From Pomphorhynchus laevis (lineage: Eukaryota > Acanthocephala > Palaeacanthocephala > Echinorhynchida > Pomphorhynchidae): DNA of 64,000 nt. The position numbers and the translations under genes are program-made. The stretch is from assembly GCA_012934845.2 (NCBI GenBank), contig WNNJ02002706.1, forward strand, positions 186,001 through 250,000, written 5' to 3'. This document shows positions 1 through 64,000 of this stretch, piece by piece. The notes beneath the pieces were generated by a model. The model did no database searches, had not been told where the DNA came from, and saw nothing but the letters and a program-made list of their open reading frames with translations. Positions within the stretch are counted from its first letter, which is position 1, and the number at the start of each line of letters is the position of its first letter.

Positions 1-119
1 AAGAACTCAATGAAAACTAATTTTCCTGCCAATGCAATAAACGAGGTAAGTGGAGATTTAGCTTCTCTTGAATATATTCCGGAGGGTGAACTCCCCCGGT
101 ACCAAAATTATCCAACCTG

Positions 120-1175
120 GTGATTATTAGACTTTTGGTGCCTCTGGAAAGGCAGAACATGTTTAATGTTTTTATAAGAGGCTTTGCCGATCGATTTAAA
201 AAAAGGATATTGTTCAATGCGATTAAATATTATGAATCTAAGATTAAAATCTCATTCTGCACTCCTGATCTGGCAATGTCGTACGTCGACTACTTTAAAA
301 AGAGCATTCGGAACAAGGTATAATTGCTTCCAAACCAATCCTGGCAACAATAAAGATAAATAATATGCCCACATTCATTTCAGAAGAAGATATATCAGCC
401 CTAGAAACTGATTACAAAATCTCTAACGTTCGCTTTATAAAAGGGATTAAAGGCTTCCCCATTCCCGTGGCGTTCTGCAATGCCCCGGTGGATGAAGCTC
501 TAAAACTGTCGATTTCGACATGCAATCCTTTTATGGGGTATAATTTGAGATTTTCAATAATCGAAACCGATTCACTAACGTACCCTCACTGCAACAATTG
601 TCATCAGTGGGGGCATTGGTCCACTGGCTGTTCTTTACCCCATAAGTGCGGCGTGTGTGGTACAACTGCTATTCATCCTGAGAAGTGCGAATGTAAGCCA
701 TTTTGCGCAAACTGCGGTGGTGAGCACCCCGCATGGTCAAAAAAGTGTAAAATCTTTAAGGCGTACCAAAAGAGACACAGGGAGTGTGACAGCAAAACCG
801 ACTAGCTTCGTGGAAGCTGTCTCGTCTAACAAGAAAGACGACAAGATGCCGGATACGGAAATTCTTAAACTTATTGAAATGCAGCATCAGGCATCAATGA
901 TTCAACTTGAAAAATTGGTCCAAAAATTGGTGGGTCAATTAGCGGAATCTTTCCGTTCTCCTCCTTCTGGGAAGACCAACAATATTAAGAAACCACCAAA
1001 ATCTAAGAAACGAAACGGGTCAGCGCTAAGCATAGCCGCTCTGAAGCTTGCTCGGAAGGATTCGATATGGGCTATGGATAACGAGGGAAATGAAGATATC
1101 GCCCGTGGGCAAGCGACTCCATTTGTCGTGACGGGAAGCGGTAAAGGCGACCTTTCCGCCTCTAGTTGCGACTAG
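120..1175 (+). pseudogene. LINE ORF1 (gag-like) with three zinc knuckles, frameshifted
   Basis: Nucleic-acid-binding ORF1 of the LINE, expected to coat element RNA. The middle part (365-805) holds three Cys-rich knuckles in a row: CNNCHQWGHWSTGC, then CGVCGTTAIHPEKC, then CANCGGEHPAWSKKC. The upstream part (120-323) ends FCTPDLAMSYVDYFKK and lies in a different frame. The C-terminal part (from about 800 to 1175) is again in another frame, is rich in Lys/Ser, and holds a helical QLEKLVQKLVGQLAESF stretch. At least two frameshifts (near 323-365 and 770-805) separate what was one protein. The true start is unclear and may lie before the window. Confidence 0.7.
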
Positions 1176-1209
1176 GTGGAGGGCGTCCCACTTCGGTAAC
1201 ACTTACGCA

Positions 1210-2400
1210 ATGGGAAGTAATCAAGGGCCTTTTTCACTGAATATCCTTCAGTGGAATTCGGGAGGTGCTTCCGCCCTTAGCCTTCTATCTGGTAGAGATG
1301 CAGATGTTATAGTCCTTCAGGAGACGCGGTCTATCCGTCTCCCCCAGGATATTACTCGATTTATCCCTAAGCACATATACACCCACTTTACTCCTTACAT
1401 AACCCCCTCACTCCTCTTCATCTCAAGGTCTTTTAACTAGTAAAAAGCTCCTTAAGATCATCCCTCCTATTAAACTACTCTTGTCCAGCCCTATCTTGTT
1501 TAGCTATATCACTTTGTAAGAACGGTAAGCGTATAAGCATAGCCAATGTCTATATTCGGCCAGGAGAAATTCACAAGAACCGTGACCTCCTGGATAGAAT
1601 ATTAGGGAGCGGTTATGACATGTTACTTGGTGACTTCAACGACATAACTGGTCGTTGGATTAATGCAGCACTCCGCAGTGCAAGGATTGACTATCTTATT
1701 CATAAACCACCTTCCCTCATCTTTCATTGCTCTACAACAAATTCTCTCCTCGACATATTACTGCTACATAAGATGTGGTTGTTAAAACCCATTTGCACCG
1801 AGCAGTCGCGTCAACAACAGACCACCTCTCATGACCTAATTCGCTGGCGGCTAGAGGACGATACGTTGCTTAGAAGAAGGTTTCACTTTGACCCTATTAG
1901 AGTGGCCTTCTTTCAGGCAGCTATCCAACTCTTCCCCAGAATTGGAATTGAGAGTTTGACCGAATTTAATTCCTACCTCTCATCGCAAGCTATCGCGATC
2001 CTTTCGACTACCTATAAAGGTCGAATATACAATCCTACTCCAACAAAGCTCAAGGTCCTAGCTAAAATGTTACACCTTCCCAATCTCTCTGTTTCCGCCA
2101 GACAGATCCTCTCGAATGAATATTATGGAGCCACTCAATCTCCCTAACCAATCCCGCCTTGGTGTGACTTCAGGAGTAGGGACTTATCTGTTACAGATAT
2201 CCTTAACTCCTGGGGATCACTCCCGGGCACCTCCAAATCCCACGCGCCACTCACCACTCGTGTCTGTCAGCTTTTGACATACAGTCAGAGAAAGGAGGTC
2301 GCCATCACAATGCTATTAGCCTCCCCGTCCGACATAGCGGACATCAACATCAGCCGTCGAGTTTTTTTTTACCTAAAAAGAGATCACTTGTCCAAAAGAT
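1210..2400 (+). pseudogene. LINE endonuclease region, broken
   Basis: Remains of an apurinic/apyrimidinic-type endonuclease that nicks target DNA to prime reverse transcription. Recognisable pieces are the N-terminal LNILQWNSGGA with VIVLQETRS (catalytic Asn and Glu motifs) at 1240-1330, and DMLLGDFNDI near 1620. These are in different frames and a stop falls at about 1438. The stretch 2150-2400 links to the RT and contains no open frame. The assignment rests on motif order ahead of the RT. Confidence 0.65.
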
Positions 2401-3483
2401 CTGCGGCCCATCTCGATTCAAAACGCCCTCCTATCCATCTACGAGAAAGCGCTTGCGCGTAGAATCCGCGTTCATTTATGCAGGCGTAATTTGATCCCAC
2501 CGAGTTTTCATGGGTTTGTCAAAGGGCGCTCGGTCCATTCAGCAATTGGTGAAGTGCATCAGTTTTGTCAGGATAATAGTCATCAGCTTGTTGTGGCTGT
2601 TTTTCTTGATTTTTCAGCTGCATTTGACCGGATATCCATTCCCTTCGTTATCTCCTCTCTCAGGTCCCTCGGGTTGCCTGCGAGAATTGTTAACAGGGTG
2701 GAGATATTGTTGTACACCAAGCGGTTCTACTATGAAGACGACCCTGATGCGCGTCAGTTCTACCCTATTACGGGTGTACCTCAAGGATCCCCACTTTCTC
2801 CTATCTTATATCTTGCTGCATCCATTGTACTATTCAAGAATTTTAAACGTGATCAACATCTAGTGGTATATGCTGATGATACCACAGCCTTGTTCTCTAT
2901 ACGCAGGTGCAAATATGTAATCTCTGACAACAGCCGTTTCTTTTTAAGATTAAAAGATCAGTTGCCCCTATCCAATCTTATTTTAAACTCCTCTAAATCG
3001 CAGGTGGTAGTCTTTAATGGCGTTCCTGCCACCAAAAAGAAACTTAAGAGACTAGCACTCTCTGCACTCTCCTCCATTTTGCAGCATCAACCACTCCCCA
3101 TCTTCACGAGTCGAGTAAAATATCTGGGGTTCACCGTTACGGTGAATTGGTCGGCGAAAGCTGACATGGATAGACTTAAACGTATCCTGAAGAAATCTAG
3201 GTGCGCTCTAAAACGCGACCAGCATCTGTCATTGAATGGGATAACCCAAGTGCGCCTCTGGGGTACTTGGGCTATCTCGGGATTAGTCTTCTTCTCACGA
3301 GGACGTCCCCCAGAACAAAGACTAAGGTTTCTCAAGCTCCTCATCTCGAGATTACCAACCATAATCCGCCTTGACTGGACTCTTAGGTGTGAGAGACCCC
3401 GAATGATTCGGTCAGAGGGCGACGCGCTGGTGCGGCCGAGGGGCTCAGATCCCTCTGGACCTGAGGCCGTGAATATAATTTGA
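2400..3483 (+). pseudogene. LINE reverse transcriptase
   Basis: Reverse transcriptase palm and thumb. In one open frame it shows IYEKALARRIRVHL then FHGFVKGRSVHSAI (fingers), FLDFSAAFDRIS (motif A), GVPQGSPLSPILY (motif B) and VVYADDTTALF (motif C, catalytic YADD). The frame stays open for about 350 codons to a stop at 3481-3483 and its catalytic residues are intact, but the upstream EN is broken, so the copy cannot be autonomous. The C-terminus is short and ends without a recognisable zinc knuckle or RNase H. Confidence 0.8.
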
Positions 3484-3600
3484 AGATTCCAAAACACTCG
3501 TCGTGAACGGCCTCTATTTAAGTTGTCTTTTGCATGTTTTTGTTTCTTAAGTTTTTATCGGTTATATAGTTATTAATAAAACCCTTATTTATTTATTACT

Positions 3601-3859
3601 TTTTCTTTTGAGAGTGTGAGAGCAACGCAAAAGAAAATAAAAACTAAATTAAAAAAATAAGGAAATAAAAAGGATATGTGAGAATTAAAATTAAACGAAA
3701 ATGCGAGAGTAATTGTTTAATCGAGATAATGAGAAATGAGAATATATTGCATAATTAGAATTAGCCTATACGTAAAGGACCCAACACAACAATAATTTTA
3801 TAGGTTTCTCCATAATTGAAAAAATATAATCCATTTGAAAAGTAAATATTTTATCAAAC
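3601..3859. other. AT-rich intronic/intergenic stretch, nothing recognised
   Basis: AT-rich DNA between the LINE tail and the last visible OGT-like exon. I find no exon-like open frame on either strand. The next expected OGT exon (the repeat starting AVALDPNFLDAY in other animals) is not here. Confidence 0.5.
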
Positions 3860-3976
3860 CTTCTCAAAGTGATGCACAGCAAGCCAAATTTCGCCTTGGC
3901 AATTAAATATACATCCTAAATTGCTCCATGCGACTGCAAAACTTGGGCATGTTTCAATTGCCTTCATGTAGCATGT
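3860..3976 (-). CDS. Ogt: OGT-like coding exon 5 (last in window)
   Basis: A 117-bp phase-0 exon encoding 39 residues: [20 protein letters not shown], then the strings [12 protein letters not shown]. Acceptor aatttag, donor GTTTGA, a weaker donor. The following OGT exon is absent from the rest of the window. Confidence 0.88.
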
Positions 3977-6900
3977 CTAAATTATAAAACCAGTTCAACA
4001 AAACAAGATAGCAAAATAAGTTAATCCGCAACACGCCTCGCCATCGCCATAGAAAAATAACAAAAATCACCAACGCGTTACCGCCGTAGCAACAATCAAA
4101 TCAGAAATTATAAATTGCTGTTTGTTATTCTTTTTATCTAAATCAATACCTAAAATAATGCAATAATTGCTTGGATTTAATAGATAAACATGGCCACAGC
4201 GCCGTGTGATTTCTGATTATTGAAATCTATAGTGCCTGGAACAGAAGAACACAAATAGATCACGCAAACGACCATGCGCTTCGTTCTAGATAGATCAAAC
4301 AAAAAGAGTTAGATAGTTCACTAAATTTAGACAAGCGATTATTTCTGAACCACAATAAACGATACGCCAACGTCAATACAAGCATTCAATACAAATAGAA
4401 CGAACTATAATACAATAAGCGAAAATCAGGGAAACAGCAATATACCTTGGCTTCCTCCAAGTGACCTAGATGCTTCAATAAATTGCCAAGATCATTTCGA
4501 ACACAATATAAATTCTATGTGAAAAAAATTCAGTTGTAAAAACGTTCAATATAAACTAACAATTTGAAAGTAAAACTTTCAATCTGCAAATTTAGTTTAT
4601 AATTTTAAAGATTTTTAATATTTTCAATATTTTCTTACAAATCATAAAAAATGTATAACACAAAGAGGATTGAACATTTAATTATTTGTCTTTGATCGAG
4701 TAGCAGTAGATACCATTAGTTTCATGTAGTTTCATTACAAACAAACGGTATTCATTCACTTTTTCTTTAAATGGCTAGAAATGGCTAGAAATGGCTATTT
4801 TAGTAAAGGAAAAAATAATTATTTTGTAAATTAATCTATAATTTACAAAATTAGTAAACATATTTCTTTCTATAATCAAATATAAGAAAAAATTAAGAAA
4901 AACAATTATTTTTATAATTATTTACTATTTAATGATTAATTATTTAATTTTTAATACATTTTATTCATTAAATTTTGATGTAGCACTTTTTATTTTTAAA
5001 CTTGTACTTGTAGACCGATACTGATATTAATACTGAGTCTTTATTTCATAAAGACCCACTCTTTATATAATTATAAATTAAAAAATCAATATAAACAAGT
5101 AAATTCACTTTAAGAAGATATAATTGAAATATATATTAACATTTTTCACAGTTAAATAAATGTAAAAAATTTTATCTTATCTGATTTATTTATAATACGA
5201 CATCTCAAACTCGACGAAAATACGTTGCAAGTTTGTTGGGCTATTAAAATATCATGAACTTACAGGATTATGATGTATAGCACTAATATATGCTTGAACA
5301 GCACCTTCTACATCTCCAGCAGCAACTAAGGCAGTTGCCAGGTTAATGTAGCCATCTGTAAAATCCGGTTTTAGATATAGCGCACGTTGGTATAATTCAA
5401 CTGCCTGGACAATCAAACCACGTTCTTTGAATACGTTTCCCAAATTTGAATACGCTTCTGCCAATGACGGATTTTGCTTGATAGCAAGAGAACTAAACTG
5501 CGCCGATCTTAACATCAATAACAAAATTTAGCTGTAAGCAAAATATAATTATCGCATTACAAATCTAGAAGTAAATGTAAAGATAAAAGAAAAATTAATA
5601 ATAAACCTGGAACAATGCAATTTTTAAACGTTGCAGTATTAGCAATTCACAAAAGTCACGATTTCTCCAATGTATTAAGATCACCAATAGATAAAATGAG
5701 AGTCTTTTAAAAAATTTCAAAGAAGTTCGCAAACAATCGATTTAAAAGGAATCGACTTGCTTCTTAGAACATACAATATAATTTGTAAATTATAATGTAT
5801 TATTAATAATGTCTTTATTGACATATATTTATAATACATCGATTTCGATTTTATTGAAATTCAAGATATTTTGATAAAGATCGGTATCATCTATTAATTT
5901 TTATCGATAATAATTTCCGTATTATAGTTTTGTCCAAATATAAATATTATTAAAAAAATACTAAATAAAAATAAATACTAATATTAATGTATTTATATTT
6001 ATAAACAAAATTATACGATATTAAATGATATTTATTACTTATATTAGAAAAAATATTGAAAAAATAGTTTTGAAATAAAGAGAAATAATAAATTAATACA
6101 AATTAGTAAAAATGATATTCAAAAATATTGAAAAAATAGAATACTAAAATTATAAACGAATTTTTAAATTCTAATACTCGTATGATATGTTAAGATAAAA
6201 GATTATTAGATTGGAATAACAAATGAATAGCAGAATAATTGAAATTAAAGGTAAATCTTAACGATTTAAAATTTTTAAAGGTCTAAAGTTTTGTGTCTGT
6301 TGATAATTTCGTGTTGATTTCAAATCACATAATTGAAAATGCATTACAAAGAAAACTTTAACTCGATATTACAAGAGTCATTGTAAGTCTTCATTTTAAA
6401 AAACGATTCATAAATCATCACAAAAACAGAACAGGATATCTGTGAACTGAATGTAAAATTGGTAATTTAATCATTAATTATTCATTTTTTAAGTGTTTAT
6501 AATCAAAGCCGACTTTTCACTCAGTTAATTTTCTGGAAGATTGAAGACTAACTAGATTCACATTAAATTTACTTTTAAAGGCCGTAAAGATGAAATAAAT
6601 GTAAAACATTAACTGAACCAAGCCTTGAGAAAGTTGTTCTTCTTAGATATTGAAATTTTGGTGATAAAATAGGCTACATTTTTTTTGTTAATCGCATTAA
6701 TATAAGAGCATCACATAAAAATAAATAGAGACTAAGATATAAAAACGGAAACATTACTTCTCATAACGCTTGCATTGAAAATGTATCGAGCTTAGCAGCA
6801 GCAACACTCCCGTATTATCTGGCTCCCGTTGATACATAAGCATACAATACTGTTCGGCTAAGTCATAGTGTCCATTTTGGTATTCCGTATTTGCAATCTC

Positions 6901-7615
6901 AGCTAACGCTAAAATTGAAAAAATAATTAATAATTTAAAATAATTTGAATTTTCAAAAATAGAAAAAAAAAATTTATTTTTATTTAAAATGAATTATTTG
7001 TTTTTGCTGAATAATGAATAATTTGTTTCTAAGAAAACATATTGTGCTAAGAATTCTATTGTAAAACAAGTTTTATTGTCTACATCCTTATAATTAAAGA
7101 ATAAAAACATAACAAATATTAATTATAAAAAAAATAATTTTTATATTAATTAAACAAATAATGATATCAATATTGAATTAATATAAATATATTAATTCAA
7201 TATTATATATTATCGAAAAATATAAATAGTATTTATTATTAATATTTTAGTATTAAGATGAAAGTTTTAATGTCAACTTTATAATGAAAAGGAAATGTAA
7301 AAGTCATACAAATCTTTAATCATTAATTCATCTTTTAATTATTGAGATTAGCCTTAAAATGAAAATTAAATAAAAATTACATTTGTATATTTATCAAATG
7401 GAGCAATAATAAAAAATGTACTAACTTCTGAAATCAATTTGAAGATGCGTAGATGTAACTAAAGTTTGTGGAGTTGAAATTTTAGCATGAGATTGCAAAC
7501 TCTGTTGATGTTTCGGATAGTCTGCGCTGGAAAGTGTCGACACTTGACTTTTTGTTGCCCTTCGAACCGTAATTGGTGAACTACTTGTATTGTTCGAGTA
7601 CTTATTATCAAACAT
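3860..7615 (-). CDS. Ogt: O-GlcNAc transferase-like gene, N-terminal five coding exons
   Basis: Predicted nucleocytoplasmic UDP-GlcNAc:protein O-GlcNAc transferase, N-terminal TPR region only. Coding exons are 7615-7426, 6908-6758, 5507-5264, 4514-4446 and 3976-3860 (771 nt, 257 codons). All introns are GT-AG with matching phases 1, 2, 0, 0. The product starts MFDNKYSNN, has a Ser/Thr-rich leader of about 60 residues, then TPR repeats with diagnostic OGT strings such as [47 protein letters not shown] and [10 protein letters not shown]. From memory of OGT, which is very conserved in animals, this copy differs at many sites (for example [16 protein letters not shown]), suggesting a divergent paralogue. 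There are no stops or frameshifts in the five exons. The catalytic domain is not in the window, so a truncated gene cannot be excluded. An acceptor-like ttttag lies 5 bases before the ATG, so an upstream 5' UTR exon is likely. Confidence 0.85.
4446..4514 (-). CDS. Ogt: OGT-like coding exon 4
   Basis: A 69-bp phase-0 exon encoding 23 residues, [17 protein letters not shown] then HLEEAK, the fixed linker TPR of OGT. Acceptor acatag, donor GTATAT. Confidence 0.9.
5264..5507 (-). CDS. Ogt: OGT-like coding exon 3
   Basis: Acceptor ttaag before 5507; consensus donor GTAAGT from 5263. It encodes [19 protein letters not shown] and onward, two TPR units ending [13 protein letters not shown]. The match to the second and third TPRs of animal OGT is strong over the whole exon. 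Confidence 0.92.
6758..6908 (-). CDS. Ogt: OGT-like coding exon 2
   Basis: Acceptor ttttag just before 6908; donor GTAATG from 6757. It encodes [20 protein letters not shown] and onward through [19 protein letters not shown], the first TPR of OGT. It ends with two bases of a Lys codon completed by exon 3. Confidence 0.85.
7426..7615 (-). CDS. Ogt: OGT-like coding exon 1 (start codon)
   Basis: ATG at 7615-7613; donor GTTAGT at 7425-7420. It encodes 63 codons plus one base, rich in Ser, Thr and Gln, with no TPR. OGT N-termini vary between animals, so this part cannot be checked by motif. The support is the phase match to exon 2 (A|CG gives Thr) and the continuous open frame. Confidence 0.65.
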
Positions 7616-8276
7616 TACAACTAAAAGGTTCGTCGATAATCTCTGAAAATACTATAAATACTTAAACAATATTTCAAATAAGAGTCTAATTTATTTTGAG
7701 TAATACGACAACGGGATTTAATCGAAATTTTAATGAATTCGCTTGTCAAAAAGATGAATTTTCAATAATATTTTGATAAAAACACTAAGACAGAATTATA
7801 AATAAATTGGATTCAAAATCTGACTAACATTTTTAATGCAAGCATTAAGACCGAATTATAAATAAATTATAAATAAGTGACTGCGAAAAATAGTTTCATT
7901 TTAAAAAACACGATAACGTTTAAAAATACGAAAATAAATAAAAATGGATAAATAGATCTAAGTTTGGTACACACAAGGATAAGACAAGGAAACAAAAAGG
8001 AAATCCGAGCGGAATTTTCTATTTTTATTTAGTTTAGATGATTACTTAGCTAAAATGTATATTTGCTTTGACAATTAACTCAATGAAGGATAAAATTCTC
8101 GATTAACAATTGAATTCAATAAACAATTAAACTCCACAAATAATAAAATTAGCAAAAAATTAAATGAATTAATTTTGAGCAATTAGTTAATTGCTCAAAA
8201 ACAACTTCGAACACAATTAAATTCGGTAAGCAATAAAATCAAAAATAATCAAAAAATATTATCAATTAAGAAAAAT
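7616..8276. other. AT-rich upstream region of the OGT-like gene
   Basis: Likely first intron or 5' flank of the OGT-like gene. Very AT-rich, with no open frame or repeat recognised. No promoter can be named from sequence alone. Confidence 0.4.
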
Positions 8277-8498
8277 TTAATATCTTGCTATTATGTCGCG
8301 TAGTGAATTATGGCAAGTGATTGGCAAACCACCTTTTTTACACGACAACACGTTTGCCACATTGTTGGGTTGTCCACATATACACGATAACGGGACGTCT
8401 GAACACGTGATGTCATATCTTGAATTTATCGCGTCTCGAAATTCACGAGCAGAAAGGCGACAATCCTCACTTTTGAATGGCCTTGCAGATAGCCACAA
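8277..8498 (-). pseudogene. RLE-type retroelement family 1, C-terminal fragment
   Basis: A 73-codon open piece with LSAREFRDAINSRYDI, then CICGQPNNVANVLSC, KKGGLPITCHNSLRD. It matches the Cys-Cys-His-Cys finger and the start of the nuclease domain in the copies at 21.8-28.0 kb. In this copy the usual RHN is CHN. Truncated on both sides. Confidence 0.75.
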
Positions 8499-8770
8499 TG
8501 AGGCACAACAATAATAATTAATTGAAATAATAATTATTAATTGAAATAATTATTTTAATTAATTAAAATAATAATTGTGAGCATTTCAATATTAAAAACA
8601 ATAATGTCAATGGTAATTTTAATTTTGTCAATGATAATCATCATTTTTGCCAATGATAATTTTTGAAAGTGATGAAATCTAGTTTGAATAATGCAGATAG
8701 TTAACGACATATCATTGAATAATATTTGTATATTAAATTTTCCAGGTTTCTAATTTGTGTTGTAGCTCGA
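8499..8770. repeat. AT-rich low-complexity stretch
   Basis: Alternating ataattaattgaaat-type sequence at about 8510-8580 is nearly palindromic, followed by caatgataat-type short repeats to about 8660. No gene seen. Confidence 0.5.
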
Positions 8771-10004
8771 AACTAGCTCGAAACGGTGACTTTGTCATTT
8801 GCGACAATTTCACTGTTGAATTTATTTCGTGGTGCTGACGCCCTGATATCAAATGATTCCACGAACAATAGTATTTCCATTTGAGGAAATTTATTGATAG
8901 TGATGCATAGCAGCAGTGCATCGTAGTGCTATATTGTACTATCCGGTAGCCAACTGGTGTGTATCTTTGTAGCACAACGAGCTTGGTTCTCCTGCGCTTA
9001 ATGCAGACGGGTAAATATTTGCAGTTGCAAACCCCAGTCTTTGTAAGGGAACAAGGAGCATTTGTTGTTTCAAATCACCGTATAGCTTTTCTCCCAACTT
9101 CAATCCAGTTGTGGGGATTACAAGCTACTGATGAGAGCCAACTAGCTCGAAACGGCGACTTTGTCATTTGCGACAATTTCACTGTTGAATTTATTTCGTG
9201 GTGCTGACGCCCTGATATCAAATGATTCCACGAACAATAGTATTTCCATTTGAGGAAATTTATTGATAGTGATGCATAGCAGCAGTGCATCGTAGTGCTA
9301 TATTGTACTATCCGGTAGCAAACTGGTGTGTATCTTTGTAGCACAACGAGCTTGGTTCTCCTGCGCTTAATGCAGACGGGTAAATATTTGCAGTTGCAAA
9401 CCCCAGTCTTTGTAAGGGAACAAGGAGCATTTGTTGTTTCAAATCACCGTACAGCTTTTCTCCCAACTTCAATCCAGTTGTGGGGAGTACAAGCTACTGA
9501 TGAGAGCCAACTAGCTCGAAACGGTGACTTTGTCATTTGCGACAATTTCACTGTTGAATTTATTTCGTGGTGCTGACGCCCTGATATCAAATGATTCCAC
9601 GAACAATAGTATTTCCATTTGAGGAAATTTATTGATAGTGATGCATAGCAGCAGTGCATCGTAGTGCTATATTGTACTATCCGGTAGCCAACTGGTGTGT
9701 ATCTTTGTAGCACAACGCGCTTGGTTCTCCTGCGCTTAATGCAGACGGGTAAATATTTGCAGTTGCAAACCCCAGTCTTTGCAAGGGAACAAGGAGCCTT
9801 TGTTGTTTCAAATCACCGTATAGCTTTTCTCCCAACTTCAATCCAGTTGTGGGGAGTACAAGCTACTGATGAGAGCCAACTAGCTCGAAACGGTGACTTT
9901 GTCATTTGCGACAATTTCACTGTTGAATTTATTTCGTGGTGCTGACGCCCTGATATCAAATGATTCCACGAACAATAGTATTTCCATTTGAGGAAATTTA
10001 TTGA
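8771..10004. repeat. 369-bp satellite, 3.3 tandem copies
   Basis: The same unit starts at 8771, 9140, 9509 and 9878, an exact 369-bp period. The last unit is cut after 127 bp at 10004. Copies differ by only a few substitutions, so amplification is recent. Each unit contains the partly palindromic gatgcatagcagcagtgcat. Short open frames recur in both strands because the unit repeats; none resembles a known protein. Confidence 0.92.
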
Positions 10005-10330
10005 AATTTTAGTGTGTAATTGAACACTAAAATTACTTACGTTTGGATATATCATTTAAATTTAAAATTATAATTTTTATGCAAAAAATCCTTTAAGATC
10101 CAACAATTCTTAAATATTCAAAAGAATTCTCTTAGATTAAAAGGCAATAATCGATCAAACAATACGAAAACGAAAATACAATACTGTCCCTTTATTAAAA
10201 TACAATCCCTTTATTAAAATTGGTTGGCAATATTGAATACTTTAACATGCTTTAAGATTTAAAAGAATCTTATAAGATTCAAAATAATTCTTTTATATGC
10301 TGCATCCACTGAAGCATGTCCTACTATAAA
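10005..10330. other. AT-rich spacer
   Basis: AT-rich DNA with loosely repeated aagattcaaaa-like words. Nothing coding seen. Confidence 0.4.
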
Positions 10331-10569
10331 ACTTGATCGTAGAGTTCTCGAAAAGCCTTTGAGATCGGGTTCGAAACGTGCGCGTGGGTTATTCACTGTC
10401 CCCTATATAGAGCAATCGAGTACAGCCTGGGAATAGAGACAATCGAGTACAGCCGTGTGGAGAGCGACTTGACGATGACTTACCTTACAACAAATTTTTT
10501 GTCCAGTGGTCATTCATGCACCAATGTTCTATCTGTGCGGACTCGAGTTAACCTGAGATGACATTGACG

Positions 10570-10850
10570 TTGCTTGTAGCGGAAACACGTCTTTTATGCC
10601 TTCGCAGTGTTTAGCAGCCGTGTGGTTCACGTGTGGAACATCCTCTCAATGGAAATTGTGATTGTCACTATTCGGAGGACTTTTAACGATCTCCTTAAAT
10701 ACAAATTGAAGGATAATATGGACTGCCTTTTTTGACTGTCTTTTATGGTTTTACTTTATTTATTTTTCCTTTTTTACATATTTTGATACCCCTGTATGAG
10801 CCTGCGCGCTCATTTAGTGGTCTATAGTAATAATAATTAAGATTCGAAAA
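10570..10850 (+). pseudogene. CR1-like LINE, 3' terminal relic
   Basis: The + strand reads FSSRVVHVWNILSM then FNDLLKYKL, the typical C-terminal tail of CR1/Jockey-type RT proteins (R-V-x-x-x-W-N-x-L). It is followed by a T-rich 3' UTR, a hairpin ATGAGC-CTGCGC-GCTCAT at 10796-10813, and a (TAA)n tail. Upstream (10340-10570) is GC-richer and may be more of the same element. Confidence 0.55.
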
Positions 10851-11046
10851 TCTTCTAAGATTAATAAGCAAATTTAATTCAAAATAATCTTTTAAAATTC
10901 AAAAGCAATATATTCAATTATAATTACTCAGATCAGCTATTATTATTGTTCCAACAGCCCAGGAGCATAAGCTCAAATTGGCTGGATCACATAGCTCAAA
11001 ACATAAAAAAAAACAAAAAATAAAGAAATAAAAGGTGAAACTGTCA

Positions 11047-11866
11047 TTATCGTGATCTAATAATTGCCTTGAACTTCTGGACGGAACCGCTGTCGATTGT
11101 CGATGCATGAAGATTGTTCCACAGGTCAGCAATGCGATCACTTATCAAAACACAATTTGTTTTGGGACATAGCCTGCGCTTTGTCATAAGTCTGTGGCCT
11201 CGTAGTCGACCCGGTGGACGCATTGTAAACATAGACATCGAAACATGTCCAGGTATAGACAGTGACCGCCATACATACACTAGGTCGGCGTCAGACAGCG
11301 AACGTTCAACAGTGTGTACATTCAACAATGCCAGTCTCTGGGTATAGTTGACACCACGCACTGAGGACACAAGATGGGTTGCTTGTCGTAATATCCGTTC
11401 GTATATTTTCAATTCGCCACGGAGCTGTGGGTGTATTGCAGGGGACGCGTATAACATGTGCGATTTTATAAGGGCAGAGTAGGCAATGCGAAAACTAACT
11501 GGATCGAGTTGGCCAAACGAGCGTCTTAACATACCTAGCATACGTCGACATTTGGATGCGACATATTGGACGTGGACTCGTGTCTTTATATTTTCACTTA
11601 CGATCACGCCCAGATCACTGAAACATGAAACCTTTTCGATGCTTACATCTTCTATCGCATATGTCCCTACGATTTTTATGGGACCTATGTGCATATGACT
11701 ACACTTGTTAGGATTCAAAACCAGTCCCTTTGCACGATACCATTTGGTGATTGAGTCTACGTCGCGTTGCAACTCAATTACATCGTGCGTGCTTTGTATT
11801 GGACGCCAAATCTTTAAATCATCGGCATATAGAGCGCACTCACTGGATATGACATCAATCATATCA

Positions 11867-11943
<77 letters not shown>

Positions 11944-14000
11944 AAAAGCATTGGACTCAGAACGCAGCCTTGTGGTACACCACAGGTGATTGCTGACCAC
12001 TTAGATATACAACCTTTGATGCGCACGGCAAAGTAACGATCAGTTAGGAATGACTGAATCCAAGTTTTAACGCGACCGTCAATCCCACATAGCGATAGTT
12101 GATTGATAAGAATACGGTGTACGACCCTATCAAAAGCCTTTGATAAATCGAAGAAGAGCGTGTCCACTCCCGTTCCTGCTTGAACCGCATTCGACCAACT
12201 ATTCCGGGAGAATACAAGGTTAGTTACCGTAGAACGGTGAGGTCTGAAACCGTGCTGGGCATCGTTGAGGATGTTATTGTCTTCTAGATGTGAACTTACT
12301 GTACGAAGCAGAATTCTCTCCATTACTTTGCACGCAATAGAAGTTAGACTTATGGGACGATAATTGTAAGTCTGATTGCGATAACCCTTTTTGAACACAG
12401 GGCAGATTATAGATCTTTTCCAGTCATCCGGTAAACTTCCAGAGTATAAAGAACTCTGGAATATAGCACATAGCGGACTTGTCAACACTGTAGCCAACTC
12501 GCGGAAAAGTATAGATGGAAGGCCATCCGGTCCGGAAACGCGAGTACGTGGAAGCTTGAGTAGCTCTGTACGGACGTCCTCTTCGCTAATAAATATGTCA
12601 TTAAGACATGATCGAATGAATCTGGGAGTGTAATGGGACAAATAGTCGTAATCCAACTTTGCTTCTTGAATTGCAAAATGAGCGGAAAAGAGCTCTGCAA
12701 CTTCGATAGGGTCAACAATTAAATCACCCGCGTTTTTCACAATCCTGTAAAATTTATCTGACGCAGTATTACGGCGCAGTAGGTGATTGAATAACTGCTT
12801 AGGGTTCGAGGATGCAGCCCGACATATGTTAGAAATGAAATTCTTCCTCTTCAGTCTCTTAATATAAGTTACCTTGTTTCTCAATAAACGGTATTTATCA
12901 AAGGATAGTCTACCATCTTTGTACGCAGAAAATGAGATATTGCGTGATCTGATTGCATGTTTAATTTCATAGTCAAACCAGATTGGAATACGGATGCTCG
13001 TTTTCTTGTGTTGAATTTGTGAGAAGAATGTCAATAACTCAATCAGAGTACGTTTGAGATGGTTCCATGCAGGGTTAGTACCAATGATAAAAGGATTGGG
13101 CCATGCTACCGTAATGAGTATACGTTCCATATTGAGAAAATTAGCCTTCATTGGATTGACTTGTGGAACTGTTTTGATTGAACGAGGGCATCTGAGCAAA
13201 ACTACAATATCAATCACACGATGGTCACTAGAACACATTGGTGGATCATAATTAATCCGGTCAATGATAGAGGCATCAACCGATAGGCATATATCAAGTA
13301 GAGACGCACTATGTCCACGAGCGCGTGTGAATTCGTGAATTAGCTGATTAAGGTTCAAGTCATTAATAGCGTCGAGAAGATTTGCTGATTCAGAGTCACA
13401 ACCAGGTAGAGGCACGAAGTTTATCCAGTCAACGTGGGGCATATTGAAATCACCAAGAACTATCGCCGATGACTTAGTTCTTAAATGTTTTCGCAATGAG
13501 TTACAGATAGACACTGTGGATGAACGAGGTGATCGATAGAATAAGCCCACAATGAAATGACGATTATCTGTCGCTGTTAGTTTGACCCAAATGTACTCAT
13601 TTAGGGACACCTCGTCAGCGCATGCATCGATTAGTCTTACCGACAAAGAATCTCGCGCGAAGATGATGACTCCACCACCTCTTGAAGATAACCGATCCAT
13701 ACGAACAAGAGAGTATCCATCTAGACTAATTTCATCATCACATATTTGTGGATTAAGCCAGGTTTCCGTGAGCGCTACAATATCGGTTTTTTTTTGCTTG
13801 ACAACAAAGGAAAGTTCGGATAACTTAGTTGATATACTAAGTATATTTGTATACAAGAGACGCAAGTTAGGTATATGGTAGTCTTGTTGATCACAAATAG
13901 GTGTGTTGCGAGATTGAAAATCTTCCGAATGACGGCGATCACGAAAATGGTGTGAACTCGTCATTATTGTTGGCCCGATAGCTGGTTTAATGCGGCGCAA
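11047..14000 (-). pseudogene. CR1-like ORF2 (EN-RT) interrupted by (TA)36
   Basis: The endonuclease part shows LRLLYTNILSIS, VALTETWLNP, IVLGDFNMPHVDW and SSDHRVIDI. The RT part shows YRPISLTSIACKVMERI, FFDLSKAFDRV (motif A), GVPQGCVLSPMLFN (motif B), ALYADDLKIW (motif C), and ends with DRIADLWNNL and KFKAIIRSR. The upstream frame runs into poly(Tyr-Ile) at 11941-11870, where the microsatellite sits. The YADD part continues in another frame. Without the tract change the protein would be about 970 residues, so the microsatellite is the main visible lesion. Confidence 0.85.
11870..11941. repeat. (TA)36 microsatellite inside an RT gene
   Basis: Pure 72-bp AT run between the RT motif B (LSPMLFN) and NDMIDVISSE. 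In related elements this point encodes a short Tyr-Ile-Asn stretch, so the tract grew from coding sequence. Confidence 0.95.
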
Positions 14001-15240
14001 CGCAAGGTTACAGGGTATACTTGCTGCGCAAGAATAAGAGGCGTCCAGTGCACCCGAACACGCCGCCGCATTACCATAAAATTTTGAATAGTCAGGTTTG
14101 TTTCGCCTGCTACAGTCCGCCTATGAAGTTCTCGTTTTGCAGCTTTGAGTTTCTCTCTATCTTGAGGATCGAGGTCCCGTAAAAATCTAATACCGGATCC
14201 ACGCAGACGGTATGCGCGTCTGAAGAGTGATTTAGCTGACTCACGAGTATTTAATATCACCTTAAGCAAACGAGGTCTCAAGCTACCCGGTACACTCTTT
14301 CCAAGACGAAATAGCGAGAAAACCCTCAAAGAGCTAACTTCATTCTCATCGCAACCCGATAAAACCAATGAAAAAATGGAACGAACCTTATCGAGATAGT
14401 CATTCATGCGATACTGACAATTCACAGATGATGACTCCTCAACATTCGCTATAATAACTGCTCGATCTCGACCACTGTTTTTGCCCGTATTTGAGCGAAC
14501 TTTGCGATAACCAGCTGAGGAATTATTTGGCGTTGCAGCTCGAGGGAGAATATTTGCCCGGTTTAGGTTGATTGAATCGACATTTAAACGTAACTGTGGA
14601 ATAGACTGTTCCAACTCACAGTTGGAGTGATAATTTACGACCGAGCACTCGGACAAATTGTTGGTTGGTGCAGACTCGTTAAGATTGTTCGTTGATGAGG
14701 ACTCGCGAGAATTATGTGCTGGTAGGGAATCGTGAACATCATTTGTTGATGAAGACATGCTGGAGAATCCAGGAGAAACTGGCAATTGAGAGTTAACGTT
14801 GGAACTGACTACGTTTATGCAGCTTGTTAGGTCTAAGATGTCTGAGTTGATACGTTGAAAAGGAGTAGTTGCAGGTGACACATCTGCACATAGTGATTTG
14901 TCAATCTCTTCTAAATTAGATGAGCCAGACGATCTGCAACTTACTCGAGTCTTAAGCTCATTGAATAGCTTGGCTGAACAATAACCACAGATGAAATCGG
15001 CATTGTTGAACTTTTTGGTGAAGCTATCGGTCGCTGACACATATGTCCAAATATCGCAATCCGTGTTGGAACACTTAATTTGATGGGATTTATAAGACTC
15101 CTGAGTAGTCTGAACATTTGTATATCTAGTCGTTCTATTGAGCTGCTTCCGCTTTTTTCCAGTTATATCGGCGAATTTGCAGTGTAATTCGGCGAATTTG
15201 CAGTGGAAGTAAAAATTTTCTTGATTACAACATTTTACAG
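13964..15240 (-). CDS. CR1-like ORF1 with PHD-like finger (copy A)
   Basis: ORF1 RNA-binding protein of the LINE. The frame is open from about 15240; the initiator is unclear. It begins with a Cys-rich finger, CSNTDCDIWTYVS then FICGYCSAK. A Ser/Asn-rich linker follows, and then a basic RRM-like domain with DRAVIIANVEESS, LRVFSLFRLGKS, RPRLLKVIL and LRDLDPQDREKLKAAKREL. The end overlaps the start of ORF2, as is common in CR1 elements. The frame has no stop over about 420 codons, so it may still be intact. Confidence 0.75.
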
Positions 15241-15361
15241 CTGCTTAATAAACTACTTACAGAATTAACGACAAATCACTCGAATTAACGACATTTTTGT
15301 GAACAGACAATGAAATCGGTGAAAACTCGCAAAAAAACAGACAGACGATGGCTACGTTCAG

Positions 15362-16402
15362 TTGGAAGTTGGATGCGACAAGCAGGGATGCGATGTTTGG
15401 ACACTCTTAAGGCTGAAAAAAATTGACGTTGCGAGATACGAAAGTAAACATTTTATTTGTGGTTATTGCGTGTGTAACGACGCACGGTTGGATAAAACTG
15501 AACCTGTCGAGGAGAAAGGCGATGAGTCGGCGCCAGCTCTTCATGTTATTGCACAGCATCAAGAAAGGATCTCCCACTGCAATTCACAACAGCGTCAAGA
15601 AATTGTTATTGCACAGCGTCAAGAAAGGATCTCCCACAGCAATTCACAACAGCCTCCACCAGCATTTGATCAGACTTTTCAAACTTCACCTGAAAAATGT
15701 GTAGATCTAGACAAGAACACTCTGAGCTACGAAAAGAAAACACATGATTTCACAAATTCGTTTGTCTCTGTAACATCATGTAGTGAACCTCCGAGTTCTT
15801 TACAATCAGCTGACTTGCGACTTAAATCTACAAATTCTTACTCCAATTCAGTCTCCCTAAATAACTCATTAACTGCCCCTATCCGCCGGACTTATGATAA
15901 ATCACAGTGTCTAATCATAGCTAATATAAGGGAATCATCTGCTACTAACAACCATTTACGTGTACAGCATGACGTCAAAGCTGTACAATCCTTCTTCTCT
16001 GAGCTATTACACACCTGTTCCCCTACTGAGCTGCAGCAATTCAGAGTTCTCCACCTTTATAGACTGGGGAAAATAATATCAGATAACAGTCCACGCCTTC
16101 TAAAGGTCATATTAGCAATGCCCGATATGTGTACATTAGCTTTAAAATACGGTTATCATCTTGCAGGTACTGGATTGATCCTTCGCAGAGATCTTTCGAT
16201 CGAGGACAGAACTCGACTGAAACAAGCAAAGAGCGAACTTAGTAACAGAGTAGCTAACGGCGAAAGTAACCTCACCGTCATAAATTTTCGTGTAGTGCGA
16301 CGCAGGACTTCAACTCGTTTCTGGATTCGTTCCATTGGCAACGGTGGAAACATCGGGGAGCTGCGAAGTCTTTGTGTCGCAACGAAACTACCCAAGAAGT
16401 GA
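15362..16402 (+). CDS. CR1-like ORF1 with PHD-like finger (copy B)
   Basis: Open for 346 codons. The finger is VGCDKQGCDVWTLLRL then HFICGYC. Next comes a Gln-rich tract built from a direct repeat of about 60 bp (QERISH-NSQQ twice, 15559-15655). The C-terminal RRM-like domain has QCLIIANIRESS, FRVLHLYRLGK, PRLLKVIL and LRRDLSIEDRTRLKQAKSEL. The start at 15362 gives MEVGCDKQ and leaves no leader before the finger, so the real start may be upstream. It overlaps the EN frame by 31 bases. Confidence 0.7.
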   Translation: MEVGCDKQGCDVWTLLRLKKIDVARYESKHFICGYCVCNDARLDKTEPVEEKGDESAPALHVIAQHQERISHCNSQQRQEIVIAQRQERISHSNSQQPPPAFDQTFQTSPEKCVDLDKNTLSYEKKTHDFTNSFVSVTSCSEPPSSLQSADLRLKSTNSYSNSVSLNNSLTAPIRRTYDKSQCLIIANIRESSATNNHLRVQHDVKAVQSFFSELLHTCSPTELQQFRVLHLYRLGKIISDNSPRLLKVILAMPDMCTLALKYGYHLAGTGLILRRDLSIEDRTRLKQAKSELSNRVANGESNLTVINFRVVRRRTSTRFWIRSIGNGGNIGELRSLCVATKLPKK

Positions 16403-17780
16403 CAGTAAATGTCGAAAAGAGATACGAGTATTCCGACCCAGTACACTCCACACATGCCTTCCGGGTCTTATATTCGAATGTCTTAAGTCTCATCAATAAA
16501 ATGGACGAAGTTCTCACTCTGGTTAACAGCACCTCATTTGAAATACTTGTTTTTACAGAGTCGTGGTTAAAACCACACATCATAGATTCAGAAATTTCCA
16601 TCAATGGGTACGCCATAATCCGAGCAGATCGGCAAATTTGCCGTGGTGGCGGAGTGATCATATATGCTAGAGAAGTTCTTACAACTCGTGTTATGTCAAT
16701 TGAGTGCGATGAATCAAGTCTTTGTGAATACGCTTGGGTTTCTGTAACAGACCATAAAAACATATTTTTCTCTCTAGGTGTCTTCTATCGCCCCCCCCAT
16801 TCGCTCCAACCGGGTCGATTATATCCTCAATAACTGAAAATACATTCAAGGGTCAAAAAGTTATTTTATTAGGAGACTTTAACATGCCGCGAATTGATTG
16901 GATAGATTACGTTCCTCTTCCTGGATGTGATCCCGAATCATTACTGCTTTTAAACACGATAAATGATCTACATTTAGTCCAACATGTTCACAGAGATACT
17001 CGTCACAGGGGTAATAACTCCTCAATTCTTGACCTCTGCTTTTCGAGTGAAACGTATCTGATAAAAAACGTCAAATACGGACCTCCGCTAGGATCAAGCG
17101 ATCACTCTACCATCTCAATAGAATTTAACGCACTCGGACCATATGTCGAAACGGTTAAAACGTCGAATCCTTTTAAGATCGACTATGATGTCGTGCGCAG
17201 TATAATTTCCTGTATGTATTGGCCCGACCCATCGAAAGCAGGCATTCAAGAAGCTTGGGATCACTTTAAGACCACATTACATTTGTGCTCTCGACTATTT
17301 TGCTCCGATACGTCAAAATCGTACACGAAAACTACATCCGAAATGGTTAGATGCGGAATTCCTTGCTCTAATCAAACACAGTGATAGATGCTTCCTTGCG
17401 TACAAAAAAGGGGAACTTTCTTTTGAACACTACCGTCATTGCAGGAATACGGTTTCTATTCTGAAAAAAAAACAGAAAAAACGCAGTTTCATCTCAAATA
17501 TATGCCGCTCCACTCATAACAATCCTTGAGTGGCTTTCAAAAGCATACTTCCACGTTCTATACACCCGACAGATTGTTCATACCTATTGGCCGACAATGG
17601 GTCAATCTTGACCTCCCCAACTGATGTAGCTTCCCATTTTATGGACTATTTCGCTATCAAAGAAGATAGAGTGTCGATCCCGATGGCATAATCCAAACTA
17701 AACACAATGTACTTATACCTAGAGTAGTCATATCTAACATTGAATTTAGCGATGAAGAGGTACTGCACGAGCTACTTAAA
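16372..17780 (+). pseudogene. CR1-like EN and truncated RT (copy B)
   Basis: Endonuclease motifs FRVLYSNVLSLINK, ILVFTESWLKPH and LLGDFNMPRIDWID and the LGSSDHST string are present. A C-rich run near 16791-16797 breaks the frame after FYRPPHS. A further stop falls near 17382, and the RT fingers degrade by 17780. Sequence 17700-17780 still reads like the SNIEFSDEEVLHELLKLPR linker. Confidence 0.75.
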
Positions 17781-17934
17781 TTACCCCGCGACGCCGCGTC
17801 AGTAACGCCGCTTCAATGTAACTTCGTGAATTTAACGTGAATTTAATCATCAATTTAACTTCGTGAATCCTCAATGTTACGTGGACACGAGCTATGTTTG
17901 AATCATCGCTCAAAGCATCGAACAAATTGCACGA

Positions 17935-18047
17935 CAGTGATGGATCGCGTCTGTAAACGATGGAATGGATTATCACTTGGTGTAATCAACAGCTCTTCTG
18001 CTGTGCAATTCAAAGAACGCCTAAAGCTTGACCTCGTGAACTCTTGA
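17935..18047 (+). pseudogene. CR1-like RT C-terminus (copy B)
   Basis: Reads DRVCKRWNGLSLGVINSSSA then VQFKERLKLDLVNS and a stop, the usual C-terminal tail of this LINE type. Everything between the RT fingers and this tail is deleted. Confidence 0.65.
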
Positions 18048-18130
18048 TTTTTTTACGTTTTTTTCTGTTTTTTTATTCGATGTGATGCTTCATTACGAGC
18101 TTCAGCTCCCTTGGAATTCGACATATAATA

Positions 18131-18955
18131 ATATAAATTTTAATAATATAAAATATCATATAATTATTTATAATTTATAATTTTTTATCTTTATATTTTA
18201 TATATAAATAAATTGGTTACGAACATACAAAGAGTTCCCGCAAATGGGCCCGTCAAACACATCAAAACATTGTTTGTATTTTAATGAGAGACATTTATTT
18301 AAAAAACACTAAATAATACAGTCGAAATAAGTTACAAACAAATGGATCAATTAGACCTTTTATGACGGGCCGTTTTTGGCTAGACAATGGGATAAGCATG
18401 TTTAAAGTAACCTCAAGTCCTTCAGTGTGAGGTTGTATCCCCTACGTCGTAGAGACAGGACGGGGGTTGGGCAGTTCCATGATGATCGTTACCCGCAAAT
18501 ACATCGTGAAATCATACGACAAATGCTATTCCAAGGCACGATAAATCTTCGATATTGAGTTGTGAATATTGAGCTCCGTTTTTTAGAGATTGCAGTCTGC
18601 TGATCCGCTTTAATAATTGACTGGCTTCTTTACCGGTACCACTCCAGTAATAAAAAACCGCAGGTATGAATGTTGTGTGTTCAACATACGGTAACTCTAA
18701 AAAACCACAGGCACTTTATCCATAGTAATTTATTTTTATTAAAATACGTAGACTCACTTAACTGATCTGTAAGTCAAAGAAAGAGTAAAACACTTCTGTT
18801 TTCCACTAGAAAACACTAGTGAAAAACTAGTGTTTTTCACTAGAGGGAAGGTAGGAGAGATAAAGACACTGGAGCATTTGGAAAACAGAAAAGAGAATGA
18901 ATACACTAGAGGAGAAAGGTTGGAAATAGTAGATGTATGCACATGCTATGAACGA
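18131..18955. other. Non-coding stretch with a hairpin
   Basis: No gene recognised. A strong inverted repeat around 18808-18842 (aacactagt-gaaaa-actagtgtt core) is flanked by further cactag copies. A gggcccgtca / tgacgggcc pair (about 18248 and 18363) may be remnants of terminal inverted repeats. Confidence 0.4.
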
Positions 18956-18959
18956 TCGT

Positions 18960-19830
18960 CTATAGGGATACGGAGCTTACAATATTTTTCGTGGTATCCG
19001 TGTAGAGAGCACTACTATACACGTGGAATCTTCCTTGATAACGACTCCACCAAATAGTCTGATTGAATACTAAAGTTTTATGAAACTCAGCATCCAATTG
19101 ATTGTGTTCACTAGCGAGGATATCAAGATACGATTGAAAATTGAAAGCCAAGTTTAGATGAAAGTTCTGAGCAATATACGCCGAACAAGTTAATATACGT
19201 GAAAGTGATAAAACAGAATTTGAGGATTTTGGTAATAACCTTAATAAGCGCTTTACAAACCGCGATTGTACTCTATCGATTTGTGCAAAGTTCGCAGGAT
19301 TATGGTAAGCCCCAAATGCAGGGAGACCATATTAGAGGATTAGAAGCATCATATGAAAGAAGTGCATAGTCGAACGAGAGTAATCACAGCTTTTGGAAGC
19401 ACGAGGTAGCGATCGATACTTTTAAAGGCTTATGTTTGAAATGAAGGGTGAAAGACCATTTCGAAGTCGAACGACTCCAAGATAGGAATAACTTGAGACA
19501 AATTCGATCGGATTCTTTTCGAAAGAAAATATCGCCTTTGCGGAACTTAAGGACTTTAGATTTTTAATGTTTACGAAAAGCTTGTTTTTGATACAGAAGT
19601 TTGGTAAGGCAGAAAGATTTAAAAGCATTAAAAAGGTTGGGTAAGAATGGCAAGATCATCGGAAAAATAACATACTACTTCGGAAGAGGTTGCTCGAATA
19701 TAAGGAAGAACAAAGATAATAAAATTAAAATAAGAGAGGACTCAGGGTCCCCTTGCATGATGCATCTTGTTGCATCATGATTTTAAAAAATCAAAAACAT
19801 TCAAGCCATCGAAGACACGTAGACGATTAG
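18960..19830 (-). pseudogene. Jockey-like LINE RT relic
   Basis: Minus-strand pieces in order: MMQGDPESSLI (motif B, about 19770), FVSSYSYLGVV (thumb), ANFAQIDRVQSRFVKRLL, and AFNFQSYLDILASEHNQLDA. Stops and frameshifts are frequent. Its upstream half appears at 20690-20990, on the far side of an L2-like copy. Confidence 0.6.
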
Positions 19831-19834
19831 GACT

Positions 19835-20620
19835 TAAAAAAGGATTTATTTTAACGTGGCAAATGCGTGCCAGCGCACGCTTACATGATCACAACAAAAC
19901 AATACTGTGAATCAGGTGTCGAGAAGGTGTGAACGGAGGAGGTGTTTGAATGTGATAAAGGAGGGAGCGCGGCGGACGTCGAGAGGGAGTTGATTCCAGG
20001 CGAGCGAGGCGGCCACGAGGAAGGATCGGAGACCGTAGTTGTTGGAGTAATTAGGAACGTGGAGTAAGAGGGTATGACAGGAACGAAGCGATAGCGAGGT
20101 GGGGCGAGTATCGTCTAAGAAAGGAATGTTGATGAACGATGGGGAGCCGACAGCGATGAGACGAAAAGTAACGAGAAGAAGGCGGAGTTTGATGCGGATG
20201 TGGATGGTGGGCCAGGAGAGTTGGGCAAAATATGTGGATGTGTGGTCGAAGCGACGGAGACGAAAGAGCACTCGAACGGCGGAGTTGATTATGCGTGTAG
20301 TGGTAGGATGATGGATTTTGGAGAATTGGCAAAAAGGCTAAGGCAGTAATCGATTTTAGGAAAAAGAAGCGATGATAGAAGAGTCATACAGGAACGGAAG
20401 TCGATAAGGGGGCGGATACAGCGGATGTCACGGAGAATTAAGTTAGATGAGTGGACATTGTCACGGACGAAGGATTTAAGGGAAAGGTGATCATCGAAAT
20501 GGAAGCCTAAGAAAGTGAGATTGTGGACTATGGGGATGATCGATGAGGCAAAATATACAGTGGGAGGAGATGTGTTTGGTTTACGGGGGAGGATATAATG
20601 GAGTTTTCATGTCCTTGAAA
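19835..20620 (-). mobile_element. L2-like LINE, subfamily 1, 3' part (copy a)
   Basis: A 5'-truncated minus copy. The RT C-terminal domain reads VLFRLRRFDHTSTYFAQLSW, LPFLDDTRPTSLSLRSCHTL and AWNQLPLDVRRAPS. It ends with the 3' hairpin GCGTGC-CAGC-GCACGC at 19865-19880 and a T-rich tail (in element sense). The 5' breakpoint at about 20611-20635 is a perfect hairpin (10-bp arms). It lies within the LINE relic spanning 18.96-20.99 kb. Confidence 0.85.
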
Positions 20621-20689
20621 CTCCATTTCAAGGACTTGAAATTGAGTTTAGCAGAAGAATACGACTGAAGATTATTATGTTACGTTATA

Positions 20690-20990
20690 GCTTGATGAGT
20701 AGGATATTTCAGTCACTTAATCAAATTCTTTAGCAAAGTCAATTAATACGGCATACAAATGGAAGCGACGATCGAAGCAATTGGTAACTGGGTTACGGAC
20801 AAGTTCGATGATATGAATCATGTAGCGTTTCTTTCGAAATCAAAATTGTTATTGTGGAGATATTGTTAACCATTGTAAGTTAGATAAAGAAGGAAAATAA
20901 GATGGAACTCAATGGGTCGCCTTGCATAACGCATCTTGTTGCAATAAAAGAATCGAAAAACTCAAGCCATCGAAGAAGCGTAGAATGAAT
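20690..20990 (-). pseudogene. Jockey-like LINE RT relic, upstream part
   Basis: Minus strand shows the motif B string CVMQGDPLSSI (about 20935-20900) and, further 3' in that sense, AVLIDFAKEFD (motif A, about 20755-20720). Motif order is reversed relative to a normal RT, so the piece is rearranged. About 100 bp (20890-20990) matches 19740-19820. Confidence 0.45.
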
Positions 20991-21059
20991 GTAGACGTAT
21001 CTACATTCAATGTATACGTGTCTACTTGAATTTAGACGTATCTATATTCAACGTGACCG

Positions 21060-21310
21060 GCTAGAATCCACAGTCAGTTGAGTCGTCAAAATCGAACTGC
21101 AAATGGACGCAACTAAACTTAAAATATATTAGTCTAAAACGGCCAGATATCAAATTTCATTGAAAAATGCAGTGCATGAAGTGACAAATCATTAAGGAGA
21201 AATTAATTAGGCACTATCATTTACGAGCTCAATATGAAATGAAGCATAATTTGTCACAGATATCGCATTTTTGTATTACAGACAAATAAGATATATTACC
21301 ATTTTTATAG
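21060..21310 (+). repeat. Dispersed repeat, copy 1
   Basis: About 250 bp that align, with gaps, to 29395-29610: shared words include aactgcaaatg-acgcaac, attgaaaaatgca, tgcatgaag and attaattaggc. Not coding. Both copies lie just upstream of L2-like fragments in the same orientation. Confidence 0.6.
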
Positions 21311-21312
21311 TC

Positions 21313-21362
21313 GTCGAAAGATCAAGAAGAGTCAATTAATTGACTCTTCTTGATCTTTCGAC
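21313..21362. repeat. Perfect 50-bp palindrome
   Basis: Arms of 25 bp with no loop, centred between 21337 and 21338 (...gagtcaatt|aattgactc...). Confidence 0.97.
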
Positions 21363-21524
21363 AATTTTAAATGGAGTCTGCTTACACAACTATTTTTAGA
21401 AAAAAGAATTTATAAGCATGATTCCAGATCGCGATCCCACGATAAGAGTCAGCCAAAGAGAGATCTCCTTTACTTTTGAAAATAAAAATAAAAAAAAAAT
21501 TTAAAGAGCACAAACACACATTCC

Positions 21525-21660
21525 AGATTATCCTGTCAGTTCCACTCGCTACGCTCGCGGATTGAACTCAATCTATCGATAGAAGGTCATGTCTAAAAAA
21601 GCGCGATCTCAGATCCCTGTTCCTGATCAAGAATCTTCCACATCGGAATGCAATGATGTA
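21525..21660 (+). mobile_element. L2-like LINE, 5' terminal fragment (copy b)
   Basis: Plus-strand 5' end matching the start of the 58-62 kb element: one 20-bp monomer (agattat-cctgtcagttcc), the ctcgctacgctcgcgg motif, then ATG at 21589 encoding MSKKARSQIPVPDQESSTSE. The match stops near 21660. A useful landmark for the 5' end of this LINE family. Confidence 0.8.
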
Positions 21661-21799
21661 CCAGTTTTGTCAACAGGTATTTTGTATACCTGTGTTTTGT
21701 AAAAGTCAACAGGTATTTTGTATATTGTTAGTAGTTTACCGAATTGCATTTACTTGTATGTTATTTTATTGTAATTTGCTAGAACACTTGTAAATTTTC

Positions 21800-24700
21800 T
21801 TCTTCAAGCTAAGAGAGCATGCTTTGATTGCGCTGCATCCTGCTGTTCAAATAGGCAGGTCAGAGTTATTGATGCAGATACTTACAGGAACACTGATGCA
21901 TCCAGTAAACATCAGGTAATCCAATATGAATTAGCGACGAATACGATTCAGATGTCTACTGAGGCCGTAAGAGAAAGCGATAATACACCCTGCAGTTTAG
22001 CTTCAGAATTGCCCGTAACAGAAAGAAGCAACTACAATTGTGGTGTTTGCGATCAAGAATGGTACGTAAATCAATTTGAAGACGTTATACATTGGACACC
22101 AAATTTGACGACGCCGCCGAAATGTAATGCGACAAAAGAATTCATAAAAACTAACATCTTATATAGACGAATTTGTGAATGAGTCCAAAAGATGTGAATC
22201 AATTCTGAAACTAGTTACTTGCTTCTGCCAGATAGTTCTAAACGTATACCTTCTAAGAGAATAAGTGATTGTCGCAATACACTTGAAAGACGCTTACATA
22301 TGTGGCAAGAAGGTCGATACGCCGAGCTTATCTCAGAAGCGCAATACCTTCAACAAACGCGAAAAATATACACAAACGAAAACGAGTAGAAATTGTAAAC
22401 GGTTCAAAAACTTGTAAAGCACGGTAGGCTAAATGAGACATCAAGGTTAATAAAAAACCAAGGTGTTAGAACTGGTGTACACAAACTTATCACAGTAATT
22501 GAAGATAAGACAGTCCTCCAACATCTACACGATTTACATCCAGAAAAGGAGATTTTTGATGATAGCTGCAAAATGAGATTTTCAATAAAAAATTGTTCTA
22601 CACACCATTCAGTAATGTTTCTAAAATTAGATCGGTTTGACATTCTGTAATACATTATTGTATCATAATATACATTATTGTACTACATTATTGATCAGTA
22701 ATACATTATTGTATTATTATTCTACGAGCAGCAAAATATACGAATGAAACTGCCGGCCTGTCAGGAGTAGATGCTGAAACGTGGCGCTTGATACTCACAA
22801 AGTTTGGATAAGAATCGTCCAAACTAGCAGAAAGTCTAGCAAGGTTTGCAATTAAGCTTGCAACTGAACAAATTCACCCTAAACGTTTAGAGGCCTATTG
22901 TGCTTGTAGACTAATTCCATTAGACAAATCTCCCGGAATTAGACCAATAGGAATTGGAGAAGTAATGCGTCGAATCGTTTGTAGAGCTCAATTGATATAC
23001 ATTCGTCCTTCACTTATGAAAGTAGCGAGGTCTGAACAGTTATGTGCTGGTCAAAGGTGTGGGACAGAAACGGTAATTCATTCGGTAAGAGATGACTTTG
23101 AGAGAAATGATGATAACTGCATCTTGACAATTGATGCACGGAATGCATTTAATTTTGTTAACCGCTCGCTGTTACTTGAAAATATTAACATGGTGTGTCC
23201 TGCATTTACAATACTGCTCAACAATACATATACTAGACCTATCGATACTCGTGGCTGAATCTGAAACTCTTTGGTCACAAGAAGGCGTGACAGGGAGATC
23301 CATTAGCAATGGCAGCGTTTGCAGCAGCTACTTTATCTCTAATCCATCGTCTACAAGAGTATATGCCTCATATAATCCAAAAATGGTATGCAGATGATGC
23401 TACTTTAGTAGGAAGCTGTTCGGATCTCATCCGCATATGGAAGGTATTAAAATCGATTGGACCAAAATATGGTTTTCATGTAAACGTTTCGAAATGTTAC
23501 ATGTTAGTAAACAAAAGTACATCGTGTGAAGAGTATCAGTACTTCATGGACGAAGATGTTAGTGTGATGGATTCGGGAATCAAAGTTCTTGGAAGTTTCA
23601 TAGGCAACGATGATTATGTTGAGCGATGCATGAAAAAGAAGGTTGATTCGTGGCGAGAGCAGATAAGATTGATGAGGGATGTGGCGGAGGGCGATGGATT
23701 TGTAGCATATACGCTATTGACGCAGGCGATTCAGTTTCAATGGACCTATCTTCAGAGAACAATCAAGACTGAGAGAATATGGTTTGAGAAACTGGCTAAT
23801 GAAATAAACTATAACCTTCTACCAAAAATTATTGGCATCAATAATATTGATCATACTCTAAGAAAGATCATTCAATTACCTGCACGAGATGGAGGGCTAG
23901 GCATCCGAGATCCTACACTAGATTTCTTAGAAGAATACGAATATTCTAGGACCATATCAATGTCGAATTTGCTGGAACAAGATCCTGAAGAATTAAAGGC
24001 GACCCAACAAATAATTGTACTGGGCATAAGATAAAAGAAGCGATTATTACGTGAAACTCAAATAAGCAGCATATTGAGCGTTTTATCGGAAAGATGGAGA
24101 AATATAGTGGAACATGCTGCATACAAAGGATCATATACATGGCTAACAACCAGACCGCAAATTTCCAATTGATTCTACTTGCACAATCAGCAGTTTAGAG
24201 ACTATATCTCTATACGATACGGTTTAGCTCAAGATAACTCTTGCGGTATATTTTCGTGTGGGTCAGAATTAAGTTTAGAACATTTGCTATCGCGTAAAGT
24301 CGGTGGAGGGACAATTGTCGGGCATAACGCTATTAGGGACACAATATTATCTGTTCTAAGTAAGGCATTCAACAAGGTTGATACTGAACTAGAGTTGCAG
24401 CCTGTTGGTGAGAAGATAAAGTTTCAATCAAGTTCTACAACACGTGACAGGTCAGCACGTATGGACATAGTATGTATGGACTTCGAGGAAAGTGTAGCGG
24501 AGCGATCGTACATCGACGTGTGTGTTTAATCACTTGGCTCCGTCATACGTTCATTCGAAGGCCGAATGTTCATTCGAATATCATGCCAACCGCAAAAGAG
24601 CAAAATATGCAGAACGAATTCACGTAGTCGAATCCGAGGAATTTATACCTGCCATAGTTTCAACAGCATCAGGAACAGGAAAGGAATTGGATAAATTATT

Positions 24701-24860
24701 ACGTAAAGCTGCACGAAAAATCGCAAATAAGCGACAACAAATATATTCTGAATGTATCAGCAGCATCAGAAAACGAATTTGTTTCGCCATTCAAAAAGCA
24801 GTGGGGATGACTTCTCGAATGGCACGCAGATCTAAGCCTGTTTATAAATTAAACAGCTAA
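21800..24860 (+). pseudogene. RLE-type retroelement family 1, plus copy
   Basis: Decayed but nearly full-length. N-terminal Cys-rich region (about 21810-21870), DVIHWTPNLTTPPKCNA, the CRNTLERRLHMWQEGR linker, then RT strings AGLSGVDAETWR, CRLIPLDKSPGIRPIGIGE, TIDARNAFNFVNR (motif A) and KWYADDATLVG (motif C). The C-terminus has the finger CGIFSCGSELSLEHLLS, a nuclease signature RMDIVCMDFE...YIDVCV, and FNHLAPS...AKYAERIHVVES. At least five stops or frameshifts (near 22182, 22390, 23258, 24034, 24525). This architecture matches RT proteins with a C-terminal restriction-like nuclease; the exact clade name is uncertain. Confidence 0.8.
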
Positions 24861-24939
24861 ATTTTACCAAATGTTTTTATGTGCATTGTGTTCTGTTTCT
24901 GTAAAAAAATTATTTCATTTAAAAAAATTAATTATTTAA
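24861..24939. other. AT-rich junction between convergent elements
   Basis: A/T-rich sequence with (ATT)n and poly-A/T runs that could be the tails of both neighbouring elements, which meet 3' to 3' here. Confidence 0.5.
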
Positions 24940-27900
24940 TTATAATAAAAAAATTATTATTATTCCTTCCAAGATAGACAACTTACTTCCGTCCGACTGT
25001 ATTGCACCGTTCTTGCGTAAACGTGGGGCTCGTAAACATGCTGAGGCGGAGCGGGCTATTTCAATGGATATTTTCCTTTTGGTCCGAGTGAGCGTTTCGG
25101 CGTATTCTGCATTCGTTCGGCGAGAGATTGCACCAGAAAGGGTTTTCAGTAATTTGATTGCCTGATCCCCCAATCCACCAGATGAAGATAAAACGAACGG
25201 AATGAATGTCCCTTGTTCCACCTCCATTATTCTTTCATTGTATTTAGACAATTTTCGTTGTTCATTGTACTGAAAATTTGCTCCGAGAGATCTAGAGCTA
25301 CTGGCCTGAGCAAAAACCGAAAAAACCGTAACGTCTAGAAACGTCCGCTCAAACCAATCGTTGCCAAGACCAGAACAAACAATATCAAGCCTGGCACTAA
25401 TGTCACGTGTAGTTGTGCGTTCCATAAATTTTAAATTTGCAGGTACTGTGCTCAGGACCGGCTCTGTGTTCACAGAGTTACACACTCGAGAAAGCTCTAT
25501 GGCAAGTATGACACTTATAGCGTTGTGGCGTATAATAGGAAGGCCCCCGTTTCTACAAGCAAGTGCATGACTTATATCCAGCTTCTCACCACAAGGACAA
25601 AAACGATTCGTCAGGTCTGAAGGCACTTGTCCATAACGGCTGGCTATGGCATCTTTGAATTGATTGGAAGATATATTGTACTTTTCGGTTGATATAGGCA
25701 ATGCACTTAACAACGATGATGCACCTGATCGCATCGCATGCGAAATCGCGTTGTGAATTGATGAATCGAAATTGTCAGCTACGCTATGTAGTCGCTCTTT
25801 CAACCTGCTCATTCGTATGGAAGTAATCTCTAGTAATCTTGATTTTTGAATATCATAAAAAGCTTCGGCTTGGTCACCGATGTCATACGTTGATGCAAGA
25901 GATAATGAGCTATCGTACTCTAGACTCAATGTAGAGGTGGGGTCCACAATTCCAAGTCCTCCCAGCTTTAAAGGAGATGTGAGTAACACCTTCCAATTCT
26001 GGTTTAGATTCCAATCTGCGAAAAGGGGAAGAAGAACATCTCTAAGTGCAGATACCAAGTCCGTTAACCATTCTTCATGACACTTGCTTGTTCGTAAAGA
26101 AAAGATCCATTTCATTTGGACTGAGTTTACCAGGCCGCAGTATGCAACGTGCGGATCGATGTTGGTAACCACTGCTAGTTTTCGCACAAGTGCGGTCCAT
26201 TTGTATGCTTTCAACCGGATAGTCTCTTCCACAAACTCTGCAGACCCTATTGGAGCACCCAAGATCATTGTTCCGTTGATCGAGGTTTTGATGTCTAATG
26301 AGGGAATATCGTGAATAGAGATCGGGAAATGCGACACAAGTACACTATTTTTTGGATTCACATGGTAGCCGAATTAAGGACCCTCTTGAATCAGTAAATC
26401 CCATACCATTTTCAGCTCAACCGACTTTCCAACAAAATTCGCGTCGTCGGCATACCATTTTTGAAAAACGTTGGGGACCGAACGACTGATAAGTGCTATA
26501 AGAGGAAGAGACGAGATTGCGAAACCTGGCATCGCAAAGGGGTCTCTTTGCGTAAAACCCTCCATTGAGTAGATGCTACTGGCATCTCCAAGAACCAATT
26601 GTGCAGGAGTACTATATATATTATTTAGTACACGTGATAACGAGGGGCATCGGTACTCTATGTTATGCAGTGCTACATTTCGATTTAGAGAGTTGAACGC
26701 ATTAGAAGCGTCTATGGCTAGCATACACATGTCATGTCCTGATGAATATCTTGTACGTAGTGAGTGAACAGCATGATCGATACCTCCTTTCTGTCCCGCA
26801 GCTAGCTGGGAAATTCCGGCCACCTGTTGAATATCCTTTCTCACGATCTCTATTATTGCCTTGCTAACTATTCGTCTTGCGGTGTCCCCGATTCCAATCA
26901 ACCGAATGCCACCCGATTTCTTTTGTAGGGCGATTAAGCGACAAGTTGTAACAGCTTCTAGCTGAATGGGTTCCACTGACTCAGTCGCTAGCCTTATCGC
27001 AAATGAAGCAAGAGACCGTGCTAAATTTATCAAGTCCTGTCCAAATTTCGTTAACATGTGCCTCCAGCTGAGTGCGTCTAGGCCAGATGGACCAGCTCCA
27101 CCTTGAGTTCGCTTGCAAGCACGAATAATACATTGATCGTCCAACATGAAATATCGGCTAGTTTGATGAGTAACTGTTCCATGTAAGTAATCGGAGAGTA
27201 ATGCACTATGCATCATAGGTGCTGCTTTAGGATGAAGATCAGATAGTGCTTCCCTAACGGACTTGCCGTTTATGCATTCGTCGGGTGATAGCATTCGGGA
27301 TAGAGTTTCACCTTCCAAAATGGACGTACTTGCTGCCAACCGTCTACGAGTCACTAAATTTCGATAGCGCTTAGTCCAATCCATATCATTCTTGTCATTC
27401 CGCAAAGATCTTTCACTCTGAAGATAGTTTGCCTCGCTGTACAGTTCGTCTATTTTCCCAGATTCCCAAAGTGCTAGTCTGCGCTCTAAGGTTTTTCTTA
27501 CTATCATAATTCTCGAAGTTTGTAATTTCTGCAAAATACAATAAGAAAATAATGTTGCCTTTATCAAGGAAAAATTTGCGTCCATCCAATTGCTTGCAAC
27601 GCACGAATAGAAAGATGTCGGTATCTTGATGACCATACGACTAGCATTACACGCTGGTAGCATCAATAAGTTGGGACGCCATTGGATGATGTGGTTGTAA
27701 ACTTGTCTCATAGATAAGACTTCGGAAAGCGGAGATTTAGGTATGTTCATTACGGATTGAGTAGCTGTGAAGTTAATAGAAGGGTTACCTGCAACTTTAT
27801 TAATTTTAGTTGACTGGGAGGCAGAATCTGGACATCCATCGTAAGGATTCGCGTAAACAATTAACATTTTAAAAGAATTCAGACAATCAGAAGCTCGACA

Positions 27901-28008
27901 ATTTGTGCATTTTCTATTGTTTTTCGCACATTTGCAACCCTTACAGCGAGCTGCAGGACCATTACAAGTGCAGCAGAGTCGCATTGATGAAGTTTTTCCT
28001 CGGACCAT
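24940..28008 (-). pseudogene. RLE-type retroelement family 1, minus copy, one stop
   Basis: About 1,020 codons in one frame, broken by a single TAA at 26373-26371 between QEGP and FGYHVNPKNS, where relatives carry a Lys-like codon (one substitution). Domains in order: Cys-rich N-terminus (CCTCNGPAARCKGCKC, then KCTNCRASDC); ERRLALWESGKIDELYSEA; RT with CRLIALQKKSGGIRLIGIGD, AIDASNAFNSLNR (A), EGFTQRDPFAMP (B; Arg where Gly is usual), KWYADDANFVG (C) and LGGLGIVDP; then FCPCGEKLDISHALACRNGG-LPIIRHN, a nuclease-like RLDIVCSGL...FLDVTVF, and YNERIMEVEQGTFIPFVLSS. Likely inactive by the stop and the motif B change. Convergent with the plus copy. Confidence 0.85.
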
Positions 28009-29394
28009 TTAGCAAGGACCTTGATCTTCCGATTGAATCGTTCAGTGTACGTATGCGTGTTTATTTTTACCTAATTTGACCTATGTCTTATATAATATTC
28101 ATAAATGAAAACTTTAAACCGAATAGGTCAAATCGCTATCAGGAAAGAGACAAGCAAAATATCCGAAAATGCATAAATCAACAGTCATATTTCTCAAAAA
28201 AGCGACATAAATTCTAATTATTCAAATCAAGAATAAATATTTCGAGCAAATTTCCTCCAATATATAAAATTATTAAAAAACAAGAAAATGCGTGTTTCCT
28301 TTTACCTAATTTGACCTATGTCTTATAACACTCGAGCAATATATGCAAATGTTTTATATTTTTGTAACTGATGATAGGATGCAGAAGTGATTGCGTCACA
28401 AAGAACACCATTTATTCTTCCAGAGTGTAAAATTTTTAATTTTTAAACATGCACATGAATCGCTCAAATATAGGACTGAGATGTATCTTAGTCCAATATA
28501 TTAAAAACTTTAAAAATTTATAGTCCTTATCTTATTAAAAACTTGGATTAACTTTTATTGAAACGCATAAAAACAAAAACAAAAATGTATCCAAACTGTA
28601 AATTGTGTTGATTATTTTAATCAGTTAAAAAGCTTTTTGCTAGCAACTTACAACTAATTCACTTACTAAGCATAATAATAAAAATGTTTGTGATCATGTT
28701 TCGAACATTTTAATATTGAAAAATCCATGTTTGCTAAATAATTTACATGCATTACTTTTTAACAGATGGATCAAAGTCCCGAGTTTCTAAAGTATTAATA
28801 AAAAAATCTAATAATTCAATGAATATCAACTGACGTCGTCGTTTCCAAAATAGTGAATAAAAAATAGTGAATCCCGCAGCAAATACATATTCTACAATTC
28901 TAACTTAAAAGTTAAAAATAAACCATTTTCATATAATTGTAAAGATTAATGTAAAAAATATGAAAAATATCAGAAAGTTTAAGCAATTGTAGTTACAATG
29001 CTTTAAAGTAAAAATAAACCATTTTCATAATTTTATACTTACGTGTTACGTAACTATACAGTCGACTATTTTAATTACTTTTTTCCATCTTTTAGGGCAA
29101 TATTAGCAGAAATATTGAATGTTATCTAGCTGAATAAAATTTATTTTCCGCTATCACAGACACATTTTAATATTCTGAATTGTGCACTTATAAAAGTGTC
29201 TTTATGAAAGACACTTTTATAAAGTAAATTTGAAACAAGTTTGATTTTTACACAAAATTCGATGTATGAGTTCACTTAGTTCAAGTTTGAGGTCGCTGCT
29301 CCGAAAATTAATACTCAAACATATTTTTATCGGTTAAGTTTATTATTTTAATTGAAAATAATTTTCTAATCAGATAGCAATGTCTGCATTGCTA
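28009..29394. other. AT-rich region with direct repeats and a hairpin
   Basis: No gene. It holds two 40-bp direct repeats (28053-28092 and 28288-28327, 38 of 40 identical), an inverted copy of their core (ataggtcaaat, about 28126), and a hairpin with 16-bp perfect arms at 29188-29222 (ttataaaagtgtcttt-atg-). Confidence 0.6.
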
Positions 29395-29610
29395 TCGTGA
29401 ACAGCTAGAAAGCACACTTAGTTGACTTGACGAAATCAAACTGCAAATGTACGCAACTTAAAACTGTCAAATATTTAATATAATTGAAAAATGCAATGCA
29501 TGAAGATAAAAATCACCGAGGAGTAATTAATTAGGCGCTATCCTTCACGAGCTCAAAATGATATAAAACACAAATGTGTTAAGGATAAATAAGAGATATC
29601 GCTATCTCCA
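29395..29610 (+). repeat. Dispersed repeat, copy 2
   Basis: Diverged partner of 21060-21310 (see that entry). Confidence 0.55.
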
Positions 29611-29634
29611 TCGAAAAACAATGACATATTTTTG

Positions 29635-29830
29635 ATGTGTTTAGAATTGATTACCCCTTTTAACTATAAATTACTTTCAACAAGCCTCAATCATATTCTC
29701 GGCGGTGCTCTCAATATCATTGCTGTTTTCATCGGCTTCAATGACTATAAATCATTATCAATTACTGATCCTGGATTGTATAATAGCTTTCTTAAACGTC
29801 CTCCCAACTCACTCACTTTAACCTCCGTGA
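29635..29830 (+). pseudogene. L2-like endonuclease fragment
   Basis: Reads FNYKLLSTSLNHILGGALNI then SLSITDPGLYNSFLKRP, matching the C-terminal part of the L2-like endonuclease (FNYKLLSTSPTHILGGALDI and DPGLSDHF in the 58-61 kb copy). The catalytic SDH is lost (YNS). Confidence 0.75.
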
Positions 29831-29990
29831 TTCCTTCCATCAGAGATGCGATCAGACCTCCGTGGTTCCTTCACTCTGACCTCCGTGATTCCTTCCATCA
29901 GAGATGACTCACTCTAACCTCCGTGATTCCTTCCATCAGAGATGCGATCAGAGACATTTGATGCGATCAGAGATCGCATCAAAGATGCTT
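29810..29990. repeat. Minisatellite ctccgtgattccttccatcagagatg
   Basis: Four imperfect copies of a unit of about 35-50 bp (near 29823, 29858, 29880 and 29921), running into shorter gatgcgatcagaga repeats at the edge of the foldback element. Confidence 0.7.
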
Positions 29991-30390
29991 GATAAAAACA
30001 GTCTAGGATTCCATTGGAATACGGCAATATGTTGAAAGATGCTGTCGGTAATAAACTGGTCTACACTCAACGATCAGCGCACTATTCGTCACTTATAGAC
30101 TTCAGATATGACCGGCAGCGCTCATCGTTCGGAAGCTTGCGTGACTTTCAAAATACATGTTCAGCTGCCTGCATGACTTTCAAAAGTCAAACAGGCAGTT
30201 GAAACGTAATCGAGATGGCTCATACTACTGATAAGCGCAACCGGTCATCTCTGACGTATATTGGTGACGAATAGTATGCTTATCGTTGAGTGTAGTCTAG
30301 TTAATTACCGACAGCATCTTTTAACATACTGCCACATTTCAATGGAATCCCGGACCGTTGTTGTCAAGCATCTTTGATGCAATCCTTATT
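29970..30390. mobile_element. Foldback element, copy 1
   Basis: Two long diverged arms: gcatcaaagatgcttgat...attccattggaatac...agatgctgtcggtaat...acactcaacgat at the left, repeated in reverse complement at the right. Arms are roughly 200 bp, total about 420 bp. No open frame. It behaves like a foldback/MITE-type element; no transposase is present. Related cores occur at 31158-31300 and 34449-34722. Confidence 0.75.
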
Positions 30391-30394
30391 ATAC

Positions 30395-31110
30395 ATATAA
30401 TAATACAAATTTATTTAATGTGGCAAATGGGTACAAGCTGTACGCTTACGAGTCTACAAATAAAAATGAAAAAGTCAAGCGTAGTTTGGGACATGTAAAA
30501 GAAGGGAATTACAGGAACGCAAGGAACAGTAAACAGGACGAGAATTATCAAGAAAAGGAAGATTGAGAAATGAAAGGGTATGTAGAGTTACAAGGCGGAA
30601 AGCAACGATAAGAAGACGAATTTGAACACGACAATAAATTGTAGGCAAATCGAGATAAGCAAGACGGTAGCATGTATGATCAAAACGACGTAGACGGAGG
30701 AGAATTCGGACGGCTGCGTTGACGATGCGTTGTAGGGGAAGAAGAGTGGATTTAGATGAGTTGGAAAATAGACTAAGACAGTAATCAAGTCTTGAGAAAA
30801 GAAGAGAAGATATGAGAGTCATACAAGAAGGGAAATCGATCAATCTACGAACTTGACGGAGGTTGCGGAGTATCAAAATAGATGAGCGTACTTTATCTCT
30901 AACGAAAGGTTTAAGTGAAAGTATGTTGTCAAAATGGAAGCCTAGGAAAACGAGATTATCAACGATAGAAATAATTGTAGAATTTAATGATACGGAGGTA
31001 GGTTCGAAGCCGAGGCCAAATCCCTTGAAGGATCCAACAAATGACGCGATGCAGCAACAAAGGAATCGCAAGATATGAATAGAGATTTTCAGATAAGCAA
31101 GTTTCAAGTT
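30395..31110 (-). mobile_element. L2-like LINE, subfamily 2, 3' part (copy c)
   Basis: 5'-truncated. RT C-terminal region: VDNLVFLGFHFDN, LSLKPFVRDKVRSS, LDYCLSLFSNS, RILLRLRRFDHT and LPFLDNSRPVYCSLRSCNS. About 130 bp present in the 58-kb copy (C-terminal codons) are deleted before the 3' UTR at about 30475. The 3' end has GGGTAC-AAGCT-GTACGC (one stem mismatch) and a (TATTAT) tail. Confidence 0.85.
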
Positions 31111-31157
31111 TATGAGCTTTTTTGAACTCGAACTTAAGCAATTTATTGGAAATGCTA

Positions 31158-31300
31158 TTTTTCAAAAGTCACACAGCCAGCCGAAACGGTATCGAGATGG
31201 ATCATACTACTGATGACCGCTGCCGGTCATCTGACGTCTAGTAGTGACGAAAACTATGCTAGTCGTTGAGTGTAGTCCAGTTAATTACCGACATCATTTT
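31158..31300 (+). mobile_element. Foldback element, half copy 2
   Basis: Matches the right half of copy 1: cagccgaaacgg-atcgagatgg-tcatactactgat, tgccggtcatctgacgt, and tcgttgagtgtagtccagttaattaccgaca. The left arm is missing. Confidence 0.65.
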
Positions 31301-31514
31301 CAATATATATAGACAATGAACCGCTATTTATAGATGTGTATATACAATGAACCGCTATATATACTTTCAATATATATAATATATATAAACATCTAATGAC
31401 TCCAAAATTACCTAACACTAAAACAAGGAAAGTTCTTACAAGAGTTTGGTATCTAAATCTAAAACGAGGAAGGTTGGTGTAAATTCTGTCCTATCAAATG
31501 TGAGCTTTGTTGAA

Positions 31515-31930
31515 TATATATCCATTTAGGTTCAATGTTCGGCTGGAGTATGTGATTCCTGGACAACAATCTGCATTAAAAATAACAATGATAAGTACAA
31601 ATATAGATTTATTTGTGGTTTCTGTGCTGCAAGAGAGCTTGATGCTCTAAAAGATCGTTTGCTCCTTATTAAAATATGGCACAATTAACCGCTGATGGAA
31701 CCATCACTCACTAATGTTGATTCTCAATTTAATGTAATGGAAACTGATAATGAGGATATACTGAGTTCATCATTTAGAAGTATACACCAAAAGTATACAA
31801 ATGCAATAGATGGTATAATGAATCTACACATGATTTTACAAAAACACCGGCGTCTAGGTTATCAGAGTCTATTGAACTTGAAAGTAAATAGCCAATATAC
31901 TAGCCAATATATCAACTTCTTATAATCAAG
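31515..31930 (+). pseudogene. CR1/L2-like ORF1 fragment with PHD-like finger
   Basis: Plus strand reads CSAGVCDSWTTICIKN then YRFICGFCAARELDALKD, the same finger seen in the other LINE ORF1s here, followed by an acidic/polar stretch ending near 31925. There are stops between the pieces. The following (TA)n at 32077 may belong to the same copy. Confidence 0.65.
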
Positions 31931-32071
31931 ACTGCGTTGGTAAAATGGACGCGGTGAAATCTCAAATTGAATTTGAATCTATTTTGCTTGTGCTGGTGTA
32001 AATCGTAAGATAAACATAAATCTATTGTACTCCTGTGAGAGTCCCAGCGATAGTGTACAACGTACAATGCA

Positions 32072-32076
<5 letters not shown>

Positions 32077-32165
<89 letters not shown>
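32077..32165. repeat. (TA)44 microsatellite
   Basis: An 89-bp pure AT run. The plus-strand codons just before it read MHFN, similar to the RT motif MLFN that precedes the other (TA)n at 11870-11941. Confidence 0.95.
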
Positions 32166-32170
<5 letters not shown>

Positions 32171-32184
32171 ATATCTGACTGTGT

Positions 32185-32310
32185 TAAACTGTGCTCCGGA
32201 AGCTAATAAGCTTCAGTTTCATAATCGTAGATTATGAAATCGTAGATTATGTTTTTGGCAACAACTACAATTATGAAACTGAAGCTTATTAGCTCCCGGA
32301 GCACAGTTTA
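32185..32310. repeat. Inverted repeat, 41-bp arms
   Basis: Arms 32185-32225 and 32270-32310 match at 40 of 41 positions (taaactgtgctccgg... and its reverse complement); 44-bp spacer. Its left arm begins 19 bp after the (TA)n tract. Confidence 0.93.
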
Positions 32311-32429
32311 GCATATATAATTTAGCATATATACAGACCATCATTAACAATCAGAGGATCAAACTTTCGGATGCTTGACTGTAAGAAACCGAGATTGAGT
32401 GGATTGATTAAAGTTTGAAAGTTTGAAAG

Positions 32430-34480
32430 TTTTTTTAATTTGGCAAATGCACACAGACTGTGTGCTTACAAACCCACAACAGCGAAATAGATACAATAAA
32501 AAAACGTTACTCGTTTAGTAGCATCGATTTTAGTTGCTTTTTGAAAAATTGGAGTAAGGATTATGATCGCAGATGATCAGGTAAGGAATTGCAAAGGAGA
32601 GGAGCAGCGATATGTAGGGATCGACGGCCGAAGTTGGTTGAGTAAAGATGTACGTGTAGCAGAAGAGAAACACAGGAACGTAGGTGAGTAGAAAGAGATC
32701 GAGATTCACTTAGAGTTGGCAGATAGAGATAAGAAGGAGAATTACAAAAGAGAAGGCGATAAGTTAGACAAAACAGACGAAATCGAACGCGATGTTCAAT
32801 ACTTAGCCATCCAAGTTTTGATAAATAGGAAGATATATGATCGAATTTACGAAGTCGAAAAAGGATGCGCACCGCAGTGTTAATGAGGCGTTGAAGAGGT
32901 TTAAGGGATGACTTTGAAGAGAAAACGAGAAGGCTAAGACAGTAATCAATACGTGGGAAAAGAAGGGAGGAGATAAGAGATTTACAAGAACTAAAATCTA
33001 GAGAATTTATGACGAGACGAATATCACGGAGAAGAAGATTTGAAGACCTAGTTTTATCACGAATGAAGGGATCGAGATGCAGGTTATTGTCGAAGTGAAT
33101 ACCTAGAAATACTAGTTTATCTACAGCAGGAATAATTGTGGTCTGAAGATACAGAGATGGAGGAATAACAGAAACAGTGGAGGGAAAAATCCATAACACT
33201 TTAGATTTGGTAGGATTTAGGGACATGCGCAAAGAAATTAGATGTTCTGATAGAGCACGAAGACAATTAGATGCGGATACGAAAAGTTAGCTTAGGGAAT
33301 GAGGAGACGAATGAGAATAAAGAAGTATATCATCAGCGTACTGCATTACCCTGAAGCAGAATTTACTAGTTATACAAGATAAATCTCCAAGAAGAAGCGT
33401 AAATAGAATAGGGCCAAGTACAGAACCTTGAGGTACACCACAAGAGATAGAAGATAGAGGAGAACACATTGAATTAGAATGGACGGAAAATGATCGATCG
33501 GAGAGATACGAAGAGAACCAAGCCAAGGTGGACGAAGAGAAACCATAGTGATAGCGAAGACGAAAAAGAAGGATTTTGTGATCGACAATGTCGAATGCAG
33601 ATGAAAGATCGAGCGATATTACCACACTACACAGTCTTTTGTCACGAGCGGAGAGCAGATCAGAAAATACTTTATGACATGCTAGTTCGGTGGAACGATT
33701 GGAGCTGAAAGCAGATTGAAAAGAAGGATAGAGCTGCGATGAAGAGAGATACTTGTTTATCTGATCTAAGACAAGGTGTTCAAGAATTTTAGATAAGGTT
33801 GGTAGAATTGATATTGGGCGATAAGATGAAGGAAGAGAGGGGTCAAGAGAGGGCTTTTTAAGTAGGGGACGAACAATGGACGTTTTCCAAAGAACAGGAA
33901 ATATTCCATTCACTATTGACGAGTTAAAGAGGCTGGTAAGGAAATGGGTGAAGTCTGTTGACAACAATTTGAGAATTCGAGTAGGGATGTGATCGGCAGG
34001 AGAGGACTTACAAGTTTACGAAATAAGAAGGCAAGATACCTCATCTTCAGATACCGCAAGTAGATAAAAGAGCTCAGGGATACGAACAGACGAGATACAA
34101 TAAATTTGTGGAAGGACGATGATCGAATCGATTAGAGAAACAGTTTTTGAAATTAGGTAATCGGAGAATTGAGAAGGATCAAGAGTGGAGGTGACAGAGG
34201 AACGAGAAAGTAGAGAATTAAGAGTTTTCCATTTAGTTCGAGAGTCATTAGCGGAAGCCAGTTTGCTTCGCCAAAAACTATGTGCCTTAGAACGCAGAAG
34301 TTGCCTATGCGAACGACGAAGAGCAAAGAATTGGTTACGATAAAAGGATGAATAGATTCTTTCTATGTAATTTGAGTTTCGTATGAATCGGTATTGCTCG
34401 AGATTGCGATTAGCAATTCTTTCCATATGTTTGTGTGAATGTTTGAATCGAGCATATTCTTTAGCCTGCAAACTTTCGTC
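32430..34480 (-). mobile_element. L2-like LINE, subfamily 3 (copy d)
   Basis: Minus copy truncated inside ORF2. From 5' to 3': linker ALRRSHRQLLRSKAHSFW (34310), RT YRPISILPTLSKILEHLV, SLDLSSAFDIVDHK (A), GVPQGSVLGPILFT (B), VMQYADDILLYSHS (C; about 33340), LVFLGIHFDNNLH and FRLRKFDHISSYLSKLGW. The frame breaks near 34010 and 33260-33285. The 3' end has a perfect hairpin GCACACA-GAC-TGTGTGC at 32449-32465 and an A-rich end in element sense. Its 5' edge merges into a foldback at 34449. Confidence 0.85.
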
Positions 34481-34722
34481 ACTCCTAGACGGTCATGTGA
34501 TTGCCGGCAGCCATCGTCAGCATGGTCTGCATTGCAAATTGTAGAATTTAAGAGCTAACGCCACCTACAATTTAAGCTAGACGTCGGAAATGCATTTTCA
34601 CAATGTCACAGAGGCAGCCGAAACGGCGTGTGATAGTTCATCTTACTGACGATGGCTGCCGGCAAACACATGACAGTCTAGGAGTGACGAAAGTTTGCAG
34701 GCTAAAGAATATACTCGATATT
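34449..34722. mobile_element. Foldback element, copy 3
   Basis: Arms of about 75 bp nearly identical in inverted orientation: cgagcatattctttagcctg... with tttcgtcactcctagacggt at the left and its reverse complement at 34650-34722. The core shares gcagccgaaacgg and tactgac-gatggctgccgg with copies 1 and 2. The outer arm overlaps L2-like coding sequence (reading QAKEYARFKHSHKH), so flanking DNA appears to have been duplicated in inverted form. Confidence 0.75.
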
Positions 34723-34865
34723 GCTTGAAGCACGTTACCGGGTATTCACGTGCTACTTCATACCTCCTCCAAAACGTTAGCATCGCCATCCATCGTGGAA
34801 ATGCTGTCAGCATTCTGGCGACGGCTCCAAAGGGCAAGAACATGGTAGGCTGGTGGTAGCATCCA
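34723..34865 (+). pseudogene. RLE-type family 2, C-terminal scrap
   Basis: Reads VTGYSRATSYLLQNVSIAIH then RGNAVSILATAPK, matching the C-terminal string of family 2 (compare VPYNKAVSNLFQRASFALMR-GSAK at 57.7 kb). Confidence 0.6.
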
Positions 34866-34869
34866 GTCT

Positions 34870-35754
34870 TGCTAAAGAATGACATTTCTCTACGAAGAAG
34901 ACAAACGTTCTCCTGTATTTATCTTTTTGTAATTTAAAATACTGTAGAATGTACATAAAGATCTTTAAAATATATTTGAAAATCACCATTTTTAATATTT
35001 TGTATATTTTATAGAAAGTAATAATGAATAATCACTCGATCAATGTTGATTTATATGATAGGATAATAAATGGATATCCTAGATCTAATTAGATTTCATG
35101 TGAACCAACAAGATGCAATTTATTGCTTGAAATCTTTACTTGTGTTTCTATAAAATCTAGGCGGCATTGAATTGCTGTTGATTTAGAAATAGATTAGTTT
35201 GGTTAAAATTACGATAGATTTCCCTTCAGGCTAAACGGTCTGATAACAATTAGCATCACTTATCACTCAAGCAAACTATGATCCATTGCTTCAACCGCAA
35301 AGGTACTTGAATATATAATAGGATAGTTAACACATGATAATATTGATTTTTTGTTGAATTCTATATGAACTCGATTACAAATGTCATTTATTCAGTTTGT
35401 CAAGGCGCCTTCAACAATATATCCTTGACCTATATAAACTATAATTGCAAAGCAAAATTATTTATCTAAATTAAAATTCTTAAACCCAAGCTATGGTAAA
35501 AAGATTCAAGTAAAAGTGCAAAACCGTATTTTGCAAATTAAATATAAAAACACGGTAGGCATTCAAGATTGTAATTTCGAAGTGAGTTTTCACACAAAAT
35601 AATAGCTAAAAATATTTCAATTGTTTACACTTGTTTCAAGAAGTTTTGGATAGTAGTCATTATTTATTACATTACCTAACATTTCTGATGTTCTATCGAA
35701 ATAAATACAAAGTAAAGAAACAGAAAAATAAAATTTAATAGAAAACGGATATAT
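34870..35754. other. AT-rich region with possible RT relic
   Basis: Mostly featureless. The plus strand at about 35215-35400 reads ASTAKVLEYIIG and LTHDNIDFLLN between stops, reminiscent of the conserved fingers region of LINE RTs, too decayed to place. Confidence 0.35.
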
Positions 35755-35790
35755 TTTAAGTGGCAAATGCGTGCTGGCGCACGATTACAT
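35755..35790 (-). repeat. Orphan L2-like 3' tail
   Basis: Only the terminal hairpin (CGTGC-TGGC-GCACG, 35770-35783) and the gtggcaaatg motif are present, immediately followed by the complete 3' end of the next copy at 35797. Confidence 0.7.
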
Positions 35791-35796
35791 TTAAAA

Positions 35797-38700
35797 AAGA
35801 TTTATTTAACGTGGCAAATGCGTGGCAGCGCACGCTTACATGACCACAACAAAACAAAAATGTAAATCATGTGTCGAGGTGTGAACGGAGGAGGTATTTG
35901 AATTTGATAAAGGAGAGAGCGCGGCGGACGTCGAGAGGAAGTTGAATCCAGGCAAGTGGGGCGGCGACGAGGAGGGATGGGATGCCATAGTTGTTGGAGT
36001 AATTGAGAACGTGGAGTAAGAGGGTATGACGGGAACGCAGAGATAGCAAGGTGGGGCGAGTGTCGTCTAAGAAAGGAAGGTTGATGAACGATGGGGAGCC
36101 GACAGCGATGAGACGAAAAGTAACGAGAAGAAGGCGGAGTTTGATGCGGATGTGGATGGTGGGCCAGGAGAGTTGGGCAAGATATGTGGATGTGCGGTCG
36201 AAGCGACGAAGACGAAAGAGCACTCGAACGGCGGAGTTGCTTATTCGTTGTAGGGGTAGGATTATGGATTTTGGAGAAATGGCGAAAAGGCTAAGGCAGT
36301 AATCGATTTTAGGAAAAAGGATGAATGAAGAGATATACAAGAGCACTCGAACGGCGGAGTTGCTTATTCGTTGTAGGGGTAGGATTATGGATTTTGGAGA
36401 AATGGCGAAAAGGCTAAGGCAGTAATCGATTTTAGGAAAAAGGATGAATGAAGAGATATACAAGAGCGGAATTCGATAAGGGGGCGGGTACAGCGGATGT
36501 TACATAGAATTAAGTTAGACGAGCGGATCTTGTCACAGACGAAGGGTTTAAGGGAAATGTAATCATCGAAATGGAATACTAAGAAAGTGAGATTGTGGAC
36601 TACGATGATGATTGATGAGGCAACAGACACAAGGGGAGGCGATATGTAAGGTTGACGGGGGAGGACTCACATTATTTTGGACTTGTCTGGGTTTAGAACG
36701 AGTCGAAGATGGGATATACGTTTGTAGATAGAAGAATGACAATTGAAGGCAGAAATTGCGATATGGTGTATGCATTGTGCGGGTGCATGAGCATATATGA
36801 GGATGCCATATACGTATTGCATGACATTAAAGGAGTAAAGTTTGATAAACCGAGAGAGATCGCCAAGTTGAAGATAGAAAAGCAGGGGTCCTAGGACTGA
36901 ATCTTGTAGGGCCCCACAGAAAATAGAAAGGAAGGAGAGGATTATTAATTAGAAAAGACTCGAAAACAACAGTCGGTTGATATGAGGCAAACCATGCTGC
37001 GGAGGAGGAAGAAAATCCGTAATCATAACGAAGGCGATAAAGGAGGATGGAAAGGTCGACAATGTCGAATGCGGAGGAGATGTCGAAGAAGATGATAACA
37101 CTATGCAAAGCATTGTCTCGTGAAATAAGTAGGTTGTTGTAAACTTTCATGCAGGCAATTTATGTAGAGTGATTAGAGCGGAAAGCGGATTGGAAAGGAG
37201 GGTAGAGATTGGATGAAGAGAGATAAGCGTTGATGTGTATTAAGATGAGGCGTTCTAAGAGCTTAGAGAGAGCAGGGAGTATTGAAATGGCGCGATAGCT
37301 AGAAGATAGGGAGGGGTCGAGCGATTGATTCTCAAGGACTGGACGAACAATTGCGGATTTTTAGTGTGAAGGAAATATACGACTGCGTATGTGCGAGTTA
37401 AACAAGGTGGTTAGGAAAGGGGATATCGATGGGCATATGGATTTAAGAATGAGGGAAGGCAAAGGATCGGCAGGTGAGATTTTGTTTGACAAAGACATGA
37501 GAACAGATGAGACTTCGGCAGGTGAGACAGGGAGAATATGAAAGGGTTTCGAGTGGATATGGCGAGTAACCGTGAGATGAAATGGAGACGAAGTTGAGAG
37601 AGAGTAGCGTGGATACTTTGGTCAGAAGAAATGAATAATAATCATAAAGATTGATGTTGCATGACGAAGAGGAGCGAGAAAGGATTGAGTTAAAAGTATG
37701 CCAGACAGACTTGGAGTTTAATGAAATGTCAAATTTTATGCTGCCAGAAGGAGTTGCATTTGATATGTAGTAGGTGGAGATGAGATCGGCCAAGTGCGTG
37801 ATAGGAATCACGGAGAGACGATGAGCGAGCGGATTTTACTTCTGAGAGAGCGGTGATAGGCTCTAAAAGCATGACGGAGTCGACGTATTGGGAGTAGGCA
37901 TTGGATGTTAAACCATGGGTCACACTTCAAGCTACGGTGATGGTAATGCTTGAAGGGCAAGAGAAGTACGAGAGTGGATGTGAGTTCATAGTCGAAAATA
38001 AATGCGAGATCGTAAGGAGAGGTTAACCATATTGTGGGAGAAGATATAGACGATTTGACTAAGGCAGAGCGTAGAAAAGGGATGTCAAGATTTCTCTAAG
38101 GGCGACGTAGGGTGGTTGGTTTGGGAGGCGAGGAGTTGTTGGATGTGAGATCACGGGTGAAGATAAAGTGATCGGATAGACCAGTATCGGAGATGGACAG
38201 TGAGGGGTAGGCAGCAAAACGATCAAGGACAGCGATGATGTCGATTAACCCCTCTAAGGATATGTGTGAGGGGAGTGGAGATGAGTTTGTAATTGTAGTT
38301 CGATCGGATGTGGATAAACCGAATGGTATCGGTGGAAGGGGGCGGTTAAGGCGAATGTTGAAGTCGCCTAGAACTAGTGAAGGGATGGATGACAAAGAAC
38401 AAGGAGAAAAGAAATCAGCGAGTCGGCAAAATATAGGGAGGTAGGAGCTGATAAACTAGGACGATATACATTGGCGAGATCCAGAATAATCTCTCCTATC
38501 TTCGGATGGAGGTAGATGTTTCGCCGTTTTCATCGAGACGGCGTTTTTCGATGCGGGCAGAAGAGGGTTGAGCGACTTTGGAACGGGTGTGATCACGGTA
38601 AGTTCAAGTGGTTAAAGATAACATGAGTTTAAATCGTTGAGAGAGAACAGAGGACGCGTGAGAGTCATGCTTGAAAACCATTTTCAGGCGAGGGCGCTTA

Positions 38701-39540
38701 GAATGATTAGATTGAGAAGATTTGTTTATGCCGATGAATGCGACAGGATATATGTCCTTGAAAAATGATGTTTTATCCGCAGGAATAAGATACGAGATGA
38801 TGGATCTGAAGGCGAAAACATCGTTGTCGAGACGTGCTTGTGGAGATAAAAACGTGGAAGGAGTAATATTAGTGACGATGACGCAACACTTGCGAGAAGG
38901 AAAGCGTTTCGTAAAGGAGGACGACTAAGCGTGAGTGGGTGAGATCTCGATAGGATAGCTGGCAGTTTAGATTTAGAGGGAGTTTGTTTGACGACCGGAG
39001 TCATATAGGATAATGATAATAAAGAGAGTTGCAAGCGATGTGAGGATAAGTTATTAGTAAAAGCATCGTGGAGGTTGGTAAAGTTGATTTTGAGTGATGG
39101 ACGTAGGTTATTGAGAAACCAGACAGTAAATACGGGACGGGGGTTTTACAGGAGTGATGATGACATGGGATTGGTAATGTATATGGTTGCAGGGTCGTTG
39201 GGTAAAGAAAGTTCATTGGAAACAACAGGGGTAGTTTGGGTAGACGTGTTGGATGTTGATGTGTGTTTATTACACAGGTTGCGGATTAGTTTGTTGGCAC
39301 AAAAACCACATAGGAAGTCTTATTTAGACTTATTGTTTTCGCAGGTGATTGCGATTGCTGTCCAGACGCTGCAGTCGTGTGTCGAGCACTCTATTTGCAG
39401 TTGTGCATAGTTGGTGTCGGTCGTAGATGTTTCCTTATGTCCTCTCATTAACGTTCTATTGCGTTGAAGTTGTTAAATTTGCTACTGCAACTGATCGGCG
39501 AAGGCTGCGAGCCGATCTACCTGAGCTTATCGAGAGATTA
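35797..39540 (-). mobile_element. L2-like LINE, subfamily 1, long copy (copy e)
   Basis: Nearly full-length but decayed. From the 5' end (39540): ORF1 with PHD-like finger (CSVWTAIAIT then DFLCGFCANKLI, about 39400-39290) and RRM-like part; ORF2 EN (SLVLGDFNIRLNRP at 38370, DTGLSDHFIF at 38180); RT linker; SSAFDIVDLSILLYRLRYDY (37080-37020); C-terminal domain to 35867. Many frameshifts. The hairpin at the 3' end (35820-35835) has one mismatch. Nine 20-bp monomers lie upstream of the 5' end. Confidence 0.8.
36216..36461 (-). repeat. 123-bp in-frame tandem duplication in L2-like RT
   Basis: Units 36216-36338 and 36339-36461 are practically identical and add exactly 41 codons (ISSFILFPKIDYCLSLF... 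read twice). Being in frame, it left the reading frame open. Confidence 0.93.
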
Positions 39541-39564
39541 AGCTCAATACGCGAGTTTTGCGAG

Positions 39565-39752
39565 GGAACTGACAGGAAAAATCTGGAACTGACAGAAAAA
39601 ATCTGGAACTGACAGGAAAAATCTGAAACTGACATGAAATATCTGGAATCAAAAGGAAAACTCTGGAACTGACATGAAAAATCTGGAACTGACAGGAAAA
39701 ATCTGGAACTGACATGAAAAATCTAAAACTCTGGAACTGACAGGAAAAATCT
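39565..39752. promoter_or_regulatory. 20-bp tandem monomers at the L2-like 5' end
   Basis: Unit ggaactgacaggaaaaatct, eight copies in exact 20-bp register (39565-39724), then an 8-bp spacer and a ninth (39733-39752). They lie directly upstream (in element sense) of the 5' end of copy e. The same unit flanks the 5' ends at 62483-62521 (two copies) and 21525-21543 (one). By analogy with monomeric LINE promoters this may be the internal promoter; that role is inferred. Confidence 0.8.
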
Positions 39753-39959
39753 GTAATGTAAGTATTTAAGAATCAAGATAATTTTTAAACCCTAATGATG
39801 TGTATCGTTCGTGGAAGCGATCTGCTATAAAGTTTTGGACATTCTTGATTCAGTACATGCCATCATAAACAAGTTATTTGCGAATTATGAGTTATTTGCA
39901 AAATGGAGTAAGACAAACAAGTGAATATTCTTGTCATTAGCCAATACTATACTAGTCTA

Positions 39960-40190
39960 AAAGTTTTGCAGTGTTATTATGTTCTCGACCTTTCTTCATC
40001 TTTTGATATTGCAGACCACCGCCTCCTACTCTATCGCTTTTGATATAGTAGGCTTCATCTATTGGACAGTAGAATTGTTTCCTACATTTCATTATGATCG
40101 TATCTTTTCTGTATGCTCAAACTCATCCACCTCATCTCCGTCTACACTAATAAACGGTGTTCCTTATGAATTAGAACTATGCTACTAGTA
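39960..40190 (+). pseudogene. L2-like RT scrap
   Basis: Plus strand reads VLDLSSSFDIADHRLLLYRF then FSVCSNSSTSSPS and INGVP, the RT stretch from motif A to motif B. Short and frameshifted. Confidence 0.65.
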
Positions 40191-40269
40191 TTTGTTCGAA
40201 CGTTGTGGTCAGCGTGTGAACATTTATCACATTTATTTTACGCCTATGCAAATATTGGTTACAACACTG

Positions 40270-40769
40270 TCAAGTGAGATTGTGAACTATGGATGATCGA
40301 TGAGGCAAAATATACAGTGGGAGGAGATATGTTTGGTTTACGGGGAGGATCCACATCTTTTTGGACTTGTCGGGGTTTATAACGAGATGGAGATTGGTGA
40401 GACGTTTGTAGATAGAAGAAAGACAGTTGGAGGCAGAAATGCTGATATCATGTATGCGAGTATCGTCTAAGAAAGGAAGGTTGATGAACGATGGGGAGCC
40501 GACAGCGATGAGACGAAAAGTAACGAGGAGAAGGCGGAGTTTGATGCGGATGTGGATGGTGGGCCAGGAGAGATGGGCAAAATATGTGGATGTGTGGTCG
40601 AAGCGACAGAGACGAAAGAGCACTCGAACGGCGGTGTTGATTATTCGTTGTAGGGGTAGGATGATGGATTTTGGAGAATTGGCGAAAAGGCTAAGGCAGT
40701 AATCGATTTTAGGGAAAAGAAGCGATAAAAGAAGAGACATACAAGAACGGAAGTCGATAAGGGGGGCGG
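40270..40769 (-). pseudogene. L2-like LINE with swapped segments (copy f)
   Basis: In minus sense the piece IDFRSCMSLLLSLLFPKIDY ... LPFLDDTR comes first, then IHDISISASNCLSS ... NPDKSKKMWILP ... SSIVHNLT. In all other copies the second piece precedes the first, so this copy is permuted. It ends in a palindrome at 40770-40802. Confidence 0.8.
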
Positions 40770-40802
40770 ATACGGCGGATGTCACGGAGACATCCGCCGT
40801 AT
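40770..40802. repeat. Breakpoint palindrome
   Basis: atacggcggatgtc-acgga-gacatccgccgtat: 14-bp perfect arms, 5-bp loop, exactly where the L2-like match stops. Confidence 0.95.
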
Positions 40803-41140
40803 ATATTGATGTATATACGCATCAAAACGAGATACCACAAAGGATTGATGATACATCAAATAATTGATGTATATACGCATCAAAACGAGATATCTCAAAG
40901 AATTCGGAGGAAACCTGCGAGATTCCGGGATGAAGAATGGACCGCAAACATATATTCTTTGAAGATATCATTCTTAGAAGAGAGATGATATAAAGTATTA
41001 CAATATGTTATCTTAATTTATGATTTATGTTATAGATTTGTTCCCCTATTTATATAAACAATATTGTTTGTTTGACGTCTAAAGACTATTAGCAGACATA
41101 TACTAAAGTTATCAGATATAAGTGTAAGTAGTTAGTAATC
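40803..41140. other. Short tandem repeat and AT-rich spacer
   Basis: Two copies of attgatgtatatacgcatca-aaacgagata (about 40806 and 40863), then AT-rich DNA without genes. Confidence 0.6.
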
Positions 41141-41369
41141 AAAGAATTTGTTCTTTGAATTTGTTCTTTGTTTCAAAGAATTTGTTTTTAAGTAGTTTTA
41201 ATCAAGAATTTATTAACCATATGAATGCTATAATAATATTATTATTACTATGTATAAATGTCATGCCAGGCTGGACAGATCGAGATGCCAGGTCGAGATG
41301 CCATGTCATACCAGATCGAGATGCCAGGCTGGACACTGAATGTCGTGGATTGTTTGGAAGTTGGACGGA

Positions 41370-41775
41370 TCGATCCATGTTGGACTTTTGCTCTTTTAAT
41401 CATCTGGCCCCGTCAAATGCTTCTGACAACAACTCCACACCATTCCAATATCACGAGACACGAACGCGGGCTAAGTACGATACGAGGAGAGGGTTAGCCG
41501 GTATGAAAGAGCTTCATTCATCCCGTTTGTCATTGCCGGAAACGGGACAATAGGACCGGCGGCGAACATTACAATCAAAAGAATTGCGTCGCTAAAGGCA
41601 GGCAAGGGATTACACATGTACAGCGATATAATAAAAACATTACGCTCGCAAATAAGCGTAGTTGTGGTCAAGTGTGCATCGAGGTGCATCTGGGCGGCAA
41701 GCTCAACAAGAGGTCATCCTGCTCGCGCCGGTATTGGACAAACTGTGTACCCGGAGTATAACGAAATGTGACAGA
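41370..41775 (+). pseudogene. RLE-type family 1, C-terminal relic
   Basis: Reads FCSFNHLAPSNASDN and FQYHETRTRAKYDTR, equal to the FNHLAPS...FEYHANRKRAKYAER region of the copy at 24.5 kb. After it come decayed pieces of the C-terminal helices. Confidence 0.7.
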
Positions 41776-41989
41776 TCCGCAATCAATCGTCCAATGTGAC
41801 GAAAACTCACATTAATTTAAATTTAATATTTCGGACCCATTTGCGGGTAATCTTATATTGTGTGTATAATAAATCTTATTCTAAAAAATGTATAAATGTT
41901 ATTAAAGAAATGACAACACTTTAAAAAGATTAACTGTATTATTTCAAATAGTACTGCAAAAAATAGATACTAGGAAGATCAGTTCCATC

Positions 41990-44016
41990 AGAAAGACAAT
42001 CGAATGGCGAATTGAAATGTGGAACGAAGGCAACTGGATGAAATTATCAAGGAAGCGAGATATCATCAGGCGAAGAGATTAGTCCAAATGAATGGTCTGA
42101 CATCTAAACGAGGTAAAGATGCGGCAAGAGTCGCTAAATTTACCAGAATGGGCTGAGTTGAAAAAGCAAGTAGACTACTGATGAATGAGAACTCGGGAGC
42201 TAGCCTTATATCTCTCAATCACATGGTTGGGAAAACTACTGTGCGCGAAAAATTAGCATCCCTCCATCCAATGAGGGAGCATGTACATACAGAGTGTTTG
42301 CTATGATCACCATTGCACAACTGTGTACAACACCACGAATCGAAATTCCATGAACTGAATGCCGAAGACATAATACGTGCAGCGAGATCTGTGCGAGGTT
42401 TAGCTGGCCCATCAGCGCTAATGCAATCTTATGGCAATCAATGCTCACGCAATTTAACCAAGAATCTCAAGCGTTGACAGCTCAACTACGTGAATTTACC
42501 ATATCAATTTCAACCCAACCCAGTAAACCTGAACACCTCAAAGCATATCTAGTGAGCAGATTAATTCCTCTTGACAAAATACCCTGTGTGAGACCATCGA
42601 TGTAGGCGAGAGGATTAGGCGTATTGTATAGAAGGTAATAATGTGAGTAGTACGAATTGACCTAACTGATGTATACGGACAAATTCAACTATGATGGAGC
42701 ATGTGTTGGCTCACTTGAAAATATTAAAAGATTGTGGAATAAAGTGCTAAAAATTGGACCAAAGTATGGATTCAGTGTAAACCCAGAGAAATGCATTCTT
42801 GTAGCACATAAAGACATGTCACAAGAACAGCTATCAATGTTTAAAGACACATCATTGAAAATAAAAACAGATGGATTCACGTTTCTGGGTAGCTATATAG
42901 GGAATGAAAAGTTTATTAATGAGAAGATCAAGGATAAGTGTGTTCGGTGGATCGAAGTACTTACGCTAGTAAGTAAGGTAGCTGCGTTTGATCCACATTC
43001 CGCTTTTATACTACTAACCAAATCAATTCAGCAACAATGAAGATACATACATCGCACTTGACACATTTCACATTTGGGATTTCAGCAGCTGAAAAGAAAA
43101 TTATTTGAAGAGTTATTGCCAGACATTCTGAATTTTACGGACATTGATGAGGAAATGAAACGGATCAGCAAACTTCCATTAAAACATGGTGGACTCGGAA
43201 TAATAAATCCCACAGGCTTAGAAGACTTTGAGTTTAAAAATTCACTCTTGGTTACATTACATCTACTTGATGGAGTTAAACAACAGATCGCAAAAAGTAT
43301 TCGAATTAAAAGAGAAAAGTGTGTTCTCGATGACAAGATAAAACTTATATCGGAGTCGAATAGAAATTTAGAAAACATTCTCTCAAATGCGAGTTCATCG
43401 GGAGCTTCATCATGGCTAAGTCTTGCACGTCCGGGAACAAAGCTGCCATTATTAAAAAAACGAAATCCAGGACGCCATAGCGGTGAGATCGATCGTAACA
43501 TAAAGGATTTTACAAGATCCTGTTTTTGTGGGGCACAACTCACGATCTCTCATGCATTGTCTTGTAAAACAAACGGTATTACCATAATTCGTCACAATGT
43601 AGTGCGAGACAATAGCAGCGGAAATTCGAAACATCAATAAACTCGTAACTGTTGAATCAATTCTATCACAGGTAAATGATTCAATCATCTTCGAATAACA
43701 GTCAACGACAAGAGAGAGAAACGCTAGAGCAGATATCTCTTTTAACGGATTAACAGGTAGTGCAACGGAGCGGTCGTTTATCGACATATGCATATTCAAT
43801 TGTCATGCGCCGTCGTACTGCCAGAGGCCTACTTTGGATTGTTTCAAATATCATGAAAATAGAAAACTTCAGAAATATGCTGAACGTATCACACGGGTTG
43901 AACGGGGAAGCTTCTATCCAATGGTGTACTCTGCAGTTGGTGGGGTTGGTCCAAGCACTAATCAGATAATGCAGACCATAGCAAAATGTAGAGCCTCAAG
44001 ATCACATCTAGACTAC
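41990..44016 (+). pseudogene. RLE-type family 1, third copy, disrupted by LTR element
   Basis: In order: IRKTIEWRIEMWNEG, AARSVRGLAGPSAL, then a deletion that removes most of the RT palm, NIKRLWNKVLKIGPKYGFSV, FTFLGSYIGN, LPLKHGGLGIINPTG, FCGAQLTISHALSCKTNGIT with IIRHN, and KYAERITRVERGSFYPMVYS. No YADD remains. It is cut at 44016 by the LTR retrotransposon, just after SRSHLDY. Confidence 0.8.
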
Positions 44017-44096
44017 TGTACCGAGTAAATTCAGAGAAGAATAGGCTTTATTCTAATACATCTAGAATAACAAGTCAAAAGGTAAGTATCATTACA
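44017..44096 (-). repeat. 3' LTR (80 bp)
   Basis: TGTAATGATACT...CGGTACA in element sense, with TG...CA ends and an AATAAA signal. Lacks the 4-bp agca found in the other LTR. Confidence 0.92.
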
Positions 44097-44106
44097 TTCT
44101 CCCCAC
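44097..44106 (-). other. Polypurine tract
   Basis: Element-sense GTGGGGAGAA abuts the 3' LTR, as expected for plus-strand priming. Confidence 0.8.
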
Positions 44107-44440
44107 GACATAATCATTTAAGTACGCAGGACTTCTTCGATTTCTTTGAGGTCGTAGTTCCCCATTTTCAGAACGATTGAAGTATCTCGTAGGGTAGTTG
44201 CTCTGGCACGTATTATCAGTATTTAAGAGAAATGATTCATCCTGTCTGGATAGTTCGTTTTCCTCGTTGTGATTGACCGTCTCATCGATATACTTCGTTG
44301 CATCCAAGTTTTCAGGGTTGACAGTGATTTCATCAGAACGCTTATCTGAACGTGAATGAGAATTGCTATTTACTGTTGAATGATCATTTATTGATGCCTG
44401 ATCACACATTTTATCGCCATCTTATAAATTCAAAGTTTCA
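44107..44440 (-). pseudogene. Distal end of pol, out of frame
   Basis: Open from 44409 to the LTR and reading SFLLNTDNTCQSNYPTRYFN then LRPQRNRRSPAYLNDYV, like the C-terminal tails of Mag-type integrases (R-x-x-R-R-P-A-Y-L). It lies in a different frame from the main ORF. An (AT)7 run at 44523-44536 is the likely slip site. Confidence 0.6.
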
Positions 44441-44443
44441 AGG

Positions 44444-47400
44444 TCAAAGGAAATGTCTCCATCGGACGAGTTGATATTGAGGTTTTCGTCGACTCTGGGA
44501 TACGGGGATAAATGTCGAGTTGATATATATATATATCTCCCTCCCGTTTTGTAACTTCACGAGAGCAAAATTGGGATTGGCGTACACAATTTCAGCTTTT
44601 TCCACAGGGTTCTCGTATTTGTTCGTTTTATTAAAGCGTCTTATTAAGACTGTGCCAGGGTTTGATAACCAAGACGGAAGATCATGACCATTTATAGAGC
44701 GTCGGCTGAATGTAAAGAGTCGTTCATGTGGTGTGTGGTTCGTGGCAGTACACATAAGTGATCGAATAGCGTTGAGACATTGTGGTAATACACTTTGCCA
44801 CTCATCTGTTTTCTTTCCGAGGTCATGTAAACGCAATGATATTGCCTTCCATAGTACACCATTAAGGCGCTCGACTTGACCATTGCCAGCAGGGTTGTAT
44901 GAACTTGAATGAGTAATCGCCACCCCGTGATGAGAGAGGAATGACTGGATTTCCTTAGAGGTAAAAGCCGTACCTTGATCAGAATGGATTGAAGCAGGTG
45001 AACCGAAAATTGAAAAGATCTGGGTTAAACAGTCTATGACAGTGTGTGTAGTCATATCAGAACATGGAAAGGCAAAGGGGAATCTGCTATACTCGTCAAT
45101 GACGGTTAACAAATACCTTTTATTGTTCTTTGTAGGAATTGGGCCCTTAAAATCCATAGACAAGCGTTCAAATGGCATACTTGATTTTATGAGTTTAGCC
45201 TCAGGTGGACGAAAAAATCTTGGTTTCAATATAGCGCAGCTTTTGCACTCGCTTGAAATATTCCTAACATCCGAGAGGGAAAATAGGAGGTTCCGTTTTT
45301 GCACGAAATGCCAAAGGCGAGTAATTCCCGGGTGGCATAATTGACTATGAACTTTACGAAGATGCTGAATATCATGATTGGTGAATGAGACAGAGTTGCA
45401 GAACGCGTCGCGAGAAAGAGCGTCAGCGGCATGATTGAGCTTCCCAGCTCGGTACTGGATATCAAATTTAAATTGGGACAACTCCAAACGCCATCTTAAT
45501 ATCTTGTCGTTCTTTATTTTGTTGTTGTGAGCACTGAACATGTATGAAACAGAACGCTGATCCGTAATAATCTTGAATGGTTGGATGTACAAATAGTGTC
45601 TCCAGTATCTTAACGCTTCAACAATAGCCAGCGCTTTCTTTTCAATGGCGGTGAATCGTTTCGCGTTTTTGTCGAGGGATCTTGAAAAGAAGGCGACAGG
45701 CTTACTATTTTGAGACAAACAAGCTCCAATCGATCGCTCACTTGCGTCTGTCTCTATCGTGAATGGCAATTCAAAGTCGATGGTTGACAAAGTGGCTTCA
45801 GCTATACGTTCCTTCAAAGTATGGAAAGCTTTCAGTGCAGAATGAGATAATGGGAAAGACTGAGAATCAATTAGAGGACGAATCAACTTTGAGAAATCTT
45901 TAATCCAGGAACTGTAGTAGGCGAACAAACCAACAATACGCTTTAAGGATGCTGCGTTCTTGGGTTCCTCAAGGGAAGTAACTGAAATCACTCGATTGGG
46001 GTCAGGGGACATTTTTCCTTTAGAAATTTGGTAACCAAGTATTCGTATACACGAAGACGCGAACACACACTTTGAATTGTTCAAGGTTATATTGTATTTT
46101 GTGGCTACGTTTAGAAAACGCTTCAGGTTACTGTCATGTTGCTCTTTACTTCTTCCGCCGATCACGACATCATCCAGATAAGCGTAGGTGTCTGTCAACT
46201 TCTCTCTATTAATTATCCCATTGATAACTCGTTGAAAAGCAGGAACGGCGTTTGTGAGACTGAATGGTAGACGATTGAAGTGATATAAGGATCCATTCGC
46301 CTCGAAAGCAGTATAATGACGCTCGTCACTGCGCAGCAAAATCTGATGGTAAGCTGATTTAAGATCGAGACAACTGTAAAAGGAATATGGTGCTAATTTG
46401 TTGATAAAATCATCAATTCGTGGAAGTGGGAAGGCGTCGAGCTGAGTAAATTTATTGACAGTTTCCGAATAGTCAACAACCATCCGTCTCTTTTGGTTCT
46501 GATTGACAATGAGTACTTGAGCGCGCCAGGGCGATTGACTTGGTTCGATAATTTCGTCGGATAATAGTTGTTTGATTTGGCTGTCAATGAACTTTTCATC
46601 GTACGGATTTCTTCTACGAGATTTTGTTGCGATAGGATGGATGGATTCGTCCAGAAATTTGAATAGCTGAGGAGATTCAACTGTCAAAGCTTCTGCAGCT
46701 CCAATTGTAAAACAAGGCTCGGAACCGTTGAATTTCATAAGTAACGAAGTGTGTCTTGAAAGGAATGGCCGGCCAAGTATAACATCCGAACATAAAGACG
46801 ACAAAATATGGAATTTTATATTCTTGTAAGGTCTGCCATCAGCTGATATATCCGCTACCACGAATTGTCGTAATTTAGTCGAGAATGCGGTGTTCGCCAT
46901 AGACACACGTATAGTTGAGGGGTTCGATGTCAGTTTGCACAAAGTGGAAATATCAGGTCTTATCAAATTGAGTGCACTACCTGTATCAATCAACGCATTT
47001 AACGAAACCCCTTTTATACAAATTTGAATTGTTGGTAGCGTCGCGGCAGAATCTTGAAAGAAAGAAGTGCTACCGAGCACGGAATGGACAATTTTCACTG
47101 TTGAAATTTGTCGTTTGGATTTACACACCCGTGCGAAATGACCCAACTTCCCGCAAGTACGACAAGTGATATTCTTAGCAGGACATCGATCTCGTTTGTG
47201 AATTGTATCTCCACAAAAGTAGCATTTGCGACGTTCTACCGAGTTACATTGTATTTGACAAGGAAGTTCTTGTATATTTTCATGTAGTTCATTTATGGTC
47301 ATCGATTCACAACCCATATTTAAGTTTGATTGTTCTGTGAAATGGCTTGCTTGAGTATGCGCGTCTTCCAAAGTTCGTGCAAGCTCGTACGCCTTGGCTT

Positions 47401-47866
47401 TATTGTGTACCGCAGCTTCAAGCAGGCGTTGCCGAATTATCGGTGAGTTGATTCCTGCGACGAACGTGTCGCGTAAAAATAAATCTCGATGATTTTGAGC
47501 TGTTACAGCCTCGAATGGACATTCACGACCCAGAGATTCGATATGCCTTATGAATTGATCGATTGTTTGGTTGGACGATTGGCGCTGATTACGCAATTGA
47601 TGTCGCAGAAACAAATCCGTTTTCGACTTGACGTACGTAGTAGATAACGTCGATAACGCGTCTTCGTAAGTTTCCGTTTCTCGAAAAAGGTCGTAAACCT
47701 CCGCTGAAACCAGGTTCGTTAAAATGTGAAATTTGTCACTATCGGACGGTGACTCCAAGGACAAAATGAATGTCTTGAAACGTATGAGCCAATGTCTCCA
47801 GGTGCGCTCGGCATTCGTGTCATCAGGATGCAATTCCAAGATGTTTGGCTTCAAGATCTTGTCCAT
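44444..47866 (-). CDS. Gag-pol polyprotein of Mag-like element
   Basis: One 1,140-codon frame. Gag occupies about residues 1-205, with a retropepsin-era gag fold assumed. Two zinc knuckles follow: CYFCGDTIHKRDRC and CRTCGKLGHFARVC (near 215-250). Protease LIDTGSALNLI near 285; RT with LDLKSAYHQILL, LPFSLTNAVPAFQ and YAYLDDVVIGG; RNase H with ETDASERSIGACL and ADALSRD; integrase with the H-H-C-C finger (HSQLCH ... CKSCAIL) and the D, D, E residues in SMDFKGP, IHSDQGTAF and NPAGNGQVERLNG. The end (REIYIYINS) is altered by an (AT)7 repeat and runs out of frame. Start ATG at 47866 follows the PBS region by about 10 bases. Catalytic residues all appear intact, so the element may be active or recently so. 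Confidence 0.92.
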   Translation of the reverse strand: MDKILKPNILELHPDDTNAERTWRHWLIRFKTFILSLESPSDSDKFHILTNLVSAEVYDLFRETETYEDALSTLSTTYVKSKTDLFLRHQLRNQRQSSNQTIDQFIRHIESLGRECPFEAVTAQNHRDLFLRDTFVAGINSPIIRQRLLEAAVHNKAKAYELARTLEDAHTQASHFTEQSNLNMGCESMTINELHENIQELPCQIQCNSVERRKCYFCGDTIHKRDRCPAKNITCRTCGKLGHFARVCKSKRQISTVKIVHSVLGSTSFFQDSAATLPTIQICIKGVSLNALIDTGSALNLIRPDISTLCKLTSNPSTIRVSMANTAFSTKLRQFVVADISADGRPYKNIKFHILSSLCSDVILGRPFLSRHTSLLMKFNGSEPCFTIGAAEALTVESPQLFKFLDESIHPIATKSRRRNPYDEKFIDSQIKQLLSDEIIEPSQSPWRAQVLIVNQNQKRRMVVDYSETVNKFTQLDAFPLPRIDDFINKLAPYSFYSCLDLKSAYHQILLRSDERHYTAFEANGSLYHFNRLPFSLTNAVPAFQRVINGIINREKLTDTYAYLDDVVIGGRSKEQHDSNLKRFLNVATKYNITLNNSKCVFASSCIRILGYQISKGKMSPDPNRVISVTSLEEPKNAASLKRIVGLFAYYSSWIKDFSKLIRPLIDSQSFPLSHSALKAFHTLKERIAEATLSTIDFELPFTIETDASERSIGACLSQNSKPVAFFSRSLDKNAKRFTAIEKKALAIVEALRYWRHYLYIQPFKIITDQRSVSYMFSAHNNKIKNDKILRWRLELSQFKFDIQYRAGKLNHAADALSRDAFCNSVSFTNHDIQHLRKVHSQLCHPGITRLWHFVQKRNLLFSLSDVRNISSECKSCAILKPRFFRPPEAKLIKSSMPFERLSMDFKGPIPTKNNKRYLLTVIDEYSRFPFAFPCSDMTTHTVIDCLTQIFSIFGSPASIHSDQGTAFTSKEIQSFLSHHGVAITHSSSYNPAGNGQVERLNGVLWKAISLRLHDLGKKTDEWQSVLPQCLNAIRSLMCTATNHTPHERLFTFSRRSINGHDLPSWLSNPGTVLIRRFNKTNKYENPVEKAEIVYANPNFALVKLQNGREIYIYINSTFIPVSQSRRKPQYQLVRWRHFL

Positions 47867-47874
47867 GGTAACAG

Positions 47875-47888
47875 TGTATTAGAATAAA
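47875..47888 (-). promoter_or_regulatory. Putative self-complementary primer-binding site
   Basis: Element-sense TTTATTCTAATACA one base inside the 5' LTR is the exact reverse complement of TGTATTAGAATAAA in the LTR (47924-47937). No TGG-type tRNA complement is seen here. Confidence 0.7.
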
Positions 47889-47889
47889 T

Positions 47890-47973
47890 TGTACCGAGTA
47901 AATTCAAGCAGAGAAGAATAGGCTTTATTCTAATACATCTAGAATAACAAGTCAAAAGGTAAGTATCATTACA
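47890..47973 (-). repeat. 5' LTR (84 bp)
   Basis: Same as the 3' LTR plus a 4-bp insertion (agca on +). Carries AATAAA in element sense. Confidence 0.92.
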
Positions 47974-48250
47974 TTTACATTTTATCCCATTAAAAGATTA
48001 TCAATATTTACTAAACATTATAAAAATATTACAATATACTTATAATATTAACATTTAATTATAATAAAAAACAGCTGTGTAATATGAAGCTGTTTTTCAT
48101 ATCCAGTTGTTTGTCCAGCTTTTTTCATTCATTTTTTGGGACAATTAGCATCTTTGATTAATTATAATATAAAATTTCCAAACCTTGGTTTATTGTTTGC
48201 AAACTTCTACATGAGTAGCATTGAAAACTAAAAGACAAAAATAATAAAAT
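47974..48250. other. AT-rich stretch, nothing recognised
   Basis: AT-rich; no open frame or repeat. Possibly further decayed family-1 sequence beyond the LTR insertion, but no motif is left. Confidence 0.4.
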
Positions 48251-48254
48251 TGAT

Positions 48255-48830
48255 TCAAATGTTATATCTTCTTGTGTTGGGCATCGTCCGTGGGTTCTTC
48301 GGGTTGCCCGGAAGCTGTCCTTGTTTGCTGTCATCGTATTCGAGGTCAAGACAATCTGGGCCATCGTCGTTTGATAAGACCGGGGATAGGGTAGTTACGC
48401 CTTCTGACATTGATTCCGGCATGGGTAGTGTACATTCGCTTTCTGTCCATTCTCGGCGCAAGATGGCGTTGACCTGATCCGACAATCTATGATGCTTGTG
48501 TTTCATCGAATTGTGTGGAAAGTGTGGATTCCCGTGTCGCATATTTTGAAGTTTCAGGGTTGGTATAATGCTGTACAACCTTTTGAGATCAATTTTTATG
48601 TCTTCAGAATTCATTTCCATCAGACTCATCATTTCATCGCGTCCATACAAGTTTAAAGTAGCGAAGTCTGTGCCATCAGTCTCTTGTATTGATTGGCTGC
48701 AATTACTATGTTTGTTAGATATCTTCTCGAGCAAAGTTCAAAGTAGCGAAGTCTGTGCCATCAGTCTCTTGTATTGATTGGCTGCGATTACTATGTTTGT
48801 TAGATATTTTCTCGAGCGATTCTCCTGTAT
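48255..48830 (-). CDS. Unrecognised 159-codon ORF with 85-bp duplication at its start
   Basis: Open frame 48734-48255, polar and acidic, with SNKHSNCSQSIQETDGTDFA, HRLSDQVNAILRREWTESE and DCLDLEYDDSKQGQLPGNP. I do not recognise it. Its 5' part (48655-48739) is repeated at 48740-48824 with few changes; 85 bp is not a multiple of three, so the repeat shifts frame. It lies directly 3' of the family-2 element on the same strand, so it may be that element's tail or an unrelated exon. Confidence 0.35.
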
Positions 48831-48839
48831 CCGGTGGAT

Positions 48840-51420
48840 TTCGCAGTCTCTATTCAATGAAAAGGCATCAGAGAGGCCATTAAGGCATGATCATTACCTC
48901 GCATAAGCGCCACGGATATGAGTTGAAACAGGCTGAAAACTAATTTATTGTACGGAATTTCGAGGACTCTACTGACGTTTCCAGCAATGCGCTTAATCAA
49001 TTACTCGCCATCATCGTTCCATGCGCCAAAGGTCTCTATGACCGGCGCAGTAAACACGTATCTATGTGTTTCCATACGGTTCCGATATTTACGATATTTC
49101 ATATTGATCGCATATTAAGACGCGGCAAAAACCTGCAAAATCGATGGCTTCGGGAGGATCTCCATAAATGAATATATCAGCTGGTCTTTCTTATAACTCG
49201 GACAGTAGTCGTAGTGGTTCCATCGCTTCGTGCATGTGACCTCTCTGTGCTGCATGAAAAACTACGTCTCGAATACCATCGTGACGTAGACCTCGATGCC
49301 CTCCGTATTGACAAGTTAGTGCGTGCAAACCGTATATATCCGACGGACGTAAACAGCGATCACACTTATGTTTATCCGGGAATATGGGTAGTCCCAACCA
49401 TAAGCGTACAAGAACGCAAAACTGCGGACGCGGCAATTCAGAGTGCTGATTTCGATTGGGAGAAACTTGTAGCCAGACGGAAGCATGTCGGTTTAATACT
49501 TCGAGTAATCGCGCTCTGTCAAACTGATCGACTTGCTCGAGCAAATTACGGTGTGCTTCTTTATCAATCATCGATGATAATCGAGATTGCGACACCATTC
49601 CCATCTGTTGCAACTTCTGCGGCCACAAGCCGGCAATTTGCTCACAGGCGGCTTCATATCCTACAAAGTTCCTAGCTTCCTGCAGTTCGCTATTGGATAT
49701 TAATGATATATACCTACAACGTCAGCGCAAGGGGCGTGGATGCCGTTGTTAGAAAGCCTAAAACCACAAAGGTTGAGAAAAGTGCAAGTTGTTGTGCGTG
49801 CCTATTTAACAGAACGGCTGTGACTGTTTCGAAGGCGGGCATGATCTCAATATTAAGTCTTCTCAGAAATCCCGTTACTACATGTTGTGGAATTGTTTGC
49901 ATCAAATGAGTAATCCTAGCACCGGAAACACAATGACGTAACAGTAGATACGTAACTTGTGGATCCAGAAGTGCAGCAACTGCATCTATCAACGCCTTCA
50001 ACTTCGGAAAACTAGCTAATTTAGGTATTCTGTAATAAAGGTATCGCTACCAATAGGCGATCCAAGAATTTGGAAATTCGATGCTACATTGTTGTTGTGT
50101 ATTCGATCACAAGCCGCGAGGCAACAGTGAATAACTGATGGATCACCTATTACCTGAGTATTTGCCCAATTCATCCGCTAATTCAAATTCAATATGGTGC
50201 ATTGTAACCTGTTAACGGCTTTGGCAATTGCTGCAGGAGCTCCACCCACTATTCCATCGTCGAGGTACCACAAGTTCACCTCAATGCTCTCGTTAGCACT
50301 GAACTCCTTTATTACATATTAAATGGTGAGAGCAAACAGAAATGGATCAAGTGGGTTCTCCTTGTTGCACACCCTGGTCCGATATTAAAGGATCCAGTCC
50401 ACCAAATCTGAGTTTGGATGGTCCTTGATAGTCCCATCTCACACATTGAAGCACATCCTGCATCGTAGTCGACACCCTGTCCAAGATTGCTGCTCAGTCG
50501 ACTGTGTTAAATGCATCTGACAAGTCCACCTTGGCCCATAACCAATCCGTTCTATCTCGATACAATGCATGTAATCTGCGTACCTTGTGTATTTATTTTC
50601 TCAATGGCGTTTGGTGTTGCGACTCCCAATTGCATAGGTAGAAGTAGCCTTGCAAATTGTGAACTCAACCTTAAGCATGCACACTTTGAAACAATTGGAC
50701 GGACCCCTCCGTCTGTCTTTGGTAACCAGTCATTGACGCTACCGCCAACCATGTTGATAGCACCGGTGGAGCAAGTCTAGCGAGTAAATGGTTGATTAAC
50801 TGTGCCACGCGTTCCAGTCTTTTAAACCGGCGACGTAGCCAGTTTAAAAGACTGATAGGCTCGCCACACTATTTCTCTGTCAACCTGAATCGTGTCTGTG
50901 ACTACATGGCTGATTAAAACATCCAATGATCTTGATTGTCGTGCAGACTTGTGTTGACTCGGTAGAATTGGATGTAACTAACTCAGAATATCTCACACTG
51001 GCTCAGAAATTTCGCAAACCTATTGATGTCCGCCGTTGTACCGCTATACTGTAGTTACCCCGCCTGGTAATGATTATCGCTTCAAGTACACCGTTTCCCC
51101 CTTTGAAATTTTTGGGTTCTTTGACCTCTCCATTGATGGCAGTTCGCATGCCAGTGCATTTACGCAACTACACATATAACCATCAAGCCGACTAGCAATG
51201 CGAGATGCAGTCCCATGCGCACTTGACCGTTTTTGAGTAGGCTTCGGTATGTTGAAACACATCTTTGGCAGCACAACAAGCGAACTCACGATACCACAGA
51301 GTTCGTCGTAAGTACATCCTTGATCACAATGGCAAATAGTAATGCTGCTCGAGACCGAATTCACTGTGGCTGTCGAGCAAAAGTTTCGATCGAGAATTAC
51401 ACACTTTCATTAATGTAGAA
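48840..51420 (-). pseudogene. RLE-type retroelement family 2 (YLDD type), decayed
   Basis: In minus sense: LPKTDGGVRPIVS (RT start, 50735), KVDLSDAFNTVD-like motif A (about 50530), LWYLDDGIVGGAPAAIAK (motif C, about 50270), FQILGSPIGS (50070), then FCVLVRLWLGLP, the finger CDRCLRPSDIYGLHALTC, GLRHDGIRDVV, PADIFIYGDPP (nuclease), and AINMKYRKYRNRM with APVIETFGAWND. It differs from family 1 by YLDD rather than YADD and by the LRLWLGLP string. Many stops. The piece 51074-51364 is open but not diagnostic. Confidence 0.75.
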
Positions 51421-51564
51421 AGGTCATCACTCTATGTTAGGAGACCGTTAAAGGCATAGAAGCAACGGAATGTTGCATGTTTACGGATATCGTCCCCGAT
51501 ACAATATGTGCATCGTTTCCGTTTTTCGGTCAAATATGCACTGAGTACAGTTCCACAGTGAAAA
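51421..51564. other. Spacer before L2-like copy g
   Basis: Short stretch with tgttgcatg and cggatatcgtcc words; no feature recognised. Confidence 0.3.
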
Positions 51565-52134
51565 AAAAGGATTTATTTTAACGTGGCAAATGCGTGCCAG
51601 CGCACGCTTACATGACCACAACAAAACAAGACTGTGAATCAGGTGTCGAGAAGGTGTGAACGGAGGAGGTGTTTGAATGTGATAAAGGAAGGGGCGCGGC
51701 GGACGTCGAGAGGGAGTTGATTCCAGGCGAGTGAGGTGGCGACGAGGAAGGATGTGAGACCGTAGTTGTTGGAGTAATTAGGAACGTGGAGTAAGAGGGT
51801 ATGACAGGAACGAAGCGATAGCGAGGTGGGGCGAGTATCGTCTAAGAAAAGAAGGTTGATGAACGATGAGGAGCCGACAGCGATGAAACGAAAGGACGCG
51901 AGAATAAGGCGGAGTTTGATGGGGATGTAGATCGTGGGCCAGGAGAGTTGGCAAAATATGTGGATGTGTGGTCGAAGCGACGGAGACGAAAGAGCACTTG
52001 AACGGCGGTGTTGATTATTCGTTGTAGGAGTAGGATGATGGATTTTGGAGAATTGGCGAAAAGGCTAAGGCAGTAATCGATTTTAGGGAAAAGAATGCGA
52101 TGAAAGAAGAGACATACAAGAACGGAAGTCGATA

Positions 52135-52258
52135 AGCGGGCGGATACGGCGGATCCGCCTCCTTATCCGCCCCCTTAAGGAGGCGGATACTGTGGATCCG
52201 CACCCTTATGTATCCGCCGTATGTCGGCGGATACATATCCGCCGACATACGGCGGATG
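52135..52258. repeat. Palindromic scar inside L2-like RT
   Basis: A cluster of inverted repeats made of gcggatacggcggat-type words (atccgcctccttatccgcc / ggaggcggat; tatccgccgtatgtcggcggata; tatccgccgacatacggcgga). It replaces about 170 bp that intact copies have between the cggcggatgtcacgg and gagatgtgtttggtt sequences. Confidence 0.85.
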
Positions 52259-53545
52259 TGTTTGGTGTACGGGGGAGGATCCCCATTATTTTGGACTTTT
52301 TGGGGTTTAGAACGAGATGGAGATTGGATAGACGTTTGTAGATAGAAGAAAGACAGTTGGAGGCAGAAATGACGATATCGTGTATGCGATGTGCGGGTGC
52401 ATGAGCATAGATTAGAATTTCATCGGCGTATTGCATGACGTTAAAGGAGTAAGGTTTGATAAACGGAGATAGGTCGCCAAGCAGAAGAGAGAAAAGCAGG
52501 GGACCTAGAACTGAACCTTTCGGGACCCCGCAAAAAATAGGGATGGGAGGGGAGGATGATGAATTAGAACAGACGCGAAAGGAACGGTCGGATAGATATG
52601 AGGCGAACCATGCTACAGAGGAGGAAGAAAAGTCGTAATCATAACGAAGGCGAGAAAGAAGGACGGAGTGGTCGACAATGTCGAATGCTGAGGAGAGGTC
52701 GAGGGAGATATTAACACTATATAGAGCCTTGTCTCGAGAAATGAGTAAGTCGTTGTACACTTTTATGCATGCGATTTCTGTCGAGTGATTAGAGCGGAAA
52801 GTGGATTGGAAAGGAGCGTACAGATTGGATGAGGAGAGATAAGCGTTGATTTGTATTAAGATGAGGCGTTCTAAGAGCTTAGAAAGAGTAGTGAGTAGTG
52901 AAATGGGGCGATAGCTAGAAGGAAGAGAGGGGTCGAGCGATTGTTTTTTAAGGAGGGGACGAACGATTGCGGATTTTCAGTGTGAAGGGAAGATACGACT
53001 GCGGATGGACGAGTTAAACAAGGTTGTGAGAAATGGGGATATCGATGAGCATATAGATTTTAATATGTGAGTAGGCAGGGGATCGGCAGGTGAGGTTTTG
53101 TTGGGCAAGGACATGAGGACATATGATACTTCTGTAGGTGAGACAGGGAGAAGATGAAAGAGTTCCGGAAGGATGAGAGTAGACTGGGCAGAGTGGGATA
53201 GGATGGAGACCGGGGTGTGAGAGAGCAACGTGGATACTTTAGTCTGGAGAAATGACGAATAATCATTGGCATTGATGTTGCACGGCGAAGAAGAGCGAGC
53301 AAGGATTCAGTTATAAGTATGCCAGAGAGTCTTAGAGTTGAATGAAGCGATGATTTTATTCTTCCAGAAGGAGTTGCATTTGGTACGTAGTAGGTTGCGA
53401 TGAGACCGGCGAAGAGCAAGATAGGAATCACGGAAAGACAGTGTGATCGAGTGGAAATCACGTCTGAGTAAGCGGTGAGTGACTCGAAAAGCATGGCGGA
53501 GTCGACGCTTTGATAGTAGGCATTGGATGTCAAACCATGGGGCAC
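52206..53545 (-). pseudogene. L2-like RT (copy g)
   Basis: RT with SLDLSSAFDIVDHSVLLSRL (A), GVPKGSVLGPLLFS (B; Lys for Gln) and VMQYADEILIYAHA (C; YADE instead of YADD). Two catalytic-motif changes plus frameshifts near 52760-53060 indicate decay. It runs into the palindromic scar after PRTPNTSA. Confidence 0.8.
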
Positions 53546-53607
53546 GGTGCAAGCGACGGTGTGGGTGAGACTTTAAGAGCAAGAGAATATCGAGAGTGGA
53601 TGTGAGT

Positions 53608-54492
53608 TCAGAGTGGAAAAGAAAGGCGAGATCGTGAGGAGATGAATATGTTATTGTGGGTAATGATAGAGATGATTTGAGTAAGGCAGAGCGGAGAAGG
53701 GAGGTCAAGATTTCTCCAAGGGCGACGTAGGATTGTAGGTGTGTGAGGAGGGGTGCGATTGCGAGTGAGATCAAGGTTGATAAGAAAGTGATCAGATAGA
53801 CCAGGATCAGAGATGGACAGTGAGGTGTTGGCAGCAAAATGATCGGGGACGGCGATTATGTCGAGTGCCCCACCAAGTATATGTGTGGGGGCAGTGGAGA
53901 TTAGTTTGTAATTGTAGTTGGATAGAATGTTGATGAACCGGATGGAATCCGTAGAAGAGGGGCGGTCTAGGCGGATATTGAAGTCGCCTAGAACGAGTGA
54001 AGGGATTGAGGACAAAGAACAATAAGAAAGGAGGTCAGCGAGTTCGGTAAAAAATAAGGCAGTAGGAGCTGATGAATTAGGACGGTATACAATGGCGAGA
54101 TCTAAAGTGATCGGGTTAGAAGAACGAATATTGAGCAATTCAAAAGAGCAAGGACTGAAAGGGGGATTGATTTTGCGAAGAGTCGCGGGGTGACGCGCGA
54201 ATGCGACGATGCCTCTATGATTCGAAAATTTGGAAGGGCATGAGCTGAGAGGGCGGGCGGATTCGACTAGGGAGCAACCGGTAGAGAGCAGACGGCGAAT
54301 GGAAAGGTCGTCGGAATCTGAGTGCCAGGATTCGGTGAGGCAGAAGAGATCAATGGATTGCTTGGTGAATAGGTTGATGATAAGATCGGATTTATTGAGA
54401 ATAGATCTAGTGTTGAGGAGACCGAGGCGGAAACCGTGTGTTGTGGCGAAAGAGTCTAGTGGATAAGACACATAGGAGAGATGGAGCGCCAT
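53608..54492 (-). CDS. L2-like endonuclease, open frame (copy g)
   Basis: 295 open codons. Motifs RLGLLNTRSILNKSDL, FCLTESWHSDSDD, VIYRP-type LAIVYRPNSSAP, LVLGDFNIRLDRP, LGGALDIIAV and DPGLSDHFLINL cover the whole AP-endonuclease-like domain with its Asn, Glu, Asp and His residues. The frame breaks after RPWRNLDLPS, before the RT linker. Confidence 0.85.
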   Translation of the reverse strand: MALHLSYVSYPLDSFATTHGFRLGLLNTRSILNKSDLIINLFTKQSIDLFCLTESWHSDSDDLSIRRLLSTGCSLVESARPLSSCPSKFSNHRGIVAFARHPATLRKINPPFSPCSFELLNIRSSNPITLDLAIVYRPNSSAPTALFFTELADLLSYCSLSSIPSLVLGDFNIRLDRPSSTDSIRFINILSNYNYKLISTAPTHILGGALDIIAVPDHFAANTSLSISDPGLSDHFLINLDLTRNRTPPHTPTILRRPWRNLDLPSPLCLTQIISIITHNNIFISSRSRLSFPL

Positions 54493-54499
54493 CGAATTT

Positions 54500-55850
54500 T
54501 TGGACGGGTGTGGACAACTTGAAAATTTCCGTCTATAATTTGGATGGAGAGTGATGTTTCGCCGTTTTCCTCGCGAGGGCGTTTTTCGATGCGGGCTGAA
54601 GAGATTTGAGCAATTTCAAAAGGGGCGCGATCGGGAAAATTCGAGTGGTTGAAGATGCCATGAGTTTGAATTGTTGAGAGAGGACAGAAGACGCGTGAGA
54701 GCGATGCTTGAAAACAATTATTTAGGAGAGGGGGCTGGGAATGATTAGATAGAAGATTTGTTTATACGGATGAATGCGACAGGAGAAATTTCCTTGAAAA
54801 AAGATGGTTTATCCGCAGGGACAATAGACGAGAGGATGGATCTGAAGGCGGAAACATCGTGGTCTAGACGTGCTTGTGGAGATAAGGAGTTAGAAGGCGT
54901 GATATTAGTGACAATGACGCAACGATCGCGAGAAGCAAAGCGCTTCCGTAAAGGGGGACGGCTGACGTGAGTAGGTGATATCACGATAGAAGAGCTGGTA
55001 GTCTATAATTTGGAGGGATTTGGTTTGACGACGGGAGACATAGAGGATAATGATAATAAAGAGGGTGGCAAGCGATGTGAGGAAAAGTTATGAGTGGAAG
55101 GATAGTGGAGGTTGGTGGTGGTGATTTTGATTAATGGATGCAAAGTATTGAGAAACGAGACGGGAAGTACGGGACGTGGGGTGTCGGGGAGTGAAAATAC
55201 ATTAGTTGTAACAATTTGCGGCTCCGTCACTGTCTCGGTAGATTTATCATAAACTTGACAAAATCTATCTTGCTGCGATACTATTTGCGGCTCCTTCAGA
55301 TTATCTGATGATGGATTATCTGATGATGACGTAGAAACGCAATGAGGGGTAGGAATGTAAGGTGATTTATCTGATACGACTAAAGAAATACTGGGTTGCA
55401 AATGGTCAATGACAGTAACATCAGAAGATTAAGCTGATTGATTGGGCAAAATTGAAGGATGTATAGTAATACCTGTAGAAGATATGGGAGATTTGCATTC
55501 TTAGAGGCAATCGAATGCGGAAGAATTGGGCATCGGGGTTGAAACTTATTACAATATAAAGAGGCATGTGTGGACATTGCTGCATTGCCAGATAGTTTCA
55601 ATATATTTGTCTTGAGACTCTCTATTTCACTCTTCATCGTATTTATCATCTTTGCCGAACAGTAGCCACAGTAGAATTCGTTGTCTGCAAGGCAAGATGC
55701 CTGGGATTCTGAAGTCTAAATACTTACCCACGTGTGACCATCATTGTTTGAGCAAAGGACTTGTTGTTCAGATCCATTGGAAACATCTCTAACATCGGTG
55801 CTGGACACGAAATGGTTGGGAACTTAAGACTTTTGTTTTTTCTGACCCAT
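54500..55850 (-). pseudogene. L2-like ORF1 with PHD-like finger (copy g)
   Basis: Begins near 55850 (MGQKKQKS then stop). The finger reads VLCSNNDGHTWVS ... FYCGYCSAKMINTMKSEIES, then a coiled-coil-like EIESLKTNILKLSG, a Ser/Pro-rich linker, and the RRM-like part RDRCVIVTNITPSNS, SRLDHDV-like ARLDHDVSAFRSIL. Stops near 55840 and 55720 break it. Confidence 0.65.
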
Positions 55851-55860
55851 TTGTATATAG

Positions 55861-56505
55861 TCGTTTGATTCGTGATTTTATTCTCCTTGTTGTATGTATA
55901 TTAGATTGTATGTTATTTATTGTATTTACTTTAGATTAGTTAACTATACCGTAACTTTTAATCGTCAGCTTATTTGCTTTCCAATTAATATCCCCCATCG
56001 TTGAAAATAATATATCGATATGCTCGACTTTTTTTAAATAACGACATTGCGTTAATAACGTGGTATTGCGTCTGCCTGGCGTCGCGTAAGACGAACACAT
56101 GATAGGCGGAAAACTCGCCCGCATGCTTGACATCGAATAACTCGCTTTCTCTGTCGAATCTCATGACAGAGATCATGCACTTTGGTTGACTCGCGATATA
56201 ACCACCGTCTTCCTTTCGTAATGCTCGTTTAACGGCGAATGAATGGGTGAATGTTCCTCACGCATTTTTGTATTTGTATATATTCTTTGTCTCTTATTTT
56301 TGACTCTCAGAAGGTCGTATTGGCTCGTGGACTCGGTCTGCAGTTGTTGCGATTATTTTTGTAAGTTATCTATATTGTATATTATATTATCTCAGAATTT
56401 TTTTTTAAATTTCCAAATATTACAAAAATTATATTTTTAAAAATAATTGTAACATTTTAGCTAAATTAAAGTTTCACCAATAAAGTTGAAAACCATTGTT
56501 AAAAA
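55861..56505. other. Intergenic; one unrecognised short ORF
   Basis: Minus-strand open frame 56176-55985 (63 codons, MISVMRFDRESELFDVKHAG ...) overlaps another frame ending 55936. No known family is recognised. The rest is AT-rich with T runs near 56400. Confidence 0.3.
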
Positions 56506-56507
56506 AA

Positions 56508-57220
56508 GATTTATTTTAACGTGGCAAATGCGCGCCAGTTCACGCTTACATGACCACAAAAAAGAACAAAAAGCAAAATCATATGTCAAGAAGGTGGGTA
56601 CGGAGACGGTATTTGAATGAAATAAAGGAGGGAGCGCGATGGAAGTCGAGAGGGAGCTTATTCAAGGTAAGTGTTACGGCGACGAGGAAGGATCGGATAC
56701 CGTAGTTGTAAGAGTAATTAGGAACGTGGAGTAAAAGGGAATTACGGGAACGCGGTGATAGAGAGAGGTGGGCAGAGTGTCGTCTAAGAAAGGAAGGTTG
56801 ATGAACGATGGTAAGCCGACAGCGATAAGACTAAAAGTTACGAGAAGAAGGCGGAGTTTGATGCGGATGTGGATGGCGGGCCAGGAGAGTTGGGCAAAAT
56901 ATGTGGATGTGTGGTCGAAGCGACGGAGACGAAAGAGCACTCGAACGGCGAGTTGATTATTCGTTGTAGAGGTAGGATTATGGATTTTGGAGGAATGGCG
57001 AAAAGGCTAAGGCAGTAATCGATTTTAGGAAAAAGAAAGGATGAAAGAAGAGATATACAAGAGCGGAAGTCAATAAGGGGGCGGATACAGCGGATGACAC
57101 AGAGAATTAAGTTAGACGAGCGGACCTTGTCACGGACGAAGAATTTAAGGGAAAGGTGATCAACGAAATGGAAGCCTAAGAAAGTGAGATTGTGGACTAT
57201 AGGAATGATCGATGAGCCAA
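56508..57220 (-). mobile_element. L2-like LINE, subfamily 1, 3' part (copy h)
   Basis: RT C-terminus: LFRLRRFDHTSTYFAQLSWP and FINLPFLDDTLPTSL. The 3' hairpin (56530-56545) is weakened by two mismatches. The 5' breakpoint at 57221-57247 is a perfect hairpin. Confidence 0.85.
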
Positions 57221-57247
57221 CCGTGGTTTACTTTTTGTAAACCACGG
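57221..57247. repeat. Breakpoint hairpin
   Basis: CCGTGGTTTAC-TTTTT-GTAAACCACGG: 11-bp perfect arms at the junction of L2-like copy h with the family-2 element. Confidence 0.95.
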
Positions 57248-58060
57248 ATGAATCAAGCCATCATCGTTTAGACCTTCGGTTTTATCCGATAGTCGAGATT
57301 CCTCGTTGGGTTGATAACCATTGGTCAAGCAGGACATTTTAACGGCAGACCCTCTTGCGTGCGACTCCGACAAATCTGTAAGAATAATAACCATTTCGAG
57401 CTCGAACTGCCTTTTGCCTTTTAATTCTACGTCGTGCTTAATACGCGAGTCGCCATCATTGACACGTTGTCGGATAAGGCTCGAGTAGTTTGGAAGACGC
57501 TGCTCATTAGGAGTGACTTGAATGAGATGACCAAGGGAATCGAACCGCAGAACAGGATCGTTACAAAGTCCAACGCCCATTTCTAAAAGTGGCCTACCCA
57601 TCTCATCCAGGCTCTTCAGAATCGTCTTGGCGCTCCCCCTCATTAGTGCGAAGGATGCTCGTTGGAACAAATTGCTCACTGCTTTGTTGTATGGGACCCC
57701 GTTTCGCCAGGACATTGAGCGAGCCACAAATCGAATAAGCTTCTCCTCCGGACCGTTCCAACCTCCATAAGTCTCGATTACTGCGGCCGAGAAACAATAA
57801 CCCGCTTCCTCCATCTTACGCTGATATTTCCTCTCTTTAACACATTCAGCGTATTTGTTAGCGGCAAAGCCGGGGGTTTGTGCTGCCATCGTCACAAAAT
57901 ACTTCTGTTGAGGATTGGTGACTGCAAAGTCAACCGCTAGTAGCGGGTCCTAGTAAATGAGAATGTCCGCCGAGCGTTCTCGAAAGTCCCGAACGAGTTT
58001 ATCATGTGTCTCGTGGTGTCGTCAATAAGCTTCGATAGACAATGTTGCTTTGATGCTTGG
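57248..58060 (-). pseudogene. RLE-type family 2, C-terminal half
   Basis: Minus sense: (nuclease) a DILIY-stop-DPLLAVDFAVTNPQQ region at about 57990-57900, then FAANKYAECVKERKYQRKM, YCFSAAVIETYGGWNG, LIRFVARSMSWRNGVPYNKA and FQRASFALMRGSAKTIL. After that comes an unfamiliar stretch (RPLLEMGVGLCNDP ... SCLTNGYQPNEE). One TAG replaces a likely Trp near 57952. This is probably the continuation of the fragment at 62.6-63.4 kb. Confidence 0.75.
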
Positions 58061-58244
58061 GCAACATTTCCGAAAGGCGGACACAACTAGGCAAGAAAAA
58101 AATTATAAAAAACGAAAGACCTTTATTAGACATTTAAAAAACATCTTTCATTTTTTTGAGGATAGTGTAATAATACAAATTTATTTAATGTGGCAAATGC
58201 GTACAAGCTGTACGCTTACAAGTCCACAAACAAAAATGAAAAAG

Positions 58245-61200
58245 TCAAGCAGATAAATTGTTAAAATGGGATCGGATTTGTCGTTTGAAGCACTGCAGGG
58301 AAGTTGATTGGCGTATATGAATGGGCAGATGATTCCACGATAGAGGAGCAGCCATCAGGAAGGAGCGGAGTCCAAAGGAGGTAGAGTAGTTTGGGACATG
58401 TAAAAGAAGGGAATTACAGGAACGCAAGGAACAGTAAACAGGACGGGAATTATCAAGAAAAGGAAGGTTGAGAAATGAAGGGGTATGAAAAGTTACAAGG
58501 CGGAAAGCAACGATAAGAAGACGAATTTGAACACAACAATAAATTGTAGGCAAATCGAGAGAAGCAAGATGGTAGGATGTATGATCAAAACGACGAAGAC
58601 GGAGGAGAATTCGGACAGCTGCGTTGACGATGCGTTGTAGGGGAAGAAGAGTGGATTTAGGTGAGTTGGAAAATAGACTAAGACAATAATCGAGTCTAGA
58701 AAAAAGGAGAGATGATATGAGAGTCATACAAGAAGGGAAATCGATCAATCTACGAACTTGACGGAGGTTGCGGAGTATCAAGGTAGATGAGCGTACTTTA
58801 TCTCTAACGAAAGGTTTAAGTGAAAGTCGGTTGTCAAAATGGAAGCCTAGGAAAACGAGATTATCAACGATAGGAAGAATTGTAGAATTTAATGATACGG
58901 AGGGAGGTTCGAAGCCGAGGCGTCGAGGTAGGATCCACATAATTTTGGATTTATCAGGATTCAGAGAAAGGCGAAGGGAAGAAAGATGATTGGAAATTGA
59001 GACAAGACAGTCGGAAGCGGAAACACTAAGATCGTGAATACGATAAACAGGTGCATGAGCATAGATGAGAATGTCATCAGCATATTGCATAACATGGAAG
59101 TTAAATTTATGAGAAATCGAAGACAAATCACCAAGAAGAAGAGAGAAAAGTATAGGGCCTAATACGGAGCCTTGTGGAACACCGGACGGAATGGACGAAG
59201 GATGGGAGAGAGAAGAGTTAGAATATACGCGAAATGTACGGTTTGATAGATATGAAGAAAACCATGATACAGTGGGTAAAGAGAAGCCATAATCATGACG
59301 AAGGCGATGGAGAAGAATCGAGTGATCGACGATGTCAAAAGCAGACGATAGATCAAGAGAAACTATGACACTACATAATTTATGATCGCGCGATATGAGT
59401 AAGTCGTTATAAACTTTAAGACATGCAATTTCGGTAGAGTAATTAGAGCGAAAAGCGGCTTGGAAGGGAGGAAATAAGTTGGAGGAATAGAGATATGTAT
59501 TAACTTGCTTAAGAACGAGACGCTCAAGGAGTTTAGAGAGGGTTGGGAGAAGTGAAATAGGACGGTACGAAGATGGTAGTGAGGAGTCGAGAGATTGCTT
59601 TTTGATGAGAGGACGAACAGTGGCGCATTTCCAGATGGAAGGAAATGTACGGCTACGGATGGACGAGTTGAACAATGTGGTTAGGAAGGGTAAGATAAAG
59701 GAGCAGATATTTTTAAGCAAGTGAGTGGGAATTGGGTCAGAAGGAGAGGTTTTATTAGGTAATGACAGCAGAACCGAAGAAACTTCATCAGACGAAACGG
59801 GAAGGTGGAATAGTTCTGGGAGGGAAGTATTTAAAGATAAGAGTGGGTACAAGGGGGCTATGGGTAGTAGGAAAAGTAAATTAGATAGCTTAGTTTGTAG
59901 ATAAGAAGAAAATTCATCAGGATTTATATTACAAGGGGTAGATGATCGTGAAAGAATTGAGTTTAAGATTTTCCAATGATATTTAGAGTTGGAAGATGAC
60001 TTGAGTTGATTTCGCCAAAAGATAGTACGTTTAGTACTTATAAGAATGAGATGTGAACGGCGTTGAGAAAAGTAGGAATCACGAAGATTTGGAGGGAGTG
60101 AGTTGGGTGAACGTTTAAGAAAGCGTTTATACATACGAAAAGAGTGACGGAGTCGACGCTTGGAAAGACTACAGTCAGAATCGAACCAGGGAGCATGGCG
60201 CAAGCGCTGGGAACGTCGAAGTCGACTAGGTAGAAGGTTATTGAGGATCGACGTAAGTTCAGAATCAAACAGAATGCAGAGATCATCGGGAGAGAGATAG
60301 TTAAGAGGAAGTGAAAAGAGTGAAGAATTGAGTAAGGCTGTGTAGAGAACAGGGATATCGAGAAGCTTCCAGGGTCGACTTGGTGTAGATAAAGGTAAAG
60401 GCGGAGAAGGAGGATGGGGACGAGTAAGAGTAATAGTGACAAGGAAATGATCGGACAAACCAGGATCAGTAATTGACAAGGAGGTATAGTCATTGAAGCA
60501 GTTAGGAACAGCAATGATGTCGAGAGCACCGCCGAGAATATGAGTTGGGCTTGTTGAAAGTAATTTATAGTTAAAATCAGAAAAAAGATTAGTTAAAGTG
60601 ATAGAGTCAGAGTCAGACGGGCGATCAAGACGAATGTTAAAGTCACCGAGAACAAAAGAAGGAGTATAAGACAATGAACAGTGAGACATTAGATCTGCAA
60701 GGTCGTTAAAGAAGATACGTGATGGGGCAACTGAACCTGGACGGTATACAATCACAAGTTCCAGAGGGAAAGGCGTTGATAATCTGCATATGAGTAATTC
60801 AAACGAAGTGTAACGGATGTTAACGTTGATTTTACGTAAAGACATTGGGTGACGAGTAATGGCAACAATACCGCCATGGTTAGACGCAGTAGATGTATGA
60901 GATGTAATTTGACGAGCTGATTCAACTAGAGAACAACCAGAGCGACATAGACGACGAATAGCAAGATCGTCAGAGTCAGAGTGCCAGGATTCGGTAATGC
61001 AGAGAATATCGATAGATAATTGATCGAAGATATCGAGAAGCATATCAGCTTTATGAAGAATGGAGCGAGTATTGAATAGACTAAGACGAAAAGTATGCTT
61101 AGGAGCGAGATCGACTAGCGAAGAAGACAAGGGGAGAGATGGGACGCCATCGAATTTTTGGCCTTGTGTGAAGAACGTGAAAATTTTCGTTGATTTTACG

Positions 61201-61247
61201 TATAGATAAGGATGACTCGCCGTTTGTTTCACGTCGATGTTTTTCAA
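58245..61247 (-). CDS. L2-like ORF2: endonuclease-reverse transcriptase
   Basis: An uninterrupted 1,000-codon frame. The endonuclease has RLSLFNTRSILHKADM, CITESWHSDSDD, VIVYRPGSVAP, FVLGDFNIRLDRP, LGGALDIIAV and DPGLSDHFLV. The RT has SSYRPISLLPTLSKLLERLV, FQAAFRSNYSTEIACLKV, SLDLSSAFDIVDHSILLHRL (A), GVPQGSVLGPILFS (B), VMQYADDILIYAHA (C, about residue 725) and NPDKSKIMWILP. The C-terminal helical domain ends WNHLPIHIRQS ... RSHFNNLSA. The nominal start at 61247 is a TTG; translation may begin by reinitiation near the end of ORF1. All catalytic residues are present, so this is the best candidate for a functional LINE protein here. Confidence 0.92.
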   Translation of the reverse strand: MKNIDVKQTASHPYLYVKSTKIFTFFTQGQKFDGVPSLPLSSSLVDLAPKHTFRLSLFNTRSILHKADMLLDIFDQLSIDILCITESWHSDSDDLAIRRLCRSGCSLVESARQITSHTSTASNHGGIVAITRHPMSLRKINVNIRYTSFELLICRLSTPFPLELVIVYRPGSVAPSRIFFNDLADLMSHCSLSYTPSFVLGDFNIRLDRPSDSDSITLTNLFSDFNYKLLSTSPTHILGGALDIIAVPNCFNDYTSLSITDPGLSDHFLVTITLTRPHPPSPPLPLSTPSRPWKLLDIPVLYTALLNSSLFSLPLNYLSPDDLCILFDSELTSILNNLLPSRLRRSQRLRHAPWFDSDCSLSKRRLRHSFRMYKRFLKRSPNSLPPNLRDSYFSQRRSHLILISTKRTIFWRNQLKSSSNSKYHWKILNSILSRSSTPCNINPDEFSSYLQTKLSNLLFLLPIAPLYPLLSLNTSLPELFHLPVSSDEVSSVLLSLPNKTSPSDPIPTHLLKNICSFILPFLTTLFNSSIRSRTFPSIWKCATVRPLIKKQSLDSSLPSSYRPISLLPTLSKLLERLVLKQVNTYLYSSNLFPPFQAAFRSNYSTEIACLKVYNDLLISRDHKLCSVIVSLDLSSAFDIVDHSILLHRLRHDYGFSLPTVSWFSSYLSNRTFRVYSNSSLSHPSSIPSGVPQGSVLGPILFSLLLGDLSSISHKFNFHVMQYADDILIYAHAPVYRIHDLSVSASDCLVSISNHLSSLRLSLNPDKSKIMWILPRRLGFEPPSVSLNSTILPIVDNLVFLGFHFDNRLSLKPFVRDKVRSSTLILRNLRQVRRLIDFPSCMTLISSLLFSRLDYCLSLFSNSPKSTLLPLQRIVNAAVRILLRLRRFDHTSYHLASLDLPTIYCCVQIRLLIVAFRLVTFHTPSFLNLPFLDNSRPVYCSLRSCNSLLLHVPNYSTSFGLRSFLMAAPLSWNHLPIHIRQSTSLQCFKRQIRSHFNNLSA

Positions 61248-61259
61248 TGCGAGCTAAAT

Positions 61260-62437
61260 TGAGCTGGGCAATATCAGAAGGGAGCGGTCAGGAAAGATAC
61301 GGCAAGTAGATGAAGTGGTAAGAAGTTTAAAACGTTGGGAGAGTACCGAAGAGGCATGTGAACTATGTCGGAAAACGATTTTTAAGAGTGGAGGACTGAG
61401 ATGATTGGATTTAGTGGATTTGTTTAAACGAATAAAGGATACAGGAGCGATATTATTGAAGAGCGATGGGTTATCATAAGGAAGAATGGTTGCTAGAATA
61501 GACCTGAAAGCAGATACATCATCATCGAGGCGAGATTGTGGAGAAGCAGATTCGGAAAGCTTTAAGTTTGATATGATTATACAGCGATCGCGCGAAGGAA
61601 AACGATTTCGTGGAAGTGGTGGACGGACAGAGCTGGTAGGAGTCGAGGTAGATGAGCAGATAGAAGTGGAAATGACAGGGGTGCTTGATAAAGAATTAAT
61701 ATTGGTTGGAGCAAGTGTGACAGGAGCGGAGTGTTGAATCGGTTGATCAGAGATGTGACTGGATATGATTTTAAATGAAGGATGTAAATTATTTGGAAGT
61801 GTTACGTGGGAGGTAGAGTAAGGAGAATTAAAATAGGTTGGGGCATGAGTGACAGGAATGGAGTGTTGAATCAGTTGATCGGAAATGTTACTGGAAATGA
61901 TTTTGATGGAAGGGCGTAAATTATTGAGAGGTGATACAGGAGAAGTCGAGTAAGGAGTACATGAGGAGAATAAAGAAGTTTGAGATTTATTTAGATTGGG
62001 GAGGAATAGGAAAGAGGAGGTACGAGATGAAAAGCTTTACCGTTAGCATTGTTAGAATGAGAAAGATTAATGGAAGTTTGGTACGTAGTTGAACGAGGAG
62101 TGTGTGAGAGAGTAGGTTCAATAATGGGATTATATGATGCGAAGTCAGGTGTTGATGCGAGGGAAACATCTAAAACAGCATTGGTCTGAGTGGTCGTGTG
62201 TGATACAGGAGTAGATGAGCAGGATAACTGTAGTAGTCGTACTGATGTACAAAAACCGCAAGTGAAATGTTTATGTTTATACATCGAGTGGTCGGATATT
62301 TTAACACGAACAAGTGTCCATACATCGCAATCTTTGGAATCGCATCCAACTTTAAAGCTGGTATAACCATCATTGCATTTAGATGTGGAAGATTCTTGAT
62401 CAAGAACAGGGATCTGAGATCGCGCTTTTTTAGGCAT
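61260..62437 (-). pseudogene. L2-like ORF1 with PHD-like finger (copy i)
   Basis: ATG at 62437, MPKKARSQIPVLDQESS, then the finger VGCDSKDCDVWTLVRVK ... HFTCGFC. The frame stops at 61991 (LSYSSPI). The rest continues in another frame: NKSQTSLFSS, repeated SNISDQLIQHS / SHISDQPIQHS units (about 61900 and 61760), then RDRCIIISNLKLSES, DDDVSAFRSIL and an end near 61262. A single-base shift near 62000 separates the halves; it could be a mutation or an assembly error. Confidence 0.75.
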
Positions 62438-62482
62438 GACCTTTTATCGATAGATTGAGCTCAATCCGCGAGCGTAGCGAGC

Positions 62483-62629
62483 GGAACTGACAGGAATAAT
62501 CTGGAACTGACAGGAATAATTGTAATTTGCTAGAACAGTTATAAATTTTCTAGTGTGGAAAATTAATTTCGAGTGTAGGTAAAGTTTGCAATTAAAATTA
62601 AATAAAAAAAATAAAATTTAATTTTTTTT
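62483..62629. other. 5' monomers and AT-rich junction
   Basis: Two 20-bp monomers (62483-62521) then tgtaatttgctagaaca-tt-taaattttct, which also occurs at about 21770, and A/T-rich sequence. Confidence 0.5.
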
Positions 62630-63364
62630 TCAAAAATAAAATGCTGAAATTAAAACGAAAGGGGGAAAACCAGACCTTGCTGATATGTTTCCAGGAAATG
62701 AGCAAGGATCGAGGTTCAAGTTTTGAGCAGCAGAATTTACACTCGAAATAAAAGCAGCTGGGGAATGTTGGCAACAGTATGGTAAGCCCAAGCCCCCATT
62801 TTTAGCGGTAAGCAAGCTTGTAGTCACGCACTCTCGTCTGGCTGAATGGAAGTGATCTTTCCAAAACACTACTTCACCATGAGGTCAAATAAGCGAAGAA
62901 ATTCGTTAGCATCTTTAGGATCAACGGAACCCATCAGATGGTTGACCCTCGAGGGAAGAAGCACACTCACGAAGCAGATTATTGGCGACTTGTAGGTCTG
63001 TCAGATCCCCGAGGGACTCAATATCTCTGCGCAAACTGGGAAGAATTGTGCTGTTCAGGAAGTCGGAACAGTAAACTCGAGATCCGATAGGAGAGCCTAG
63101 AATTGAGATATTGCCTGACGTATTGGCGAGGGTAATTAAAGGAAAGCTCTGCCTAACCAATGCGATTCGACTAGCCTCTCCAATTAACTCGGTCTTCCAA
63201 TTCATCTCCAAAACAATAGTATGGAAGCTCGACGAAAGGTACACCAAAGTCTTTACAACAGCCTCATGCGAACCAGCTAAAATACCATCATCAAGGCCGT
63301 CAATATCGTTAAATTGAGATTTGTTTTTGCGTTTGAAGCACGACAAGGAGTGATTATTATTCAC
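62630..63364 (-). pseudogene. RLE-type family 2, RT palm/thumb fragment
   Basis: Reads DGLDDGILAGSHEAVVKTLV (decayed YLDDG motif, about 63300), LEMNWKTELIG, ISILGSPIGSRV, then in a second frame AKNGGLGLPYCCQHSPAAFI. A frameshift lies near 62870-62925. It corresponds to the region between motif C and the finger, and its continuation may be at 57.2-58.1 kb. Confidence 0.75.
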
Positions 63365-63417
63365 AACATGTTTTAGCCTTAATGCCTTTTAGACAGATCA
63401 AAAGAAAGAGATAATAA

Positions 63418-63700
63418 TACAATTTATTTAACGTGGCAAATGTGTGCAAAATGCACGCTTACATGACTACTAACAAACAAAAAAAGAACATCAAAAGTCA
63501 CAGATAATTAGTTAATTGTTGAAATGGTATTGGATTTGGTGTTTGAAGCACGGTATAGATGTTGATTGGCGGATATGAAGAGGCAGTTGATTCCACAAGA
63601 GAGGAGCAGCCACAACGAAGGAGCGGAAGTCAAAAGAGGTAGAGTAGATTGGGACATGTAAAAGAAGGGAATTACGGGAACGCAGAGAAATAGTGTTGGT
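63418..63700 (-). mobile_element. L2-like LINE, subfamily 2, 3' end (copy j)
   Basis: Only the C-terminal codons LLLHVPIYSTSFDFRSFVVA, LLWNQLPLHIRQSTS and the 3' UTR remain. Hairpin GTGTGCA-AAA-TGCACGC at 63442-63458 has one imperfect pair. TATTATTATC tail. Confidence 0.85.
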
Positions 63701-64000
63701 CATTCCCATTGATACAGCAATAAGCGCAATTTGTTTGTCGGAGTCATTATTTAATAACGACATTTTCGTTTTAACATTATAGTTTGAGAGAGCAGCAATT
63801 TTTTTCTGGCAACGAATTCTAAATATAAAAAATTCTGAAATAACCTTTACGATTTAGGCAACCGACCATGTGAACGACTATACAGAGTTAAACTATGACA
63901 AGGCAAGACTGATGTCGAAGACAAAAATCTAAAAGGTATTGTACTAACGGGAGCTTTATTAAACAATCTACAAACATAATAATAAGTTAGTGTTCTTAAC
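63701..64000. other. Intergenic, nothing recognised
   Basis: Short AT-rich stretch to the window edge; no open frame or repeat recognised. Confidence 0.4.

Follow-up and report, generated by a model that had tools for sequence, protein, structure and literature searches.

A 3′-terminal hairpin with family-specific paired stems in L2-type LINEs of Pomphorhynchus laevis

Comparison of the 3′ ends of L2-like LINEs in a 64,000-nucleotide stretch of the Pomphorhynchus laevis genome (referred to here as the window) reveals a short hairpin located behind ORF2, whose flanks are shared and whose stem sequence differs between element families by changes on both arms. There are nine such ends, all on the minus strand, with the organization GTAA-[6-bp stem, loop of 4–5 nt]-ATTTGCCA, and they carry a conserved 3′ stem-loop as the ends of stringent-type LINEs do. 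The hairpin is very probably the 3′-terminal recognition structure of stringent L2-clade LINEs, of the kind found in UnaL2 and ZfL2.

Hairpin-bearing LINE ends in the window

The host genome is represented by 249,390,268 bases in 3,242 contigs. Retroelements are numerous in the window, and its minus strand holds the remains of several L2-type LINEs as well as exons that we take to match an O-GlcNAc transferase. Also present are a tandem repeat at 8771–10004 (unit 369 bp, 3.3 copies, 98% matches) and an uninterrupted Gypsy-type gag-pol frame of 1144 aa at 44444–47878, whose best database relative is 48% identical; the 120 of 492 matches listed for its pol bear the names of scattered animals.

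One of these elements belongs to family A and has an uninterrupted ORF2 frame of 1002 aa (58245..61253; this and all hairpin, frame and motif coordinates below are on the minus strand), with Pfam matches to Exo_endo_phos at residues 61–269 and RVT_1 at residues 550–805. Its 3′ UTR spans 58166..58244, and 25 nt beyond the stop codon begins the hairpin (58191..58219), which consists of GTAA, a 6-bp stem GCGTAC/GTACGC, a 5-nt loop and ATTTGCCA. On the 5′ side of the element lies a 20-bp tandem repeat of 1.9 copies (62483..62520, no strand assigned), the unit of which is nearly identical (GGAACTGACAGGAAAAATCT / GGAACTGACAGGAATAATCT) to that of eight copies at 39565–39724, located before a family B element. 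Another family A hairpin (30421..30449) has a single private mismatch, C×C at pair 2, and the family A′ hairpin GCGTGC/GCACAC (63434..63462) has C×A at the same pair. Family B is represented by the stem GCGTGC/GCACGC at 51584..51611, with the loop GCTG and at the end of a broken ORF2 (51651..54592), and at 19857..19884, by a copy with a private C×C at pair 6 (35812..35839), and by one privately changed at two pairs (56522..56549; U-G at pair 4, A×G at pair 6). Directly behind the 35812 hairpin is a second, family-B-like tail (35761..35788) with GTAATC in place of GTAAGC and a private U×C at pair 1. The two tails stand head to tail within 35736–35856, 51 bp apart, the second nearly bodiless, and are possibly the product of a nested, extremely truncated insertion or of tail duplication. 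Family C has the stem GCACAC/GTGTGC and the loop AGTCT (32441..32469), at the end of an element whose ORF2 remains, corresponding to family A residues 391–999 by tblastn, occupy 32513..34339.

The sequence-only reading of this DNA had counted ten such ends; the tenth ATTTGCCA, at 51330, has no preceding GTAA. The stems that it named at 19865, 51592, 58199 and 32449 are present exactly as written and intact, and its statement that stems stay paired holds for these, with private changes in the five other copies (one each at 30421, 63434, 35812 and 35761, and two at 56522). The TTAAA that it placed at the terminus is instead inside the conserved block: homology between families extends to approximately TTAAATAAAT, and family A copies continue to approximately TTTGTATTATTA, the tail common to all three of them ending near 58168 in the 58245 element. 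The L2-like character it assigned was borne out, and what it called subfamilies are better regarded as distinct LINE families, because ORF2 protein pieces of B and C are about 50–65% identical to A. Coding DNA identity is about 67% between A and B and about 65% between A and C, and the last 52–76 nt around the hairpin are 79–85% identical between families; in one alignment, of A with the B element at 51584, coding sequence and tail form a single 575-nt piece at 65%.

ATTTGCCA occurs ten times in the window (mean 3.24 and maximum 8 in 100 shuffles). With the nine window copies alone, the covariation score is 0.187 (shuffled mean 0.104, 0/500 as high) and three pairs are changed on both sides (17/500 shuffles as high); the number of further pair types is not above the shuffled level (404/500). 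Single-copy folding energy gives z below −2 in three of the nine copies, which is a weak argument, and an Rfam search of the window returned no match. RNAalifold predicts a fold in which ten pairs close a 5-nt loop and are interrupted, 6 bp from it, by a bulge of 2 nt, and the available part of PMC5135761 describes stringent LINE loops as having an 8–10 bp stem, a loop of 5–7 nt and a bulge 4–6 bp from the loop. Loops of 4 nt in B and of 3 nt in D (a family described below) lie outside this range.

Among named proteins, the best matches to ORF2 across most of its length come from frog and fish (30–34% identical), and we take them to be L2 elements. By their ORF2, with endonuclease and RT matches in Pfam, the host elements are predicted to be L2-type LINEs. 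The interval between endonuclease and RT contains the motif PWFD...K-x3-R-x3-R-x2-K (60123..60191), which would correspond to the tail-binding region of zebrafish L2, with the register to zebrafish numbering inferred from PMC4176376. Positions 11/15/19/22 are K,R,R,K in family A; K,R,R,H in the family B element 51651..54592 (motif start 53540) and I,R,R,H in a broken B copy at 37918; K,R,R,H in both of the spanning family C copies, with T for P; and K,R,R,L in two of three family D copies, with K,R,H,L in the other. R15 and R19 are invariant in an alignment of eight proteins that includes the frog and fish elements, and a conserved tail-binding region is thus predicted in ORF2.

Tails are repeat-like in A′ and C and have T-runs in B. 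ZfL2-1 is described in the accessible part of PMC4245944 as having 5-bp target-site duplications; among eight copies examined here, with uncertain 5′ ends, candidate repeats of 7–8 nt are present at the B copies 19857 and 51584, and nothing clear was seen in the other six.

Abundance and family diversity of the hairpin in the genome

The pattern GTAAGC-N8-30-ATTTGCCA has 6,789 exact matches in the host genome, some of them satellite, compared with 22 for the reversed pattern. One locus (L213; G000:C22:19900-23700) is a tandem repeat of about 306 bp with GTAAGCC...GGCATTTGCCA, which has LINE tail flanks and a longer loop; this satellite seems to contain the LINE tail motif.

Pairing was scored in a sample of 88 copies, namely the first 100 matches listed minus 12 with long loops, in which the 5′ arm begins with two bases set by the search pattern. 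All six pairs form in 68 copies, five in 19 and four in one. As a chance control, the same flanks were sought in viral contigs: at least 120 matches were obtained, of which 105 nest the two forced pairs only, ten nest three and five nest four, and none nests more than four, a count that includes the two forced pairs. Three arm pairs are seen three or more times in the host sample; two of them, with 42 and 18 copies, form every pair, and the third, GCATGC/GCACGC (four copies), has one mismatch. The 16 singleton arm pairs average 5.19 of six pairs, with four fully paired. Shuffling arms among the 23 distinct arm pairs, where 77 of 92 inner pairs form (mean 72.1, 45/10000 as high), is weaker than the tree-aware test given below; with all 88 copies, 332 of 352 are formed (mean 311.6, 0/10000).

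Genome searches for copies departing from the common stem identified four further types, of which no copy was seen in the window. Family D has the stem GTGACT/AGTCAC; family E has GTGG/CCAC and forms four or five of the six pairs; family F has GCGCGC/GCACGC, with a fixed C×A mismatch at pair 4; and the G-type has GCGTGC or CCGTGC as its 3′ arm. The flanks are therefore found with the stems GCGTAC/GTACGC, GCGTGC/GCACGC, GCACAC/GTGTGC and GTGACT/AGTCAC in different families, GTAA and ATTTGCCA being fixed in the copies seen and serving also as search handles. Loop length also varies by family: D has 3 nt, B has 4, A and C have 5, and E has a longer loop. Upstream RT pieces reveal LINE families behind these tails: where 200 or more residues align, identity to the family A RT is 0.86 for A′, 0.53–0.70 for B-type, 0.61–0.62 for C, 0.56 for F, 0.34–0.44 for D and 0.37–0.44 for E, and no RT with at least 200 aligned residues was found adjoining a G-type tail.

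Covariation and its limits

To take shared descent into account, a tree was constructed from RT residues alone for 23 hairpin-bearing copies and four outside proteins, and in the null the observed number of changes in each arm column was placed at random on the tree, the two arms independently. The loci were hand-picked from partial lists, not drawn at random, and the placement of E is uncertain owing to long branches. Taking the six pairs together, pairing is seen in 130 of 138 cells (null mean 86, maximum 119, 0/5000; transition-biased 1/5000). A count of the pairs that covary, of which there are five, is a weaker measure; this value is reached in 18/5000 replicates, or 109/5000 with transition bias. 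Because one search pattern had fixed pairs 1–3 for some D and E loci, pairs 4–6 constitute the fair test; for these, no search pattern constrained anything beyond the 5′ base of pair 4, whose partner was always free. Here 61 of 69 cells are paired (null mean 29.1, maximum 55, 0/5000; transition-biased 21/5000), and covarying cells number 31 against 3.3 in the null, a value not reached in 5000 replicates with or without transition bias. When the loci from the pattern that fixed pairs 1–3 are removed (15 leaves, pairs 3–6), 56 of 60 cells are paired (null 30.8, 0/5000; transition-biased 3/5000), and when in addition one copy is kept per family, pairing is seen in all but two of the 32 cells (30; null 15.5, 0/5000; transition-biased 7/5000), with eight covarying cells (0/5000; transition-biased 5/5000). 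The transition-biased null thus weakens the paired-cell result without removing the covariation. The sequence-only reading had argued from the paired changes for selection on structure and had looked to a larger alignment for covariation; this is strong in the tree-controlled set, and selection on structure is supported for the 6-bp upper stem only.

Several results do not favor pairing. Double changes at pair 6, which closes the loop, are not enriched for pairing: 12 of the 27 copies that have them (8 of the 18 distinct sequences) are Watson-Crick, close to the one third that chance predicts. The four copies with both bases of pair 4 changed comprise one Watson-Crick pair, two G-U pairs and one unpaired. 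At pair 2, eight of ten double changes are Watson-Crick; five of these are T-A, which could be produced by decay of two mirrored CpG sites. Where the first stem base is changed, most copies retain the old partner (by eye, among 100 of 131 copies), as expected of private decay. No compensatory change was seen in either lower stem, GUAA/UUGC or GUGG/CCAC; a genome-wide search of one pair of the former yielded a single double change, which is unpaired. From the results for and against, therefore, the structure claim is secure where the upper stem is compared between families, and is otherwise weak.

Probable template recognition, other accounts and known L2 tails

The suggestion of the sequence-only reading that the hairpin is the template recognition site of the RT is supported by the L2-type ORF2 with its putative tail-binding region, RT binding itself being suggested by homology. 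In zebrafish L2, the 3′ stem-loop is bound by the part of ORF2 that lies between endonuclease and RT; binding needs four basic residues, and specificity comes from the loop (PMC4176376). Family A has all four residues in the register used here. By analogy with the zebrafish and eel L2 elements, the tail-binding region of ORF2 would grip the RNA helix and place the 3′ end of the RNA in the RT, with target-primed reverse transcription beginning just downstream of the hairpin. RNAs bearing the hairpin would then be the ones copied, so that families change stem sequence only in pairs. The template-recognition reading draws on tail binding by zebrafish L2, the motif residues and the fold predicted by RNAalifold; the position of the hairpin, its abundance, the paired changes and the motif are seen directly in the sequences. 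Less likely, though worth considering, is that the copying enzyme here reads the fixed flanks (GTAA and ATTTGCCAC) and the shape of the helix and not the loop, opposite to what holds in zebrafish; if so, families may swap stems and loops freely and share or cross-use one another's machinery.

Paired changes may also arise by mutation alone. Template switching at a near-palindrome can overwrite one arm with a copy of its partner in one step, and such events have been described for RNA stems (PMC8794818, in the part available); the three adjacent pairs that differ at once between families C and B are what it would produce. We regard this account as improbable, since it leaves unexplained the fixed position of the stem and its flanks across RT families that are about 40% identical, and it is also opposed by the 88-copy sample, where two of the three recurrent arm pairs are fully paired and the singletons fall short of six pairs on average. 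Decay at mirrored CpG sites is far less probable still. GCGTGC/GCACGC has a CpG on both arms, and two independent transitions suffice for T-A at pair 2, as for A-T at pair 3; however, CpG transitions do not account for the changes that separate B from A, C or D at pairs 4 and 5, family D differing from B by double transversions at both, and the covarying cells at pairs 4–6 exceed every transition-biased replicate. CpG decay is refuted as a full account because the covariation persists without pairs 2 and 3.

A different role for the structure, in RNA 3′-end formation, stability or export rather than in RT recognition, is unlikely as well. The hairpins of families A and B are directly before AATAAA-containing tails, but in the family C and D tails seen AATAAA is absent just there and the hairpin is kept. 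Moreover, some copies share only 30–75 nt with others, and this is always the 3′ tail (in a sample chosen by tail), as expected if copying starts at the tail; in related L2 elements the structure is used for RT recognition (PMC4176376). Recognition of the template by the RT is thus the role that we favor.

The closest known elements are from fish. ZfL2-1 and ZfL2-2 of zebrafish likewise have an L2-type ORF2, a 3′ stem-loop near the end and a tail-binding region with basic residues between endonuclease and RT, and ZfL2-2 has repeats in its 5′ UTR where the elements here have 5′-side repeats; in contrast, the zebrafish loop sequence sets specificity, whereas loop length and sequence here vary between families (PMC4176376). 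UnaL2 and UnaSINE1 of eel have a stem-loop, required there for mobility, with an internal loop or bulge and short repeats after it, to which the predicted bulge and repeat-like tails here would correspond, but have a GGAUA loop and a (TGTAA)n tail (PMC4176376 and PMC5135761, as far as their available text goes); the tails here are ATT-rich, T-runs or (CTTTCAAA)n-like, and the loops are other than GGAUA. The HAmoL2 LINE and HAmo SINE of carp are similar in the L2 type of the LINE, the conserved 3′ hairpin and probably the terminal short repeats, and differ in forming a LINE/SINE pair (available part of PMC2653535): here no tail-sharing SINE was recognized among 64 tail-bearing stretches searched for tRNA genes, none of which has one.

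A covariation analysis of L2 tails was not found in the literature searched, of which coverage was partial (the available text of PMC5135761 included), and sequence pieces of the fish L2 tail led to no paper of relevance. Signals of this kind are known; as far as this limited search extends, the element families and the series of swapped stems within one genome are new. The importance of L2-type 3′ hairpins has been shown in a few fish elements (eel and zebrafish), and one animal genome in which several RT families have fixed flanks and differing paired stems constitutes a natural series of compensatory mutations, which permits asking which part of the RNA – helix, loop or flanks – the tail-binding region reads, without guessed mutants.

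In viral contigs, the fish L2 tail had no match and L2-type relatives gave a single short match. GTDB contigs contain 20 L2-type loci, of which the ends of eight were examined; the flanks were seen in none of the eight, and nothing clear was found at six of the ends. The other two (L123 and L124), in MAG contigs assigned to archaea or bacteria, seem to have a hairpin and short repeats at the end, by eye for L124, and are probably animal contamination.
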